From the NCBI RefSeq assembly GCF_900109575.1, contig NZ_FOAF01000001.1:1459662-1523661 (forward strand): a DNA stretch of 64,000 nt, read 5' to 3'. The notes beneath the pieces are model-generated. The model did not search any database. It was not told the DNA's origin and saw only the letters and a list, made by a program, of their open reading frames with translations. Below, in pieces: positions 1 through 64,000 of the stretch; within the stretch, counting starts at the first letter, position 1; each line of letters begins with the position of its first letter. A program made the translations under genes and the position numbers. This stretch comes from Olivibacter domesticus. Its GTDB lineage: Bacteria > Bacteroidota > Bacteroidia > Sphingobacteriales > Sphingobacteriaceae.

Positions 1-126
1 TAAAACACCAATAATCTATACCAACGAAACGCGCGGATTAATAAACACTTTAAAAGATCATAAATTGACTACCTGGTGATGTACAAGTAGATGCTTCTAC
101 ATAGGATGGAAACCTATCAAAGGAGA

Positions 127-1281
127 TCATTGCCGCAATAGTTTCAAAAAATCTGCATATACAAGTGGGTTTTTCTCATATTCGCCTGCTGTCGTTAAAC
201 CAAATGATTTTTGCAAAAACAAGGGATTTAAAAACCAGGAAGCCGATGTAGATTTCACCTCTTTCGTAAAACCTTGTTGAAGTAATGGATAAGTAGCCAG
301 TACTACGCCATAATGCTTATAATATCGATGATAGGTTAATAGGTAATGTGCAGGATACCAGTCTTGCGACAAAAACAGCTCTTCCCATGCATCGATCGTA
401 ACCTTACCGCTGTGTACGAGGTTCAGCCATTGATATAGTTTTATATTAGCAGGTAAACGGTATTTCTGCACAAAATCCTTTCCCTTCGCACTGTTGGCAA
501 TACGGTCGCCGAAGTGTCTATTATATAGGCGGAATAAAGAAAACTCCGGTATAATGATAGGCTTCTTCGGCATCAAAGATCGAGCAAAATCCAATGCTTG
601 TGGAATATGCAAGGTATCACCTATATGTAAATGCACCGCCAGTCCTTCAATTTCCGGATTGCGTTGCGTCAATTTGATCAGTTCCACCACACCGGGCAGT
701 TGTTGCTGCTTTTTCTCGAAAAGAGCCGGTAAAGAACCTGTGTAAATCCGAGGTTTAGACCAATCGGGGTGTTGTTTATAAAAGTCAAGCACATGCATTA
801 AAAGCCTTTCAGTAAACTGCACTAAAGGCACTTGCTGATTCCTGTCATACTGAAGATCAGCATTGATGGTTTCTAAATTGGGTTCATTCCCTAAGGTAAA
901 GATTTGAATATAGGGGCCTACCCTTTCCAACAGCTGATCTACCGTCCGAAAGTAGTCAGCTTCACGAGGAGATCCGGATACAGGGATGGCTAATTTCCTA
1001 TTTTTGAAATCCCACCTGAAACCAAAAACAACCTGATAGCCCATTTTGCTCGCATCAACAACCCTTTGGATAGCCGTATCGCTTACCGCATCTAGCTTTC
1101 CGTCTACATAATCTAAAATACGAGGAGTGGTTCTGACCCATTTAACCGGCAATTGCCGAATATAATTAAAATCCATATTCTCCGGATTATGGTTAAAATT
1201 AAGGCCCATCTCTTGCGCTCTTACACGAGTAATTAGCAGCGATCCTAATAAAAGAGCCAAATAACAATATTTACTGTACAT
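127..1281 (-). CDS. Secreted clan GH-A-like glycoside hydrolase
   Basis: A 384-residue protein with an N-terminal signal peptide (hydrophobic residues about 6-20, likely cleavage after RVRA). The body looks like a TIM-barrel glycosidase of clan GH-A. The segment LGNEPNL carries the usual acid/base Asn-Glu pair (Glu133), and IIIPEFSLF carries a candidate nucleophile (Glu246). I cannot assign a numbered family; GH39- or GH30-like folds are possible. It is the last gene of a minus-strand operon, only 2 bp after the GH43 gene, so it probably acts in the periplasm or at the cell surface on the same glycan. Enzyme class is inferred from motifs and context. Confidence 0.72.
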   Translation of the reverse strand: MYSKYCYLALLLGSLLITRVRAQEMGLNFNHNPENMDFNYIRQLPVKWVRTTPRILDYVDGKLDAVSDTAIQRVVDASKMGYQVVFGFRWDFKNRKLAIPVSGSPREADYFRTVDQLLERVGPYIQIFTLGNEPNLETINADLQYDRNQQVPLVQFTERLLMHVLDFYKQHPDWSKPRIYTGSLPALFEKKQQQLPGVVELIKLTQRNPEIEGLAVHLHIGDTLHIPQALDFARSLMPKKPIIIPEFSLFRLYNRHFGDRIANSAKGKDFVQKYRLPANIKLYQWLNLVHSGKVTIDAWEELFLSQDWYPAHYLLTYHRYYKHYGVVLATYPLLQQGFTKEVKSTSASWFLNPLFLQKSFGLTTAGEYEKNPLVYADFLKLLRQ

Positions 1282-1283
1282 GG

Positions 1284-2450
1284 TTACTTCGTATTAATAG
1301 TAGAATAAAAATCGGCTGCTGCTTTCCTATCCGGCTTTAAGCGATTACGTTCCCACTTCACAGGTACAACGGCAGGACGACAAGTTTGCACGAATTTTTT
1401 TCCCATAACACCTCGTGGATTAAAAAATACCGTTGACCACCAATCACCATCTTTATCTTGAAACAAATTGTTGTGGCCACCTTCCAGGATGGCAGGATAG
1501 CGCGGACCGTAGGGCCCATAAATATTAGCTGATTCCGCCACCACCACATCATAACTGTGCAACTGTTCGCCCGGCTTTTCCTTCCGTAAATAAGTATACT
1601 GACCATTAGAAGTGGGTACTGACCATACCGTTTGCAACAGTTGGTATTTACCATGATGCTTCGTTAGCCACACACCTTCAATATAAGGTTCTTTGGAATA
1701 TGGTGTTTCTTTAAAGCGTTTAAAAGGTTCAGCAACGTCACTGAGGTCATCCTTCATTCGAGCAATATAATGATTATGTCCAATGAGATAGACCTGACCG
1801 TCGTCATCTTCAAAGGCCCCCAGATCGATATTATCAAAAATAGCGTGCTGTTCGTTTCCTTTAATATTACGATAAGGTCCCTCTGGCTTTCCCGAAGTAC
1901 TTTCCAATACAAAAGAACCCTGATTGCCATTTAAGCAGGCGATGAGCAGCCATTTTTTCTTACTTTTTATATAATGCAATTCGGGTGCCCATACCGCACG
2001 ATACATCGAATCGAGCGGATCACCATTTAAAGATGTCGTACCTTTTTTAATGAGTTTACCAGCCTTCTGCCAAGCGGCGGCATCTTCGTCAAACGACCAG
2101 ATCCTACCCATTGATTCCCAATGTTTCAGGTCGGGCGAGCGCCATAAATAAAGACCATCATTATAGTCCCAACAATGCATTTGCCCATCGAATTTTCTTT
2201 CAGGGCTAGCCGTTGTTCCGGTTAAGTAGTAGCTTCCATCCGGCCCCAGCATCACATAAGTATCGCGCATCCATACATCTAATAGGGGTTTCACTGTTGA
2301 AGGAACGGTAAGTAATGAATCACCAATAGGTGCCCTAGGATCGCTAAAAGGCTGACCTTTGTCCTGCTGGTTTTGTGCACAACCTATGCAGTAGCTCAAA
2401 CATAGTATAAGGAGTATGAATTTTATCCGTTTAGTTAACATATCTGTCAT
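1284..2450 (-). CDS. GH43-family glycosidase lipoprotein
   Basis: A 388-residue five-bladed propeller glycosidase of the GH43 type. The signal ends in a lipobox-like CIGC at residues 21-24, so it is probably a lipoprotein. The three expected acidic residues are visible: general base Asp63 in WMRDTYV, pKa modulator Asp209 in NIDLGAF, and acid Glu258 in YIEGVW. The WAPELHY segment is also typical. Known GH43 members are mainly arabinofuranosidases, xylosidases or arabinanases; the substrate here is not readable from sequence. It follows the susD-like gene by 71 bp and belongs to the polysaccharide utilisation operon. Confidence 0.88.
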   Translation of the reverse strand: MTDMLTKRIKFILLILCLSYCIGCAQNQQDKGQPFSDPRAPIGDSLLTVPSTVKPLLDVWMRDTYVMLGPDGSYYLTGTTASPERKFDGQMHCWDYNDGLYLWRSPDLKHWESMGRIWSFDEDAAAWQKAGKLIKKGTTSLNGDPLDSMYRAVWAPELHYIKSKKKWLLIACLNGNQGSFVLESTSGKPEGPYRNIKGNEQHAIFDNIDLGAFEDDDGQVYLIGHNHYIARMKDDLSDVAEPFKRFKETPYSKEPYIEGVWLTKHHGKYQLLQTVWSVPTSNGQYTYLRKEKPGEQLHSYDVVVAESANIYGPYGPRYPAILEGGHNNLFQDKDGDWWSTVFFNPRGVMGKKFVQTCRPAVVPVKWERNRLKPDRKAAADFYSTINTK

Positions 2451-2521
2451 TGTGTATTAATAAAGCCTTTTTTAGCATCTGTCCGTAAATTCACTGGCTA
2501 GTAGACATGCTTGTCTAGCTA

Positions 2522-3994
2522 CTAATTGTATCCGCTGTTCTGCACGCAAAGTTTATTGGCCTGAATTTCCGATTGTGGAATGGGAAATAGAAGTTTATCC
2601 TGTGTTGCCAAACCAGACGAAACACCTCTCGCAATTGCCGACGTAAGGAAAGTCCCCTGCCGAATTAAATCTTCCCGTCTTTTGCCTTCAGAAATAAATT
2701 CCCAACCTCTTTCATTAAATATAGCATCCCTGAAAAGTTCTTTGGTGCCCGCTTCGGCAAGTGTTAAATCAGGTAAACCAGCTCTTTTACGTACCTGGTT
2801 AATAAGCGAGAATGCTTCATCCGATGGTCCAGACAGCTCATTCAGTGCTTCTGCTCGCGACAATAAGATATCGGCATAACGCAATACCGGCACATCGTTT
2901 CCGCTGTTATTTCCGATGGTTGTATTATCCCAATACTTAAAGCTACGGGCGTTGTTGTCATTTAATATATTCACCGTTACATTATTATTATTCACATAAC
3001 TGGTACAGATCAACGCGCGCCTTTGATCGTTTTCTGCCATGCTATTCACAAAGGCAGTCCGTAAACGATATTGGGTTGCAAAGTTCGACATAGATACCTG
3101 GTAAACAAATTCCGGGAGTTGCGGCGTATTCTTAAAATTCGGTGGCAAAGCACCAGCCATGAACCAATTGCCAAATTCAGCCTCATTCCGGCAGGGTAAT
3201 ACCAATAACATCTCCCGATTATTCATTCCTTCGTTTTCTACCCTGAACAGATCCTTAAATGCATATTGTGTGGTACTGTAATAATTAAAATCAATGATGG
3301 TCTTACAAGCATCGGCAGCTTTCTGCCATTGTTTGGTATTTAATAAAAACTTAGCTAAAATACCATTTGCATTTCCTTTGTTGAAACGACCGAATGCTTC
3401 CTCCTGTCCTGGATCCGGTAAATCAGGGATGGCAGCAACAAATTCCGATTCGATAAAATTTTTCATCTCTTCGTCTGTTGCCCTTGTTAAATCGCCCGTC
3501 TGCTCGGTAGAAAGACGAAGGGGTACCGGTCCGAAGAAATTGTATAAAATTGCATAGGCTTGTGCACGCAATGCCCGGGCTTCGGCTAAAATTAATCGCT
3601 TGCTTTCTTCCGACGCATTTACACCGTCAATATTTTCGATGACGCCATTAGCATCTCGGATACAACGGTAATTCGGCGCCCACATATCTCCTTCAAAAGT
3701 ACCCAAGGTGGGTTCCCAGCTAAAATTAATCAGGTGCAAAAGCTGACCATTTTCTGCTCCTCCAGAATTGAAAGCCATATCAGTACAGATTTCCGAATCG
3801 TTTATAATAAAGCGTGAATTCTGCTGTGTTTGCTGTTGTGCATAAGCAGAAAATAAAAGTGACTTGATGCCGGCTTCCGTAGTGAGCACATTTCCAGGTG
3901 AAAATTCTGAATTGGGTGTTACATCAAGTACGTCACTGCAGGAAGAAAGGCTTCCCACAAGTAACAAAGTGATATATTGGGTTATCTTTTTCAT
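2522..3994 (-). CDS. SusD/RagB-family glycan-binding lipoprotein
   Basis: A 490-residue SusD-like outer-membrane lipoprotein. It has a lipid signal ending LSSC near residues 16-19 and the usual N-terminal start DVLDVTPNSEFS. A TPR-rich region follows (residues about 85-250, with RALRAQAYAILYNFFGPVP). The C-terminal RagB/SusD domain contains the conserved stretches LRYADILLSRAEALNE and INQVRKRAGLP and ends close to the family pattern. It binds a glycan at the cell surface and caps the partner SusC pore. It lies 51 bp after the susC-like gene on the same strand. Confidence 0.95.
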   Translation of the reverse strand: MKKITQYITLLLVGSLSSCSDVLDVTPNSEFSPGNVLTTEAGIKSLLFSAYAQQQTQQNSRFIINDSEICTDMAFNSGGAENGQLLHLINFSWEPTLGTFEGDMWAPNYRCIRDANGVIENIDGVNASEESKRLILAEARALRAQAYAILYNFFGPVPLRLSTEQTGDLTRATDEEMKNFIESEFVAAIPDLPDPGQEEAFGRFNKGNANGILAKFLLNTKQWQKAADACKTIIDFNYYSTTQYAFKDLFRVENEGMNNREMLLVLPCRNEAEFGNWFMAGALPPNFKNTPQLPEFVYQVSMSNFATQYRLRTAFVNSMAENDQRRALICTSYVNNNNVTVNILNDNNARSFKYWDNTTIGNNSGNDVPVLRYADILLSRAEALNELSGPSDEAFSLINQVRKRAGLPDLTLAEAGTKELFRDAIFNERGWEFISEGKRREDLIRQGTFLTSAIARGVSSGLATQDKLLFPIPQSEIQANKLCVQNSGYN

Positions 3995-4045
3995 TAGAAT
4001 ATTTTTTTAATAGCAGTGAAGCTATCATAATTTATTTTTCGTCAA

Positions 4046-7000
4046 CTAAAACTGTACATTAACCCCTGCCATAAATGTTCGGGTAAGGGGATATGAATTA
4101 TAATCCACCCGCAGAATGTCATCACCAATTGCATTTACCGCCGGATCTACTCCTGAGTAATTCGTAAACGTATGCAGGTTCTGTCCGTTAACAAATACGG
4201 TAGCACTGCGAATAAATAGCTTTTCCGGTAAAGGAATCTGATAGGACAAACGCACCGATTGTATCCGTAAATAAGAAGCGTCTTCCACTGTTTTGTTTGT
4301 CACCTGCCTAGCACCTTGTACATCGCCTGGAATGAACGAAGGATATTCGTTACTTGGGTTGGCTGCCGTCCATCGATTGAGGTATAAATCTGCCAGTTTA
4401 TTCCGCCGGAAATCAACAGCATAGTAAGAATCCGTCAGACTACTATTAAGCATTTTAGCTCCCTTTGAACCTTCCAAGAAAATAGATAAAGCTAATTTTT
4501 TATAACGTAAGTTGGCATTAAAGCCGTAAAAAAAGTCGGGCAAGGATTTACCCAAGATCACTCGATCGTCGGCATTGATGATTTTATTATTATCCAGGTC
4601 GCGGTATTTCAGATCGCCGGGCCTAACTCCAGATTGGGCCAAGGAGAAGTCATCCCCTTCCTGCCAAACGCCGTCTACCAAGTAACCATAAAAAGAACCC
4701 ATAGATTCTCCCGGTTTCAGTATGCTATACTGACCGATATTTCCCGGGCCCGAACCAATAAATTGCTCTACATTACCTAGACTTAACACCCGGTTTTTTA
4801 AGGTGGTAATATTGAAATTGGCGTCCAATTTAAAATCTTGGCTTTCAACAATGACGCCGTTTAGCGCCAACTCTATCCCCGTATTCCGCATACTGCCCAC
4901 ATTTTCTGTCCGACCGGCAAAACCCGAGCTCAAAGGTTGCGGAACATTATATAAAAGATTGGAAGTTTTCCGGTTATAATAGTCTATACTACCCGAAAGC
5001 TTGGAACCGAAAAAGGCGAAATCAAGTCCGACGTCAATCTGATGGGCAGATTCCCAGCGTAAATATGGATTCGAGCTTCTCGTGGGTGCAATACTGGTCA
5101 CTTTCTCTCCATCAAAAACAGCCACCCTCCCAGCTGCATAGGTTGAATAATAGAGGTAATTCACATTGGGTTGATTTCCAGTAACGCCATAACTTGCTCT
5201 AAACTTCAAATCATCTATATTGCTGGTATTTTTTAAGAAATCTTCCTGTTTGATTTTCCAAGCAAAGGCCGCAGAAGGGAAATAGCCAAAGCGGTGTTCC
5301 GGGCCGAACCGGGCCGATCCGTCGGCTCTTATCGATCCGGTAAACAAATATTTACCGGCATAAGAATAATTTACCCGACCGAGGTATGATAATAAAATAT
5401 TTTCCTGCGCGCCATTACCTACACCGTTCAGCATTGCATCACCTGATCCAATACCGAAGTAAGTCAGATCAGGTAAAGCAAAATCCCGTGAATTGGCAAT
5501 TAGCGAGCTGGAGGTATAACGTTCATAGGTCGAACCAACTACTGCCGACAGATTATGCTCACCAAAAGTCTTATTGTAGTTCACGGTACCTTCTACTAAA
5601 TAATAGCCTCGTTTTCCATCACGAGCATCCGCATAGCCATTATAAGAAGCACCGGTAAGCGTGGATGGATCGATCCAGAAATTTCGTTGCGAAATATTGA
5701 TATCCGCCCCTATCCTTGCCTTTGCAGATAAAGAAGGAAGAATAAAATACTCTGCATAGAGGTTTCCGAAAGTCCGATAGGTATCGCCCACCGAGTATTG
5801 TCCGTTAATGACCGCTAAGGGATTATCCATCGGTGCCATTAAGGCCGATCGATAATACGAACCATCCGGATTATAAGGCGGAGCCGTTGGATCGTAATTC
5901 TGTGCCATATAAAGCGCACTAGCATTATCGTTTAATCCGGTTCCATTTGCATTGTAATGATCTTTTATATAAGCGGTAGACAAGTTGATCCCCACATTGT
6001 ATTTAGAAGCCACACCTGTTTCGAGATTAACGCGTGCGTTATACCGCTTGGTCGACGAGTTCAACATCACCCCTTCCTGATCAAAATAACCTGCAGACAC
6101 ATGATACTTGGTGAGTGCATTTCCACCGCTGAAAGAAATATCATGACTTTGTATTGGCGCATCTTTTAGCAAGAGCCCCTGCCAATCGGTGTTGTAAGTA
6201 CTTGCTTCCACCGGTTGATAGACACTGGGATTAAGCTGTCCCTCTTCAATGATGCCATTAATGGCCGATGTATACTCATCAGCCGTCATAAACCGCTGTG
6301 TTTTAGCCACCTGTTGTTGTCCATAGCTTGCATCATAGGTAACGGTAATTTTGCCGTCCTTTCCTTTTTTTGTGGTAATCAACACAACACCGTTCGCGCC
6401 ACGCGAACCGTAAATGGCCGCTGCTGAAGCGTCTTTTAGAATTTCGATCGAGGCAATGTCTGCTGGGTTGAGCGCATTCAGTGGCGTGCGGTTATTTGGG
6501 TTATTCGTTGCCCCTCCCACTCCCGCAGCACCGATAGCAGCCGCATCATTAACAGGCATCCCATCGATCACATATAAGGGTGCATTATTTCCTGTGATGG
6601 AGGTAATGCCTCGAATTTGCACGCTCATAGCAGCACCCGGTTCACCACTTTTCTGATAGATCTGTACGCCCGGCGTTCTTCCCTGTAAAGCCTGTTGCAT
6701 ATTCACATTTGCACCTTTCGTCAAATCCTCTGCTTTTACGGAAGAAACAGCACCTGTCAGATCGCTTTTTGCTACAGCACCATAGCCGATCACCACGATC
6801 TCATTCAAGGTGGTACTTTCCGCAACCAAGACTACTGATAGGTTGTTTCTGCCATTTAAAAGTAAGTCCTGTGCCTTATAACCGACATAAGTAAACTTGA
6901 GCGTGGCATTGGTCTGTGCACCTTTTAATAAAAATTGCCCCTTTTCGTCTGTCATGGTTGCTATCGAGGTTCCTTGCACGGATACACTCACACCCGGGAG

Positions 7001-7141
7001 CGCCTGTCCCTCTTGGTCTGACACTTTTCCCTTAACGGATATTTGTTGTGCTGTAAGCTGATGCACCTGTGCTAGCATCAGTCCTACCCAAAGCAGGTAT
7101 TTTAACCTGCTCATAGGCTTGCTTGTTTTTAATTGGTTCAT
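4046..7141 (-). CDS. SusC/RagA TonB-dependent outer-membrane transporter
   Basis: A 1031-residue TonB-dependent receptor of the SusC/RagA family. In order: a signal peptide (cleavage near HQLTAQ), a carboxypeptidase-regulatory-like domain (about residues 34-110), a TonB box/plug region starting near VVIGYGAVAKSDLTGA with the family signature DAAAIYGSRGANGVV, and a long beta-barrel ending in a C-terminal Phe. It imports oligosaccharides bound by the neighbouring SusD-like protein. An internal Met at residue 10 is an alternative start that still leaves a good signal peptide. It lies 85 bp after the sulfatase gene, probably in the same transcript. Confidence 0.96.
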   Translation of the reverse strand: MNQLKTSKPMSRLKYLLWVGLMLAQVHQLTAQQISVKGKVSDQEGQALPGVSVSVQGTSIATMTDEKGQFLLKGAQTNATLKFTYVGYKAQDLLLNGRNNLSVVLVAESTTLNEIVVIGYGAVAKSDLTGAVSSVKAEDLTKGANVNMQQALQGRTPGVQIYQKSGEPGAAMSVQIRGITSITGNNAPLYVIDGMPVNDAAAIGAAGVGGATNNPNNRTPLNALNPADIASIEILKDASAAAIYGSRGANGVVLITTKKGKDGKITVTYDASYGQQQVAKTQRFMTADEYTSAINGIIEEGQLNPSVYQPVEASTYNTDWQGLLLKDAPIQSHDISFSGGNALTKYHVSAGYFDQEGVMLNSSTKRYNARVNLETGVASKYNVGINLSTAYIKDHYNANGTGLNDNASALYMAQNYDPTAPPYNPDGSYYRSALMAPMDNPLAVINGQYSVGDTYRTFGNLYAEYFILPSLSAKARIGADINISQRNFWIDPSTLTGASYNGYADARDGKRGYYLVEGTVNYNKTFGEHNLSAVVGSTYERYTSSSLIANSRDFALPDLTYFGIGSGDAMLNGVGNGAQENILLSYLGRVNYSYAGKYLFTGSIRADGSARFGPEHRFGYFPSAAFAWKIKQEDFLKNTSNIDDLKFRASYGVTGNQPNVNYLYYSTYAAGRVAVFDGEKVTSIAPTRSSNPYLRWESAHQIDVGLDFAFFGSKLSGSIDYYNRKTSNLLYNVPQPLSSGFAGRTENVGSMRNTGIELALNGVIVESQDFKLDANFNITTLKNRVLSLGNVEQFIGSGPGNIGQYSILKPGESMGSFYGYLVDGVWQEGDDFSLAQSGVRPGDLKYRDLDNNKIINADDRVILGKSLPDFFYGFNANLRYKKLALSIFLEGSKGAKMLNSSLTDSYYAVDFRRNKLADLYLNRWTAANPSNEYPSFIPGDVQGARQVTNKTVEDASYLRIQSVRLSYQIPLPEKLFIRSATVFVNGQNLHTFTNYSGVDPAVNAIGDDILRVDYNSYPLTRTFMAGVNVQF

Positions 7142-7226
7142 ACGGTTTTATTGGTTAGGTATTATTTACGAAAGTATATACGATACTCGATGACGGTAGC
7201 GAGCTTTTAGGCATCCTCATCGCTAA

Positions 7227-8897
7227 TTAAGGTTTCGGAAAAACACCATATTGATTGGCCAGCTCTTTCCATTTCGTCTTCATGCTCTCCATTTTTTCAG
7301 GATAGGCGGTGGCGAGGTTTTGCATTTCTGAGCGGTCTTTTCCTAAATCATACAATTCCCACGGAGCATTCGCACCTACCCGAACAATTTTCCAACTGCC
7401 CTGTCGTAAGGCAGCTGCGCCGTTATGCTCCCAAAACAATTCGTCATGCAAAGGCTTCTTAAGCTTACCTGTCCACATAGGTAATAAGCTCTTTCCCGGT
7501 GTAGGCGTAATGTTATGTCCAGCAAAGGCGGTGGGATACGTTGCTCCGGCAATATCCGTACAGGTAGCCATTAGATCAATAATATGCGCAGGTTCGCTGC
7601 TGATTTTATTATGTTCCTTTATCTTGTTTGGCCAGTAAGCGATGAATGGCGTGGTTATTCCCCCTTCGTGTTCTTTAGACTTCCAGTATCGGAAGGGTGT
7701 ACAGGATACATTTGCCCACTCCGGGCCGATACCAAAGTGCGTTGTTTGCGGGCCCGGCATTACATCTTTGTTAACAGAAAAACTGATCTTCCTACCATCT
7801 CGTGTCGTTCCGGAGCGATCGAAACCAGGTCCGAATTTCGAAGGTTGCTCCGGGCTGGCGCCATTATCCGAAAGGAAAACAATAAGTGTGTTCTCCAATT
7901 GACCGGATTTTCGAAGTGCGTCAATCATCTTCCCGATATTTTGATCCAAACGATCCACCATGGCCGCATGTACAGCCATGGCCCGTGCATCCCAAAGGCT
8001 GTCGGCATTATGCTCCCAAGATTTATCTGATGTCATAAACTCCGACAGTTTTACTTGTTCAGGTTTAATAAGCCCCAACTGCACCATCTTTTGGTAACGC
8101 TTTTCGCGAATAGCATTCCACCCCTTCTTATAGGTATTTTCATATTTACGGATATCAGGCTCCAGTGCTTGCAGTGGCCAATGTGGAGCCGTAAATGCGA
8201 CATACATAAAAAACGGCTCATCCTTTTTTGAAAACTGCCTGATATAAGAAGCTGTACTATCGCCAATGGCGTTAGTGTAATAAAAATCTTTAGGAACTGA
8301 AGGAACCGGTTGCGTGCCATTCACCAACGAAAAGGGATCGAAATAATCCACCACACCCCAAATATTACCATAATATCGATCAAAGCCCTTATGTACCGGA
8401 TACGATAAAGTATCGGAAAAATCGCGGTCGGTAATCTGATGATCAAGCCAAGCCAACTGCTCATCCTTTGTGGGAAGAGATGCTGTTTCAGACACATGCC
8501 ATTTACCCACCATACCTGTTTGATAGCCAGCCGTTTTTAATACTTGCGCAATCGTGACCACATTGGGCTGTAAAAAACCCCTGTATCCTGGTTGGTGCTG
8601 ATCAGTTGTCATATTCCCTATGCCAGCTGTATGCTGATATTGCCCCGTTAACAAAGAGGCACGTGTTGGGCAACATCTACTGGCATTATAAAAGCTGGTC
8701 ATTCGCATCCCCCTTGAAGCCAGCCAGTCCAGATGAGGTGTTTCAATCTCCCCTCCATAACAACCTATATCCGAAAATCCGAGATCATCAGCTAGTACGA
8801 CGATGATATTCGGTTTATTTTGCGCAACTGATAGGGTTGTATACAGCGACAATGCGGTAAATAAGCATAAGATTTTTGTGTGTCGAAAAAAAGTCAT
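7227..8897 (-). CDS. Secreted sulfatase (arylsulfatase family)
   Basis: A 556-residue sulfatase with a signal peptide (cleavage near LSVAQ). The N-terminal metal site NIIVVLADDLG and the sulfatase signature CCPTRASLLTG (residues 75-85) are intact. Cys75 should be converted to formylglycine; no maturase gene is in this window. Later metal-ligand segments such as VFLSDNGASPE are also present. It is the first gene of the minus-strand glycan operon and faces the hybrid regulator gene across 167 bp. Its presence suggests that the target glycan is sulfated, which is inference. The exact sulfatase subfamily cannot be assigned by eye. Confidence 0.93.
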   Translation of the reverse strand: MTFFRHTKILCLFTALSLYTTLSVAQNKPNIIVVLADDLGFSDIGCYGGEIETPHLDWLASRGMRMTSFYNASRCCPTRASLLTGQYQHTAGIGNMTTDQHQPGYRGFLQPNVVTIAQVLKTAGYQTGMVGKWHVSETASLPTKDEQLAWLDHQITDRDFSDTLSYPVHKGFDRYYGNIWGVVDYFDPFSLVNGTQPVPSVPKDFYYTNAIGDSTASYIRQFSKKDEPFFMYVAFTAPHWPLQALEPDIRKYENTYKKGWNAIREKRYQKMVQLGLIKPEQVKLSEFMTSDKSWEHNADSLWDARAMAVHAAMVDRLDQNIGKMIDALRKSGQLENTLIVFLSDNGASPEQPSKFGPGFDRSGTTRDGRKISFSVNKDVMPGPQTTHFGIGPEWANVSCTPFRYWKSKEHEGGITTPFIAYWPNKIKEHNKISSEPAHIIDLMATCTDIAGATYPTAFAGHNITPTPGKSLLPMWTGKLKKPLHDELFWEHNGAAALRQGSWKIVRVGANAPWELYDLGKDRSEMQNLATAYPEKMESMKTKWKELANQYGVFPKP

Positions 8898-9064
8898 AAG
8901 ATTATGATTGGTTTACAAGGGCAATGTTAGCCGAAAAAAAGAATCACTTGTAGCACATATGTTAAATTTTATAGGACATTCGTTCAGAAATCGTATCTTA
9001 AACGCTTTCAAAACGATTTTTAAGTTTTGAACAGCATTTTCATTAAGCCTAACTAAACTAATCA

Positions 9065-12000
9065 ATGCTTAAAAAATTTAGCACTTGTATTTACGTTGTG
9101 TTGCTGTTGACGCAATGTGTTATGGGAAGCGATATACGCTTCCGTAAAATCACATCTACCCAAGGTTTGTCGCACAATACGGTATATGCTATTACACAAG
9201 ATGAGCAGGGCTTTATGTGGTTTGGCACACGCGAAGGCCTAAATCGATTTGATTGTCGTCAAGTAAAAAGCTACTATATCGATGCCGCATCGCCAGGAAC
9301 CTCTACCAACCAGATCAATGCTTTACTGAGCCATCAAAAAACAATCTATGTGGGCACCAATCACGGGCTTTACCGCTATGATTTACCCCAAGATCGACTG
9401 ATAGCCCATCCGCTAGCTTCGGAAAGACCCGCAGTATCTTTTTTATCGGAAATGCAGGGCACACTTTATGTGGGCACCTCCAAAGGGTTATTTCAAATCA
9501 AAAATGGGAAAACAGTCTTAACGATCCAGGGATACGCTAGAGCCATGTGTCCTTTAACTGCAAATAGACTATTGCTCGCTATAGACCGGCGCATCCTCAT
9601 AATAAATGAAACAGGCCATATCGAGCATACCTTTACCACGGCATCTTTTCCGCTCCTGGCAGCATCCAATTTCACCGTCTTTCAAATGCATCGTGACACA
9701 AAAGGTCGTATTTGGTTGGCTACCTCTCGTGGACTTTATCGTTATAACGATCAGATTCAACAATTTACATCAACCCCCTTTGCTATCAAAGAAAATACCG
9801 AGAACAATACCGTTCGATCAATCGTAGCAAGCAAGGATGATCTTTTATATATCGGCACCGAAAATGGTCTTTATATATATGATATTAAAACGGGGCAATC
9901 AACAAATTACACACAATCCTTTATCAATGAACCAAAAAAGCTGAATGATAAAGCCATCTATTCTACTTTTATTGGTAAAGAGGGCACGGTTTGGATAGGC
10001 ACTTATTTTGGAGGCGTCAACTATATTCCTGTAGGAGATGAAGGTTTCCAAAACATACTACCAAGCGATCGAAATAATGGCCTGGGCGGGAAAGCTGTTA
10101 GCCAATTAATGGAAGATAGTTTACACCGGATATGGATAGCAACCGAAGATGGTGGCATCTCTATCTACGATCCATCTACTGCTTCTTTTAATCGGATAGA
10201 CAAAAACTCTTTTCCCTTTTATCTCAATACGAACAATGTACATGCGCTCCATCATGATACTGACGGTAATATCTGGGTAGGAACCTTTTTTGGTGGTCTG
10301 CATCGTTTCAACCTAAGAAAACAGGCAACTACTATCTATACTAAGAATCCAGCTGATCATAATTCACTATCTAATAATCAAGTATATGCGGTTTATCAAG
10401 ATAGCCGTGGAATACTCTGGATAGGCACACAACAGGGCTTGAACCAATTTGACTATAAAACTGAAAAATTCAACTTATTGGCTCCGGAAATTTTGGGTGA
10501 TAAATTTATATACGACCTAACCGAGGATAAAAATGGCGAATTATGGATTTGCACCAGACAGGATGGTATTTATCGTTATAATCCGCTATCTAAAACTATA
10601 AAACATTATACAAATGAGGGTAAAGATGCGTCCTTATTAAGCAATCAGCTAATCAGTGTATTTAAAGACAGGCAGCAACGTTTATGGTTTGGCACTTTAG
10701 ATGGCGGTGTATGTGTTTATCATGCCGCAACAGATTCATTTCAACATTATACTACAAGAGATGGCTTGGCCAACAATAATGTCTACGGGATACTTGAAGA
10801 CGATGCCGGTTTTATTTGGCTCAGCACCAACTTAGGCATTTCGAAATGGAATCCACGTACCAAAAAATTCATCAATTACGATAACAGGTATGGACTAAGT
10901 ACCAATCAATTCAATTTTAAGTCCTTTTTAAAGGGCAGTGATGGTATTTTTTATTTTGGCAGTATTAATGGCTTATGTTATTTCAACCCACTGAAGGTGC
11001 ATATCGATAAGCAACCCTACCCCTTGGTTTTCACAAGCTTTCAATTATTCAATAAGGATGTGCACCCGGATTCCAACGCTACTATTTTAAAACAAAAACT
11101 AGGTTATGCCCGTCAAATCAATTTATCTTACGATCAGAATGTATTTACCATAAACTACATCGCCATCAATTATGTGAACCCGGGAAGTACTAATTATGCT
11201 TACCGTCTGGAAGGATTTGAAGAACAATGGAATTACGTTGGTAACAAAACGAGTGCTACCTATACCAACTTATCACCGGGCAGTTATATCCTACACGTAA
11301 AGAGCCTGGATGAGGCGGGCAACTTCATCGGCCAGCAACAAAGCGTTAGCATCCTCGTGACGCCGCCTTTTTACCGTAGCAATTTGGCTTATGTATTTTA
11401 TGCACTCCTTTTAGGATTATGTATTTATCTGTACGCACGTTTTGTACGCTTTATCCATCAAAAACGTCTAGAAATTCAGTTGGCACATATGGAAAAAGAT
11501 AAAACAAAAGCACTTACGCAATACCGAATTAACTTCTTTACCTTTATATCACATGAATTTAAAACACCACTAACACTCATACTCGCTTCCATCGATAAAT
11601 TCATCAATGAGAAAAACATTGATCTTAAACAGCACACCGAGTTATCACATATAAAAAAGAATGCCTCAAAATTATTCAAACTCATTCATCAGTTAGCTGA
11701 ATTCAGGAAAGTAGAAGGCGACAGCTTATCTGTCCATTTTAGTCGATCAGATATAGTTGCTTTTGTACAGCAGATAGTTGACTCCTTCGATCCATTAGCT
11801 GAGGAAAAAAGTATTAGAATTTCTTTTGAGGCTAAAATTGATAAAGCACAGTTTTTTTTTGATGGCGATAAATTAGAGAAAATACTGTCCAATATCTTAT
11901 CCAATGCCGTGAAACACACCGAAGAAGGTGATATTTCAGTGGGAATGCAAACGATGTTCAATGAAGGGCAGAAAATGGTCAATGTAGTTATTCGTGACAC

Positions 12001-13063
12001 TGGAGCAGGCATGCCTCCTACAGATTTAGAACACCTATTTGACCCATTCTATCGATCGCCAGCGCATAGCACCATCCCCGGCACCGGTATCGGCATGGCG
12101 CTGGTTCATCATTTAATTAAAAGTCTTCAAGGAACCATTGAAGCTTCCAGCACACTGGGAGAGGGTACTACGATTTCGTTTAGCATTCCTATATACGAAC
12201 AACTAAGTTCCCAACAGCCGGAGCAAGAACATCAAAACCCGGCTAAAACTAACGTCGCTACCCTCGCTCAACCAGCTTTTAAAAGCGAGCGGTCACCTAT
12301 TCCGCTATATACCTTGCTTCTTGTTGAAGACAATAAAGAATTATTGCATTTCCTAGCCCAACATTTTCAGGAGACTTATTCTGTAATAACAGCAACGAAC
12401 GGTGCTTCAGCATGGAAGAAAATCAATAGAACGCCTCCTGATATTATTATCAGCGATGTAAAAATGCCCAAGATGGACGGACTGGAATTATGTCTGAAAT
12501 TAAAACAACACCAGCAGTTCGATCATATCCCGCTTATCCTATTGTCAGATAGTCAGGATGAACAGCTTAAGGTGAACGGATTAGATATTGGTGCCGATGC
12601 TTATGTAGGAAAACCATTCAATTTGAAAGAATTAGAACTAGTTGTAACCAATATGGTTAAATCCAGGATTAAATTACGAGAACATGTGGTAGGTTTAGGT
12701 ACTTTTGCAGATAATCACGTAGTTAATAATAACCGGGATCAGGATTTCCTCACCAAATTAAGTAGCGTTTTGGAAAAGCATTATACGAACCCCGAACTAA
12801 CCATAGAATATCTTGCGAATGAATTACACACGAGCCGAACATCCCTACACCTCAACCTCAGGCGTATTCTGCAAAAAAGTGCTACAGAACTATTGAATGA
12901 ATATCGCCTAAAAAAGGCATTGGTGATGCTAGAAAATAACGTCCCGATCAACGAAATTGCTTACCACTGCGGCTATCGTGAACCAAATTACTTTAGCAGG
13001 GTTTTTAAAAAGCATTATCAGCTTCCACCCCAAAAATATAAAGAGGTACATTTTAACATGTAA
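9065..13063 (+). CDS. Hybrid two-component system (HTCS) glycan sensor-regulator
   Basis: A 1332-residue one-protein two-component system typical of Bacteroidota glycan loci. After a signal peptide comes a periplasmic sensor of repeated propeller blades (recurring WFGT/WIGT and GLxRYD motifs, to about residue 690) and a Y_Y_Y domain (about 710-770). One membrane segment lies near 774-795. A histidine kinase follows with phospho-acceptor His830 in ISHEFKTPLT and an ATPase domain to about 1060. The receiver has acceptor Asp1131 in SDVKMPKMDG, and an AraC-type HTH closes the protein. It is divergent from the sulfatase-susCD operon, which it probably activates when it binds an oligosaccharide. 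Confidence 0.96.
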   Translation: MLKKFSTCIYVVLLLTQCVMGSDIRFRKITSTQGLSHNTVYAITQDEQGFMWFGTREGLNRFDCRQVKSYYIDAASPGTSTNQINALLSHQKTIYVGTNHGLYRYDLPQDRLIAHPLASERPAVSFLSEMQGTLYVGTSKGLFQIKNGKTVLTIQGYARAMCPLTANRLLLAIDRRILIINETGHIEHTFTTASFPLLAASNFTVFQMHRDTKGRIWLATSRGLYRYNDQIQQFTSTPFAIKENTENNTVRSIVASKDDLLYIGTENGLYIYDIKTGQSTNYTQSFINEPKKLNDKAIYSTFIGKEGTVWIGTYFGGVNYIPVGDEGFQNILPSDRNNGLGGKAVSQLMEDSLHRIWIATEDGGISIYDPSTASFNRIDKNSFPFYLNTNNVHALHHDTDGNIWVGTFFGGLHRFNLRKQATTIYTKNPADHNSLSNNQVYAVYQDSRGILWIGTQQGLNQFDYKTEKFNLLAPEILGDKFIYDLTEDKNGELWICTRQDGIYRYNPLSKTIKHYTNEGKDASLLSNQLISVFKDRQQRLWFGTLDGGVCVYHAATDSFQHYTTRDGLANNNVYGILEDDAGFIWLSTNLGISKWNPRTKKFINYDNRYGLSTNQFNFKSFLKGSDGIFYFGSINGLCYFNPLKVHIDKQPYPLVFTSFQLFNKDVHPDSNATILKQKLGYARQINLSYDQNVFTINYIAINYVNPGSTNYAYRLEGFEEQWNYVGNKTSATYTNLSPGSYILHVKSLDEAGNFIGQQQSVSILVTPPFYRSNLAYVFYALLLGLCIYLYARFVRFIHQKRLEIQLAHMEKDKTKALTQYRINFFTFISHEFKTPLTLILASIDKFINEKNIDLKQHTELSHIKKNASKLFKLIHQLAEFRKVEGDSLSVHFSRSDIVAFVQQIVDSFDPLAEEKSIRISFEAKIDKAQFFFDGDKLEKILSNILSNAVKHTEEGDISVGMQTMFNEGQKMVNVVIRDTGAGMPPTDLEHLFDPFYRSPAHSTIPGTGIGMALVHHLIKSLQGTIEASSTLGEGTTISFSIPIYEQLSSQQPEQEHQNPAKTNVATLAQPAFKSERSPIPLYTLLLVEDNKELLHFLAQHFQETYSVITATNGASAWKKINRTPPDIIISDVKMPKMDGLELCLKLKQHQQFDHIPLILLSDSQDEQLKVNGLDIGADAYVGKPFNLKELELVVTNMVKSRIKLREHVVGLGTFADNHVVNNNRDQDFLTKLSSVLEKHYTNPELTIEYLANELHTSRTSLHLNLRRILQKSATELLNEYRLKKALVMLENNVPINEIAYHCGYREPNYFSRVFKKHYQLPPQKYKEVHFNM

Positions 13064-13137
13064 ACAATCCCTACACCATGTATTTTTATCTTAACATGTT
13101 ATTGATCATCATCCATCAGACTAACAAATACAGCATA

Positions 13138-14592
13138 TCAATCTTCCGGTTTCTCCCTTGCATCAGCCATCCTAACTATCCTCGGCTCAAATTTCGCTAA
13201 CACTTCAACAAGATCATTTTGCGCGGCCATTACCGTGTGGATATTTTTGTATGCCATTGGTGCTTCGTCTATATCGCTCCCCATTAAGGTAATACGTTTA
13301 TCAATTAAGTTTGCGGCAATGGCTGCTTTATCCAACGTTTTAAAAGCAGCACTACGGCTCATCGCCCGTCCCGCCCCATGGCTAGCAGAGTTGATACTAG
13401 CGGAGTGGCCTTTACCACGCACCAGAAAGCCAGGTGTACTCATGCTGCCAGGAATAATTCCCAACACACCTTCGCCGGCCGGCGTGGCACCCTTACGGTG
13501 CACCATTACTTCAGTACCATCGGCCAGTTGCTCCTTCCATGCAAAGTTATGGTGGTTCTCTACCATAGCAATAGGCTTAACACCTAGCTCCCGGGCAATT
13601 TTGTTATGGATCTCGTGGTGGTTGGCACTAGCATATTCGCCGGCCAAGTTCATCGCTATCCAGTATTCCTGCCCTTCGTCTTTATCCAGATCAAGCCATG
13701 CCAAATGCTTCGCTTCAGCAGGGAGCTTAGTTTTGATCATCGCGATCTTACTATAATGGTTGGCTATCGTACCACCAAAACCACGCGAACCAGAGTGCGA
13801 AAGTAAAGCCAAATACTTACCTGCCGGTATTTCATTCAAAGCACCTTCGGTAAGGGTTAATTCCCCCCACTCTACAAAATGGTTACCGGTTCCGCTTGTT
13901 CCTAATTGTGCATAAGCCTTATCCTTTAAACTGCGGATCACTTTAGTTTCACTCCAAGTTTTACTATCGAATAAGGAGCTGTCAAAACGTGATTTGGTAG
14001 TACATCCCATACCGAAATAAGTATGATCAATTAACATATTTTTTAATTTATCTGTTTCAGTATCAATAGCCTCTGCGGGTAATTCGAATATACTTAAACA
14101 CATACGACAGGCAATATCAACGCCAACAGCAAACGGAATAATAGTATTTGCCGTGGTGGCCAACACGCCACCAATAGGCAGTCCGTAACCTTGGTGTGCA
14201 TCAGGCATCAGGGCACCAGCAACAGCAATGGGTAATTGTACGGCAGTCCGCATTTGTGCTAAGGCGCCTACCTCAATATGTTCCAAGCCCCACACCGGGA
14301 AATCAGCTACATCTTTTTTCAACTTAAAGTTGCTACGTTCTTGCTTTATAAACTTACCTTCTTTACGCATCGCGATGACATCCTCTGCCAGGTTTTTAAA
14401 CTTGCCACCTTTCTTTAAAGCATAGGGCAATGGATCATCAATCAGGGCTTCTAAATTAGCCAGTATTTCGGGCTTAGCCATAACTTGGTGTTTTAACAAG
14501 CCATTAGCCACGCGGCTAAAATTCACTAAAACATCTACATCGTTAATACCTAATGCCTTTAATTCGTTGTTGCCTATTTTTTCCTTTTCCAT
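13138..14592 (-). CDS. rtcB: RtcB-family RNA ligase
   Basis: An RtcB-type 3'-phosphate RNA ligase of 484 residues from the start chosen here. Metal-site segments are present: GVDIACRM (the common form is GVDIGCGM), GTGNHFVEWG, LLSHSGSRGFG, ENHHNFAW, and SHGAGRAMSR, which holds the histidine guanylylated in studied RtcB proteins. The family joins RNA ends carrying 2',3'-cyclic phosphate or 3'-phosphate using GTP and Mn2+, in tRNA repair or RNA healing. An upstream in-frame ATG at 14697 would add 35 residues that translate the 14632-14670 hairpin, so I prefer the start at 14592. It is divergent from a WYL regulator. Confidence 0.93.
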   Translation of the reverse strand: MEKEKIGNNELKALGINDVDVLVNFSRVANGLLKHQVMAKPEILANLEALIDDPLPYALKKGGKFKNLAEDVIAMRKEGKFIKQERSNFKLKKDVADFPVWGLEHIEVGALAQMRTAVQLPIAVAGALMPDAHQGYGLPIGGVLATTANTIIPFAVGVDIACRMCLSIFELPAEAIDTETDKLKNMLIDHTYFGMGCTTKSRFDSSLFDSKTWSETKVIRSLKDKAYAQLGTSGTGNHFVEWGELTLTEGALNEIPAGKYLALLSHSGSRGFGGTIANHYSKIAMIKTKLPAEAKHLAWLDLDKDEGQEYWIAMNLAGEYASANHHEIHNKIARELGVKPIAMVENHHNFAWKEQLADGTEVMVHRKGATPAGEGVLGIIPGSMSTPGFLVRGKGHSASINSASHGAGRAMSRSAAFKTLDKAAIAANLIDKRITLMGSDIDEAPMAYKNIHTVMAAQNDLVEVLAKFEPRIVRMADAREKPED

Positions 14593-14631
14593 CTCTATCG
14601 TGCTATTATTTAACAATTTAAAGTCTCCGGA

Positions 14632-14670
14632 CCAAACCCCTCTCTCCGGATTGAGAGAGGGGGCGTTTGG
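14632..14670 (-). repeat. Strong imperfect inverted repeat in the rtcB leader
   Basis: The arms CCAAAC plus CCCTCTCTC and GAGAGAGGG plus GTTTGG pair fully (15 bp) around a six-base loop, with a three-base GGC bulge on one side. It sits 40-78 bp upstream of the chosen rtcB start, so it would lie in the 5' leader if transcription begins further upstream. It has the GC-rich, pyrimidine/purine look of a repetitive intergenic element. It could also be a regulatory RNA hairpin. Only the structure is seen; the function is unknown. Confidence 0.7.
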
Positions 14671-14773
14671 AACGCGTTCAGCCTTTCGACAGTACAAAGA
14701 GAAACATCAAGTGCGCAATCTATTTGCGCAGTAAAAAAATAATTTATAAATTCATCAAAATATTTTCCATTCT

Positions 14774-15805
14774 ATGCCTGTTAATCGCAACGCTCTTATC
14801 CGCTACCGCATCATCGATCAATGTCTGCAAAACCGTTTTAAAAAATGGACGCTGGACGACTTAATCGAAGCCTGCAGCGATGCCATTTATGAATACCAGG
14901 GCATAGATACAGGTGTAAGTCGTCGTACAGTGCAATCGGATATAGAAATGATGCGTAGCAACAAGCTAGGCTACGAAGCACCTATTGTGGTGGTTGATAA
15001 AAAGTATTATACCTATAGCGACAAGAACTACAGCATTACTAATATTCCGTTAAACCAGCAGGATATGCAGGTACTGAGCGAAGTATCGGGCTTATTGAAA
15101 CAATTTAAAGGCTTTAATCACTTTACAGACCTGAACGAAATGGTAAGTAAACTAGAAGACAAGATTTATTCGCAAAACACGCAGAATACACCTGTAATTG
15201 ATTTCGAGAAGAATGAGCATCTGAAAGGTTTAGAATGGATAGAGGTAATACGAAAAGCTATTGTAAGCAAGAAAACCGTCTGTATTACCTATCAATCGTT
15301 CAAAGCCAGAGAAGCCAGCACGTTTTGCTTTAGTGGGTACTTATTGAAGGAGTATCGCAACCGCTGGTTTGTTTTAGGGATGCAACACAGGCGGAACGGT
15401 CACGTGATGAATTTGGCTCTAGACAGGATACAAACCATAACAGAACATGAAGAACCCTATCGGGAGAACAGGACGCTCGATCTGGCAACTTATTATAACG
15501 ATTGTATTGGGGTAACTAAAACACCCGGCCAACGAGATTGTGAAGTTGTTTTCTGGATAGATGCTGCTAATGCGCCTTATGTAATAACCAAACCGTTACA
15601 TCCTACCCAAAAACTTTTAAGTAATGAGGCTGATGGCAAAATATTTAGTATTAAAGTGGTATTAAACTTTGAATTGGAGCGGGAATTATTAGGCTTCGGC
15701 GCTAAAATGAGGGTTTTAGGTCCGAGGATATTGGTGAAGCAGCTAAAAAAACAACTGGCTAAAACGCTGGAACTGTATGAGGTGAAGGAAAAAACCTCAT
15801 TTTAG
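14774..15805 (+). CDS. WYL-domain transcriptional regulator
   Basis: A 343-residue regulator. The N-terminal winged-helix region is about residues 1-75 (SRRTVQSDIEMM looks like the recognition segment). A WYL domain covers about residues 140-215 (KTVCITYQSF and YRNRWFVLGM), followed by a WCX-type C-terminal domain (ELERELLGFGAKMRVLGP). WYL proteins often sense nucleic acids or nucleotides. It is divergent from rtcB with about 180 bp between the starts, so it may regulate the RNA ligase, which is inference. Its last 9 bp overlap the convergent DUF1801 gene. Confidence 0.88.
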   Translation: MPVNRNALIRYRIIDQCLQNRFKKWTLDDLIEACSDAIYEYQGIDTGVSRRTVQSDIEMMRSNKLGYEAPIVVVDKKYYTYSDKNYSITNIPLNQQDMQVLSEVSGLLKQFKGFNHFTDLNEMVSKLEDKIYSQNTQNTPVIDFEKNEHLKGLEWIEVIRKAIVSKKTVCITYQSFKAREASTFCFSGYLLKEYRNRWFVLGMQHRRNGHVMNLALDRIQTITEHEEPYRENRTLDLATYYNDCIGVTKTPGQRDCEVVFWIDAANAPYVITKPLHPTQKLLSNEADGKIFSIKVVLNFELERELLGFGAKMRVLGPRILVKQLKKQLAKTLELYEVKEKTSF

Positions 15806-16204
15806 CCGTTCTAACTTACCTTTCCGCTTTACGATGTTCTTATAATCCCATTGGATGTCTCTTGATTTTGAAAGCCAGCGTTGCAGATCTTCTATATTAA
15901 TTTCCTCAACCGAACGATAGAAGATAGCGGCATCTTTGAATTTCCGGCCCCGTTGATTCAGACCTTCCTCCCCGAAATCAGCTCCGCTCCAGAACATCAG
16001 TCGCACACCGCTTTTGAGTTTGTGGTAACCGGTGATAGGATTGCCATCCAAAAACCAAACCGGATGGCGGTGCCATATCTTATTTTCAGCTTCGGGCAAA
16101 CATGCACTGATCTCTTTAGCAAGCAGTTCGCAGACGGCTTTATCTTCAAGTTCCCTGGAATTGTTGTATTCCAGGATTTCTTTTGCAATGGTGGTTTTCA
16201 TCAT
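15797..16204 (-). CDS. DUF1801 (YdhG-like) domain protein
   Basis: A 135-residue cytoplasmic protein with the DUF1801 pattern: an early helix, then KIWHRHPVWFLDGNPITGYH, then LMFWSGADF and a C-terminal helix rich in basic residues. The biochemical function of the family is unknown. It starts with a double Met, so the start could be 3 bp later. It is convergent with, and overlaps by 9 bp, the WYL regulator gene. Confidence 0.82.
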   Translation of the reverse strand: MMKTTIAKEILEYNNSRELEDKAVCELLAKEISACLPEAENKIWHRHPVWFLDGNPITGYHKLKSGVRLMFWSGADFGEEGLNQRGRKFKDAAIFYRSVEEINIEDLQRWLSKSRDIQWDYKNIVKRKGKLERLK

Positions 16205-16353
16205 TATAATTATTGATATATTGTTTATTTATAACGGCATCAATGAGATCGCTTCGCTAAGTTTGTTTATTCATATTGTGTTCACCTTTTATTGCATTAT
16301 TCATAAGTATTTATTTTCAAAGGCATTCATGAGCTCGTTTCACTCGGTTCATG

Positions 16354-16366
16354 CTGCCTTCGGCAG
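16354..16366 (+). terminator. Short GC hairpin with T-run
   Basis: CTGCC and GGCAG pair around a TTC loop and are followed by TTTT at 16367-16370. The T-run is on the plus strand, but the nearest gene end is that of the minus-strand GH130-like gene at 16390. If it is a terminator it would be bidirectional or weak. Confidence 0.35.
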
Positions 16367-16389
16367 TTTTAATGCAATAAAGCTGGCGT

Positions 16390-17547
16390 CTAATTTTGTG
16401 GCGGTAAGGCATCTGGAGCTGCGGGATGAGCCGGGTCATAAATGGCCACTCCTACTTTAGAATCTGCGCAACCGTAGTATAAAAACCATTTTTCATGAAA
16501 ATACACTAATCCTTCAATAAATACGGTTCCATCTCGATACTGGCCACTCTTTTCAAACGGTTCCATCGGCCTTAAAAACGGAACATCTAATCGACCAATA
16601 ACCTTCGTTGGGTCATGACGATCAAATAATACCTGGCCGGCACTGTAAGTCCCTTTATTGAAGCGACTATCACCATTTTTTGGATTGTTTTTACCGTTAT
16701 ATAGCAGCAAAATGCCATGCTCAGTCAAAACTGCAGGGGGGCCACACTCTGTTAGATCACTATCAAAATAACCTTTTCTCGGTGATATAAATGCTTTTAG
16801 TGTTCTGTTTTCGTCTACAATAGGTTCCCAATCTAGTAGGTTATCGGAGGTAGCACCGTATACACCACGTTCGCCCCAGTACATCCAATACTTACCATTA
16901 ATTTTTGCTATCACTTGCTTGCCATCTTTCACCTGCGTAACAATAGAGGCAGATTTATGAAATTTGTCCAGTATTAAATCCGCATTTTCTGCTTTGGAAA
17001 AGATCTGCCCATGTTTCTCCCAATGAATTAAATCTTTCGAAGTTGCCACTCCCAGACGAGCTATTTTCCTATTCCATTGTGTATAGAATAACACATACAG
17101 ACCATCCTCCGTCACTGCCACACGTGGATCTTCCGTTCCACCCGGCCATTCAAAGTGCTTTTGTTCATCATCCGCCGGATAAAAAACCGGTGTATCCTTA
17201 CGCGTAAAAGATATGCCGTCTTTACTTGCAGCATATCCGATGCGTGAGGTGCGATGGCCAATCGCCACTCCCGACTTATCCTCAGATCTATACAAAACCA
17301 CGATCTCATCATCTTTTACGGCAGCCGCTGGATTGAACGTATCATTAGACTCCCATGCCACTTTTTTTCCACTCATTGGGTCCAGAAACAAGGTATTTTC
17401 TCGCGGGGAAATTACTGGGTTCACACCCATTGGTCGAACGAAGCCACCGAAGGCCCAGTCGGGCAGTTTATTTACGTCTTCCTGTGCCTGAACCGTTCCA
17501 GTGACACATAGCCACATTAAAAACACCTTCAAAAATTGTATATTCAT
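16390..17547 (-). CDS. Secreted GH130-like glycosidase/phosphorylase
   Basis: A 385-residue protein with a clear signal peptide (cleavage near TVQAQ) and a five-bladed propeller of the GH130 kind. Visible family-like features are the early GVNPVISP, the segment GGTEDPRVAV holding the likely catalytic Asp, and repeated blade starts such as HWEKHGQIF. GH130 enzymes are mostly mannoside phosphorylases. A secreted one cannot easily use intracellular phosphate, so it may be one of the hydrolytic members. No transporter or SusCD pair is beside it. Reaction and substrate are uncertain. Confidence 0.72.
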   Translation of the reverse strand: MNIQFLKVFLMWLCVTGTVQAQEDVNKLPDWAFGGFVRPMGVNPVISPRENTLFLDPMSGKKVAWESNDTFNPAAAVKDDEIVVLYRSEDKSGVAIGHRTSRIGYAASKDGISFTRKDTPVFYPADDEQKHFEWPGGTEDPRVAVTEDGLYVLFYTQWNRKIARLGVATSKDLIHWEKHGQIFSKAENADLILDKFHKSASIVTQVKDGKQVIAKINGKYWMYWGERGVYGATSDNLLDWEPIVDENRTLKAFISPRKGYFDSDLTECGPPAVLTEHGILLLYNGKNNPKNGDSRFNKGTYSAGQVLFDRHDPTKVIGRLDVPFLRPMEPFEKSGQYRDGTVFIEGLVYFHEKWFLYYGCADSKVGVAIYDPAHPAAPDALPPQN

Positions 17548-17912
17548 ATACTAATATTTTAAATGGATGAAAAATTTCAGTTTACATATCTGTTGTTAGC
17601 AATTTGTTGATACGTGCTTAATTTTTGATATTACTCATATTTTTATTAGTACAGTACAATCGGTTGCTAATGTTTCAAATTTAAGTTAAGCGCTTCACTT
17701 TTGCATTAGATAGTTTCGGTTTTTTATACAATAAATTTTCAACAAAAACACATCAAAGAGTCAAAACACGTAGAACGGTTTTAAATGTACGAATTTGATA
17801 ACGCCGCAGATAAGTATCCCTTCGTCATTTTGGCTACAACCAAACTCACTTTGGCAACACACAACTTTTGATTTCTGCAGACTTTTGTATTGTAAATATT
17901 AAACAACAGGAT
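17548..17912. other. AT-rich divergent intergenic region
   Basis: This 365-bp stretch separates the minus-strand GH130-like gene from the plus-strand SDR gene. It must contain both promoters. I see no supported gene, no strong hairpin and no clear operator in it. Confidence 0.6.
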
Positions 17913-18719
17913 ATGCAAAAGACAATCTTCATTACAGGTGCTTCGGCAGGTTTGGGAAGGGCCACCGTTAAACTGTTTCAATCAAAGGGCTGGAATGTAA
18001 TCGCAACAATGCGAAACCCCGAATACGAAACAGAACTTACCCGCCTTGAAAACGTTATCATTCTGAAATTGGATGTAACCAATCTTGCACAAATTCAGAA
18101 AACCATAAACAAAGCGATTGAATTATATTCCATAGATGTAGTGTTGAACAATGCAGGTTATGGTTTAATCGGTGCGTTGGAGGCATTGACAGACGAACAA
18201 ATCAGCCGACAACTCAATACGAATTTGTTAGGCGTTATAAGAGTAACAAAAGCATTTGCTCCTTATTTCCGGAAAAAGAAAAGCGGAATGTTTATCAACA
18301 TTACTTCAATGTTTGGGTTGATTGGCTACCCAACTTGCTCGGTCTACTCGGCCACGAAATTTGCAATTGACGGCTTCTCCGAAAGTTTGGCTTACGACCT
18401 TGGGCATTTCGGAGTTAAAGTAAAAACAGTTGCGCCGGGCGGAATACAGACCGACTTTGCAGGGCGTTCAATGGACGGTGGCCAACATGAAGCATATAAC
18501 AAATTGGTTGAAAAAGTAAGCGAAGGTTACAGCAAAGAAAGTGTAAGTAATTATTCAACGGCCGAAAGTATTGCAAATGTAATCTATGAAGCGGCAACAG
18601 ATAACAAAGAGCAGTTGCGTTACATCGCAGGACAAGATGCTATTTCTCTTTACACAGAAAGAGAAAAAATTGGTGCAGAAGCACAATATCGAAAAATACA
18701 GGAAATGTTTACTTATTAA
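17913..18719 (+). CDS. Short-chain dehydrogenase/reductase (SDR), cassette 1
   Basis: A classical NAD(P)-dependent SDR, 268 residues from the ATG at 17913. The cofactor loop is TGASAGLG, the structural motif is NNAGYG, and the catalytic YSATK follows a Ser in NITSMFG. An in-frame Met 15 codons upstream would add residues with no family match, so the internal ATG is preferred. Only 21 bp separate it from the following AraC-type regulator gene, so the two are probably co-transcribed. The substrate is unknown. Confidence 0.9.
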   Translation: MQKTIFITGASAGLGRATVKLFQSKGWNVIATMRNPEYETELTRLENVIILKLDVTNLAQIQKTINKAIELYSIDVVLNNAGYGLIGALEALTDEQISRQLNTNLLGVIRVTKAFAPYFRKKKSGMFINITSMFGLIGYPTCSVYSATKFAIDGFSESLAYDLGHFGVKVKTVAPGGIQTDFAGRSMDGGQHEAYNKLVEKVSEGYSKESVSNYSTAESIANVIYEAATDNKEQLRYIAGQDAISLYTEREKIGAEAQYRKIQEMFTY

Positions 18720-18740
18720 ATAGTTCATAAATTTGTATCA

Positions 18741-19658
18741 ATGAAAAATGCAAATAACACAACGCAAAAATTCAATTCCATTTCGGATTTGCACAAGGCT
18801 TTGGGCTTTCCAAAACCATTTCACCCATTAGTTAGTTTGGTAGACTATGCCGATATAAAAATGTCTGCGGACGAATTGCTAAAAGCATTGCTACTGAACT
18901 TCTACAAAATTTCGTACAAGAAAAGTTTCACAGGAAAAATAAAATACGGTCAAAACTTTTACGATTTTGACGAGGGCGGTTTGTCGTTTGTTTCTCCAAA
19001 CCAAGTTATCCAACGTGCCGAAGACGAAAAAGATTATTCTGGTTACACACTGCTTTTTCACCCCGATTTTATTCGCAGTTATCCGCTTGACACCAAAATA
19101 AAAAACTTTGGTTTCTTTTTGTACTCGGCTAATGAAGCCTTGTTTTTATCCGATAAGGAAAAACAAATTATTTTTTCTGTTTTTGAAAACATAAGGGAAG
19201 AATTGAATAGCAATATTGATGATTTTAGTCAGGATGTAATGGTATCGCAGATTGAAACATTGCTTAACTACAGCAATCGTTTTTACAATCGGCAATTTAT
19301 TACCCGTAAAGCAGTAAACAACGATTTGCTATCACGGATGGAACAACTGTTATTTGCCTATTTTGAAACGGAGGAAACGCTTAGTAAAGGGCTTCCGACC
19401 GTTGAACATGTTGCAGGACAGTTAAATGTTTCACCGCGCTATTTAAGCGATATGTTGCGTTCATTGACAGGACAAAATGCTCAGCAGCACATTCACGACA
19501 AGCTGATTGAAAAAGCAAAAGAATATCTAACAGTAACAAATTTATCAGTATCGGAAATAGCCTATCAGTTAGGTTTTGAACATTCGCAATCGTTCAACAA
19601 ACTGTTCAAAAAAAAAACCAGCTTAACACCGATTCAATTTAAACAATCCCTCAATTAA
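18741..19658 (+). CDS. AraC-family transcriptional regulator, cassette 1
   Basis: A 305-residue AraC-type regulator. The N-terminal ligand/dimer domain (about residues 1-190) includes the segment FHPDFIRSYPL common in the 'FHPDL' group. The C-terminal double HTH (about residues 205-305) has VEHVAGQLNVSPRYLSDML and VSEIAYQLGFEHSQSFNKLF. It follows the SDR gene directly and probably controls it. The signal it senses is unknown. Confidence 0.93.
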   Translation: MKNANNTTQKFNSISDLHKALGFPKPFHPLVSLVDYADIKMSADELLKALLLNFYKISYKKSFTGKIKYGQNFYDFDEGGLSFVSPNQVIQRAEDEKDYSGYTLLFHPDFIRSYPLDTKIKNFGFFLYSANEALFLSDKEKQIIFSVFENIREELNSNIDDFSQDVMVSQIETLLNYSNRFYNRQFITRKAVNNDLLSRMEQLLFAYFETEETLSKGLPTVEHVAGQLNVSPRYLSDMLRSLTGQNAQQHIHDKLIEKAKEYLTVTNLSVSEIAYQLGFEHSQSFNKLFKKKTSLTPIQFKQSLN

Positions 19659-19685
19659 ATAATAAGTTATTGCAGTTATCTAGAA

Positions 19686-19937
19686 ATGATGTCGGGCGAC
19701 AAAAAAGAGTTGCACAAAAATTACCACGACAATCATTACGGTTTTCCCATTCACAATGACAATGAACTTTTTGGCAGGTCGATTTTAGAAATTAGTCAGG
19801 CAGGCTTGAGCTGGGAAACGATTTTGAAGAAAGAAACATCGTTCCAAAAAGCATATAGCAATTTCAACATCAAAAATGTAGCAAACTATATCGATGTCGA
19901 CAGGGAAAGAAGCAAAAACCCATGTGGAGAAAAGTAA
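19686..19937 (+). pseudogene. Truncated 3-methyladenine DNA glycosylase I (Tag) fragment
   Basis: An 83-codon reading frame matches only the middle N-terminal part of Tag glycosylases: YHDNHYGFP, LFGRSILEISQAGLSWETIL and the FNIKNVANY region. Full-length Tag proteins are about 190 residues. The N-terminal Cys/Trp start and the whole C-terminal half with the zinc ligands are missing, and the last 15 or so residues do not resemble the family. It should be inactive. It lies between the AraC gene and a SnoaL-like gene and marks a recombination or decay scar. Confidence 0.75.
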
Positions 19938-19943
19938 AATAAA

Positions 19944-20282
19944 ATGGATATAAACTTATTTATACAGGAATTTATTACGATAAGCAACGCTTACGATACC
20001 AAAAACTATTTGGACAAATGGCATACCAACGCTGTTCTTGACGACCCATCCGTTGGACAGGTTTTCAAAGGACATGCGGGCATCGAAAAGTATTTTGAAA
20101 GTTATTTCATTGGTTACAAAACCCAGAGTCGGCTTATAAGGCTGGCCATTATCAGCGACAATGAGGCGCACATCGAAGTAGCATTTACAGGCGACTTTCC
20201 CGAAGGGAAAATAGACGGAGTATTTGATTTTATTTTCAGTGACGGAAAGATTGCAGCAGCAAAAGCAGATTTAATAAGATAA
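19944..20282 (+). CDS. SnoaL/NTF2-like domain protein
   Basis: A 112-residue single-domain protein with the NTF2/SnoaL fold pattern: an N-terminal helix, the segment WHTNAVLDDPSVGQVFKGHAG, then alternating beta strands ending FDFIFSDGKIAAAKADLI. The family includes cyclases, isomerases and many proteins of unknown role. It starts 6 bp after the Tag fragment ends. It may be the last gene of cassette 1. Function not assigned. Confidence 0.75.
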   Translation: MDINLFIQEFITISNAYDTKNYLDKWHTNAVLDDPSVGQVFKGHAGIEKYFESYFIGYKTQSRLIRLAIISDNEAHIEVAFTGDFPEGKIDGVFDFIFSDGKIAAAKADLIR

Positions 20283-20297
20283 TAAAATAAATTTTTA

Positions 20298-20311
20298 GGA
20301 GCAGTTGTTCC
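20298..20311. promoter_or_regulatory. Candidate TetR operator, site 1 of module A
   Basis: The 14-bp near-palindrome GGAGCAGTTGTTCC lies just upstream of the -7 box of the TetR gene. Related sites occur at 20937 and 21597 in the same module, so this is likely the autoregulatory operator. Seen in sequence; the binding protein is inferred. Confidence 0.65.
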
Positions 20312-20322
20312 AAAATTAATTA

Positions 20323-20330
20323 TATCTTTG
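20323..20330 (+). promoter_or_regulatory. Bacteroidota -7 box (TATCTTTG) of tetR module A
   Basis: TATCTTTG fits the Bacteroidota -7 consensus TAnnTTTG. Only 9 bp separate it from the ATG at 20340, so the transcript should be leaderless or nearly so. The operator-like palindrome ends 11 bp upstream. Confidence 0.65.
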
Positions 20331-20339
20331 CACCGAGTT

Positions 20340-20918
20340 ATGGCAAGAAACGTAGAATTCGATGAACAGTTAGCGGTTTCAAAAGCGATGGATGTCTTTT
20401 GGAAAAAAGGCTATAATGGCGCATCAACTCGTGACCTTACCGAAGCAATGGGCATCAGCAACAGCAGCCTATATAATACCATTGGCGATAAGCACCAGCT
20501 TTTTATCAAGGCGATTAAGCTTTATACCGAATCCCGGATGAATAGCGCCACAAAATTGTTGCAGCCCATTAAATCACCGTTGAAAGCGATTGAGAAATTT
20601 GTTAATGCTTCCGTATATGCCATTACCAATGAGCCAAACAGTTGCCTGGCCATTAAAACAACTTTTGAAGTGGCTATAAGCGATGAAGCGGTGCAACGTA
20701 TCATAAAAGCCGATAACGACTTTACTTATAACCTATTGATCAATTTGATCAGCAAGGCCATTGAGCTAAAGGAGATCAGGATAAGTAACGATGCAGAAAT
20801 GCTGACCGACTATATTATTAACCAGTTTACCGGCTGGCATGAATCCTTTATCATCCACAAGGACAAATTGCGGATCAAGAAAATGGCCGAATTTTTAATC
20901 AGGCAAATCAGCCAATAA
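20340..20918 (+). CDS. TetR/AcrR-family regulator, module A
   Basis: A 192-residue TetR-family repressor from the ATG at 20340; an ATG four codons upstream would overlap the -7 box region. The N-terminal HTH (about residues 8-55) includes TRDLTEAMGISNSSLYNTIG and KHQLF. The rest is the helical ligand domain. It is closely similar to the second TetR at 25575 (shared VFWKKGY and SLYNTIGDKHQLF). It heads a run with a GyrI-like gene and an SDR, each preceded by a related palindrome, so it probably represses all three. Confidence 0.93.
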   Translation: MARNVEFDEQLAVSKAMDVFWKKGYNGASTRDLTEAMGISNSSLYNTIGDKHQLFIKAIKLYTESRMNSATKLLQPIKSPLKAIEKFVNASVYAITNEPNSCLAIKTTFEVAISDEAVQRIIKADNDFTYNLLINLISKAIELKEIRISNDAEMLTDYIINQFTGWHESFIIHKDKLRIKKMAEFLIRQISQ

Positions 20919-20936
20919 AATTTTTTATTAAAATCT

Positions 20937-20950
20937 GGATCAATCGTTCC
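20937..20950. promoter_or_regulatory. Candidate TetR operator, site 2 of module A (degenerate)
   Basis: GGATCAATCGTTCC has the same GGA/TCC ends and spacing as the sites at 20298 and 21597, but with mismatched half-sites. It lies 15 bp before the GyrI-like gene. Weaker than the other two. Confidence 0.4.
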
Positions 20951-20964
20951 TTAATTATAAATAA

Positions 20965-21579
20965 ATGAATATGCAACAGCAATACAAAGATTATTACACC
21001 GCAAGTGACGAGCCGCAAATCGTAGAAATATCCAAGGCAAGCTATATTTCCATTTTAGGAAGTGGCAGTCCGGGTACCGATATTTTCTATGCAAAGAAAA
21101 AGGCGATTGCGTCATTTGCCGAAGCCCTGAAAAAAGATTTTGCAGATACGGATAACGCGTTTTCCGATAATATTATAGAAATATTTTATTGGTTTGATGA
21201 AAACAAAGTAGGTTACGTAGATATTGGAAACTTCTACACAACTGTGGATTTGGCTTTGCTCCAATACCGGATTGCCATACGTATTCGGGATTTTATTAGC
21301 GATGAACACATCAGGCAAGTTGCCGCGCGAAGACAGGGTATCCCGTTCGCCAATTCCTTTGAGCATTTCGAATATACGGAGGGAACATGCGTACAGCTTT
21401 TGCACAGCGGTCCTTTTGCGGGAGAATTGGAAACCCTTCCCATCTTACAACAATTTGCGACAGCAAACGGACTGAAAAAATCAGGTATGCATCATGAAAT
21501 CCATCTAGTTAATTTTGAAAAAGGGCAAAGTCAGGCACATCTGCAAACCATCTTACGCGATGCTGTATCAAAGATATAA
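20965..21579 (+). CDS. GyrI-like small-molecule-binding domain protein
   Basis: A 204-residue protein with a GyrI/SRPBCC-type effector-binding domain and no HTH. Recognisable parts are EISKASYISILGSGSPG near the start, a VDLALLQYRIAIRIRDF region, and HSGPFAGELETLP. Stand-alone GyrI-like proteins bind or hydrolyse small molecules and are often regulated by drug-sensing repressors. It sits between the TetR and SDR genes of module A. An internal Met at residue 3 is an alternative start. Confidence 0.8.
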   Translation: MNMQQQYKDYYTASDEPQIVEISKASYISILGSGSPGTDIFYAKKKAIASFAEALKKDFADTDNAFSDNIIEIFYWFDENKVGYVDIGNFYTTVDLALLQYRIAIRIRDFISDEHIRQVAARRQGIPFANSFEHFEYTEGTCVQLLHSGPFAGELETLPILQQFATANGLKKSGMHHEIHLVNFEKGQSQAHLQTILRDAVSKI

Positions 21580-21596
21580 TTTTTTTAACTAAATAT

Positions 21597-21610
21597 GGAG
21601 CATTTGCTCC
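21597..21610. promoter_or_regulatory. Candidate TetR operator, site 3 of module A
   Basis: GGAGCATTTGCTCC consists of two perfect 6-bp arms (GGAGCA/TGCTCC) around TT. It lies 17 bp upstream of the SDR start at 21628. It shares the GGAGCA half with the site before the TetR gene. Confidence 0.65.
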
Positions 21611-21627
21611 AATAAAAACACCCAAGA

Positions 21628-22413
21628 ATGGAAAAAATAACAAAAGAACTAGCAGGTAAGATCGCACTCATTACAGGTGGAACCAAAGGAATAGGTAAAG
21701 CAATAGCTGACGAACTGGCTTCCTTGGGAGCAACTGTAATCGTATCGGCAAGACAAGAGCCTGCGGAAGAGTTACCATATCATTTTATTGCAGCAGATCT
21801 GACAAATAATGATAGTATTAGCGAACTTGCTGAACAGCTATTGAAGCAGTATGGAAGCCTTGACATCCTAATCAATAATGTAGGTGGCACATCCGCACCG
21901 ACAGGTGGGTTTAGCGTATTGTCTGATGCCGACTGGGAAAATGATCTGGAGTTGAATTTATTAGCAGCCATAAAATTGGATAGGGCGATTATCCCTTCCA
22001 TGATAGCGAAGAATTCAGGAGTCGTTATCCATATCTCTTCCCTTAACGGTAAGCTGCCATTATATGCTTCGAATTTGTCCTACGGCGTTGCCAAAGCTGC
22101 ATTGAATAATTACAGCAAAGCATTAGCCAGTGAAGTGGCATCCCAAGGTGTTCGGGTAATTACAGTTTCCCCCGGTATGGTTAAAACCATGGCTATGGAA
22201 ACTTTTCTCCATAATTATGCTTCTTCTATCGGGAAAAGTTTTGAGGAAACGGCACAATTGCTAATGGACAGCCTGGGTGGAGTTCCGATGAACAGGTTGG
22301 CACAACCGGCGGAAATTGCTCATTTGGTTGGTTTTCTAGCATCTCCCAAAGCCTCATACATTACTGGTGCAAATTATGTAATAGATGGAGGCACTATTCC
22401 CACTATTTTTTAA
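21628..22413 (+). CDS. SDR-family oxidoreductase, module A
   Basis: A 261-residue classical SDR. The cofactor loop is TGGTKGIG, the structural motif is NNVGG, Ser lies in HISSLNG, and the catalytic pair is Tyr/Lys in YGVAK. The C-terminus ends with the usual [10 protein letters not shown]. It is closely related to the SDR at 26222 of module B (shared [16 protein letters not shown]-like start and FIAADL). It belongs with the TetR and GyrI-like genes just upstream. The substrate is unknown. Confidence 0.93.
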
Positions 22414-22575
22414 GCAAAAATTCTAGAACAATTATTACCCCTATCGGTTATCGCAGTAGCCAACCGTATTCTGCATAACGATTTTAAAATCGGTTACCAA
22501 TCGCCTGCTTCGGCTTATGGGATATCGATTATCTATGATATTCCAGACACCCATTTAACGGACATTACTGAATAA
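22414..22575 (+). pseudogene. C-terminal remnant resembling a saccharopine-dehydrogenase-like protein
   Basis: A frame with no start codon runs from directly after the SDR stop to a TAA at 22573-22575. Its middle, FKIGYQSPASAYGI, resembles the C-terminal part of saccharopine dehydrogenase-like NAD(P)-binding proteins (typical form GFQTPASAYG). Everything upstream of this part is missing. The family identification rests on this one motif and is tentative. Confidence 0.45.
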
Positions 22576-22609
22576 AAACAAAACAATTTAATCATAAAAA
22601 AACAGCGTT

Positions 22610-22764
22610 ATGAGCAATGAACAACAAGTTCTGAATTTGATTGGACAAGATATGCCGAACGTGACTTTCCGTTACAGCCTATTGCCGTCGGAGATAAATT
22701 TTTCGGTGCCAATGAGGCTTTACTTTGGTAGAAACATTATTATATTGGTAGAAACGTTATTATA
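22610..22764 (+). other. Short unassigned frame ending in a tandem repeat
   Basis: An ATG at 22610 opens 51 codons with no family I recognise. The frame shifted by two bases also stays open across most of the stretch (it encodes FDWTRYAERDFPLQP), so this may be another decayed gene. The last 40 bases are two 20-bp tandem copies. Confidence 0.3.
22725..22764. repeat. Two-copy 20-bp tandem repeat
   Basis: Bases 22725-22744 and 22745-22764 both read TTGGTAGAAAC, then A or G, then TTATTATA-type sequence. They differ at one position. It lies 12 bp before the MazG-like gene. Probably a local slippage duplication; it could affect spacing of that gene's expression signals. Confidence 0.75.
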
Positions 22765-22776
22765 AAAATAAAGAAA

Positions 22777-23094
22777 ATGGACATTAAAGAAATCGTTGAA
22801 CGTTCAAAAAATATAAGAGCAGCTTATCATCAATTAGAGAAGCAACAGCACAACAGTGGATGGACTGTTGAGGAAGATGCTTTGGCATTTTTGACAGATG
22901 CGGGCTTAGTTGGTCGCCACACAATGTCACAGCAAAAGCGTTGGCCGGCAAAGAACACAGATACTGAATTGGAACACAAATTGGGCGAATGTATTTGGTG
23001 GCTGGCTGTTTTGGCTAACCGAATGAATATAGACATTGAAGAAGCCATAGAAAAGTTTTTGTCAAAAACTGAAAACTTGTTGCTAAATAAATAA
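22777..23094 (+). CDS. MazG-like nucleotide pyrophosphohydrolase-type protein
   Basis: A 105-residue protein of the MazG-like helical fold. The segment KLGECIWWLAVLANRMNID followed by EEAIEKFL matches the second half of the MazG catalytic bundle, and an acidic pair EED is near residue 32. Members hydrolyse non-canonical or damaged nucleoside triphosphates; the substrate here is unknown. A strong terminator follows its stop by 11 bp, so it ends a transcription unit. Confidence 0.75.
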   Translation: MDIKEIVERSKNIRAAYHQLEKQQHNSGWTVEEDALAFLTDAGLVGRHTMSQQKRWPAKNTDTELEHKLGECIWWLAVLANRMNIDIEEAIEKFLSKTENLLLNK

Positions 23095-23105
23095 TCGACC
23101 GAAAT

Positions 23106-23132
23106 AGCAGAACTTTGATAGAAAGTTCTGCT
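23106..23132 (+). terminator. Terminator-like hairpin after the MazG-like gene
   Basis: AGCAGAACTTT and AAAGTTCTGCT form a perfect 11-bp stem with the loop GATAG. It begins 11 bp after the stop of the MazG-like gene. The following sequence is only moderately T-rich (TTCTGTT). Confidence 0.7.
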
Positions 23133-23181
23133 TTCTGTTACTGGGAAATATAAGGGGCTCAGTGTTACCATATATACCAAT

Positions 23182-23274
23182 CCACATAATCTCTAGCGAC
23201 AATGTGGATGCCTCAATGAGTAAAAATAACCTTACCGCAAAGCCATATTACTCCATATTGGATAGATTATGTGG
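23182..23274. repeat. Spaced 11-bp inverted repeat
   Basis: CCACATAATCT at 23182-23192 and its exact reverse complement AGATTATGTGG at 23264-23274 flank 71 bp with no gene. It could be a regulatory pair or the ends of a tiny decayed element. No target-site duplication was obvious. Confidence 0.45.
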
Positions 23275-23333
23275 TGCTGCAGCTATGTTTTTTAGTCTAT
23301 TTAAGTGTAGTTATGCTCTTTCAATCATGACAT

Positions 23334-23382
23334 TCTGAACAAAATTATTTGACAGTCTGAACAAAACGGCCTTTTCCTGAAC
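23334..23382 (+). promoter_or_regulatory. Three phased CTGAAC direct repeats before an SDR gene
   Basis: TCTGAACAAAA occurs at 23334-23344 and 23356-23366, and a third CTGAAC lies at 23377-23382. Spacings of 22 and 20 bp place them on one face of the helix, as in AraC-type binding sites. A -7-like TAAATTTG follows near 23387, and the SDR starts at 23422. The likely binder is the AraC-type protein encoded downstream. Confidence 0.6.
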
Positions 23383-23421
23383 TACCTAAATTTGTTCTAT
23401 ATTATTTAATAAAAAACAAAA

Positions 23422-24435
23422 ATGGAAAAGAACAATTATCAAGGGGCGTTACAACACCCGATTGGATCAGCATTTAACGCCAAATCAACAGCAGCTGAGG
23501 TTCTAAAAGGCATCGACCTAACAGGAAAAATCGCCATTGTAACAGGTGGCAACACAGGTATTGGTCTGGAGACTACAAGAGCACTCGCCGCTGTAGGAGC
23601 AACTGTAATTGTACCGGCGAGAGACATTGAAAAGGCAAAGAAAAATCTGAAGGGCATTCCACATGTAGAAATAGCGCCAATGGATTTGGCTCAGCCTGAC
23701 ACCATCGATACATTTACCGAAAAATTCCTTGCTTCAGACAGACCTCTTCATCTGCTTATTAATAATGCCGGTATCATGTGGGTACCCTTACAAAGGGACA
23801 GGCGTGGGATCGAATCTCAGCTAGCGACCAACTATCTGGGACAGTATCAGCTTGTTGCGCGATTATGGCCAGCGTTAAAAAAAGCGAATGGTGCAAGAGT
23901 CGTTAATGTGTCGTCAGCCGGTCACCACATGGCAGCCTTCAATTATGATGACCCTAATTTCGAGCGTACAGAGTACAAAACTCTTGTGGGCTATGGGCAA
24001 TCAAAAACGGCCAGTAACCTATTTACTCTTGAGCTTGATAACCGCGCCAAAGGTTTCAATGTAAGAGCCTACTCATTGCATCCTGGCGAAATAGCCGGCA
24101 CGGAGTTGGCGAGAGGAGCAGACATGGAATTATTCAAACAGTTAGGCTTTGTTGATGAGAGTGGAAAGATACGTCCCGAAATCCTTGCTACCTTGAAAAC
24201 CATTGCCCAAGGTGCCGCTACTACAGTATGGTGTGCAACCAGCCCCCTACTTCATAATATCGGCGGTGTGTACTGTGAGGACGTAGAGATAGCAGAATTG
24301 GCGCTTGAAAATTTAGAACAAGGTAACGGCCTGGGAACACGAGGCGTACAGCTATATTCAGTGGATGAAAACAATGCTAAAAGACTTTGGGATCTCAGTG
24401 AAGAAATGACAGGTATTACCTTCGAGCTTATGTAA
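23422..24435 (+). CDS. SDR-family oxidoreductase, cassette with AraC 2
   Basis: A 337-residue SDR of the retinol-dehydrogenase-like group. The cofactor loop is TGGNTGIG, the structural motif is NNAG, Ser lies in VSSAG, and the catalytic pair is YGQSK. The N-terminal extension PIGSAFNAKSTAAEVL and the C-terminal region about residues 255-337 are typical of the longer members. Phased CTGAAC repeats precede it and an AraC-type gene follows 106 bp downstream, so these probably form a regulated unit. The substrate is unknown. Confidence 0.92.
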   Translation: MEKNNYQGALQHPIGSAFNAKSTAAEVLKGIDLTGKIAIVTGGNTGIGLETTRALAAVGATVIVPARDIEKAKKNLKGIPHVEIAPMDLAQPDTIDTFTEKFLASDRPLHLLINNAGIMWVPLQRDRRGIESQLATNYLGQYQLVARLWPALKKANGARVVNVSSAGHHMAAFNYDDPNFERTEYKTLVGYGQSKTASNLFTLELDNRAKGFNVRAYSLHPGEIAGTELARGADMELFKQLGFVDESGKIRPEILATLKTIAQGAATTVWCATSPLLHNIGGVYCEDVEIAELALENLEQGNGLGTRGVQLYSVDENNAKRLWDLSEEMTGITFELM

Positions 24436-24541
24436 TATCACTCATACTTTTCCCTGTCCATATTCGTTAATGTGATGCATTAAGATACACAATAGCTGGT
24501 TGATTTTACAAAAATCAACGCAAAATAAATAACTTTATAAC

Positions 24542-25357
24542 ATGGAACATATCTCCAGATACTTAACCAAAGAAATCAAGCTATCCTCTTATGAGGATAA
24601 GCTGTTCAAATCAGACTTAATGTTTAAGGACCATATATTGATCTGGTTCATTTCAGGTGAAACAAAGATCATCCAATGGAACAGGACCTTTAATTTTAAA
24701 ACTGGAGATATTTTTCTTATTCCCAGAAACCAGTTGGCAACGATTATTAATTATCCAAAAGATGGACTGCCGCACAAATCGGTGGTTATGCATTTATCGG
24801 TCGAACGGCTAAGAAAATTCTATGAAAAGATCGATGTTAAGAAGAGGTCAGCACCGGAGCCAAAAATATACAGCTTCAGTAATCATCCATTGTTAGAAAG
24901 TTGCATGACTTCGCTGATACCATACTTCAATGTAATGGGTGAGTTTCCGGACGAACTAGCTTCGTTAAAAATAACGGAAGCTATCAATATCCTGCGGATG
25001 ATCAATCCGGGGGTTGATAGTGTGTTGGCAAATTTCGATAAGCCGGGCAAAATTGACCTAGTCAATTTTATGGAGCGAAATTTTATGTTCAATATGTCAT
25101 TGGAAAAATTAGGTTACTTAACAGGTCGTAGTTTATCTACGTTCAATAGAGACTTCAAAAAGCTTTTCGACACCACTCCTCAAAAGTGGTTAACAGACAA
25201 AAGACTAGGGCTTGCTTATTATCATTTAACTGAAAAAAAGAAAAAACCAACTGAGATTTACCTAGAAGTGGGATTTGAGGACCTCTCTCATTTCTCTTTT
25301 ATTTTCAAAAAGAAATATGGGCTTTCACCCAATCAGTTACTTGTACGTTTAAGTTAA
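24542..25357 (+). CDS. AraC-family transcriptional regulator, cassette 2
   Basis: A 271-residue AraC-type regulator. The N-terminal cupin-like domain covers about residues 25-105 (FKTGDIFLIPRNQLA). The C-terminal double HTH (about residues 170-271) includes LEKLGYLTGRSLSTFNRDF, TPQKWLTDKRL and VGFEDLSHFSFIFKKKYGLSP. It lies 106 bp after an SDR gene that has AraC-like direct repeats in its promoter, which makes it the best candidate binder. Confidence 0.92.
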   Translation: MEHISRYLTKEIKLSSYEDKLFKSDLMFKDHILIWFISGETKIIQWNRTFNFKTGDIFLIPRNQLATIINYPKDGLPHKSVVMHLSVERLRKFYEKIDVKKRSAPEPKIYSFSNHPLLESCMTSLIPYFNVMGEFPDELASLKITEAINILRMINPGVDSVLANFDKPGKIDLVNFMERNFMFNMSLEKLGYLTGRSLSTFNRDFKKLFDTTPQKWLTDKRLGLAYYHLTEKKKKPTEIYLEVGFEDLSHFSFIFKKKYGLSPNQLLVRLS

Positions 25358-25536
25358 CTGCCCAGCAGACACCTTTTGTTTCTGTATTTTTAGGAAAATC
25401 TTAATTAATACCTAACAACAAAAGGTATCTACCCCGCGAGCGCTCTCCTGCCTTATCATTATTCGTTAAGAGATGTTTGTATAACTTCCATAAATCAAAA
25501 CCCTTTTTATGATATAAAATTCTTTTTAAAAATTCT

Positions 25537-25550
25537 AAAACAATTGTTTC
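25537..25550. promoter_or_regulatory. Candidate TetR operator, site 1 of module B
   Basis: AAAACAATTGTTTC contains the perfect 12-bp palindrome AAACAATTGTTT. It lies 9 bp before the -7 box of the second TetR gene. A near-identical site occurs upstream of the SDR at 26172. The CAATTG core differs from, but resembles, the module A sites. Confidence 0.65.
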
Positions 25551-25559
25551 AAATATTTT

Positions 25560-25567
25560 TATCTTTG
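25560..25567 (+). promoter_or_regulatory. Bacteroidota -7 box (TATCTTTG) of tetR module B
   Basis: The same TATCTTTG sequence as in module A, ending 7 bp before the ATG at 25575. The transcript is predicted to be leaderless or to have a leader of a few bases. Confidence 0.65.
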
Positions 25568-25574
25568 CAACACA

Positions 25575-26153
25575 ATGGCAAGATTAGTAGAATTTGATGA
25601 AGAACAGGCGATCCAGAAGGCAATGGAAGTTTTTTGGAAAAAAGGCTATGCAGCCACCTCTATGCGCGACTTAACCGATGCAATGCAAATCAATAGCAGC
25701 AGCCTTTATAATACGATTGGCGATAAACACCAGTTGTTTATAAGGTGTATCAAGCATTATACAAAAATGCGGATTCGAGCGGTTGAACAACGCTATACCA
25801 ATTTTGCCTCCCCTATTCAAGCGCTTGAAAACTTTATCAAAGATGCTGCAGACATCATTACAACCGAGCCAAATAGCTGTATGTGTGTCAAAGCAACTTT
25901 TGAAATAGAAGGAGATGATCCGGAAATACAGGTTGTCGTAAACGCCTATGATGATTTCACGCATCAACTTTTGAAAGGCTTGATAGAAAATTCACAAAGC
26001 CAGGGCGAAATTGATAGCAGTGAAAATGCAGATACCATTGCCGATTATCTCACCAGTGTTTTTATAGGTTGGTACAATTCATTCGTTCTACATAAAGACC
26101 GCACTAAAATTACAAATATGGCAGCGTTTATGATTCGCCAATTAAGGCATTAA
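25575..26153 (+). CDS. TetR/AcrR-family regulator, module B
   Basis: A 192-residue TetR-family repressor, a clear paralogue of the module A regulator. The HTH region about residues 8-55 contains MRDLTDAMQINSSSLYNTIG and KHQLF. The C-terminal helical domain includes TTEPNSCMCVKATFE, matching the other copy's TNEPNSCLAIKTTFE. It is followed by an SDR, and both genes have AAAACAA-type palindromes upstream. It is likely a self-regulating repressor of that SDR. Confidence 0.93.
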   Translation: MARLVEFDEEQAIQKAMEVFWKKGYAATSMRDLTDAMQINSSSLYNTIGDKHQLFIRCIKHYTKMRIRAVEQRYTNFASPIQALENFIKDAADIITTEPNSCMCVKATFEIEGDDPEIQVVVNAYDDFTHQLLKGLIENSQSQGEIDSSENADTIADYLTSVFIGWYNSFVLHKDRTKITNMAAFMIRQLRH

Positions 26154-26171
26154 ATTTTTTTGCCAAATTTT

Positions 26172-26185
26172 AAAACAAATGTTTC
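26172..26185. promoter_or_regulatory. Candidate TetR operator, site 2 of module B
   Basis: AAAACAAATGTTTC differs from the site at 25537 at one position. It lies 36 bp upstream of the SDR start, consistent with joint control of the SDR and the TetR gene. Confidence 0.6.
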
Positions 26186-26221
26186 AAAATAAATATACAA
26201 TTCAGATTTCAATTATTCATT

Positions 26222-26995
26222 ATGAACAATTTCTTAAAAGGACAGATTGCCCTGGTAACAGGAGGAACAAAAGGTATCGGAAAAGCGATTGCCGATAAGT
26301 TAAATGACGCAGGTGCCCGTATTATTGTAACTGCCAGAACCGAACCAGAAGAAAACCCAAACGGATATTATTTCATTGCAGCCGACCTTTCTCAACCCGA
26401 AAGTGCGGAGACCATTGCCAAAGAAATTTTAGAGAAATTCGGAAGAATTGACATTGTTGTAAATAATGCGGGGGCAAATTTAAGCAAGGGCGGCAGTTTT
26501 AGCACGCTTACAGATGAGCACTGGAACAATGACTTACAACTGAATTTAATGTCGGCAGTTCGTGTTAACAAAGCATTATTGCCAACAATGATTGACCAAC
26601 AAAGTGGCGTAATTGTTAATATTTCCACCTATGCTGCGCTGCAGCCGATTTGGGAGATGACGGTGACTTATTCTGCTGCCAAAGCGGCATTGAATGCTTA
26701 CAGTAAAGCATTGGCAAACGAAGTCAGCTCAAAAGGAATCCGTGTAAACACAGTTTCACCTGGTGTCGTAAAAACACCGCTGATGGAGGAATTTATTGAA
26801 GGCATTGCAAAGTCATCAAATATTACCGTAGATGAAGCCTTCAAATCGATGCTGAATAAAGTGGGTGTACCACTGGGCAGAATGGCTGAACCGGAAGAAA
26901 TTGCTAATTTGGTAAGGTTCCTCGCTTCGTCGGAAGCACAATACATTACAGGTTCCAATTACCTGATAGATGGTGGCGTGAGTCCGGTAGTATAA
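26222..26995 (+). CDS. SDR-family oxidoreductase, module B
   Basis: A 257-residue classical SDR. The cofactor loop is TGGTKGIG, the structural motif is NNAGAN, Ser lies in NISTYA, and the catalytic pair is YSAAK. The C-terminus reads GSNYLIDGGVSP. It is a paralogue of the module A SDR and follows its own TetR gene by 68 bp. A strong terminator lies directly downstream, so it ends the unit. The substrate is unknown. Confidence 0.94.
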   Translation: MNNFLKGQIALVTGGTKGIGKAIADKLNDAGARIIVTARTEPEENPNGYYFIAADLSQPESAETIAKEILEKFGRIDIVVNNAGANLSKGGSFSTLTDEHWNNDLQLNLMSAVRVNKALLPTMIDQQSGVIVNISTYAALQPIWEMTVTYSAAKAALNAYSKALANEVSSKGIRVNTVSPGVVKTPLMEEFIEGIAKSSNITVDEAFKSMLNKVGVPLGRMAEPEEIANLVRFLASSEAQYITGSNYLIDGGVSPVV

Positions 26996-27012
26996 TTTAA
27001 GTTAACCTTTTA

Positions 27013-27043
27013 TTAGAGTTCTTTCCTAACGAAAGAACTCTAA
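27013..27043 (+). terminator. Rho-independent terminator after SDR module B
   Basis: TTAGAGTTCTTTC and GAAAGAACTCTAA form a perfect 13-bp stem around a 5-base loop, followed by TTCTTTCTT. It lies 18 bp after the SDR stop. It could also serve the convergent AraC gene at 27113. Confidence 0.85.
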
Positions 27044-27112
27044 TTCTTTCTTATCTGCCGATGTGTTTCCGAGCAAGGAGCTAACGCTTATAAAAATGCA
27101 ATCGCATGCCAA

Positions 27113-28003
27113 TTACGGGCATCTTTTATAAACGGATGGGGCCATTTTTAGCTTCTTTTTAAATATCCTCGAAAAGTGATACTCCGAGGTAAAGCCTGTA
27201 GCAAAAGCGATTTCAGAAACAGTGAGGTCTGTCTCCTTTAACATCTTGCAGGTCTTTTCCAATTTTAAATTGAGTAAATATTGGCCTGGCGAGCTGCCTA
27301 TTACCTCTTTAAACGCTTTCCTAAACCAGGTATAGCTCACGTTGTGCTGCGCAGCTAAATCATCCAGTGCAATATTTTTCTCCAAGTTATCGTGCATCTT
27401 AAAACGAATGTTATTAATGATATGCTCTTTTCTATTTTGTGGAGATTCTTTAAGCAACGCGGCAGCATAGGTTAATCCAAGTAGTTGAATGGTAAGACAT
27501 GAGGCAATCTGACAATAAGCGATACCTTCCCCTTTTAGTGTTTCTAATAAACGCGTAAAGATGTCTAGAAACTCGAAATTAAAGCCCATATGAATCAAGG
27601 GAAAGTTAGGATTAAAACATTCCTGGTTCATTAAATATTCAGCATAAGGGCCATTAAACCCCACCCAATATTCTTCCCAACCATAATCTTTTAAGGGTTT
27701 AAAAGTATGCCAGGTATTGGGAAAAAGCAGAAAAACGGAACCTGGAGTAATAGGAACTTCTCCAAAATGCTCCGTTTGAAATGTACCGCGCCCCTCGGCA
27801 ATAAATACTAATTGGTACTCTTTGAGTATCCTTCCCTTTTTCCAGTTAAAGAAATAGCTATTTGGATGGTTTTTATCGGGATAATTTGTATTAGCTGGAT
27901 GAATGTTATGACCAACATTTAACACATTCACTCCCCAATTTGGTTGCATTTCAACCAGCTCTTGAAGTTGCTTAGCGCTAAAATATTTGCGATAGGGATC
28001 CAT
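27113..28003 (-). CDS. AraC-family regulator with sugar-type cupin domain
   Basis: A 296-residue AraC-type regulator of the arabinose-binding cupin kind. The N-terminal domain (about residues 50-190) contains PGSVFLLFPNTWHTFKP and GWEEYWVGFNGPY, typical of sugar-sensing members. The C-terminal HTH (about residues 200-296) contains LDDLAAQHNVSYTWFRKAFK and VSEIAFATGFTSEYHFSRIF. It lies 52 bp downstream of a sugar-isomerase-like gene on the same strand and probably controls sugar catabolism. Confidence 0.92.
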   Translation of the reverse strand: MDPYRKYFSAKQLQELVEMQPNWGVNVLNVGHNIHPANTNYPDKNHPNSYFFNWKKGRILKEYQLVFIAEGRGTFQTEHFGEVPITPGSVFLLFPNTWHTFKPLKDYGWEEYWVGFNGPYAEYLMNQECFNPNFPLIHMGFNFEFLDIFTRLLETLKGEGIAYCQIASCLTIQLLGLTYAAALLKESPQNRKEHIINNIRFKMHDNLEKNIALDDLAAQHNVSYTWFRKAFKEVIGSSPGQYLLNLKLEKTCKMLKETDLTVSEIAFATGFTSEYHFSRIFKKKLKMAPSVYKRCP

Positions 28004-28055
28004 AATGTTTATCTAAATTCACTAGCGGCCGGGAAAACGCACCATTATCACAAAG

Positions 28056-29480
28056 TTAACAAATAACAACTGTTTCGATCCCTAGTAGATGACCGAGCTT
28101 TTCAATTTTAGAAGCAATATGTCCTACTGCAACTGCACAATGATGAGCGGGGCCATGTACATTCCAGTTTGTCATAAAGTTCCTGGCACCTATCGAAAAA
28201 CGATAACGACTATTGGTATTACCAATCTCCAGAATAGGTCCCGGAACCGATTCCGCCTGTGCAACTAGGAAGCTTAATTCGCCTGATCGTCGTTGCACCA
28301 CCGCCAATAGTGTTACCGGTCCATTCTTGACAGACATTTCCACCGATAACCCCTTACCTACCTTCCCATGGTATACATATAATGGACGCACTTTAGTCTT
28401 TCCCTGCGCAATGGAAATATGCCCCGGTCCATCATGTCCCATTAAAACGACATCATCGTCAAAATCCATCGCATAATATTCCGTAAACGATCCACCTGCT
28501 CCGAAACTGTCCAATATTTTCATGGCCTGTGCATTTTTTATTTCGTATTCACCAGCTACAGGTATACCCCTTGCAGTGAGTAAGGATGTACCTAAGATGA
28601 TGGAACTCATGGTATCTGCATTATCGGTTCCCACACCTTTATAATAATACGCCATGGAACCCAGTCTATACTTATTCACTATTTTATCGAGCGCAACGGA
28701 AGTTCTTGCCGCCCTTTCCAATTCTTTTTGCGAGCAGTCGGCTTGTACATCAAAACAAGTATAAAAATCTGATACCCGTTCGGCAATCTCCGATATTTGC
28801 ACCTCTTTACGTATGGCTGTGAGTTCATCCACTTCAATAATTTCGATATGTCCGCCGAAATAGGCATATTGTTGTGTCAAGTCTGAATAGATATCAAGCA
28901 TTCCACTATAATAATGTCCCATGCAGCCTAGTCGGTTATGAAACATCATATGAGCCACCTTGGCCGCCTCTACCCATTCCCGTACTTCACTCCAACATTT
29001 TTCTTCATACAATATTCCGGTTATTTGATGAAATGCTATTCCAGTACGGTTAAACAAATTGGCGATTTCGGGAACAGGGCATGCAGAACAATAAGCCAGC
29101 CATTCGCCGGTCATTTGCGTTCGGTCGCCCATACGATTGAAAGCATCATAATCAATCTTGGACGCCGGAGCCAGATTCAGAATGATCACGGGAACCTTTG
29201 CTTGCCGTACCACTGGGAATACAGTAGATGACAAGGCATAGGTAGCTACATATAAAAAAATGATATCTACTTCCTGTTGCCTAAAGTGATGTCCGGCTTC
29301 AAAAGCTTTATCTGCCGTATCAATTAGACCAACATTGACAACCGCCGGATGAAACGTTGAGATTTTTTGCTCTATTTCTGAAAGGTAACCTTCAAGACGG
29401 CTTTTCAATGTCGGAAACTGTGGCCAATAGGTGTCAAGTCCTATTCCAAATAACCCGATTTTTGCTGTTTTACTGCTCAT
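28056..29480 (-). CDS. L-fucose/L-arabinose isomerase-family protein
   Basis: A 474-residue protein of the fucose/arabinose isomerase superfamily. It opens KIGLFGIGLDTYWPQF, has the central NRLGCMGHYYSGMLDIYSD and the later MAYYYKGVG, and ends with a barrel region (GHDGPGHISIAQGK, GPAHHCAVAVGH). These are seen in the large group annotated as arabinose-isomerase-like, where only some members have a proven reaction. It probably interconverts an aldose and a ketose released from plant or other glycans. An AraC-type regulator gene follows it. Confidence 0.85.
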   Translation of the reverse strand: MSSKTAKIGLFGIGLDTYWPQFPTLKSRLEGYLSEIEQKISTFHPAVVNVGLIDTADKAFEAGHHFRQQEVDIIFLYVATYALSSTVFPVVRQAKVPVIILNLAPASKIDYDAFNRMGDRTQMTGEWLAYCSACPVPEIANLFNRTGIAFHQITGILYEEKCWSEVREWVEAAKVAHMMFHNRLGCMGHYYSGMLDIYSDLTQQYAYFGGHIEIIEVDELTAIRKEVQISEIAERVSDFYTCFDVQADCSQKELERAARTSVALDKIVNKYRLGSMAYYYKGVGTDNADTMSSIILGTSLLTARGIPVAGEYEIKNAQAMKILDSFGAGGSFTEYYAMDFDDDVVLMGHDGPGHISIAQGKTKVRPLYVYHGKVGKGLSVEMSVKNGPVTLLAVVQRRSGELSFLVAQAESVPGPILEIGNTNSRYRFSIGARNFMTNWNVHGPAHHCAVAVGHIASKIEKLGHLLGIETVVIC

Positions 29481-29839
29481 TCAAATATATTTAACTTTCT
29501 TACTTAAAATTACTTTTCGTCCGGTTCAAAGTTTATATCAGCCATGCTGCAATTTAGCTCGTTTAGGAAGGCACAACCATGCGTAAAATGGCAATTTATT
29601 TATCGTTTTTGATAAACGTGCGTGCACCATCTTTTCAAAGCTATGCCCATCTGTGTAAGTGCGTCAACATGTAAATCAATTGCTGAGAGATTTACTAGAA
29701 TTGTTAAAATATGTTAAAGGCGTTTGAAAATATAATTTTGTTTTCTTGATTTGACTAACCATTTCACACACTTTATTGGTAACAATTATTTAATGAACAT
29801 TTTTTGAAGCTATTATTTATCAGTTTTAGTTGCTAGATC
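29481..29839. other. AT-rich divergent intergenic region
   Basis: This 359-bp stretch lies between the minus-strand isomerase-like gene and the plus-strand NEW3 gene. It must hold two promoters. No open frame, strong hairpin or clear repeated operator was seen. Confidence 0.6.
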
Positions 29840-30697
29840 ATGTTAACAAAATTTTTATTTACCCATTTTCGCGTATCACGCCAATTTTTATTATTTTTCT
29901 TAACGCTTTTTGCATTCAGTCCGGTATTACGAGCACAACAGTCCGCCATCGGATCAAGCGGGAAGTCTAGTTTTACGGCAAAGCTCATAAACATTGAAGC
30001 TGCGGCCAATGAAATATTTCGCTACAACACCACGCTGTACAATGGTTCCAGTAAACCAGGCATTTACGAGATGAAGGCTGAGTTGCCTCCTGGTTGGCTG
30101 ATTACGTATCGAGTTGCGGGCAGTCAGGTTACCTCACTTAGCATGGAGCCCGGTAAGACGCAGGATATTTCCATCGAAATTAAAGCTACGGCCCGTGCTA
30201 ATCCCAACAAATACAAGATACCGATAAAGGCAGTATCTCCATCAGATACTTTATCACTGAATCTGGAAGCGGTAGTAAAAGGTTCTTACAGTCTCGAATT
30301 AACGACTCCCACAGGGCGATTAAGCGATGAAGTAACTTCTGGCAGTCAGCAGGAAATTCAATTAGTCGTAAAAAACGCTGGCTCTCTCCCGTTGAACGAC
30401 GTAGAACTTTCAGCCCAGTTGCCTGTCAATTGGAAATCTACGTTTGAACCTTCAAAAATCAAGGAACTGGAGCCCGGAAAAAGTGTAGACATCACGGCCA
30501 CCCTAAAAGTACCCGACAAAACAATTGCTGGCGATTATGCCGCTACTTTTAAGTCGACAAACGCAAATAGCAATGCACAGGCTGCATTTCGGATAGTAGT
30601 AAAAACATCATTACTTTCTGGTTGGATCGGCATTTTAGTCATATTAATGGCAATTGGCATGGTGTATTACCTCATTCGCAAATACGGCAGAAGATAA
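29840..30697 (+). CDS. Secreted/membrane-anchored NEW3-domain protein
   Basis: A 285-residue protein with a signal peptide (cleavage near VLRAQ) and one C-terminal membrane helix (about residues 262-280) followed by a short basic tail. The body consists of beta-sandwich repeats. Residues about 40-145 and 150-255 each contain ELPPGWLITY- or QLPVNWKSTF-type segments plus EPGK, which fit the NEW3 (alpha-galactosidase-associated) domain. It is the first gene of a three-gene run with an ABC ATPase 16 bp downstream. It is probably an extracytoplasmic partner of that exporter, which is inference. Confidence 0.8.
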   Translation: MLTKFLFTHFRVSRQFLLFFLTLFAFSPVLRAQQSAIGSSGKSSFTAKLINIEAAANEIFRYNTTLYNGSSKPGIYEMKAELPPGWLITYRVAGSQVTSLSMEPGKTQDISIEIKATARANPNKYKIPIKAVSPSDTLSLNLEAVVKGSYSLELTTPTGRLSDEVTSGSQQEIQLVVKNAGSLPLNDVELSAQLPVNWKSTFEPSKIKELEPGKSVDITATLKVPDKTIAGDYAATFKSTNANSNAQAAFRIVVKTSLLSGWIGILVILMAIGMVYYLIRKYGRR

Positions 30698-30712
30698 GTT
30701 AATCCAGTACAA

Positions 30713-31726
30713 ATGAAGGATCCTATCATACAACTGAAGGGCTTGACCAAGTGTTATGGCTCCCTCAAGGCGGTCGATGATCTGAATCTTGACATTCATA
30801 AGGGAGAGATTTTCGGACTATTGGGACCTAACGGAGCTGGTAAAACGACAACCATCTTGATGATGCTCGGGCTCACAGACCCAACAAGCGGCACAGCTAC
30901 CGTGTGTGGACACAACGCGACCAACAACCCTATAGCCGTGAAGAAGAAAGTGGGCTACATGCCAGACAGCTTAGGCTTTTATGATGGTATGACCGCCCTA
31001 GAAAACCTGATATACATCGGAAGACTGAATGGCCTACCTGAAAAGGAAATTAAAACATCTGCAACCGAGATGATGGAAGTAGTAGGACTTACGAACGATA
31101 TGCATAAAAAGACGGCCACCTATTCGCGTGGCATGAAACAGCGTCTTGGCTTGGCCGATGTACTGATTAAGCGTCCCGATGTAATCGTTTTAGATGAGCC
31201 GACACTTGGTATTGACCCCAGTGGGATAAAAGATTTTTTGATATTAATAAAACGGTTAAGTAAACAACAAGGGCTGACGGTATTACTTTCCTCGCATCAC
31301 TTGCATCATGTACAGCAAGTGTGTGACAGGGTAGGCATTTTCGTAAATGGCAAATTGTTGGCACAAGGAAATATAGACACATTATCAGGTAATCTATTTG
31401 GCAAAGACGGTTATGTAACATCCATTACGGTGCAACAAACGATCGAACAGCCCTGGCCCTTTGAAACAGAACTCAAGCTGAGGGAGGGCATGAATCAAAT
31501 TACCTTACACGAGAATAGGATAGATTTTGCGTGTAGCCATGATATGACACCTGCAATAGTTCGTTTTTTTGTTGAAAAAGGATATGACATTTTGGAGGTA
31601 CATAAAAAAGATTATGGTCTGGACGATATCTACGAAAAGTATTTTGAAAATAATTTAATGGAAAATACCCATGAAAAGTCAACCGATTTCTTTGAAAGAT
31701 CTTTCTTTAAAACAGGCAAAAAGTAA
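30713..31726 (+). CDS. ABC transporter ATP-binding protein
   Basis: A 337-residue ABC ATPase of the ABC-2 exporter type. Walker A is GPNGAGKTT, the Q-loop region is VGYMPDSLGFYDGMT, the signature is YSRGMKQRLGLA, Walker B is VIVLDEPTLGID, and the switch His lies in SSHHLHHV. An extra C-terminal domain of about 100 residues follows. It lies between the NEW3 gene and a permease gene, overlapping the permease start by 56 bp. It resembles the NosF arrangement, but no copper or nitrous-oxide gene is nearby. Confidence 0.94.
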   Translation: MKDPIIQLKGLTKCYGSLKAVDDLNLDIHKGEIFGLLGPNGAGKTTTILMMLGLTDPTSGTATVCGHNATNNPIAVKKKVGYMPDSLGFYDGMTALENLIYIGRLNGLPEKEIKTSATEMMEVVGLTNDMHKKTATYSRGMKQRLGLADVLIKRPDVIVLDEPTLGIDPSGIKDFLILIKRLSKQQGLTVLLSSHHLHHVQQVCDRVGIFVNGKLLAQGNIDTLSGNLFGKDGYVTSITVQQTIEQPWPFETELKLREGMNQITLHENRIDFACSHDMTPAIVRFFVEKGYDILEVHKKDYGLDDIYEKYFENNLMENTHEKSTDFFERSFFKTGKK

Positions 31727-32699
31727 TCAATCACCGGAAAAAGCTGTCAGTGAAGGACCTTTTAACGTAATAGTGCGTAAAGAGATAGCGGATCATATAC
31801 GTAGTTGGCGATTTATTGTACTAATTGGATTGATTGTACTGACCTTTATTGCTTCTATGTATGTAGCGCTAGGAAATATAAAATCATCTGTTGGCAATAC
31901 AGATGATCCGGACCACGTTTTTTTATATCTCAAGCTACTAACCACTACCGATAATTCTATACCTCCATTTCATATATTTTTAAGTTTTTTGGCTCCTTTA
32001 CTAGGCATTAGCCTGGGGTTTGATGCTATTAACTCAGAACAAAATAATGGCACTCTTATCAGATTAATGGCACAACCTGTTTATAGGGACAATTTATTGC
32101 TCGCCAAATTTGTAAGTGCACTGGTCATAGTAAGCACCTTATTTGCAGCGTTGGCATTATTGATGATTGGAGGAGGCATGCTATTGACAGGCGTACGAAT
32201 GGAGCCACAAGAGCTGTTAAGGATACTGAGTTTCATTACAATGAGTATTACGTATGTAGCATTTTGGCTAAGCTTATCTATATTGATGTCTATTAAATTC
32301 AAACAAGCCGCCACCTCTGCCCTTACGGCAATTGGCATATGGTTATTTTTTACGGTATTCTACCAGATAATCGTCAATCTCGTAATAAGATCATTTTTGC
32401 CTAACCCTACTTTTCTTTCTCAGCATGAGATTATGGCTTATAATGAGCTTGTATTAAACATACTACGCATAGCTCCCAATCAGCTTTATACGGATGCCAC
32501 TACTACCCTACTGATGCCATCCGTTCGCAGCCTTGGCCCAATAACCATGGAACAAATGGCTAGCGCTATTCCTTCGCCCCTACCTTTTAAAGAAAGTGTC
32601 ATGATCGTATGGCCACAAGTAAGTGGTTTAATCGCCGCAACTGTAGTTTGTTTTGCACTTTCTTATTATCTTTTTATGCGCCGTGAAATAAGGAGTTAG
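31671..32699 (+). CDS. ABC-2-type transporter permease
   Basis: A 342-residue membrane protein with about six hydrophobic segments, the first near residues 50-68 (FIVLIGLIVLTFIASMYVA). FDAINSEQNNGTLIRLMAQP is the loop typical of ABC-2/NosY-type permeases. It overlaps the ATPase gene by 56 bp; a downstream GTG start would shorten the overlap, but the first 35 residues cannot be excluded. It probably forms an exporter with the ATPase and the NEW3 protein. The cargo is unknown. Confidence 0.9.
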   Translation: MKSQPISLKDLSLKQAKSNQSPEKAVSEGPFNVIVRKEIADHIRSWRFIVLIGLIVLTFIASMYVALGNIKSSVGNTDDPDHVFLYLKLLTTTDNSIPPFHIFLSFLAPLLGISLGFDAINSEQNNGTLIRLMAQPVYRDNLLLAKFVSALVIVSTLFAALALLMIGGGMLLTGVRMEPQELLRILSFITMSITYVAFWLSLSILMSIKFKQAATSALTAIGIWLFFTVFYQIIVNLVIRSFLPNPTFLSQHEIMAYNELVLNILRIAPNQLYTDATTTLLMPSVRSLGPITMEQMASAIPSPLPFKESVMIVWPQVSGLIAATVVCFALSYYLFMRREIRS

Positions 32700-32854
32700 A
32701 ACAACCTCGCTTCTAAAATGACGCCTAAAGATACCATATATGCAGTTCACTTAATGCATGCGTATTACCTACAATGAGTAACACACCTCATGATTGTCGC
32801 CCGAAAATGAGTAACTTACGCGTCTTTCTACACCAAAAACGACATAATAGCCGC

Positions 32855-33349
32855 ATGAAAAATTTCTCTAAACATAGCAAACCTAAAAGTGTTTTTGTTG
32901 CAAATCGCCTTCAAGAAGTATTACTTAGTGGACATTGGATTGCAAATACCAATTATAAAGAGCTGCTACTAGAAACAACATGGGAACAGGCCATCCATAA
33001 AATTGGTAGTTTAAATACTATTGCCGCGCTGACTTTCCATATTAACTATTATCTAGCCGGGCTTTTGAATGTATTTTATGGAGGAAAGCTTGAAATTAGC
33101 GATCAATATAGCTTTAATTTACCGCCAATACAATCAGAGAAGGACTGGAAAGAATTAGTAGATGACTTTTTGCGGAATGCAGAAAAATTTGTTATCCAAG
33201 TTGAACAAATGGCTGAATCGAAGTTAAAGGAACCTTTCGTTGAAGAGAAATATGGCAATTATTTACGGAACATTGAAGGCATTATTGAGCATAGTTATTA
33301 TCATTTAGGGCAGATCGTGCTCATCAAAAAGTTGATTACAGAAAACTAA
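32855..33349 (+). CDS. DinB-superfamily protein
   Basis: A 164-residue four-helix protein from the ATG at 32855. An upstream in-frame ATG at 32774 would add 27 poorly conserved basic residues. The DinB-type metal ligands are plausible: His in LTFHINYY and two His in EHSYYHLGQI. Members of this superfamily are often thiol transferases or of unknown function. It is unrelated to the ABC genes upstream by any visible motif. The start is uncertain. Confidence 0.78.
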   Translation: MKNFSKHSKPKSVFVANRLQEVLLSGHWIANTNYKELLLETTWEQAIHKIGSLNTIAALTFHINYYLAGLLNVFYGGKLEISDQYSFNLPPIQSEKDWKELVDDFLRNAEKFVIQVEQMAESKLKEPFVEEKYGNYLRNIEGIIEHSYYHLGQIVLIKKLITEN

Positions 33350-33390
33350 TGGCCATTGTTTTAAAATGAGCAGTTATCCCCAGGCGTAAC

Positions 33391-33435
33391 CATAATTAAC
33401 ATTTTGAATTTTAATTAAAACTAAAATCAATTATG
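33391..33435. repeat. 45-bp imperfect AT-rich palindrome upstream of the TDT gene
   Basis: CATAATT at 33391 pairs with AATTATG at 33429. Between them ATTTT, then TTTTAATTAAAA, then AAAT continue the symmetry with short mismatches. It lies about 100 bp upstream of the channel gene. It could be an operator or simply AT-rich sequence with chance symmetry. Confidence 0.4.
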
Positions 33436-33532
33436 TTTGTTCCGTCATAATCAATTAGGTCTTCAAAACCGACAACAAACAATTATGAATACCAAAATAC
33501 ACCCATAATTATGCAACCGTAAATGCCGTAAT

Positions 33533-34594
33533 ATGACCCTGCTTCAACAAAAAATCAAGACGCTTCTTCCCGCTTATTTCGCAATAGTCATGGCAACCGG
33601 CATTATCTCCATAGCTTCGTTGCTGGATGGATTTGTAACGATAGCCTATATTCTCTTTTTCGTCAATTTAGCTTTTCTTTCCGGCTTGCTCCTGCTATTT
33701 ATTTATAGGATTATTTATTATTGGCGACAGGTATTGGAAGATTTCCGAAGTTACCAAAGGGGGCCAGGGTTCTTCACCTTCGTAGCTGCTTTATGCATAG
33801 TAGGAAATCAAGCTATATTATTTTATGATTCACTGGCGCTGGCGAAAATACTGCTATTGGTAGCTGGCATTGCATGGCTTATTATAGGTTATGGTTTCTT
33901 TTTCAATATTACGGTTACTGAAGATAAAAAACCTTTGAAAGACGGTATTAATGGCACTTGGCTAGTGATTATAGTGGCCATTCAGGCATTATCAACGCTG
34001 ATCACATTTGTGGCAGAAGATTTTGGAAAAAATGCATACATCTATTTTTTTTTAGCATTATGTATGTTTTTATTGGGTTGCATTTTTTATCTCTATATCA
34101 TGTCGCTCATCATCTATCGCATTTCCTTCTTTTCATTAAATGCAACTGAACTTGGGGCTCCCTATTGGATTAACATGGGTGCAACGGCCATTTCAACTTT
34201 AGCAGGTTCTATGCTAATATTAAATTGTAAAAAGTTCCCTTTTTTGGTAGAAATTCTTCCTTTTTTGAAAGGCTTTACGCTTTTCTTTTGGGCGGCTGGT
34301 ACCTGGTGGATTCCATTGCTTATTATTTTAGGTATTTGGCGCCACGTAATTGAGAAGGTAGCAGTACCCACTTCAATTAAAGGCTATGACCCTACGTATT
34401 GGGCAATGGTTTTTCCTCTTGGAATGTATACAGTTTGTACGTTTAGGCTAAGCGACGCCATACAAATTCCATTCTTAAAAATAATTCCGGAGTATTTTAT
34501 TTTCATCGCAATATTTGCTTGGTTAGCTGTAATGACAGGTTTTTTAAGGCAGGTGGTTTCTTATTTTAAGGCAGGAGGTAAAACCGTCGATTAA
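33533..34594 (+). CDS. TDT/SLAC1-family channel or transporter
   Basis: A 353-residue integral membrane protein with about ten hydrophobic segments. The start YFAIVMATGIISIASLL matches the tellurite-resistance/dicarboxylate transporter (TehA, MaeP, SLAC1) family. The later GTWWIPLLIILGIWRH and YWAMVFPLGMYTVCTFRL match its last helices. Family members carry small anions such as nitrate, chloride, dicarboxylates or sulfite. It lies upstream of a molybdopterin oxidoreductase cluster on the same strand, which fits anion import or export, but this is inference. Confidence 0.88.
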   Translation: MTLLQQKIKTLLPAYFAIVMATGIISIASLLDGFVTIAYILFFVNLAFLSGLLLLFIYRIIYYWRQVLEDFRSYQRGPGFFTFVAALCIVGNQAILFYDSLALAKILLLVAGIAWLIIGYGFFFNITVTEDKKPLKDGINGTWLVIIVAIQALSTLITFVAEDFGKNAYIYFFLALCMFLLGCIFYLYIMSLIIYRISFFSLNATELGAPYWINMGATAISTLAGSMLILNCKKFPFLVEILPFLKGFTLFFWAAGTWWIPLLIILGIWRHVIEKVAVPTSIKGYDPTYWAMVFPLGMYTVCTFRLSDAIQIPFLKIIPEYFIFIAIFAWLAVMTGFLRQVVSYFKAGGKTVD

Positions 34595-34718
34595 CATTTA
34601 GTCTAATTTGGAATATTTTTAAATTACTGATAGCAGCAGTACAGTTAAATAATTACGGTTATAAATAGTTAAATTTAAAAGCCAATACGTAGATACCCGT
34701 TTTAAACTTGCATAAATT

Positions 34719-35774
34719 ATGTATAGACTCTTTAAAACATTAAATAGGGTAGCTTTTATTAAAGCTACCATCATGACTATACTGGTTATTATATTCGTGT
34801 TGATCGGTTCCAGGAACTTACAAAATTTTGATCCCGCTTTAATTGCCTACTTAACGGGCACCGTGTTTGCCGTTTTTGGTACCAGTTATCGTTATTCGGT
34901 ATGGATACAACGACCACCAACCCGCCTTTACCGACGCCGCAGCGTGCAGTTTCTCTTTAGTAAACATTTTTTTCCTTACTTCTTACGGTCTATTCGTCTT
35001 TTTATACGTAATATCTTATTTCAACGATTTATTGCCTATAGAAGCAGGACTCGTTGGATAGGACATTTTCTTTTGGCAAGCGGCTGCTTACTCGCTTTTG
35101 CAATCACCATACCGCTCACCTTTGGCTGGATTAATTTTATATTAAAACCAGGAGATGATACCACTTATTATGCCATGTTATTTGGGTTTGAAGCCGGTTC
35201 GTTTCGCTTAGGCTCTACATTAGCTTTTATTACTTTTCACGGCTTGGTATGGTGCTCTGTACTGGTAACTATTGGTGCGGTAATCATGATGAAAAGAAGA
35301 TTTACCAATGGTGGGCTGATAGCAACGCAGACTTTTGAGGATGACTTATTACCGCTAATTTTACTAATTGCTATTTCAGTTACGGGGCTCGGTATTTCTT
35401 ATGATTATACTTTTTTGGAAGGGAAGACTTATCAATTTATGGCCGTTACGCACGCCATAACTGTTATATTATTTCTGGTGTGGTTGCCCTTTGGAAAATT
35501 CTTCCATATCTATCAGCGATTCTCTCAACTCGGAGCTAACCTATATAAAATTGAAGGCAGTAGACGAGGAATGGCTGTATGCCCACACACAAAAAAAGAA
35601 TTTGCTTCTCAAACACATATCAATGACCTTAAAAAGGTAACGAAGGAGCTTGGTTTCGATTTCAGCAAGGAAGATGGCTCCAATCATTTAGACCTCAGTC
35701 CTGAAGGAAAACGATCTGCTTTGGCAAAAGCCCATTTTGAGGCGAGACAAGAATCAGGGCATTTCTTTGGATAA
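34719..35774 (+). CDS. Membrane protein resembling a b-type cytochrome (NarI-like) subunit
   Basis: A 351-residue protein with about six hydrophobic segments and a soluble C-terminal tail of about 90 residues. Histidines inside or next to helices ([37 protein letters not shown]) could bind two b-type hemes, as in NarI-like quinone-linked subunits. The tail contains VCPHTKKEF, which is not a usual NarI feature. It ends 11 bp before the molybdopterin oxidoreductase gene and is very likely its membrane partner. Heme binding is inferred from His placement only. Confidence 0.68.
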
Positions 35775-35785
35775 AATATAAAAAA

Positions 35786-38005
35786 ATGGCAAAACTTCCA
35801 GTATCTGTCGATCAAATTATAGAAAAATATGGCCCACATAAAGCTTATGCTCCAAAAGCAGGCTTTTACGGATCCCATGAACCCGATAAATTAGTAAAAA
35901 CCCATTGCTGTTATTGTGGTATGCAATGTGGTATTCAGCTGAAAGTAAAAGACAATAAGATTGCTGGCTTTGAACCTTGGATGGAATTTCCGTTCAATGA
36001 AGGCAGATTGTGTCCAAAAGGAGTTGAGCGTTATTTACAGAACAACCACCCCGATAGACTTTTAGATCCAATAGCAAGAGTAGAGGGTAAAGGTTTTGAA
36101 CCGGTTACATGGGATTATGCCATGAATAAGACCATCAGCGAGATAGAAAGAATTCAAGCGAAATATGGCAGGGATGCCTTTGCCATGCTCAGTGGCGTTT
36201 CCCTTACTAACGAGAAAAGCTACATGATAGGAAAATTTGCACGGGTAGCTTTGAAAACCGCAAATCTCGACTATAATGGACGCCTCTGTATGGTAAGTGC
36301 CGGCGGAGGTAACAAAAAAGCGTTTGGATTAGATAGGTCTTCAAACAGTTGGGCAGATCTGGCCCATGCTGAAGTTATCATTGTAGCCGGAGCCAACATA
36401 AGTGAAACATTCCCTACCCTTACACATTACATCTGGCAGGCAAGAGATAATGGGGCAAAACTAATTGTTGTAGATCCGCGCGTAATTCCATTAGCAAGAA
36501 CCGCTGATCTACATTTGCCCATACGCCCTGGTGGCGATTCAGCATTATTTGCTGCAATGCTTAAAATCCTAGTAGACAATGATTGGCTTGATCATGACTT
36601 TATCGAGAGTTACACCTCCGGCTTTCAAGAAACGATAGATGCCGTAAAGGATTACGATTTAGACTGGGCCGAAGAACACACAGGGATACCAAAGCAGAAA
36701 ATTTTAGAAGCTGCAACGCTTTGGGGAAAAGCAAAAACAAGCTTTCTTCTTCATGCCCGCGGTATAGAGCACCACACAAAAGGTGTAGAAAATGTGCTGA
36801 GTTGCATTAATTTGGTGCTTGCAACAGGACGTATAGGAAAGCCTTACTGTGGGTATGGTACCATAACGGGCCAAGGGAACGGTCAGGGCGGTAGAGAACA
36901 CGGGCACAAATGTGATCAACTACCAGGAAATCGCGATATCACGAACCCCGAACATCGCCAATATATTGCCGAAGTTTGGGGAATTGACGAAAAAGATATG
37001 CCTGGAAAGGGCTTAACTGCTTATGAACAGATTGAAGCTATTCATAGAGGTGAGATAAAAGGATTAATTTCCATATGCTTTAATCCTTTAGTGTCTTTAC
37101 CCAATAACAATTTCGTTCGCGAGGCCCTCGAAAAGCTCGAATTTTATATATGCATCGATAGCTTTCTTTCTGAAACAGCTCGTCATGCAGATATTGTGCT
37201 GGCGGGGTCATTACATGAGGAAGAAGAAGGCACGGTAACAACGGCTGAAGGAAGAGTGGTAAAAATAAATGAAGCTATTACGCCACCTGGAAATGCGAGA
37301 CGAGATGGGCAAATTTTAATGGAACTTGCCAAGCGCCTTGGGGTGGAAAACAAATTTAATTACGCGACTAGTGAAGACATTTTTAACGAGCTAAGGGTTG
37401 CCTCTAAAGGGGGAACTGCTGACTATTTTGGTATCACATACCAAAAAGTAGTAGATAATATGGGTATTTTTTGGCCCTGTCCGTCTTTAGATCATCCAGG
37501 AACACCGCGCTTATGGGAGGATCGCAAATTTAAAACACCCGACGGAAAAGCACACTTCAATCCAGTTAGGTATCGACCTGCCTCTGAAGTTACCGATAAG
37601 GATTATCCCGTAGTTCTAACTACAGGCAGGGTAGTTTCTCAGTATCTAAGCGGAACTTCCACCCGCAGAATTGGTAAGTTGGTAGATCAATATCCTGAAC
37701 CTTTACTGGAGATACACCCGAAGCTTGCTTTTCAATACGGTATAAAAGATCGGGATCTCATCACGGTAAAAACAAGACGCGGAGAAGCCGAGTTTCCTGC
37801 ACAAGTAGTAGAAACTATTCGAGCCGATACTGTTTTTATCCCGTATCACTGGGGAGGGGTACATGCAGCTAATCAGTTGACTATTGGAAATCTGGACCCC
37901 ATATCAAAAATTCCAGAATTTAAAGTATGCGCCTGTCAATTAATACCGACAGGTAAGGTCGCTTCAGCATTGACAACTAAAAATGCCTACCAGAGTGGGG
38001 TATAA
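35786..38005 (+). CDS. Molybdopterin oxidoreductase, nitrate-reductase-like
   Basis: A 739-residue bis-MGD oxidoreductase. The N-terminal Fe4S4 motif is [12 protein letters not shown] with a fourth Cys in [18 protein letters not shown] holds the likely Mo-ligand Cys, as in Nap/Nas-type nitrate reductases. [14 protein letters not shown] and [13 protein letters not shown] are cofactor-region motifs, and the C-terminal dinucleotide-binding domain begins near [10 protein letters not shown]. There is no Tat or Sec signal, so it is probably cytoplasmic. Nitrate is the best guess for substrate. Formate dehydrogenase-like members share some of these motifs, so it stays open. Confidence 0.85.
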
Positions 38006-38066
38006 AATAATTATTACAAGAAATTACTAGAGTAGAAATTGAAGTTTAATTTACAAAAAAACGATT

Positions 38067-38636
38067 ATGCCGGAAACAAATTATGATCAGGAAATGGCCT
38101 TCTTTGTAGATATGCAACGCTGCATAGGATGCCACGCATGTGAAATGGCTTGCGCAGAATGCGAAACAAATGGGCAGGAAAGTATGATACATGTAAATTA
38201 TGTTAACCGCGCGGTAAGCGTCCAAACTACGGTACAAGTATGCATGCACTGTGAAAATCCTGCCTGTGCTAATGTATGCCCCGCAGATGCTATTCATCAA
38301 GATGATTTTGGCGTGGTGCATTCCTCTAATACATCGAGGTGCATAGGTTGTTCGAATTGTGTGCTGGCATGTCCATTTGGCGTGCCAAAGAAAATGGAAG
38401 AAGCCGAATTGATGATGAAATGCAACATGTGTTACGATAGAACCAGTGCTGGAAAAAAACCGATGTGTGCTACCGTATGCCCCAGTCAGGCACTATATTA
38501 TGGAACAAGAGAAGAAATCGAAAGAATGCGTCCTAACAGTGTCCCCGTTAACTCCTTTAAATTCGGAAATCAGGAAGTTAAAACGAAGGTAAGCATCATG
38601 ATGCCTAAGGGAACGCATCAATTAGTGATAGCCTAA
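38067..38636 (+). CDS. Four-cluster 4Fe-4S ferredoxin-type subunit
   Basis: A 189-residue iron-sulfur protein of the DmsB/NrfC type. Four Cys groups are visible: [35 protein letters not shown] and CNMC with CATVC, arranged for four cubane clusters. It has no signal peptide. It lies 61 bp after the molybdopterin oxidoreductase gene and 11 bp before the Rieske gene, so it probably carries electrons between these and the membrane subunit. Confidence 0.92.
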
Positions 38637-38647
38637 TTTTATACATT

Positions 38648-39178
38648 ATGGCCCATAAAGATCCTTATGATGGTGGGGAAAACACCCCTAGCTGGAAAAG
38701 CGACTTTCCATTTCAAGCTAAAAAGGCAACTCACGTAGGGCGTCGGGAGTTCGCCAAATTTTTAGCCTTGTTCTCCGGTGCACTTGCCCTTACAAATGGT
38801 GCAATTGTAATAAAATCACTCACTTTCCCCACAAAACCTTTGGAAGGTGAACATTTTATTTGCAATGAAAGTGATGTAGCTGTAGGAAGTATGCTTCAAT
38901 TTGATATTCAAGGAAGTAAGGTCATCCCCTATATTCTTATTCACTTAAAAGCAAACGAGTGGAGGGCATTTGAACAGAAATGTACACATCTTACGTGTGC
39001 TGTGAGATTCCGGGAAGATCTTCAAAAAATAGAATGCCCCTGCCATCATGGTTTTTTTAGTCCGGATACAGGAGAGGTGCTACAAGGACCTCCACCTAGG
39101 CCACTCCCTCAATTGGAAGTTGTAATTAAGGACGGTAAAGTATTTGTTAAAGAAAACGAGCAAAAAAATAAGGTATAA
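38648..39178 (+). CDS. Membrane-anchored Rieske 2Fe-2S protein
   Basis: A 176-residue Rieske protein. An RR pair (VGRREFAKF) precedes a hydrophobic helix near residues 37-55, which suggests a Tat-type uncleaved anchor. The Rieske motifs are CTHLTC (residues about 116-121) and CPCHHGFF (about 136-143), with the later GEVLQGPPPRPL. In known complexes such proteins pass electrons from quinol. Finding one inside a molybdopterin enzyme cluster, with a NarI-like subunit but no cytochrome bc1 genes, is unusual. Confidence 0.92.
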   Translation: MAHKDPYDGGENTPSWKSDFPFQAKKATHVGRREFAKFLALFSGALALTNGAIVIKSLTFPTKPLEGEHFICNESDVAVGSMLQFDIQGSKVIPYILIHLKANEWRAFEQKCTHLTCAVRFREDLQKIECPCHHGFFSPDTGEVLQGPPPRPLPQLEVVIKDGKVFVKENEQKNKV

Positions 39179-39180
39179 AA

Positions 39181-39429
39181 ATGAGTGATTTCAGAACATC
39201 TCAAAACGAAGCGCATCCGAACAAAACCAATTCATTAATGACCGGAATCATTGTATTGCTTATCTTGTTTGTTAGCATTCAGATCTGGTTTTTGTTTGGT
39301 GCCCTTAACAATGCATTGCAAGACAACCTCTATTTTGCATTAACTACTTTTATAGGTTCTCTCCTATTAGCTGCAGCATCTTTTTGGATTTTACGCTATT
39401 TACCTGATCCTTTAAAAAATAAAAAATAA
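39181..39429 (+). CDS. Small two-helix membrane protein of the redox cluster
   Basis: An 82-residue protein with two hydrophobic helices (about residues 20-40 and 53-71) and charged ends. It starts 2 bp after the Rieske stop, so it is translated as part of the same operon. It may be an accessory subunit holding the complex in the membrane. It resembles small proteins annotated as DUF6755, but I am not sure of the family name. No catalytic residues are visible. Confidence 0.7.
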   Translation: MSDFRTSQNEAHPNKTNSLMTGIIVLLILFVSIQIWFLFGALNNALQDNLYFALTTFIGSLLLAAASFWILRYLPDPLKNKK

Positions 39430-39759
39430 TATTTTAGTTCATCCAGAACGGAACCGCAAGAATGCATGCGGATATTGGGTTTATCGTCGATATTATTAAT
39501 AAAGACGGCCTTGGTTTTAACCAGGGCCGCCAAGAAGCTTTCTATTCCTTCGCTGGCATTATCCAGAGCAGGTAATATGGGTTTGTTCTCAGATCTCATT
39601 AGAAACCACCCCATAAAAAACTTCTATATTGATAACACTAGTAATACGCGTTTGTTTTTAAAAAAATATTTTTTTTTATAACGTCCTAAAAAAGATATAC
39701 GCTGTTCACTTTCTTGTGTGTTGAAAGCTCTTCCTTTACTTAGAATAACGCGTACTATA
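39430..39759. other. Intergenic region between redox operon and ADH gene
   Basis: This 330-bp stretch between convergent genes contains long A/T tracts near 39655-39680. A 72-codon minus-strand frame (39396-39614) overlaps the end of the small membrane protein gene and shows no family features. I support no gene here. Confidence 0.55.
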
Positions 39760-40917
39760 TTAAGGTTTCAATACTACTTTTACGCAGTCGTCTTCCTTTT
39801 CATCAAAAAGTTTATAGCCTTGAGCAACCTCACTCAGGGGCAACGTATGTGTAATGATGTCGTCCAATATCACCTTTTCCTCTTTCACTAACTCAATAAG
39901 ATGATCGATGTAATTTAATACCGGTGCTTGTCCCTGCCTGATAGTAAGCCCCTTGTCAAAAATGCGGTGCAAAGGAAAGTTATCATATGGACTACCGTAC
40001 ACGCCCACAATAGATACCGTTCCACTTCTTCGTACTGCCTGAAAACAAAGATCCAGCACTTTTATGCTTCCCTTTTCAAAATTGATCGTTGCCTTCACTT
40101 TATCCATGAGTGTACGCTCGGGCTCAAAACCTACAGCGTCTACACATACATCTGCCCCCCGTCCGTTCGTCATATCACGAATCGCTTCAATTACATCAAC
40201 CTTGTGCGGATTCAATGTTTCTACCTTATTTACCATACGGGCTTTTTCGAGGCGGTAATCCAGCGGATCAATTGCTATTACTCTACTTGCTCCACGAATC
40301 CAAGCGGCTTTTTGGGCCATTAAACCCACCGGACCCGAACCAAAAACAGCAACCACTTCTCCCCCTTTGAGCTGTGCCCAATCAATGGCAGACCACCCCG
40401 TAGGAAAGATGTCGGTTAAGAATAGTGCCTGTTCATCGCTCAGATTATTTGGTACTATACGCGGACTGATATCTGCATATGGAACACGTACGTATTCTGC
40501 CTGGCCACCAGCATAACCACCGTATAAGTCCGTGTAGCCAAACAGCGCCGCCCCCTTTTGGTCCATTAAATCACCATTAGGCCCATAGTGTTTATAATTT
40601 GAATTTTCGCAACTAGGTGATGCGCCATGGTTACAAAAGAAACAATGCCCACAGGCAATTGGAAAAGGTACCACTACACGGTCTCCTCTTTTGAGATTTT
40701 TAACAGATGGGCCAATCTCTTCTACGACACCCATAAATTCATGCCCCATAACCATGTCCGTTTTTTGCGGCACAGCTCCGCTTAAAATATGCAGATCCGA
40801 ACCACAAATAGCTGTAGATGTAATACGCAGGATAACATCCCCCGCTTTTTCAATACGTGGATCATCCACATTGTCATAACTGATGTCTCCCGGTTTGTGA
40901 AATACTGCTGCTTTCAT
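39760..40917 (-). CDS. Zinc-dependent alcohol dehydrogenase, formaldehyde-dehydrogenase-like
   Basis: A 385-residue medium-chain dehydrogenase. The catalytic zinc site shows CGSDLH and GHEFMGVVEEIG. The structural zinc Cys cluster is CGHCFFCNHGASPSC. The Rossmann loop is VFGSGPVGLMA with an acidic residue (VIAID) suggesting NAD preference. The layout, including GADVCVDAVG, matches the glutathione-independent formaldehyde dehydrogenase-like group, but the substrate is uncertain. It is convergent with the redox cluster and divergent from the FAD-Rieske gene, with which it shares a 342-bp promoter region. Confidence 0.93.
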   Translation of the reverse strand: MKAAVFHKPGDISYDNVDDPRIEKAGDVILRITSTAICGSDLHILSGAVPQKTDMVMGHEFMGVVEEIGPSVKNLKRGDRVVVPFPIACGHCFFCNHGASPSCENSNYKHYGPNGDLMDQKGAALFGYTDLYGGYAGGQAEYVRVPYADISPRIVPNNLSDEQALFLTDIFPTGWSAIDWAQLKGGEVVAVFGSGPVGLMAQKAAWIRGASRVIAIDPLDYRLEKARMVNKVETLNPHKVDVIEAIRDMTNGRGADVCVDAVGFEPERTLMDKVKATINFEKGSIKVLDLCFQAVRRSGTVSIVGVYGSPYDNFPLHRIFDKGLTIRQGQAPVLNYIDHLIELVKEEKVILDDIITHTLPLSEVAQGYKLFDEKEDDCVKVVLKP

Positions 40918-41259
40918 AGTATATGTTTTTATTAGATTACATTATGTTTAGTCAAAGCTCACATTCCAATAACCCTACCGCCTTTAAAACGGCTATTGTA
41001 TTTTACATTTTTTTTAGCTGTATACTTGCATGGTACATCACCGGTAAACTTATTGTTGATTATTTTCGCAAAAGAAGCGTAGTTTTTAACATTGGCAAGC
41101 TTTTTTCTATGTCCTGTTTTAACTATAGTATACTTTCTTAATAAGTTCAACATCATTTTCTTTATTAGGCACTTAGCAGCATTAAGCCTGTTCCTCTCTC
41201 GTGGCATGGTTTTTCGATTTTTTCTAAAACAATTTCGCTAATACTCATTTTACACCTAT
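40918..41259. other. Divergent promoter region of the ADH and FAD-Rieske genes
   Basis: This 342-bp region has no supported gene. It holds a copy of the recurring 30-bp box (41091-41120), oriented toward the FAD-Rieske gene and ending 139 bp before its ATG. Confidence 0.55.
41091..41120 (+). promoter_or_regulatory. Recurring promoter-like box, copy 1
   Basis: ATTGGC, AAGC, TTTT, TTCT, ATGTCC, then TGTTTT. Its first part matches the copy at 54835 almost exactly (one mismatch over the 23 bases from TTGGC). The CTAAAT end of the best copies is not conserved here. It ends 139 bp before the FAD-Rieske gene. Confidence 0.55.
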
Positions 41260-42822
41260 ATGGCAACGACTCAAAGTTCAAGTTTTCATTTACGTGATGG
41301 CAATACACAAAGCCCATGGCAGATTAATCCTCTTAGTGAGGCGTTGGCTTCCAAAAATGACCCGCCAGATACCTCCCGTATCTACGACGCTATAATCATT
41401 GGAGCCGGGATAACAGGTATAACAACATCCTTATTGCTTCAAAAGACAGGTAAAAGGTGCCTACTAATTGATGGGCAACAGTTCGGTTTTGGTACAACCG
41501 GTGGTACCAGTGCACATTTGAATACGTTTTTTGACGCCACCTACCCAGAGATTGAACGTGATTTTGGCAAAGAGGCTGCAGCCCTCACTGCAAAGGCAGG
41601 CAAGGAAGTAATCGCTTTTATCGCAGCGCTTATAAAAGACTATCAGATAGATTGTGATTTTGATTATAAAGATGCCTATCTATTTTCCGAAACCGAAAAA
41701 GAAAGCAAACAATTAAGAGCAATTTTAGCGTGTTCGCAAAGAGCTGGGATCGCAGTGGAAGAAGCAAGCGAAAATGGGGTACCCATTCCGTACGATCAGG
41801 CCATTTTGTTTAAACAGCAAGGACAGTTTCATCCAATAAAATATACTAGTAAACTTTTGGAAGCATACTTGGAACTCGGCGGCGATTTAATGGAGAACAC
41901 CTTTATCATTAAAAATAGTTTCGATGGCAAATGCCATATAGCCGAAAGCGCTACAGCTATCTTTAAAGGCCACGCTATTGTTTATGCTACGCACATTCCT
42001 CCCGGTATTAACCAGTTTAACTTCCGTTGCGCCGCATATCGGAGTTATGTATTGGGTGTCAGATTAAAAGATGATAATTATCCATCTGCATTAATCTATG
42101 ATATGCAGGAGCCTTATCATTATTTTAGAACACATCATATTGACGGACAAGATTATCTTATTGTAGGAGGCGAAGACCATAAAACTGGCCATGGCGATCC
42201 TGAAGTAGCTTTTAAAAGATTAGAGGATTACGTACGGAGATATTATGCGATTGCTTCTGTAGATTACCGCTGGTCTGCTCAATATTATATACCTGTAGAC
42301 GGACTACCCTATATTGGCCAGTTTCCTAACAATGCTCCCGGTGTTTACATCGCTACCGGGTTCAATGGCAACGGAATGATTTTCGGGACACTATCTGCAA
42401 AAATTATAAGTGATTTAATTTTAAAGCATGAAAATTCCTATGGTTCACTTTTTAATCCGTCACGAATGAAACCTATTGCAGGGTTTTCTGAGTTTCTTAA
42501 GGAGAACACAGATGCAGCCTATCACTTTATAGCAGATCGGTTTACTACAAAAGAAATAGAAACTGCCCACGCAATTGCATCGGGTGAAGGGATGGTTGTA
42601 GACTATCAAGGACAGAAACTGGCACTATATAAAGACGAAACCGGCCATATCACCGCATTGAATCCGACCTGTACGCATGCAGGTTGCATTGTAACTTATA
42701 ATTCAGCAGAAAAGAGCTGGGATTGCCCATGCCATGGAGGGCGTTATGATTTGCAAGGCCATGTAATTACCGGACCACCGTTAAAAAATCTTGAAAAAAT
42801 CAGCCTTGAGAACGACGACTGA
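41260..42822 (+). CDS. FAD-dependent oxidoreductase with C-terminal Rieske domain
   Basis: A 520-residue fusion. The N-terminal FAD-binding domain of the DAO type has the dinucleotide loop IIGAGITGITTSLLL (about residues 46-60) and the later YIGQFPNNAPGVYIATGFNG. The C-terminal Rieske domain has CTHAGC and CPCHGGRYD (about residues 471-500). This architecture is known in bacteria, but substrates are poorly known. It is transcribed away from the zinc alcohol dehydrogenase and has a copy of the recurring box upstream, so it may belong to a stress regulon. Confidence 0.92.
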   Translation: MATTQSSSFHLRDGNTQSPWQINPLSEALASKNDPPDTSRIYDAIIIGAGITGITTSLLLQKTGKRCLLIDGQQFGFGTTGGTSAHLNTFFDATYPEIERDFGKEAAALTAKAGKEVIAFIAALIKDYQIDCDFDYKDAYLFSETEKESKQLRAILACSQRAGIAVEEASENGVPIPYDQAILFKQQGQFHPIKYTSKLLEAYLELGGDLMENTFIIKNSFDGKCHIAESATAIFKGHAIVYATHIPPGINQFNFRCAAYRSYVLGVRLKDDNYPSALIYDMQEPYHYFRTHHIDGQDYLIVGGEDHKTGHGDPEVAFKRLEDYVRRYYAIASVDYRWSAQYYIPVDGLPYIGQFPNNAPGVYIATGFNGNGMIFGTLSAKIISDLILKHENSYGSLFNPSRMKPIAGFSEFLKENTDAAYHFIADRFTTKEIETAHAIASGEGMVVDYQGQKLALYKDETGHITALNPTCTHAGCIVTYNSAEKSWDCPCHGGRYDLQGHVITGPPLKNLEKISLENDD

Positions 42823-42865
42823 TAGTTATCCATTTACATTGAAATATATATTGGCTTACATGATT

Positions 42866-43135
42866 TTAAATCCAAATATGCTCATCGCTTATTTTTTCGA
42901 TTTCCACCCGACCTTTCAATTTAGCGTCAACGGCATATAACACCTCTCCTTTCCACCTTTTGAAACGCATGATCTGTTTTCCCGTTTCTCCCTTAATCCC
43001 CTGAGCAAATCCTCGCAGGGAATGATCCACCCTTTCTCTCGTATCCTTTCCGCGTAGAGGCGTAAATAATACGGTAATAACCAGTCCAGTAATAAAGCCT
43101 CCAAAAAATGTAATTAGTTTGCTCGTATCGTTCAT
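42866..43135 (-). CDS. YtxH-domain small protein
   Basis: An 89-residue protein with one N-terminal membrane helix (FFGGFITGLVITVLF) followed directly by TPLRGKDTRERV, the typical YtxH pattern, and an amphipathic charged tail. YtxH-type proteins are general-stress-linked in other bacteria; their role is unknown. It lies downstream of another small membrane protein gene on the same strand, with a terminator-like hairpin between. Confidence 0.83.
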   Translation of the reverse strand: MNDTSKLITFFGGFITGLVITVLFTPLRGKDTRERVDHSLRGFAQGIKGETGKQIMRFKRWKGEVLYAVDAKLKGRVEIEKISDEHIWI

Positions 43136-43295
43136 TGTTTAAATAAATAAGTATTATCCGTTTATAAAACAGCATTTGACGTATACTGTTTGCTTTTCTG
43201 GCTCAACTTGCTGTAACTGTCTGTTTTTCTTTTCATTCATATTGCTAGTAACAATCGATTCATCTTCCGCTAGAGCAGCAACGCTGTATTGCAAA

Positions 43296-43318
43296 CCCAG
43301 CACGATCGAAGTGCTGGG
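43296..43318 (-). terminator. Hairpin between two minus-strand small genes
   Basis: CCCAGCAC and GTGCTGGG form a perfect 8-bp GC-rich stem with a 7-base loop, 24 bp past the stop of the small membrane protein gene. The T-run is better on the plus strand (CTTTT), so it may work in both directions. Confidence 0.6.
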
Positions 43319-43341
43319 CTTTTAGTGCCTCCATATTGAAT

Positions 43342-43575
43342 TTAGTCATGGCCTTGGGTTTTTACGATCTTATTATAGATACCCAGTAAAAGAAATGGTG
43401 CTGCCCATTGTCCAACAAATAGCGCTGTATGTTTACTCCCTGCGCATTTTAGTGCAAGCGATATCCCCATGGACGCTACTGCAGCTCCTAAAAAAACTAC
43501 CGATGGTACTTTACCTGTTACGTTTTCGATCATTTCAGTTTTGTGCCCTTCATTGGGCGATGTTAAATTGCTCAT
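43342..43575 (-). CDS. Small membrane protein, unknown function
   Basis: A 77-residue protein with two hydrophobic segments (about residues 28-44 and 51-66) after a polar start. There is a GAAVASMGISLALKCAG helix and a second one near FVGQWAAPFLLLGIYNKIV. I do not recognise a named family, though similar small proteins occur in Bacteroidota stress-gene clusters. A TTGGCA-type motif lies on its own strand about 190 bp upstream (43751-43766), but it does not fit the six-copy box well. Confidence 0.7.
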   Translation of the reverse strand: MSNLTSPNEGHKTEMIENVTGKVPSVVFLGAAVASMGISLALKCAGSKHTALFVGQWAAPFLLLGIYNKIVKTQGHD

Positions 43576-43945
43576 AATAAACTATTTTTATTTATAAATT
43601 AATTTATGGTGTTAACAGCGTTTCGTCGGTCCGTTTTATCATATTACTTATTTACCTTCAGAAATGCGGCCAACTTTAATAGGATAGGCCAAAATCCGCG
43701 CTGCATTTGTTTGTGATTTTTATTGTGCCTACAAATACCAAGTAAATGAGGGTCAAAAAGTGCCAATTCTAATAGGGCAATTAATATTCCATAAAGTATG
43801 GTCTGATTTTATGTGTGTGCTAAATTGTCTACTGCTTGTAGGATAAAGCGATGTTGATGTAAAGAAATGAAGACAGGCCCCAAGGAACACGCGTGTTAAC
43901 CATAGTTTTAATCACACAATTTTTCGTTATAGCTGTTTTAAAATA
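43576..43945. other. Divergent promoter region with a recurring box
   Basis: This 370-bp stretch separates the small membrane protein gene (minus) from the lipoprotein gene (plus). Apart from the box at 43797 it holds no supported gene. Confidence 0.55.
43797..43826 (+). promoter_or_regulatory. Recurring promoter-like box, copy 2
   Basis: TATGGT, CTGA, TTTT, ATGT, GTGTGC, TAAATT. It aligns without gaps to the copy at 44445, with 21 of 30 bases the same. It ends 119 bp before the lipoprotein ATG at 43946. Confidence 0.65.
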
Positions 43946-44164
43946 ATGAAACATAGAAATTTAAGCATGAAATTAGTTACAATATTTGCGGCCTTCGCGC
44001 TTGCAGGGTCACTCTACGGCTGTGGCTGTGATAGCCAGTCGCCAGACGATGTAGAAGAACAGTTTGACGCCGATACGATAGACGCGCCAAAAGAAGGTGA
44101 CTCAACACTTAGTGAAAAGATGTACCCGATGCAGACCGATAGTTTGCAGGACAGCTTAAAATAA
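43946..44164 (+). CDS. Small acidic lipoprotein
   Basis: A 72-residue predicted lipoprotein. The signal ends in the lipobox-like LYGC (residues 23-26), then a very acidic, Asp/Glu-rich tail. A second Met at residue 8 starts a shorter but still good signal. No family is recognised. It has a recurring box upstream and a structured RNA-like element directly downstream. The function is unknown; an envelope-stress role is only a guess from context. Confidence 0.72.
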   Translation: MKHRNLSMKLVTIFAAFALAGSLYGCGCDSQSPDDVEEQFDADTIDAPKEGDSTLSEKMYPMQTDSLQDSLK

Positions 44165-44180
44165 TAATTTGTTAAAATAT

Positions 44181-44236
44181 GGTAACCCCTTCCAAGTTAT
44201 GGGTATTGGAAGTTGGCAATTTGCCGTCGGGTTACC
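44181..44236 (+). terminator. Three-stem RNA-like structure after the lipoprotein gene
   Basis: An outer stem, GGTAACCC with GGGTTACC, encloses two hairpins: CTTCCAA with TTGGAAG (10-base loop) and GGCA with TGCC (3-base loop). AAGTTTT follows. It begins 17 bp after the lipoprotein stop, so it may be an elaborate terminator or a 3' UTR RNA element. Confidence 0.55.
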
Positions 44237-44444
44237 AAGTTTTATGAAGTCGTTTCTTTAATTATTTTGATATTTTTGCGTCTTCGTTCATCGTTAAGTG
44301 ATCTATAAATCCTTATTTACTATCTGTGCATACAAATTCCTTACCTAAGCATTTACATTCTAAAAACCGTAAACAAATTTACGTGGAAATGCATTATATA
44401 TAAATTTTTCAACCATTCCAGCTTAAATTTTGCTTTCATGATTA

Positions 44445-44474
44445 TTTGGCTCAATTTTAACTGTGTACTAAATT
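44445..44474 (+). promoter_or_regulatory. Recurring promoter-like box, copy 3 (best match)
   Basis: TTTGGC, TCAA, TTTT, AACT, GTGTAC, TAAATT. The TTGGC end and CTAAAT are 17 bp apart, which is the spacing of -35 and -10 boxes. It ends 146 bp before the ATG of the 61-residue gene at 44621. Confidence 0.65.
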
Positions 44475-44620
44475 TTATGAGCGCTGTACCCCTTTTTATT
44501 CTTGGCGTGAAATGATCTTTTCTTTAAAATATTGAACTCCACTTTTTTGAAATATTATAGTGATATATCTTCTCGTTTTAAACCTTTCTTCCTGTCACCT
44601 GTTATTCAATAAAAGGGAAT

Positions 44621-44806
44621 ATGGATTACATCACAATAAAAGATAATCAAGATTTTTACGAAGTAGTGCTAAAAACCAGTAAAGGTGAATTAGTGAAATT
44701 ATTGGTAAATAAAGAGGAGGATACTATACAAGTTGTTCGTGAGCACGACCAGTTGATGGAGGCATTACAGATCAATGAATCTTCACTGGAGATTATTATC
44801 AGATAG
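44621..44806 (+). CDS. Small protein, unknown function (61 residues)
   Basis: A 61-residue soluble, acidic protein with alternating short beta and helical patterns (VVLKTSKGELVKLLV, then EHDQLMEALQ). I do not recognise a family. It has a recurring box 146 bp upstream of its ATG. Its last 8 bp overlap the convergent gene at 44799. It is probably real because of its codon pattern and its own promoter-like box, but this is not proven. Confidence 0.6.
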   Translation: MDYITIKDNQDFYEVVLKTSKGELVKLLVNKEEDTIQVVREHDQLMEALQINESSLEIIIR

Positions 44807-45086
44807 AAAAGGCTTCCGGCGCATTTGGATTATTCTCCGGAAGTTTTTTGTTACTATTAGCGAAGTTGATACGCTTTTCTACCTCTTCTTTTACATCACC
44901 TGCATCTTGCCATTTAGCAAGATCCGCATATAAAAAGTCCATACTGTAGTGTATGTCATCCCGCTCCCAGCGAAGGCGCAGGTATTCTTCACTTTCCGTA
45001 ATCGAAATTGGTTGCTGATCGTCAAAACGATTTCGACATAGAGCACGAACCTCTTCCTTTGCTTGCTTTAAATTTGAATGTGTCAT
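44799..45086 (-). CDS. Small protein, unknown function (95 residues)
   Basis: A 95-residue soluble, strongly charged protein. The middle ITESEEYLRLRWERDDIHYS looks like an amphipathic helix, and the C-terminus is Asn/Pro-rich. There is no signal peptide or membrane helix and no recognised family. It is convergent with, and overlaps by 8 bp, the 61-residue gene. Confidence 0.6.
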   Translation of the reverse strand: MTHSNLKQAKEEVRALCRNRFDDQQPISITESEEYLRLRWERDDIHYSMDFLYADLAKWQDAGDVKEEVEKRINFANSNKKLPENNPNAPEAFSI

Positions 45087-45211
45087 ATGCGCTTCTCATA
45101 GGTATTTCCTTATAAAGACACAAGTATTAGTCCCATATTCAAGAAACAGAATAGGATGAGCCGAATATTACTTAGATAGCGTTATTTAAATAGATTATTC
45201 AGTAATATATT

Positions 45212-45241
45212 CTTGGCAACGTTTTATAGGTGTACTAAATA
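45212..45241 (+). promoter_or_regulatory. Recurring promoter-like box, copy 4
   Basis: CTTGGC, AACG, TTTT, ATAG, GTGTAC, TAAATA. It aligns without gaps to copies 2, 3 and 5. It ends 171 bp before the ATG of the carbamoyltransferase remnant, so it probably drove that lost gene and may now drive the SpoIIAA-like gene at 45577. Confidence 0.65.
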
Positions 45242-45412
45242 AAGCATAGTATTGTCTATATTTCTATAAGCAGATGTATCAATAACGTAGATATAACGCC
45301 ATTCATTAGCGGTTATATTCTGCCTCCGAAACTTCAGTAGTAAAATACATCGTGGCATTGAATATGCCTTCAATTCATAAAGATTTTCCTTTAATAATTT
45401 AATACGCAATTT

Positions 45413-45516
45413 ATGTACACATTAGGAATTAACGCTGTATTCATGATTCGGCAGCTTGTCTTATTAAAGACGGCAAATTATTAGCCGCTGCAGAAGACGA
45501 ACGTTTAGCAAATTAA
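45413..45516 (+). pseudogene. Frameshifted N-terminal fragment of a carbamoyltransferase
   Basis: The ATG frame starts MYTLGINAVF and then a one-base deletion shifts it. The next frame continues HDSAACLIKDGKLLAAAEDE and ends at a TAA. Joined, this is the typical N-terminus of NodU/CmcH-type carbamoyltransferases (LGIN..FHDSAACLI.DG...AAAEEER). About 35 of the several hundred expected residues remain. The rest of the gene is missing. Confidence 0.8.
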
Positions 45517-45576
45517 AAGAAAAGCAAACAGGCCTATAAAAGGGTTGTTAATAAGACACATCTATTATTGAAAATT

Positions 45577-46407
45577 ATGTTGACGCAATTAACAAAATTA
45601 CCAGCACACGTTTTTGCTGTAAAAGCAACCGATAAGGTTACAGGAGAAGAACTTAAAGATGTATTAATACCAGGTCTGCAACGTTTGGTAGATAAATATG
45701 GAGAGATTTACTATCTACTTGTATTAGACACAAAAGTGAAAAACTTCACAACAGGAGCCTGGCTTCAGGATTTGATAGCGGGGATAAAACATTTCAAAAA
45801 ATGGACACGTATTGCAGTGGTTACAGATGAGGCGAATGTAGAAAAGTTTACGAATATGTTCAATTATCTGGCACCTGGTAATGCAAAAGGGTTTAAGCAT
45901 GACCAATTAAAGCAGGCAATTAGCTGGGTAAGCCAAAGAACCAAAGCTGAAGGTAAAACTATTACCGGACTAGCGGCCGGCCTGGTCGGCGCTATTGCAT
46001 TAAATGTGGTACATGAAACCCTAAAAAGAAGAATGGCTCATGCGCCAAGAATTGATCAGTTAGGTAAAGAAGCAATAGCTAAGTCTACAGATAAATTAGC
46101 CAACTACAAGCCCAGTGAAAAGAACTTGTATGCAGCAAGTCTCGCTTCGGATCTTGTGAGTAATTCGTTGTTTTATAGTTTGATCCCCTCTACCGATAAA
46201 AATGTACTTTGGGCAAAAAGTATTGTATATGGATTAGGTGCGGGCCTAGGAGCTGTTATTTTACCTGCTAAATTTGGGTTGAATGATCGGGGCGTAACTA
46301 AAACAACACAAACAAAAGGACTGACGATTGCTTACTATCTCTTTGGGGCGCTTGTGACGGCCGCTAGCTTTTCTATCCTGAAAAAATTGTCGAATAAAAG
46401 CTATTAA
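45577..46407 (+). CDS. SpoIIAA/STAS-like protein with a C-terminal membrane region
   Basis: A 276-residue protein from the ATG at 45577 (a TTG three codons upstream is possible). The N-terminal part (about residues 1-120) matches the SpoIIAA-like STAS/CRAL-TRIO fold: FAVKATDKVTGEEL, YYLLVLDT and WTRIAVVTDEA. The C-terminal part has glycine-rich hydrophobic segments (TGLAAGLVGAIALNVVHETL, YGLGAGLGAVILPA and YYLFGALVTAASF), probably membrane helices. The fusion links a small binding fold to a membrane domain; its role is unknown. It follows a carbamoyltransferase remnant. Confidence 0.75.
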   Translation: MLTQLTKLPAHVFAVKATDKVTGEELKDVLIPGLQRLVDKYGEIYYLLVLDTKVKNFTTGAWLQDLIAGIKHFKKWTRIAVVTDEANVEKFTNMFNYLAPGNAKGFKHDQLKQAISWVSQRTKAEGKTITGLAAGLVGAIALNVVHETLKRRMAHAPRIDQLGKEAIAKSTDKLANYKPSEKNLYAASLASDLVSNSLFYSLIPSTDKNVLWAKSIVYGLGAGLGAVILPAKFGLNDRGVTKTTQTKGLTIAYYLFGALVTAASFSILKKLSNKSY

Positions 46408-46434
46408 TATCAGCTTGGTTACTTTTTACTTGCG

Positions 46435-47235
46435 TTAGTCATTTTTTTTATCTACGGGAGCCTGCGTCTCGCCCATCTTGTCGGTGATGGCACTGTCTGG
46501 TGTGATATTGCCCATCGCCACTTGCATTTTATTTTTAAAGCCTGATATGACCATATCTTTACCCGCCATCAGGGCATCATAACCATCCTTTGCCACTTCG
46601 GCAGGATCTGCCATTTCACCTTCCTGCACAATTTTGGAAGCCTGCATCTCCGCTTTGTTAAAGAAATCTGTATCTGTAGCCCCCGGTAAAAGCGAAGTAA
46701 TCGTCACGCCGGAACCCTTTACTTCACTACGCACTGCTTCGCTAAAAAAGTGCACAAATGCTTTCGTTCCATGATAAACCGCTTGATAAGGACCTGGAAT
46801 CTTTCCTGCGATAGAAGAAAGATTTAGAATCTTTCCTTCACCCTTCAACACCATATCTCTTAAGAACATCTTCGTTAATGCAATACATGCGGAAATATTC
46901 AATTGAACAATGTCAAGCTCCTTCTGTAAATCGGTTTCGATAAACTCGCCATATACCCCTTGCCCTGCATCATTCACTAAAATATTTACCGCAATATCCT
47001 GCAACCTGATTTCATCGTAAATTTCAAGAGGTGCCTGCCTGTCGAAAAGATCCTTCGAAATGGTAATAACGTCCACGCCATATCTGCTAAGCTCCGCTCC
47101 TACCTTTTCCAAATCATCCAGGCTTCTTGCTATCAATATTAAATTATGGCCATCTTCGGCAAATAGCTTCGCAAGTTCGTATCCAATACCACTTGTGGCG
47201 CCCGTTATCAAGGTATAATTTTTTGATGTTTCCAT
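46435..47235 (-). CDS. SDR-family oxidoreductase (DltE-like)
   Basis: A 266-residue classical SDR. The cofactor loop is TGATSGIG, the structural motif is NDAGQG, Ser lies in NLSSIAG, and the catalytic pair is YHGTK. The extended C-terminus (about residues 225-266) is rich in Met and charged residues and carries no domain I recognise. It ends 28 bp from the convergent SpoIIAA-like gene. The substrate is unknown. Confidence 0.9.
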   Translation of the reverse strand: METSKNYTLITGATSGIGYELAKLFAEDGHNLILIARSLDDLEKVGAELSRYGVDVITISKDLFDRQAPLEIYDEIRLQDIAVNILVNDAGQGVYGEFIETDLQKELDIVQLNISACIALTKMFLRDMVLKGEGKILNLSSIAGKIPGPYQAVYHGTKAFVHFFSEAVRSEVKGSGVTITSLLPGATDTDFFNKAEMQASKIVQEGEMADPAEVAKDGYDALMAGKDMVISGFKNKMQVAMGNITPDSAITDKMGETQAPVDKKND

Positions 47236-47377
47236 GGGTTCTATAATTTATTTGTTATTATCCTTTCAACTATCCTACCCAAATAGCCCATTAAAATAAT
47301 TACAGAAAATTTTGGTGTGGAAGAGCATAAAACTGTGTTTTTTCTAAAAAAAGTACGTCATGCAACGGGATGGAAAT

Positions 47378-47407
47378 TTTGGCCCAGTTTTAATGGTGTC
47401 CTAAATC
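47378..47407 (+). promoter_or_regulatory. Recurring promoter-like box, copy 5 (orphan)
   Basis: TTTGGC, CCAG, TTTT, AATG, GTGTCC, TAAATC. It matches copy 3 at 23 of 30 bases. It points rightward, but the next genes downstream are on the minus strand, so no plus-strand gene is visible within 3 kb. Confidence 0.6.
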
Positions 47408-47521
47408 CTATTTAGCTTTGTATAGGTGGTTACGATTCATTTGTTTCTACTAGGCGGAGTGACCGACGTAAAATAGTAGGGTTACGGCGGCTATTGGATG
47501 GAAGAAATAAAAGCTAGACCC

Positions 47522-47884
47522 TTATGCACTCAAATGAAATTCTATCTGCTTTAATAAATCCGTTAGATCAAATGGCTTATTTATAAAATGCTGTGCGTTC
47601 ACTTCGTTCAGTGTTGCCCGTGAGTGGGATACAGCAGACATCAAGATCACGGGTATGTGACTATTAGAAGGGTTGGCTTTTATAGTCCGACAAACCTCCA
47701 GGCCGGTTCCGTCAGGTAACATAATATCAAGAAGAAATAAATCTGGCAGTTCGAACGGTAATGCGTCATTGAATTCAACGACCCTTGCATATGTTTTGAC
47801 CTCATAGCCAGATTCTGAGAGAAAGTATGCAATTATTTCTCTGATGTCATCATCATCTTCTAGGATAAATATGCACTTCTTCAT
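47522..47884 (-). CDS. Single-domain response regulator (receiver only)
   Basis: A 120-residue CheY-like receiver. The acidic pocket EDDDD is near residue 9-13, the phospho-acceptor Asp is in LLDIMLPDGTG, the switch Ser is in LMSAVS, and the Lys is in NKPFD. It has no output domain. It may serve the PAS histidine kinase encoded 1 kb away on the same strand, but a gene lies between them. Confidence 0.92.
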   Translation of the reverse strand: MKKCIFILEDDDDIREIIAYFLSESGYEVKTYARVVEFNDALPFELPDLFLLDIMLPDGTGLEVCRTIKANPSNSHIPVILMSAVSHSRATLNEVNAQHFINKPFDLTDLLKQIEFHLSA

Positions 47885-48014
47885 AACTATAAATTGTTTT
47901 ATATCAAATTATCTTATAATCCAATATACGATAAATATACATAAGAGGTTTGCTTTCAACGTTGATACCGAGCCATAGCCTTCAATGAAAGACAAAATTC
48001 GCACCGGCGGCGTC

Positions 48015-48776
48015 TTAAATAAGTTGAAAGGAGGCTCTCAGTTTTATTTCCACAACGTCACATCTTTTTGGTTGCATCAATGCATAATAAATACTTGCTG
48101 CTATATCTTCTGCCTTTAATACCGCTATCTTTTCAACGTTTTCCATCTGCTCAATAATTGGTAACTCTTCGATATCACTTCCCACCGCATCGGACTCAAT
48201 AAAGGTAACTTTTATCCCTTTCGTATTGATCTCCTTCCCTAGCGCCAAAGAAAATCCCTCAATGCCCGATTTAGTCGCTACAAGAACAGCGCTACTTCGT
48301 TCTTTTTCAGTCATAGCGCCAATATTGACGATATGGCCACTGCCTTTGGCAGCCATTCGTTTAACGGCCTCATGGGCATAGGCCATGTAGACAAATAAGT
48401 TGGTATTTAACAGGTATTGCCATTCGTCATAATCCTCTTCTATAATAGTGTTATAGGGTAAACCCGCATTATTCACTAAGATGTCAATAGGGCCTAAAAT
48501 GCGGTCTACTTCTTCGAATACACTTTTAATATCAGCATCTTCGGCAGCATCGGCCAATATGCCGTATATCGTTCCATCAGGAAATTTCATGCTGATTTGA
48601 TTTAACGCATCGTCGAGTTCAGGCAGCTGTCTACCAAAAATCATTACTGTTGCCTTATTCTCCACTAATAATGCTGCCGTTGCACGCCCAATTTCTGTGG
48701 TACCTTCCGTAACTAAAACAGCCTTGCCCGCGAGCGTTGTTAAATCTGAATACATCATACGTAAATTACTTAGCAT
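48015..48776 (-). CDS. Degenerate SDR-fold protein (probable pseudoenzyme)
   Basis: A 253-residue protein with the overall SDR layout (NNAG kept at IDILVNNAG). Key motifs are lost: the cofactor loop TGxxxGxG reads TEGTTEIG, and the catalytic YxxxK reads LVATK, with Leu for Tyr. The usual active-site Ser region reads NIGAMTE. The frame is intact for its full length. Either it is a structural or regulatory SDR relative, or it is decaying. Three ATGs near the start (48776, 48758, 48755) make the start uncertain. Confidence 0.82.
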   Translation of the reverse strand: MLSNLRMMYSDLTTLAGKAVLVTEGTTEIGRATAALLVENKATVMIFGRQLPELDDALNQISMKFPDGTIYGILADAAEDADIKSVFEEVDRILGPIDILVNNAGLPYNTIIEEDYDEWQYLLNTNLFVYMAYAHEAVKRMAAKGSGHIVNIGAMTEKERSSAVLVATKSGIEGFSLALGKEINTKGIKVTFIESDAVGSDIEELPIIEQMENVEKIAVLKAEDIAASIYYALMQPKRCDVVEIKLRASFQLI

Positions 48777-48936
48777 TTTATTTCAGACCGAGCAATTTCC
48801 ACGCCCCTTTCTAGTTACCTAATATTTTAATATTAGTTCAAAAAAAAGATGTATAAAAAATAATGTTGACAGCATTTCAACATTTCTCTAATTAGGGCAA
48901 TCTGATAGCAGTCTGTATCTCAAAGCGAGACACAGC

Positions 48937-50109
48937 TTATAGCACTTTTGGGATGCTAAAATAAAACGAACATCCAATGTCGTCTTCACATGTTAACCAC
49001 ATGCGTCCTCCATGGCGTTTTATGATCTCACACGAAACGTATAGACCAACCCCCATTCCAGAAGTATGATTTTCATGTTCAGGAACCCGGAAGAACCGGG
49101 TAAATATTTTTTTATGGTATTTAACCGGAATGCCTTTCCCCCTGTCTTTCACCATCACAATAAAGGAAGAAGAATTTTCTTTTAAGACGACTGTAATCTT
49201 GCTTTTTTGAGGCGAATACTTGATGGAATTGGTTAATAGATTAATGATAACCTGCTCGATGCGAATTCTGTCGGCTGTTACCAAGGTTTCCGAACAGCAG
49301 TTTTCATAGATGATTTCATGTGAATTGAAAATCATGTAGATGTTATGAATACATTCGGATAAAAGTTTATCCAAGTTAAAGAATGTTGGTTTAATCAGTA
49401 ATTTACCATTTTCCAGCTTAGATACGTCCAAAAGTTCCCCTACTAAATCATAGAGCTTGTCAATCTGCTGCATGGCTTTCTTTTTCATGTATTTACGATG
49501 CTCTTCATCCTTTTTTAAATCCATGCTCTGCATATACCATTTTAAAACGGTTAAAGGTGTTTTCAATTCATGACTGGCGGTTATCAAAAAGTCATCCTTG
49601 AATTTATTGAGTGCTTCCAAGCGGTTATTATAGATTTCTAACTGCTGATTTAACTGTACCTGTAGCGTAATATCACGTACTATTTTGGAAGCGCCAATGA
49701 TTTCGCCCTGACTATTCTTTAGCGGAGATATGGTTAAAGAAACAGGAATTTCCGTACCATTTGCATGTACTCTAACTGTTTCGAAGTGATGAACATGTTC
49801 CCCCCTGCTAATTTTCTCGACCATACGAAGTTGTTCTTCTAATCGAGCGGGTGGAACAAGCACCTGAATAGGCCGTCCCAACATGTCCTGTTCTTTATAA
49901 CCGAACATTTTTTCGGCTGCTTTATTCCAACTTAGCACACGGCCATCTAAAGTTTTACTGATAATAGCATCATCCGAGGAATCTACAATGGCTGATAAAG
50001 TAGCTCTTCTTATTTCTTCCTGCTCGTTGTCTTCCCTCATCCTAATATCGATGGTATCAGCAGGTTCATCCTGTCCATATTTTTCTAACCGTTTGGCATC
50101 TTTTTCCAT
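48937..50109 (-). CDS. Cytoplasmic PAS-domain sensor histidine kinase
   Basis: A 390-residue kinase without membrane helices. A PAS domain (about residues 35-155) includes DGRVLSWNKAAEKMFGY and the PAC-like IIGASKIVRDIT. A coiled-coil linker leads to HisKA with phospho-acceptor His180 in ASHELKTPLTVLKW. The ATPase domain has the N-box RIEQVIINLLTNSIKYS and the G-boxes DRGKGIP and GMGVGLYVS. The signal it senses is unknown. Confidence 0.94.
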   Translation of the reverse strand: MEKDAKRLEKYGQDEPADTIDIRMREDNEQEEIRRATLSAIVDSSDDAIISKTLDGRVLSWNKAAEKMFGYKEQDMLGRPIQVLVPPARLEEQLRMVEKISRGEHVHHFETVRVHANGTEIPVSLTISPLKNSQGEIIGASKIVRDITLQVQLNQQLEIYNNRLEALNKFKDDFLITASHELKTPLTVLKWYMQSMDLKKDEEHRKYMKKKAMQQIDKLYDLVGELLDVSKLENGKLLIKPTFFNLDKLLSECIHNIYMIFNSHEIIYENCCSETLVTADRIRIEQVIINLLTNSIKYSPQKSKITVVLKENSSSFIVMVKDRGKGIPVKYHKKIFTRFFRVPEHENHTSGMGVGLYVSCEIIKRHGGRMWLTCEDDIGCSFYFSIPKVL

Positions 50110-50332
50110 GTTTTTTTCAGCGTTAAACTAAATTTTGCTTACTAATTTTCCAACATTTCGTGTTAAAAAATGTTTGTGTATGGATAAAATTGTGAATAAG
50201 TAAAAAAACCACTCAAGATACTCGTTTAAACAGCCTTAGGCTGGTATCTGGCCTACCTTAAAACTAATTTTTTTAAATAAACGAGCTAAATTGAGCATAA
50301 TTTGAGAAAAAGAGAATAAATGAGAAATGTAA

Positions 50333-50545
50333 TTACTCATTACTATCTTTAGATTCATTATCATTTTGCCAGTCTTCCGTATTCTTGGGCAGGTCGTTGA
50401 GTTGGTCTTGCTGAGAATCTATACCACCTTCATAGGAAAGATCGCGGTCTTTCCGTTCCCCCTTATCTTCAGTTTTTTGCGCCTCCTTTTTTTTAAATGG
50501 TTTATCTCGCAGCGGAGATAAGCGCCTTTCTTTGCGTATAGCCAT
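50333..50545 (-). CDS. Small charged protein, unknown function (70 residues)
   Basis: A 70-residue highly hydrophilic protein (Lys/Glu/Asp rich; KKEAQKTEDKGERKDRD), probably disordered. It has no recognised family. It is divergent from the response-regulator gene at 50699. It could be a small stress or nucleic-acid-associated protein, but nothing in the sequence decides this. Confidence 0.55.
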   Translation of the reverse strand: MAIRKERRLSPLRDKPFKKKEAQKTEDKGERKDRDLSYEGGIDSQQDQLNDLPKNTEDWQNDNESKDSNE

Positions 50546-50698
50546 GTCTTTATAAGTATTTCAAATTCGAAAAATAACTAAATTGTACGAACACAAATCG
50601 TTCCAATTCCTGCTATCGCATTGCTTCATAAACTCCTCTTGAAAGTGAACAATTACGCTTTATTGCTGTTAGCTTATGTAAAATAGCGATTTTATCAT

Positions 50699-51349
50699 AT
50701 GATCAATATTATTTTGGTTGATGACCATTATATTGTAAGACAGGGTGTACGAACACTTTTGGAAACAGAATCTGATTTAACCATAATCGGCGAAACAGAT
50801 CAGCAAAGCGAGTTAATTCAACTACTTGAAAGTGATCAACCGATTGATGTGATTATGATGGATATCACAATGCCCGGAGTGGATGGAATTACCCTAACTA
50901 CAGCGATCAAAAGTGCACGCCCCCAGCTGCATATCATTATATTATCGATGATGGATCATGTAAAGTACGTAACGCAGGCTTTCGAGGCAGGGGCAGATGC
51001 TTACCTCGTTAAAAACGTTAGTCGGGACGAGCTCTTATTTGCCATCAAACATGTAGCGGAGGGTAACCAATACATCTGTTCAGAAATCAGCATGAAGCTA
51101 CTTTCGCAAGCTACTAACACTTATAAGCAACCACTTGCGGTGGAGGTCCTTGATCTGCATATCAATAACAGAGAAATGGAAGTGCTCGCCTTAACAGCCG
51201 ATGGCTTCACCAATCAGGAAATTGCCGAACGACTATTTACCAGTAAACGTACAGTTGAAGGTTACCGACAGAGCCTCATTGAAAAAACGGGTGTACGTAA
51301 TTCTGCAGCGCTGGTTAAATTCGCTTTCCAAAACGGTTTATTAACTTAA
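50699..51349 (+). CDS. LuxR/NarL-type response regulator
   Basis: A 216-residue response regulator. The receiver has the acidic pair Asp8/Asp9, phospho-acceptor Asp55 in MMDITMPGVDG, switch Ser83 and Lys105. The C-terminal LuxR-type HTH (about residues 155-216) has NREMEVLALTADGFTNQEIA and SKRTVEGYRQSLIEKTG. No sensor kinase is adjacent on this strand. The next gene encodes a degenerate relative. Confidence 0.94.
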   Translation: MINIILVDDHYIVRQGVRTLLETESDLTIIGETDQQSELIQLLESDQPIDVIMMDITMPGVDGITLTTAIKSARPQLHIIILSMMDHVKYVTQAFEAGADAYLVKNVSRDELLFAIKHVAEGNQYICSEISMKLLSQATNTYKQPLAVEVLDLHINNREMEVLALTADGFTNQEIAERLFTSKRTVEGYRQSLIEKTGVRNSAALVKFAFQNGLLT

Positions 51350-51521
51350 TGTTTTCCGTAACAGCTAAGGATCTTACGTATTAAAATTGCGTATTTACCG
51401 AACCCTCAAAACAGTATATCTACTGCTTTCGTATTTTTCTCGATAACTACCTTTGTTATTGTCAGATCGTTACTACCGTAACAAGCAGGTAATTAATCCA
51501 ATACATTATAACACATATAAT

Positions 51522-52163
51522 ATGAAAACCAAATTTGTAATTGCTGACAATAACCCCATCCGTCGAGATGGTATCCGTGCCATCTTAGAACAGGAAAATT
51601 TTGAGGTAACCTATACACAAAGCTGCCTGGAATCTTTGGAAGAACACTTAGGAGCAGCAGATATTGTTATTTGGGGTGCTGATGCGCAATCTCCCATCAA
51701 CAGTAATGTGATACGAACACTTCGGGATATTGCGCCCGACATTAAAGTGATGGTATTAGATAGCGATAATGGCTTATCCCCCGCCATAAAAGCTATTGGT
51801 GCAGGGGCTAATGGCTATATCACCCAAGGTGCTCAACGAGAAGAATTTCTTTTCGGTATTAACTATGTGTTGAAGGGTAAGAACTACATTGATCCTACAT
51901 TAACGATACGCCTCTTTAATAAGCTTACGGATTTTGAAGATCATCTCACAACACTCAATACAAATTTTGAACTATCTGACAGGGAGAACGAAATTCTGGA
52001 TCTGATGGTTTGTGGATATGCCAATAAAGAAATTGCCTATAAGTTATTTACAACCAAGCGCAATATTGAGAACCTACGGCAAAACCTGATTGTTAAAACG
52101 GGGGCAAAAGATAATTTAAGCTTAATTCTTTATAGATTACATAAAGAGTTTATAAGGGATTAG
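51522..52163 (+). CDS. NarL-type regulator with a degenerate receiver (atypical response regulator)
   Basis: A 213-residue protein from the ATG at 51522. The LuxR-type HTH (about residues 150-213) is intact: DRENEILDLMVCGYANKEIA and TKRNIENLRQNLIVKTG. The receiver has lost its chemistry: the acceptor Asp is Gly52, the Lys is Gln102, the switch Ser/Thr is Asp80, and only Asp9 of the acidic pair remains. It is therefore probably not controlled by phosphorylation. It follows a normal paralogue by 172 bp. Confidence 0.9.
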   Translation: MKTKFVIADNNPIRRDGIRAILEQENFEVTYTQSCLESLEEHLGAADIVIWGADAQSPINSNVIRTLRDIAPDIKVMVLDSDNGLSPAIKAIGAGANGYITQGAQREEFLFGINYVLKGKNYIDPTLTIRLFNKLTDFEDHLTTLNTNFELSDRENEILDLMVCGYANKEIAYKLFTTKRNIENLRQNLIVKTGAKDNLSLILYRLHKEFIRD

Positions 52164-52218
52164 CTAAAAATTTCCTGTAACATCTATCATCTATATATAA
52201 TAAATTAAATTCTTATTT

Positions 52219-52719
52219 ATGAAAAACCACCATGATCAAAGCATCGTTTTGAAAAAACTCTGCCTAACTGATGCGGAAGAATTCTTCCATTTGCACAGGC
52301 AGCCTGCCGTCTTTGGAACGTATATGCAGGAACTTAACATGAACGAAGAGGAAAAGCCTTTGGATTTCACGAAAAGACTTCTTTGGCTAAGCAAGGGAAT
52401 TTACTCCATTCGATTAACAGACAAACCCGAATTAATCATCGGCTCCGCACTCATTTATAAAGGAGGGAGCGAAAAGAATGAATTTTATTTTGGAGGTACC
52501 TTGCTACCGAATTACCATGGCAAAGGTATTCTATTGAAAGCTTTTGACCAAATTATTGAGCTTGCTAAATACTGTTATGGCATACCAGAAGTAAAGGTAT
52601 TTCTTAATGTTGTAAGCAAACAGGCAAATAGCACCATGGATAAATTAGGTTTCGTTAAGCTTTCCAAACAGAACGATCTCCTATATTATAAAAGCCTCTG
52701 GAAACACAGAATTGCATAG
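52219..52719 (+). CDS. GNAT-family N-acetyltransferase
   Basis: A 166-residue GNAT (RimJ/RimL-type) acetyltransferase. It shows an N-terminal VLKKLCLTDAEEFFHLHRQP start and a substrate-loop region. The acetyl-CoA segment LLPNYHGKGILLKAFDQII and the VSKQANSTMDKLGFVKL stretch are typical of the family. It may modify small amines or protein N-termini; the substrate is unknown. Confidence 0.88.
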   Translation: MKNHHDQSIVLKKLCLTDAEEFFHLHRQPAVFGTYMQELNMNEEEKPLDFTKRLLWLSKGIYSIRLTDKPELIIGSALIYKGGSEKNEFYFGGTLLPNYHGKGILLKAFDQIIELAKYCYGIPEVKVFLNVVSKQANSTMDKLGFVKLSKQNDLLYYKSLWKHRIA

Positions 52720-52796
52720 TTTAAACGAGCAAAGCTCTTAAGCCTGCGCGTATAACACGCTGACAGTTTAACTGTTTCTGCCATCTCCATCCACAT

Positions 52797-52970
52797 ATGT
52801 TAAAGAGAAACAGAAAAATAGCAGTATTTGCGGGCGTTCTTTTGTTTATAGGTTTCATGTATATCCGGCTGGCTTACATAACCATAAGCCAGGAGATCAG
52901 TGTTTATATGATTGGGATGGGTTTCCTCTTAATAGCTGTGGCAATAAGCCTTTTCATTCTTAAAATTTAA
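52797..52970 (+). CDS. Small membrane protein, 57 residues
   Basis: An intact 57-codon frame from ATG 52797 to TAA 52968-52970. It encodes a basic N-terminus (MLKRNRK) and two hydrophobic helices (about residues 8-22 and 36-56), so it is a small two-pass membrane protein. No family is recognised. A strong hairpin begins 4 bp after the stop codon, which supports a real transcription unit. Confidence 0.62.
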   Translation: MLKRNRKIAVFAGVLLFIGFMYIRLAYITISQEISVYMIGMGFLLIAVAISLFILKI

Positions 52971-52973
52971 AAA

Positions 52974-53008
52974 GTCGCCATAAAAGTTTTTCAAACTTTT
53001 ATGGCGAC
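52974..53008 (+). terminator. Perfect 16-bp hairpin after the 57-residue gene
   Basis: GTCGCCATAAAAGTTT and AAACTTTTATGGCGAC pair perfectly around a TTC loop. The position just after a stop codon suggests a terminator, but no clear T-run follows, so it may also stabilise a 3' end. Confidence 0.65.
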
Positions 53009-53034
53009 CAGCAGTTCTTAATAAAAAACCTATT

Positions 53035-53700
53035 ATGACAAAAAATAAAAAGACCAGCTTTTTATATAGAAATAGTCTTTCTATTGTATTTTTAGTTTTC
53101 TTTTTCGGCGCCTTACTTGCCCAAGCTTATTTTGGATGGAAAGAGCATAACCAAGAAATAGCTGAGTTTGGTGCTCCGCCATTAGGCTTATATGCTTACC
53201 TCAAAAGCGGTCATTTTATTTCAGCAACTTTTGAAAATTTTCAGAGTGAGTTTTTACAAATGGCGATGTATGTGATATTAACCGTATTTTTAAGGCAAAT
53301 AGGCTCAGCTGAATCAAAAGGTATTGATACGGAAGAGGACGTAGATAGAGAGCCGATGCCCGGGCCCCATGCTCCTGCACCAGTAAATAAAGGTGGATGG
53401 CGTTTAGCCCTCTATAAACACTCGTTATCAATCGCTTTTATTATACTTTTTATATTGAGCTGGCTAGGTCACTTGTACGGAAGCTTTAAAGACTATAACG
53501 TTGAACAACAGTTGAAACACGAACAAGTACTTGCGATAAGTGAATTTTTAAAAGAACCGATCTTTTGGTTTGAAACGTTTCAAAATTGGCAAAGCGAATT
53601 TTTATCGGTTGCTTCTATTGTGATTCTCACTATCTTTTTAAGGCAAAAAGGATCGCCCGAGTCGAAGCCGGTAGACACCCCACACCTGGAAAACGGATAG
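53035..53700 (+). CDS. DUF6766-like membrane protein with internal duplication
   Basis: A 221-residue membrane protein made of two similar halves: residues about 8-95 and 125-215. Each has NSLSIVFLVFF- or HSLSIAFIILF-type helices, a KEHN or KDYN turn, then FENFQSEFL or FQNWQSEFL and a VILTVFLRQ or VILTIFLRQ helix. A Pro-rich linker joins them. It fits the DUF6766 family; its function is unknown. Confidence 0.8.
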   Translation: MTKNKKTSFLYRNSLSIVFLVFFFGALLAQAYFGWKEHNQEIAEFGAPPLGLYAYLKSGHFISATFENFQSEFLQMAMYVILTVFLRQIGSAESKGIDTEEDVDREPMPGPHAPAPVNKGGWRLALYKHSLSIAFIILFILSWLGHLYGSFKDYNVEQQLKHEQVLAISEFLKEPIFWFETFQNWQSEFLSVASIVILTIFLRQKGSPESKPVDTPHLENG

Positions 53701-53766
53701 GTGATTGCGATCCCTTGGCAGGAAGACAATGGATCAATAAAATACTAATGATTAAAAATTTCAATC

Positions 53767-54000
53767 ATGAAAAACGAACAAGAAATTCTGGAGGTAACAA
53801 ACATCCAGTATTCGAAAAAAGAATTGGCCTACGGTGCGTTGGAGCTCAACATAAATGGCCATATTGACAATGAATATTATGAGACCACTATTGTTATTCA
53901 ATGTCCATTAGATGAAAATTCAGAAAATTTCAACAACTTATTAAAGGATGCTTTGGTGAAAGCGCGTGCGCGAACATCGCGATTAAAAGAGGGGTCCTAA
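53767..54000 (+). CDS. Small conserved-looking protein, unknown function (77 residues)
   Basis: A 77-residue soluble protein with beta-rich segments (ELNINGHIDNEYYETTIVIQCP) and a C-terminal amphipathic helix (FNNLLKDALVKARARTSRLKE). No family is recognised. It lies 66 bp after the DUF6766-like gene on the same strand and ends 32 bp before the shared terminator element with the convergent DUF892 gene. Confidence 0.62.
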   Translation: MKNEQEILEVTNIQYSKKELAYGALELNINGHIDNEYYETTIVIQCPLDENSENFNNLLKDALVKARARTSRLKEGS

Positions 54001-54040
54001 ATAAACAAGGTGTCAAAACCTAAGCTATCCGGCAAAAAAA

Positions 54041-54071
54041 AGCCCTGATCTGCAAGGAGCAGACCAAGGCT
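54041..54071 (-). terminator. Rho-independent terminator of the DUF892 gene
   Basis: Read on the minus strand, AGCC, TCTGC, a 5-base loop, GCAGA and GGGCT form a stem with an internal bulge, followed by a T-run of at least seven. It begins 20 bp after the DUF892 gene stop, so it ends that transcript. Confidence 0.75.
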
Positions 54072-54090
54072 ACACAAACTAAATAAACAA

Positions 54091-54609
54091 CTATTGCGCT
54101 ACATTAGCTTCCGACATAGCAATCTCTGTAAGTTTTACATCCGTCTCTTTCTCTTCATTCAATGTCGTGGTTAATATCTCTTCGGCTTCCGCATGTTCCA
54201 TTAACTTAGCGTAGGTTACTAAGCAGCCATAACTAGCAATTTCGTAATGTTCTACTTTTTGGGCAGCGGAAATAAGCGCTGCATCTAAAGCTTCACTACC
54301 GTCAAACTCTTCTATAATTTCTTCTGCTTCATTCAACAAGCCTTCCATTGCCTTGCATTTCTTACCCCTTGCTGTTAAGCCAATTGATTCAAAGACTTTC
54401 TTTAGACGTTCTGCGTGTTCTTCTGTTTGGGCAAGGTGTTCTTCGAAAGCTGTTTTTAACATCTCATTAGTAGCTTTCCCAGCCATTTTCTTCAATCCCT
54501 TTAGCAGCTGTTTTTCAGCTCCTAAAATATCTCTTAGCTCGTCTACAAATAATTCATGTAAATGCGCGTTCGGCATGTTGTCGTTGCTGTTTTTTTTTGT
54601 GTTTGCCAT
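54091..54609 (-). CDS. DUF892 (YciE/YciF-like) ferritin-like protein
   Basis: A 172-residue four-helix protein of the DUF892/YciF family: LHELFVDELRDILGAEKQLLKGL at the start, then EEHLAQTEEHAERLKKVF, VEHYEIASYGCLVTYA and ETDVKLTEIA. Glu/His spacing suggests a di-iron site. Relatives are induced by osmotic or general stress; function unproven. A good terminator follows. There is no recurring box in the right orientation upstream. Confidence 0.9.
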   Translation of the reverse strand: MANTKKNSNDNMPNAHLHELFVDELRDILGAEKQLLKGLKKMAGKATNEMLKTAFEEHLAQTEEHAERLKKVFESIGLTARGKKCKAMEGLLNEAEEIIEEFDGSEALDAALISAAQKVEHYEIASYGCLVTYAKLMEHAEAEEILTTTLNEEKETDVKLTEIAMSEANVAQ

Positions 54610-54982
54610 GATTTTTATTTTTAATTAGTGTTCAATAATTATTAGCTAGTCGATTGTTATGAAACCATCATAAGCAATCTGTATGACTGTTTGCAGTATC
54701 TGCTGCTTACGTTATTAATACATGTTCTGTGCCTGATTACTGATTATCAGCTACGGTATGGCAATTTGTACCCTAAATAAGATTAATAAGCGTCTATTTC
54801 CAGTTAAATAAATTTTTAAAGCAATATGGATGCTTTTGGCAAGATTTTTTCTATGTCCGTTTTTATATATAGCAGGTTAGTCTTTTAGGTGCACTATAGT
54901 TTTATGTCAAGAAAAAAAACGCGTTTCGCGCTGTATAAACGCTTGGCATGATATTGTGTCGATATAACCTAAACACGCTATT
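54610..54982. other. Divergent promoter region of DUF892 and SPW-repeat genes
   Basis: This 373-bp stretch holds promoters for both genes. On the plus strand it carries a box copy (54835-54864). A shortened look-alike (TATGGCAATTTG then CCTAAATAA) lies near 54758. No gene is supported. Confidence 0.55.
54835..54864 (+). promoter_or_regulatory. Recurring promoter-like box, copy 6
   Basis: TTTGGC, AAGA, TTTT, TTCT, ATGTCC, GTTTTT. From TTGGC to TCC it equals copy 1 except for one base, so these two form a sub-type. It ends 118 bp before the SPW-repeat gene ATG at 54983. Confidence 0.55.
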
Positions 54983-55381
54983 ATGTTAGTTAAACTTCTT
55001 CCACGGACGCTCCATGCACTTCTAGATTACATGGCGGCTTTATTGCTATTAATTGCTCCATGGGTGTTTCATTTTAACCACGAACGCCCGGCTATTGCCT
55101 TGAGTATACTTTTTGGCGTTACGATCTTGGTGATGTCTCTTCTCACGAACTATGAAGGTGGAATACGAAAAACCATCCCTATGGATGTCCATTTGTATGC
55201 GGATGTATTTGGCGGTGCTTTCTTAGCACTTTCGCCATGGCTTCTATTTTTTTCTGAGACGACATACGTTTTTCACCTAAGTATGGGCTTGGGTTTAGTA
55301 TTGTCGGGTTTACTCACCAAGCGAGAATCGCAACGAATCTATATGCCGAAACCTGGTGATCGACATATATATCACGGCTAA
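54983..55381 (+). CDS. SPW-repeat membrane protein
   Basis: A 132-residue membrane protein with four hydrophobic segments. Two SPW-type repeats are visible: LLIAPWVFHF near residue 22-31 and LALSPWLLFF near 81-90. The tail is short and charged. The family's role is unknown, though it is common next to stress genes. A recurring box and further AT-rich promoter-like sequence lie upstream. Confidence 0.85.
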   Translation: MLVKLLPRTLHALLDYMAALLLLIAPWVFHFNHERPAIALSILFGVTILVMSLLTNYEGGIRKTIPMDVHLYADVFGGAFLALSPWLLFFSETTYVFHLSMGLGLVLSGLLTKRESQRIYMPKPGDRHIYHG

Positions 55382-55583
55382 AACCAAAATAAAGTTGCCT
55401 GATGCCTAATTATTTGAAATATGCAGCGAGATTCTTGATCCATATCGTTGATGTTGATCAAAAATGTAATTACAACAAAGCAGATTTAATATTTGGAACA
55501 AAACAAAAAATTGTTTTTATCATAAAGCGTTACCAAAGCGGACGCGATTTTTCACTAAGTATTATTAACAAAAATTTAAAACA

Positions 55584-56468
55584 ATGACACAATTTAAAAA
55601 TCCTCATACCAAATACCCTGTTCCCCCCTTTCCAAAACAAGAACAAAAAGTTCCGGGTACAGAGGCCGAAATGAAACCTAAAGCCGATCATGGCGAGGAA
55701 ACTTATACCGGCGCAGAAAAGTTAAAGGGTGCAAAAGCTATCATTACCGGAGCCGATTCCGGTATCGGACGTGCTATCGCGATTGCCTACGCCCGGGAAG
55801 GAGCTGATGTAATCATCAATTATGGTTATGATATAGAAGATAAAGATGCGGAAGAAACTGTTCGTTGGGTCGAAAAGGAAGGACGTAAAGCGATCCTCTC
55901 GAAAGGAGATCTGAGAGATGAAAATTATTGTAATGAATTAATAGATATCGCTATTCGGGAATTTGGCAAGATTGATATACTGGTCAATAATGCTGCCTAT
56001 CAGATGGCTCATAAGTCGCTTGAAGAGATTACCTCTAAAGAATGGGACCGTACGTTCGAGACAAATATCAGAAGCATGTTTTATTTGAGTAAAGCCGTAG
56101 TACCTTACATGAAACCGGGAAGCTCTATCATCAATACGGCATCGGTAAATTCATATAACCCAAATGCAGTGTTGTTAGACTATGCAGCAACAAAAGGAGC
56201 CATCCAGAATTTTACGGCTAACCTTGCGCAGATGCTAATGGAGCAGGACAAGGGTATACGGGTCAATGCTGTTGCGCCCGGCCCGGTCTGGACACCTCTT
56301 ATTCCATCAACAATGCCCGAACCGGAAAACTTCGGAAAAGACAGCCCTATAAAACGTCCGGCACAACCTGCAGAGCTCGCACCGGCCTATGTTTTCCTAG
56401 CTTCGGAGGATAGCAGCTATATTGCCGGAGCAACGATTGCCGTAACCGGTGGAAAGGTAGCTTTTTAA
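55584..56468 (+). CDS. SDR-family oxidoreductase (general-stress GSP39-like)
   Basis: A 294-residue SDR with an extended N-terminus (YPVPPFPKQEQKVPGTEAEM) typical of the YhdF/YhxC general-stress group. The cofactor loop is TGADSGIG, the motif is NNAAYQ, Ser lies in NTASVNS, and the catalytic pair is YAATK. The C-terminus reads GATIAVTGGK. Its setting among stress-type genes supports a stress role. The substrate is unknown. Confidence 0.93.
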   Translation: MTQFKNPHTKYPVPPFPKQEQKVPGTEAEMKPKADHGEETYTGAEKLKGAKAIITGADSGIGRAIAIAYAREGADVIINYGYDIEDKDAEETVRWVEKEGRKAILSKGDLRDENYCNELIDIAIREFGKIDILVNNAAYQMAHKSLEEITSKEWDRTFETNIRSMFYLSKAVVPYMKPGSSIINTASVNSYNPNAVLLDYAATKGAIQNFTANLAQMLMEQDKGIRVNAVAPGPVWTPLIPSTMPEPENFGKDSPIKRPAQPAELAPAYVFLASEDSSYIAGATIAVTGGKVAF

Positions 56469-56640
56469 CGGGGAGAAGATCAATGAATGAGCGTACTAAT
56501 ATTATCATATGATGTTAACTGTGCCAGGATAGCGAAATGATGTATTGCAACACTCGATATTTAGTTTACGAATACGACAAGCGATGTATAAGACACCGAG
56601 AATGACACAAAAACGGCCGCTCTTGCCAAGCAAGGAAATA

Positions 56641-56832
56641 ATGCAGTTTCAACGAGCAGTTAAATTCATAAAAACGAGCCGAAGTTTAATGCTCATACTA
56701 GTTACTAGCTGTTTATTTGCGTGTAACTCCGCGCGCTACTTGCTGGAAGATAAGGAAAAAGCAACATTAGTGAAGACAAATGCTGGCAATAAACAGGTTA
56801 AAGAATTTGGAATACGGATATTAAACAACTAA
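56641..56832 (+). CDS. Small predicted lipoprotein
   Basis: From the ATG at 56641 this is 63 residues with a basic start, hydrophobic stretch and lipobox-like LFAC (about residues 25-28). An in-frame ATG at 56545 would add 32 mainly basic residues that do not look like a signal, so the later start is preferred. No family recognised. The gene is plausible but unproven. Confidence 0.5.
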   Translation: MQFQRAVKFIKTSRSLMLILVTSCLFACNSARYLLEDKEKATLVKTNAGNKQVKEFGIRILNN

Positions 56833-57131
56833 TCTAAAAGTTTTAGGGTTTTCGCTCTAAAAAATCCATTCTTTTTCGCAGCAAATTGTAATTCGCTTCT
56901 CAGCCATTTCTTTCCTGATTTGAATTTAAATCGCTTAGTCGATTATTATACAGTACCTCCTCTGGGAAAGGGTTAATTTTTAGTTTTGATACTTGAAAGA
57001 CAACTAGCCTAAGCGCTTTTTTTAATCCAAATTGTTAAAAGCATCGTATATTCTAATAAGATAGAATAGCAAAGGTAAAATTGGAAGAATTTTTTCCAAG
57101 ACATCACTGATACGAATTAGCATAAAAGATT

Positions 57132-57506
57132 ATGGAAAAGCACTATGGAGAAATTATTGAAATGGTTGTAAGACGTAACGGTTACAGCATAAGCGAATTA
57201 GCACGGTCACTGCGTTTAAACAGAAGATCCATTTATAACTGGTTTAGTAGACCGAAGCTTAGGGTAGAGATTATTTTCAATTTGGGCTGTGCATTGAGAT
57301 ATGATTTTTCAAGAGAATTTCCGGAATTATTTTCATCAGAAGATTTTAGCAAGGTACTTTATAAAAATAAATTAAATAACATAACGTTTTTCACGGAAGA
57401 AGAGGAAAGGGCAAATTATTGGAGAAATAAATACGTTAACATGCTGGAGGAATATAATCAAATGTTGTCGACTGTAGAAACGGATTCAAATTTAAAATAT
57501 TCATGA
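57132..57506 (+). CDS. Small HTH DNA-binding protein
   Basis: A 124-residue protein. The N-terminal HTH (about residues 8-45) has NGYSISELARSLRLNRRSIYNWFSRP, a Cro/resolvase-like helix-turn-helix. The middle part resembles small Bacteroidota regulators (LGCALRYDFSREFPEL). A coiled-coil-like tail of about 40 residues follows. It may be a repressor or nucleoid-linked regulator; targets are unknown. It is directly before a LytTR remnant on the other strand. Confidence 0.75.
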   Translation: MEKHYGEIIEMVVRRNGYSISELARSLRLNRRSIYNWFSRPKLRVEIIFNLGCALRYDFSREFPELFSSEDFSKVLYKNKLNNITFFTEEEERANYWRNKYVNMLEEYNQMLSTVETDSNLKYS

Positions 57507-57507
57507 A

Positions 57508-57705
57508 TCAATAGTCTATTTCAATCGTGGATGCAGTAAAGGAAACAATCTTCTCTATTGCGATAATGAACGATCGGTGAATACGTAGAAATTGGTCATC
57601 CGGTAGTTTTGTTTCTAAATATGTTATACGCTGATTGGTCAGGATTTCAACATTGGTCGTTATTAGCTTTACATAATCACTAAAAGGCGTTTGTCGTGCT
57701 CCACT
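57508..57705 (-). pseudogene. C-terminal remnant of a LytTR response regulator
   Basis: On the minus strand an open stretch of about 65 codons, with no start codon and an upstream stop, encodes the end of a LytTR DNA-binding domain. The reading is FSDYVKLITTN, then LETKLPDDQFLRIHRSFIIA, then IEKIVSFTASTIEID, then a stop. Intact proteins have DYVKIHT, LP..F.RVHRSYIV and KI at these places. The receiver half is gone. It is a decay product, not an expressed gene. Confidence 0.8.
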
Positions 57706-57822
57706 GGGCTAGCACGCAAACTACAAAAAACCCTTCCTTTGTAACTTTTTAACAGTTTTTATTAAAAAAAAATAAAATTCGCCTTATTTTCACTCCCTAA
57801 TTAAATATGCAAGGTTTAATCT

Positions 57823-58191
57823 ATGGCGAAAAGAATACTCATCTTGGATGATGATGAAGATATTTTATATTTCTGTACCGAAATTTTTGAAGCATTGGAT
57901 TTTGATGTCAAATCTGTTTCTCATACGGAAGATATTCTGAAAACGGTTGCAGACAGCCGTCCAGATATCATACTTATTGATAACTGGATGCCTGGGATAC
58001 AGGGAAAAGATGCTACCAAAACATTGAAGTCAGCGGACCGCTTCAAAGAAATTCCTGTCGTGCTTTTCTCTGCGGGAAATAATTTGGAGCAAATTGCTAA
58101 GAGCGCAGGTGCAGACGCTTTCCTCGAGAAACCCTTCGATATCAGTACACTGGAAAATCTGATACTGGATTTGTTGAAACGCAAGCAATAG
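57823..58191 (+). CDS. Single-domain response regulator (receiver only)
   Basis: A 122-residue CheY-like receiver. Acidic residues DDDED are near positions 9-13, the phospho-acceptor Asp lies in LIDNWMPGIQG, the switch Ser in LFSAGN, and the Lys in EKPFD. It has no output domain. It is 137 bp upstream of the phytochrome/kinase pair on the same strand and could be a partner of that kinase, which is inference. Confidence 0.92.
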   Translation: MAKRILILDDDEDILYFCTEIFEALDFDVKSVSHTEDILKTVADSRPDIILIDNWMPGIQGKDATKTLKSADRFKEIPVVLFSAGNNLEQIAKSAGADAFLEKPFDISTLENLILDLLKRKQ

Positions 58192-58328
58192 TCAAATTGC
58201 TGATATTGCCTCTTTTTTTCGTGTCTTTTCTACAAAAAAAATGTGCGTTCACAACATTTTTGAAATATAGCTGTTAATTTACAGAAAAAAAGGAGGCGGC
58301 TACGTAAATAGTTGCCATTTAAGTATAG

Positions 58329-59834
58329 ATGATAGTTAAAAATTACGATGCAGAATTCTGCGGAAAAATTCCGATACACCACATAAATCTGATCCAACCA
58401 CATGGCTATTTGCTCGTGTTAGACCGAAACGATCAGCGCATTGTACAGTTGAGTGAAAATATTCAGTCTTTATTTGGGAAAACGCCGGAGGAAATAATCG
58501 GTACTAACTTTAGCGAATGGATAGCAGAACCACTCGATTTAACAAAGCTCAGCACAAATGCCAATAGTCACCAGAAAACTCCCTATTACTTAACCATCTA
58601 TGAACAGCGCTGTCTAGCCTTGGTTCAGGCCAAAGAAAAATATCTTATTGTTGAGCTTACCGCTGCTTCAGGAGATCGCAGAGATTTTTTGGAGATCTAT
58701 CAAACCTTAACCTATTATTTTTCGGTTATTGAAGAGGCTAATGATCTGCCATCGCTCTTAAAGGCGACAGTCGAACAAATCAGGCTCGTCTCAGGCTTTG
58801 ATCGGGTTATGATTTATCAATTCGACGAAAATTGGAACGGTAAAGTAATTGCCGAGGTTAATCACACGGGTAAAACAGACTATCTTGGACAACAGTTTCC
58901 CCCATCGGATATCCCTAAGACGGCACGGGATCTATATCAACGAAACCCCTATCGGTTAATTCCTACATCGCGTTATGAGCCCGTAAAGCTTTATCCTATC
59001 GTAAATCCAATCACGCTCTCCTTTATGGATTTATCAGATTGCCACTTGCGTAGCGTTCCAAAAGTACACTTAGAGTATTTACAGAATATGGGTGTAGACG
59101 CCAGCATGTCTGTACGTATTTTAATAGATAACCGTCTTTGGGGCTTGATCTCGTTTCACCACAACACACCGAAGTATCCTGATTTTGAACTTTGTTCTCA
59201 GCTACAGCTCTTAGCCGAGTTTTTCACGCGGCAACTTGCCAATCTGCTGAACAAGGAACATTTTGATTTGAGCCGCGAGATCTCGATGCATAAAAACGCC
59301 TTGCTGAATGATTTATATGAAAAAGAAAGTTTGGAGGAGGCGCTATTGAATCAACAAGAACATTTATTAAAACTTTTTGCTTGCGATGGTGCTGCGCTCA
59401 TTTTTCAGAATAAACTGCACCTCCTGGGTAAAGTGCCAGACGACGAGCATATACAAAACTTTGTGTTTTGGCTGCAGGAAAAGAATGTTGACCGTGTTTT
59501 TGCTGTAAACAACCTAAGCGATCTGTTTGAAGAAGCAAAGGCATTCGCTTCGGTCGCCAGTGGCATGCTTGTCATTGAAATCGACAAGGATCACGGAAAT
59601 TACCTTATCTGTTTCCGGCCAGAACATCCGTACACCATCAACTGGGGTGGTAACCCCAATGAAGCACTACAGTTTGAATCAGATAAAAAAAATTATCATC
59701 CGAGAAATTCTTTTGTCATTTGGCGACAGCAAATACAACATACCTCCCTCGCATGGAAAAATGAAGAACTGCTGGCCGCTTCTGATCTCCGCCACTACCT
59801 TTTTGAACATCTACGTCGGCATCCCTTGGATTAA
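58329..59834 (+). CDS. Bacteriophytochrome photosensory protein without a kinase domain
   Basis: A 501-residue PAS-GAF-PHY photosensory module. The likely biliverdin-binding Cys is Cys11 (AEFCGKIPIHH), with IQPHG at 22-26. GAF motifs are PPSDIP at 191-196 (common form PASDIP), His247 in KVHLEYL and FHHNTP near 276-281. The PHY tongue has PRNSFVIWRQ near residue 458. No histidine kinase follows in the same chain, unlike most bacterial phytochromes. The next gene, a CheBR-type histidine kinase, starts on the base after the stop. Confidence 0.93.
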   Translation: MIVKNYDAEFCGKIPIHHINLIQPHGYLLVLDRNDQRIVQLSENIQSLFGKTPEEIIGTNFSEWIAEPLDLTKLSTNANSHQKTPYYLTIYEQRCLALVQAKEKYLIVELTAASGDRRDFLEIYQTLTYYFSVIEEANDLPSLLKATVEQIRLVSGFDRVMIYQFDENWNGKVIAEVNHTGKTDYLGQQFPPSDIPKTARDLYQRNPYRLIPTSRYEPVKLYPIVNPITLSFMDLSDCHLRSVPKVHLEYLQNMGVDASMSVRILIDNRLWGLISFHHNTPKYPDFELCSQLQLLAEFFTRQLANLLNKEHFDLSREISMHKNALLNDLYEKESLEEALLNQQEHLLKLFACDGAALIFQNKLHLLGKVPDDEHIQNFVFWLQEKNVDRVFAVNNLSDLFEEAKAFASVASGMLVIEIDKDHGNYLICFRPEHPYTINWGGNPNEALQFESDKKNYHPRNSFVIWRQQIQHTSLAWKNEELLAASDLRHYLFEHLRRHPLD

Positions 59835-62800
59835 ATGAAAACAATGAGTAAAAAAACAGGTCTTCAAAAAGACGATCATTATATTATTGCCATTGGCGCA
59901 TCTGCAGGAGGACTGGAGGCCATTAATCAGTTGTTTGACGCGGTGGATGATTTTAAGCAAATCTCTTTTATCATCATACAACATTTATCTCCTGATCATA
60001 AAAGCCTCTTGGTAGAACTGGTATCAAAACATACCGACATGCAGGTACTAGAAGCCCGGGATCAGCTATCGGTAGAAGTGGGCAAAACCTATGTGATTCC
60101 CAATAATATGACCATGACCATTGAGAATGGTATGCTGTGTCTGGCCGAAAAGAAAAGCAAGCAGATTCCAAACGATGCCATAGATGTCTTTTTAGCTTCC
60201 TTGGCAAATGATCAGGCCGAAAAAGCGATTGCTGTCATTCTATCCGGCACCGGAAGCGACGGGACAAAAGGCATTCAGCATATTAAAAATGAAAATGGTT
60301 ATGTCATCGTACAAGAACCTGACACCGCCAAATTTGATGGTATGCCCAATATGGCCATTCTAAGTGGAAATGTCGATGTCATTTTATCTCCAGATAAAAT
60401 CCCCAACCAAATAAAAGAATATATCCAGTTGGTAAAAGGAGAAGAATCTATACTCAACGATTCCCTTAGCGAACAAAAGGTTAATGACATCCTATCTATC
60501 GTCTTACAATACAGCGATCGGGATTTTCATTTATACAAAACCCCCACTATTTTACGCCGCATTGCACGGCGCATGGAAGCCAAGAAGCTGGCGCGGCCAG
60601 ATAACTATATACAATACTTGAAAAAAAATCCAGAAGAAGCACAGATTTTAGCAGATGATCTGCTGGTCAATGTTACCTGCTTTTTTCGTGATCCGAATGT
60701 ATTTGAACACCTATCCAAAGATATTCTGCCAAGCATTGTAAAAACCAAACAAGCTGGGGAGACACTAAAAGTATGGATTTGCGCCTGTAGTACCGGAGAA
60801 GAAGCCTATTCTATAGCCATCACTATTGACAAGTTTCTCCGCAAAAGTAACCAACACTTGCAGGTGAAAATCTTTGCAACTGATATCGACGAAAACAATA
60901 TCCTTATTGCTAGCAAAAACAGGTATCCCCTATCCATCGAGAAAGATGTTGACCAGGATACGCTAAAAAGGTATTTTATTACAGAAGATAATCAATACGC
61001 CGTCATTCCGCGTATTAGAAAACAGATTGTATTTGCCAAACACAACGTAATCAAAGATCCAGCTTTTATTAAAAACGATCTGATTAGCTGCCGGAATATG
61101 CTGATCTACATGAATAAAATTTTGCAGGAGAAAGTGCTTTCCACCTTTCACTTCGCGTTAAACCCCAGCGGCATCCTGTTGCTTGGTACGAGCGAAACCA
61201 TTAACGCCTTTGAAGAAGGTTTTGATGTAGTTTCAAGTAAATGGAAGGTTTTTAGACGATCTCAGCATGCTTTAAAACGCACTTTTCACGCCTATCAGCA
61301 GCCAGCCTTATCCCTAACTACGGATAGCAAATCGAGTAAACCTGCATCCAACAGTATGGAACAGCATCTTAAGAGTGATTTTGAAAAGCTTATTTTTCGT
61401 GATTTGGGTTATGCTGTTGTCTATGTAGATTCTTTTAATGAAGTAAAAGAAACCATAGGCAACTATCAGCACTTTTTAACGTTACCAAAGCGAAAGCTCA
61501 ACCTAAATATCTTAAGCTTGGTACCCGAAACGCTTAAAATACCTTTAAATAGTGCAATTAAGAAAGTTAGGGACACCCAACAGCGCTTTAGCCTAAAAGA
61601 CATTCCACTAGAGCAAAAAGACCGTACCCTGTTTATGTCTATCCATATTCAGGTCGGCTCCGCTCCTTATGAGAACTTTCTGATGCTGGCCTTTGTGGAG
61701 TCTGAACCGCCGGTAAACACAAAAAAATCAAAGGCGCAGAAAGTAAAGAAAACCGACAATGATAGCGAACGTTATGTACAGGAATTGGAAGACCAGTTAA
61801 GTGAAACACGCAGCAGTCTGCAAATGGCGGTTGAAAATTTAGAAACCACTAATGAAGAGCTCCAAAGTTCAAACGAGGAACTTTTATCCAGTAACGAAGA
61901 GCTGCAAAGTTCAAATGAGGAGCTGCAATCGCTCAATGAGGAGCTACATACACTGAATACAGAACACCAGCTTAAGATAAAAGAACTGATTGATCTGAAC
62001 GATGATTTGGACAACTATTTCAGAAGCTCCGATATCGGCCAGATTTTCTTGGATGCGGACCTAAATATCAGGCGCTTCAACCCGCAGGCTATGCGGCTGA
62101 TTAACTTAATAGAGACTGATATCGGTCGTCCTATCAGCCATATATCCAATAACCTATCCGATGACACCCTGTTGGAAAACATTATTGAAGTACAGGATAG
62201 CGAAAATGTATATGAAAAACAGATCCGGCTCAAAGATGGCCGCTTAAACCTCATGCGGATTTATCCCTATGTACGTCGCGACAAAGAAACCGATGGCGTG
62301 GTACTTACTTTTGTAGATATTTCAGCTTTAGAAAACCTAAACAGTATCATCAAAGGAGTTTTTGACGCCAGTTTGGATGCTATTTTAGTATTGTCCCATC
62401 AACAAGATGCCATTAGCACAGGCCAACAATTTGATTTGCTAACTCAAAACCAAGCAGCAGACGCCCTTCTGCAAGGGCTGGGTATCCTAGATAAGAAAAC
62501 TAATTTCTTCGAGCAATTAAGTAAAAGCGTGGGGCAACGTGTAGAAAAAAGAATGCTCGAAACCTTTCAGACCGGACGTTCGGGTAAAATGGAAATCAGC
62601 CTTCGGGTGGCAAATACCGCCCAATGGTATGAATTCAGTATGGTAAAAATGAAAAATGGACTCGCACTATCCTTTCATAATATCACGCTGCAAAAAGACA
62701 CGATGAATCGCTTGCGCAAAAATTATAATGAACTGGTTGTGGCCCGCGAACAATTAAAGACCTTAAACATCGGTTTAGAAGGAGAGGTCGCCAATAGAAC

Positions 62801-63887
62801 AGCACAATTGGCTGCCAGCGAAGAGCGCTTTCGTTTTGTCGCACGGGCTACCAATGACTGTATACGAGATTGGGATCTTGTCAGTAATTCCGTTTGGCAT
62901 AGCGAGAATTTCCATACCATTTTTAATTTTCCGGAAAGCCAGGCATTGGGTCAGATAGAAGATTGGTTTGAGCAGATCCATCCAGATGAACGTGATGACA
63001 TTCGCAAGAAGCTTTTTCAAGCCATCAACGAAGGGAGCGAACAGTGGAACGGTGAGTATCGCTTCAAAAAAGGACACGATAAATATTGCTATGTATTTGA
63101 TAGGAGCTTTATTCTCAAAAACGAATCAGACATTCCTTACCGCATCATCAGCTCCTTGATGGATGTAAGCCTTCTCAAAGAAGCAGAGCTGGCCACGCGC
63201 GAGCTCGCCAACAAAAAAGATGAGTTCATGAGTATTGCCAGCCATGAATTAAAAACACCTATTACCAGTATGAAGGCCAGTTTACAGCTTATTGATCGCT
63301 TCGCTGAAAAAGAAGATAGTAATGATAAGCTTAAGACCTTCATAACAAAGGCCAACCAGCAAGTAGACAAAATCACCTTTCTTATTGAAAATCTGCTCGA
63401 TGTCACAAAAATCCAGGCCGGCAAAGTTATACTGCAAAAAAGTGCATTTTCACTAGATGAGCTCATACAAGATTGTCTTTACGAAGTGCGCAATATGAGT
63501 CAGCATAAAATTGTCGTATCTGGCGATGCCCAAATTATTTTACATGCTGACAAAAACCGTATTGAACAGGTATTGATAAACTTTCTAACCAATGCTATCA
63601 AATACTCACCAGCGGCAGAAAAGGTAGAATTAACTATTGAAAAAAAGCAAACAGAAGTTATGATTGCTATACGTGATTATGGCATTGGTATCAGCGAAGA
63701 AAAGTTGCAAAGTGTATTTGATCGGTTTTTCCGGGTCGAAGAATCCTCCTCACAGTTCTCAGGTCTAGGCTTGGGATTATTTATCTCCGCCGATATCATA
63801 AAACGCCATGGCGGAGACCTTGGTGCTAGCAGCGTACCGAACAAAGGGTCCACTTTCTGGTTTACGCTACCCATTCCGGAAGGATAA
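59835..63887 (+). CDS. CheB-CheR-PAS-histidine kinase fusion protein
   Basis: A 1350-residue fusion. The CheB methylesterase domain (about residues 15-195) has GASAGG (Ser23), QHLSPDH (His50) and SGTGSDG. The CheR methyltransferase domain (about 215-480) has VNVTCFFRDP and CACSTGEEAYSIA. A long coiled coil (about 650-725) has repeated heptads of the SSNEEL type. At least two PAS-like domains follow, then HisKA with His1137 in ASHELKTPITSM and an ATPase domain. There are no membrane helices. It is directly coupled to the phytochrome gene (0 bp gap). Confidence 0.95.
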   Translation: MKTMSKKTGLQKDDHYIIAIGASAGGLEAINQLFDAVDDFKQISFIIIQHLSPDHKSLLVELVSKHTDMQVLEARDQLSVEVGKTYVIPNNMTMTIENGMLCLAEKKSKQIPNDAIDVFLASLANDQAEKAIAVILSGTGSDGTKGIQHIKNENGYVIVQEPDTAKFDGMPNMAILSGNVDVILSPDKIPNQIKEYIQLVKGEESILNDSLSEQKVNDILSIVLQYSDRDFHLYKTPTILRRIARRMEAKKLARPDNYIQYLKKNPEEAQILADDLLVNVTCFFRDPNVFEHLSKDILPSIVKTKQAGETLKVWICACSTGEEAYSIAITIDKFLRKSNQHLQVKIFATDIDENNILIASKNRYPLSIEKDVDQDTLKRYFITEDNQYAVIPRIRKQIVFAKHNVIKDPAFIKNDLISCRNMLIYMNKILQEKVLSTFHFALNPSGILLLGTSETINAFEEGFDVVSSKWKVFRRSQHALKRTFHAYQQPALSLTTDSKSSKPASNSMEQHLKSDFEKLIFRDLGYAVVYVDSFNEVKETIGNYQHFLTLPKRKLNLNILSLVPETLKIPLNSAIKKVRDTQQRFSLKDIPLEQKDRTLFMSIHIQVGSAPYENFLMLAFVESEPPVNTKKSKAQKVKKTDNDSERYVQELEDQLSETRSSLQMAVENLETTNEELQSSNEELLSSNEELQSSNEELQSLNEELHTLNTEHQLKIKELIDLNDDLDNYFRSSDIGQIFLDADLNIRRFNPQAMRLINLIETDIGRPISHISNNLSDDTLLENIIEVQDSENVYEKQIRLKDGRLNLMRIYPYVRRDKETDGVVLTFVDISALENLNSIIKGVFDASLDAILVLSHQQDAISTGQQFDLLTQNQAADALLQGLGILDKKTNFFEQLSKSVGQRVEKRMLETFQTGRSGKMEISLRVANTAQWYEFSMVKMKNGLALSFHNITLQKDTMNRLRKNYNELVVAREQLKTLNIGLEGEVANRTAQLAASEERFRFVARATNDCIRDWDLVSNSVWHSENFHTIFNFPESQALGQIEDWFEQIHPDERDDIRKKLFQAINEGSEQWNGEYRFKKGHDKYCYVFDRSFILKNESDIPYRIISSLMDVSLLKEAELATRELANKKDEFMSIASHELKTPITSMKASLQLIDRFAEKEDSNDKLKTFITKANQQVDKITFLIENLLDVTKIQAGKVILQKSAFSLDELIQDCLYEVRNMSQHKIVVSGDAQIILHADKNRIEQVLINFLTNAIKYSPAAEKVELTIEKKQTEVMIAIRDYGIGISEEKLQSVFDRFFRVEESSSQFSGLGLGLFISADIIKRHGGDLGASSVPNKGSTFWFTLPIPEG

Positions 63888-63938
63888 ATTAAGCAATCAT
63901 GCCTTAATGGTTCAGATAAGTAACCGACATTAGGGCAA

Positions 63939-63969
63939 GATCCCAAAAGAATAACAACCTTTTGGGATC
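63939..63969 (+). terminator. Terminator-like hairpin after the CheBR kinase gene
   Basis: GATCCCAAAAG and CTTTTGGGATC form an 11-bp perfect stem with a 9-base loop, 51 bp after the kinase stop. The T-run after it is poor, so it is only a probable terminator. Confidence 0.6.
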
Positions 63970-64000
63970 CGGGAGACGACAATTTATCAGACGCCCCGCT

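Follow-up and report, generated by a model that had tools for sequence, protein, structure and literature searches.

A conserved 27-bp intergenic box ahead of stress-type genes in Olivibacter and a candidate pair of LuxR-type regulators

The window, meaning the whole 64,000-nt stretch of Olivibacter domesticus DNA analysed here, carries six plus-strand copies of a box whose 27-letter consensus, taken over the window and relatives, is TTGGC-n4-TTTT-n4-RTGTnCTAAA. An earlier note on this DNA had reported these six copies, and both their positions and their gapless alignment were verified. The boxes, the genes around them and a cluster of regulatory genes are as follows.

41092..41118, plus strand: box copy 1, upstream of an FAD-Rieske oxidoreductase gene
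41260..42822, plus strand: FAD-dependent oxidoreductase with a Rieske domain (PF01266, PF00355), putative target
43798..43824, plus strand: box copy 2, left end diverged, upstream of a 72-aa lipoprotein-like gene
43946..44164, plus strand: 72-aa lipoprotein-like gene, putative target, matching no Pfam family
44446..44472, plus strand: box copy 3, upstream of a 61-aa gene
44621..44806, plus strand: 61-aa gene, putative target, matching no Pfam family
45213..45239, plus strand: box copy 4, upstream of a carbamoyltransferase remnant, with orthologous promoters in two relatives
45413..45516, plus strand: carbamoyltransferase remnant, putative former target (from reading frames and intact relatives)
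45568..46407, plus strand: SpoIIAA-like domain protein gene, downstream of the carbamoyltransferase remnant
47379..47405, plus strand: box copy 5, with no sense ORF of at least 25 aa within 320 bp
48937..50109, minus strand: PAS histidine kinase adjoining the LuxR pair, possible input to it
50699..51349, plus strand: LuxR1, LuxR/NarL-type response regulator with a canonical receiver, candidate regulator
51522..52163, plus strand: LuxR2, LuxR/NarL-type regulator with a degenerate receiver, candidate partner
54091..54609, minus strand: DUF892 gene, divergent from box 6
54836..54862, plus strand: box copy 6, between the divergent DUF892 gene and a sense SPW-repeat gene
54983..55381, plus strand: SPW-repeat protein gene, putative target

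The carbamoyltransferase remnant is genuine, as had been proposed: MYTLGINA.F is read in one frame and HDSAACLIKDGKLLAAAEDERLA in another, and the gene is intact in two relatives. Box copy 5 faces the 3′ end of a minus-strand receiver gene. Homologues of the 72-aa lipoprotein-like gene adjoin boxes in the relatives G001 (locus L074) and G003 (locus L084), but divergently.

A search of the window with TTGGCN4TTTTN4RTGTNC, allowing two mismatches, returned 9 matches where 2.06 were expected, a number reached by 0/100 shuffles. Five are exact and each is one of the six copies, copy 2 (43798) has two mismatches, and the remaining three are at chance level. The 28-mer ending in CTAAAT, with up to three mismatches, matched only the four middle copies (0.06 expected); TAAAT is missing from copies 1 and 6. 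The 17-bp distance between TTGGC and CTAAAT was given correctly in the earlier note, and the core motif is as described there, except that conservation extends on at positions 34-43. The distances to five start codons, put at 119-173 bp, are 118-171 bp between when counted from the end of the 30-mer, or 119-172 bp as start minus end. That no copy lies outside 41-55 kb holds within the window but not genome-wide, where a motif search found one more strong copy, G000:C10:1150989, some 350 kb away from copy 1.

Besides the source genome, the box is present in three Olivibacter congeners (four species in all: G000, G001, G003 and G004). A box profile at E<1e-3 was matched in 4 of 201 genomes of the family. 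Matches at E 0.0015-0.01 occurred in 21 of the 197 other genomes, none at 1e-3; we take these 21 as noise, although the calibration is rough and their number exceeds the calibrated E-value prediction. The pattern outnumbered its reversed control by 14 to 1 across 60 genomes, by 9 to 1 in a separate comparison and by 29 to 7 in five Olivibacter genomes. A matrix scan of 373 kb, in regions selected for containing box matches, gave 30 sites scoring at least 12 and 0 in reversed sequence. One of the 30, L073:12788 (score 12.1), is absent from the 29-site set used below, and three later Olivibacter sites (L162:2827, L163:3620 and L164:13566) were not added to any of the 29-site counts. Since the training sites of both matrix and profile came from the pattern, results for those sites are not independent of the pattern search; 7 of the 29 sites were new.

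Genomes hold from 3 to about 12 sites each. In the box regions 28/29 sites scoring at least 18 lie outside ORFs of at least 100 aa. A sense ORF follows at 22/29 sites; at the other seven, no sense ORF reaches 58 aa in the next 400 bp, although a 57-aa gene follows one of them. The genes after boxes are, in several species, mostly of what we take from knowledge of their families to be a stress type. DUF892 genes also lie near boxes, six of them divergently and none of these six in sense, and a search of six intergenic stretches for a second box facing DUF892 gave only negative best scores.

When upstream regions of orthologues were compared, as the earlier note had suggested, the box was found to outlast its surroundings, being kept while most of the flanks have diverged. 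A logo was built from 23 sites after 9 of 32 candidates had been removed by eye (five from G003, one from G001, two from G002 and the G000 550k candidate). Two of those removed, G003 5198k and G001 C4, resemble one same coding stretch. Inside the box, TTTT and TGTnC reach the same conservation as the box ends in the logo, whose columns fixed by the search pattern are inflated and whose columns from 28 onward are free of that bias; TTTT is invariant (29/29 sites). There is little conservation upstream of position 0 or beyond 51, and at its best dyad the box has 40% of its positions paired. The box is a real, conserved control site. Judged from sequence, it is a putative cis element of a stress regulon in Olivibacter, being conserved in four species, mostly intergenic and placed before stress-type genes. 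The earlier proposal had been that a dedicated sigma factor or activator governs a regulon. Its regulon part is supported by the conservation of the box in four species and by its place ahead of stress-type genes, and its activator half is favoured, whereas TTGGC and CTAAAT as a -35/-10 pair are not.

A weaker ATA-n5-GT element follows at a fixed distance after the box (positions 34-43). Among 142 offsets tested, with four orthologous duplicates removed in the non-redundant test, matches to TAnnTTTG peak at offset 35 (z=4.2), at a mean of only 3.04 of 6 and with an exact match in 1/23 sites. In the window, the corresponding positions are:

41126..41133, plus strand: TAGTATAC, weak -7-like position, 3 of 6 matches
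45247..45254, plus strand: TAGTATTG, -7-like element at box positions 35-42, partly conserved in orthologous promoters
47413..47420, plus strand: TAGCTTTG, -7-like element at box positions 35-42, the sole exact TAnnTTTG of the 23
54870..54877, plus strand: TAGCAGGT, weak -7-like position, 2 of 6 matches

Bacteroidota housekeeping promoters have a -7 element, TAnnTTTG, at -12 to -5 (PMC9723704). As in those promoters, a TAnnTTTG-like element stands here at a fixed place, after the box; unlike in them, the -7 element is degenerate and the box sits where the -33 region would be. If ATA-n5-GT were the -7 box of a housekeeping-sigma promoter, the box would extend from about -46 to -20 and cover the place expected for the -33 element. 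Because the weak -7-like element begins 7 positions after the box, CTAAAT is unlikely to be the -10 of the box promoters.

LuxR1 and LuxR2 have one canonical and one degenerate receiver, each joined to a GerE HTH. The LuxR2 receiver scores 30.0 bits, just below the Pfam cut-off of 30.2, and in 4/4 orthologues its acceptor Asp is replaced by G and its Lys by Q or E. Of 201 genomes, the four with a box, and no others, have a LuxR2 orthologue at E<1e-50, with identities of 60-68% for the three orthologues against 31-37% for the best matches in other genomes. LuxR1 is 72-73% identical in the three box-bearing congeners, and its best match in the box-less congener G002 is at 33%; its recognition-helix region is 90-100% identical, against 70-72% for the receiver. 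The pair lies less than 6 kb from a box in all four box-bearing genomes: in the window it is inside the box cluster, and elsewhere the nearest box is 3.5 kb (G001), 4.5 kb (G004) or 5.5 kb (G003) away. In the fetched loci no box scoring at least 12 was found upstream of the pair. Other genera have LuxR1-like regulators (41-52% identity) with similar recognition helices, and 18 of their loci yielded neither a diverged box (the best real score was below the best reversed-control score) nor an excess of half-boxes. LuxR1 alone therefore cannot explain the box, since such loci lack one nearby. The co-occurrence of box and regulator is effectively that of one lineage, and DUF892, the one target sought in box-less G002, is only a fragment there, so that targets, box and regulator may have been lost together. 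The best candidate regulator is the adjacent pair at 50699-52163, though another activator or a regulator of the same distribution could take its place.

How the box might act was weighed against other readings. A dedicated alternative sigma factor (ECF or group 2) could read TTGGC as -35 and CTAAAT, or TGTnC, as -10. The 17-bp spacing and the sense ORFs after 22/29 sites would suit this, and Olivibacter genomes have 39-71 sigma-70 region-2 matches each, an unplaced one of which could serve. Such a promoter is, however, expected to have an unconserved spacer, and the box fails to show one: TTTT and TGTnC within it are near-invariant and as conserved as the ends, if partly fixed by the search pattern. 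Moreover, the supposed -10 lacks TAAAT in copies 1 and 6, a further element lies beyond it at 34-43, and the 13 bp from TTGGC to TGTnC is shorter than the roughly 16 bp of ECF promoters. Among the sigma-70 region-2 matches listed, which are part of 273 in all, none falls within the window or within a fetched box region, though linkage is not obligatory, and we regard this sigma factor as unlikely. A sigma-54 (-24/-12) promoter at the box itself is scarcely credible: TTGGCA is similar to a -24 element, as had been remarked, and GG is present in 23/23 sites, but the -12 G (column 15) is found in 0/23, so the earlier wording that the -12 GC is missing in most copies was too mild. A dispersed repeat or RNA element without a promoter role would accommodate the several box sites without a sense gene. 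A small-RNA scan found a hairpin with a T-run at 1/7 of these, further scans of three of them gave nothing clear, and Rfam at its gathering threshold returned no family for 40900-55500. The absence of a family in Rfam, the scant conservation outside positions 0-51 and the retention of the box in orthologous promoters with largely diverged flanks argue against this reading, which is very improbable.

The box could also serve a different regulator as its upstream activating site, with the core promoter at a proximal TGGCA between box and start codon:

41202..41206, plus strand: proximal TGGCA between box copy 1 and the start codon
45353..45357, plus strand: proximal TGGCA between box copy 4 and the start codon, kept in two relatives
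54944..54948, plus strand: proximal TGGCA between box copy 6 and the start codon

In 22 non-redundant box-to-start stretches TGGCA occurs 11 times in sense, once in antisense and 0 times in reversed sequence, and 0/2000 single-base shuffles reach 11. Where a gene-bearing stretch has a full TGGCA, the nearest lies 14-62 nt upstream of the start codon in 10/12 cases; the element is conserved in the carbamoyltransferase and small-membrane-protein promoters, and a start there would mean shorter leaders. Set against this, it was spotted post hoc, TGGCA is missing in 16/31 stretches and TGGC in 7/31, and the -12 C expected after n6-TTG is, judged by eye, almost always absent, which makes it a poor sigma-54 promoter too; the same regulator may also use it as a second half-site. 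A Gibbs search of the box-to-start stretches, with information of 10.8 where six shuffled sets gave 8.6-9.3, overstates the proximal motif because orthologues were included and shuffling breaks orthology. Box and TGGCA appeared strikingly phased by eye, but the Rayleigh p was 0.43 for a period of 10.5 bp and 0.017 for 10.2, the best scanned period being 14.1, so helical phasing has no clear support. Overall, a core promoter at TGGCA seems rather unlikely.

The reading we prefer, tentatively but with a substantial chance of being right, is that the box is the putative site of a LuxR1+LuxR2 pair, akin to RcsB/RcsA or BldM/WhiI, that activates a stress regulon via a housekeeping promoter. LuxR1 would be phosphorylated by a kinase such as the adjoining PAS kinase, LuxR1 and the pseudo-receiver LuxR2 would jointly bind a mostly non-palindromic site of about two helical turns, and the bound pair would bring RNA polymerase to stress promoters that have a poor -33 of their own.

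The general stress regulons of SigB (Bacillus) and EcfG/PhyR (Alphaproteobacteria) have similar targets, such as Mn catalase, DUF892/DUF2383 proteins and small membrane proteins. Unlike in those systems, no sigma/anti-sigma switch lies near the boxes among the matches listed, and the candidate regulator is a two-component pair. A canonical and a degenerate receiver, each with a GerE HTH, mark pairs of the RcsB/RcsA and BldM/WhiI type, and LuxR1 and LuxR2 show both. The known pairs combine a LuxR/NarL-type regulator with an auxiliary one and use a non-palindromic site, as the pair proposed here would; for BldM/WhiI the site is 16 bp (PMC4125116), whereas the Olivibacter box spans about 27 bp and its end elements stand some two turns apart. 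In contrast to the known pairs, the LuxR1 and LuxR2 genes are adjacent.

A broader proposal, possible though doubtful, is that Olivibacter has a general stress regulon without a dedicated sigma, in which a hetero-oligomer of response regulator and pseudo-receiver on an asymmetric 27-bp box replaces the housekeeping -33. Its canonical partner would belong to a group of regulators found across the bacterial family, to which the lineage would have added the pseudo-receiver that fixed the new box. In the open-licence literature we found no description of this box, nor of how the general stress response is coordinated in Bacteroidota. With a sharp 27-bp box, named targets and a named candidate pair, that coordination becomes directly testable. 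If true, the proposal would also extend promoter choice by paired response regulators beyond Enterobacteria and Streptomyces.

All six plus-strand copies of the box (TTGGC-n4-TTTT-n4-RTGTnCTAAA) are present in the window as the earlier note described. The core pattern (TTGGCN4TTTTN4RTGTNC) with up to two mismatches had 9 matches in the 64-kb window, these six included, against 2.06 expected; the long form ending CTAAAT, with up to three, had 4 against 0.06. The note's further statement that none lies outside 41-55 kb does not extend to the genome (6.78 Mb), where a genome-wide search gave one additional strong copy, on contig C10 at position 1150989, adjoining a DUF892 gene. Weak matches elsewhere in the genome are background, because the long pattern with up to three mismatches gave 20 matches and its reversed control 16.

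Among 60 relatives, the pattern with one mismatch returned 14 matches (13 in Olivibacter) against 1 for the reversed pattern. A second pattern, derived from box copies 1 and 6, returned 9 (8 in Olivibacter), again against 1 reversed. Certain sites, e.g. G004:C90:146613, satisfy both patterns, and the two groups of copies are therefore one family. A common pattern returned 29 matches in five Olivibacter genomes (7 when reversed), and a profile trained on 29 sites was run against 201 family genomes taken from a larger group. At E<1e-3 it matched 7 times in the window's own genome (G000) and 11, 3 and 9 times in the congeners G001, G003 and G004; a further congener, G002, had no match at this threshold (best 0.63), and none of the 197 genomes other than these four had a match reaching 1e-3. 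Matches at E 0.0015-0.01 in 21 of these 197 were taken as noise. We have little doubt that the box is genuinely part of a regulon. Among the open-licence papers listed by our searches, none described the box or its regulon.

The sites lie mostly between genes: 28 of the 29 matrix sites fall outside ORFs of at least 100 aa, and the remaining one overlaps a 114-aa ORF. A sense ORF of at least 58 aa, a few of the short ones possibly spurious, follows within 400 bp at 22/29 sites, and one additional site precedes a 57-aa gene that has a relative beside a different box. The families behind boxes are FAD-Rieske oxidoreductase, SPW repeat, carbamoyltransferase, Mn catalase, DUF2383, DUF1264, glucose/sorbosone dehydrogenase and LD-carboxypeptidase, which we take to be general-stress types, together with small proteins without a Pfam family. 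The carbamoyltransferase of the window is a decayed, short, frame-shifted remnant (45413-45516) upstream of which the box and a -7-like element persist; intact genes stand behind boxes in two relatives. The stress cluster also includes a protein (45568-46407) that combines a SpoIIAA-like domain with a long C-terminal part. Elsewhere in the window, a SLAC1-type channel, a molybdopterin oxidoreductase and 4Fe-4S and Rieske proteins form a single run (33533-39178) that looks like a respiratory oxidoreductase operon.

The genus has nine full-length DUF892 genes, and upstream of six of them lies a box that points away from the gene:

54091-54609, DUF892 gene of the window, divergent from its box
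L086, L073/L080 and L074/L079, further loci with DUF892 genes divergent from a box

Two of the six have a small ORF between gene and box. Some of these boxes lack a sense gene altogether, and the box may therefore work bidirectionally. Hairpins followed by T-runs occur shortly 3' of boxes without a sense gene at L080:10405-10472 and L077:7518-7554, the latter spotted by eye only and missed by the hairpin scan; both are possible small RNAs.

An alignment of 23 sites, selected by the box alone, showed little conservation 5' of position 0 (the box start) and an extra element downstream (A34 17/23, T35 15/23, A36 15/23, G42 13/23, T43 18/23). Matching to TAnnTTTG was maximal at offset 35 of 142 (mean 3.04 of 6 against 1.83, z=4.2), with z=4.3 in 19 non-redundant sites and z=2.7 in seven own-genome sites; the exact motif occurs in just 1/23. 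The -7 box of Flavobacterium sigma-A, TAnnTTTG, spans -12 to -5 (PMC9723704). On that spacing, transcription would start at box position 47, and the box itself would run from about -46 to -20. Orthologous promoters of carbamoyltransferase (3 species), Mn-catalase (2) and small-membrane-protein genes (2) have the box as one of their best-conserved blocks. Conserved blocks also lie 3' of it in the carbamoyltransferase (GCATA...TGT) and small-membrane-protein (ATTT.GTGT) promoters, both of which keep a second block, with TGGCA, closer to the start codon.

TGGCA occurs in 15/31 box-to-start-codon stretches (17 sense, 1 antisense, 1 reversed). In 22 non-redundant stretches the counts were 11, 1 and 0, equalled in 0/2000 shuffles. 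Its density in 176 ordinary upstream regions, from the same loci and some of them box-linked, is about a third as high (0.96 against 3.23 per kb). This excess was spotted after the fact, and phasing with the box found no clear support when tested. The proximal TGGCA may be a second half-site or core promoter, and the start site could lie there.

Two adjacent regulators lie inside the box cluster:

50699-51349, LuxR1, LuxR/NarL-type regulator with canonical receiver
51522-52163, LuxR2, LuxR/NarL-type regulator next to LuxR1

At E<1e-50, LuxR2 is found in exactly the four box-bearing genomes among the 201, the same four as in the 60-genome sample, and its receiver lacks the acceptor Asp and conserved Lys in 4/4 orthologues. 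The three box-bearing congeners have LuxR1 at 72-73% identity; in the other genomes of the 60, none of the matches listed exceeds 52%. The box closest to the pair is 3.5 kb away in G001, 4.5 kb in G004 and 5.5 kb in G003. Between species the recognition-helix region is 90-100% identical in LuxR1 (receiver 70-72%) and 80-85% in LuxR2 (receiver 52-59%). The co-occurrence of box and regulators may be a single evolutionary event, since DUF892, the sole target tested in the box-less congener, is just a fragment there. Other genera have LuxR1-like regulators with similar helices but no nearby box (18 loci, 15 genomes), so LuxR2 or the pair is the likelier reader than LuxR1 by itself. Within ~10 kb, 7 of these 18 loci carry a homologue of a stress-type gene of the window (SDR, DUF892, SPW or DUF6766), and homologues of its kinases occur at 12. 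Such neighbours would suit a family of stress-signalling regulators, although SDR and kinase genes are frequent in any neighbourhood.

Further LuxR2-like regulators occur in the congeners. One in G003 (L084:8776-9411; 43% identity to LuxR2) retains the Lys and lacks the acceptor Asp, and a box lies ~1 kb away. Others, at 33-35%, are G001:C3:447205-447807, which has three boxes in its vicinity, the nearest at ~14 kb, and G004:C86:80683-81291. In the window, a receiver protein, a phytochrome-type sensor (PAS-GAF-PHY) and a 1350-aa CheB-CheR-PAS histidine kinase follow consecutively (57823-63887), which suggests a light or redox input beside the stress cluster.

The earlier note had proposed a dedicated sigma factor or an activator. 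That a sigma factor reads the box seems to us unlikely. The best-supported mechanism, which we put forward tentatively, is that the LuxR1/LuxR2 pair would read the box at promoters of the housekeeping sigma factor.
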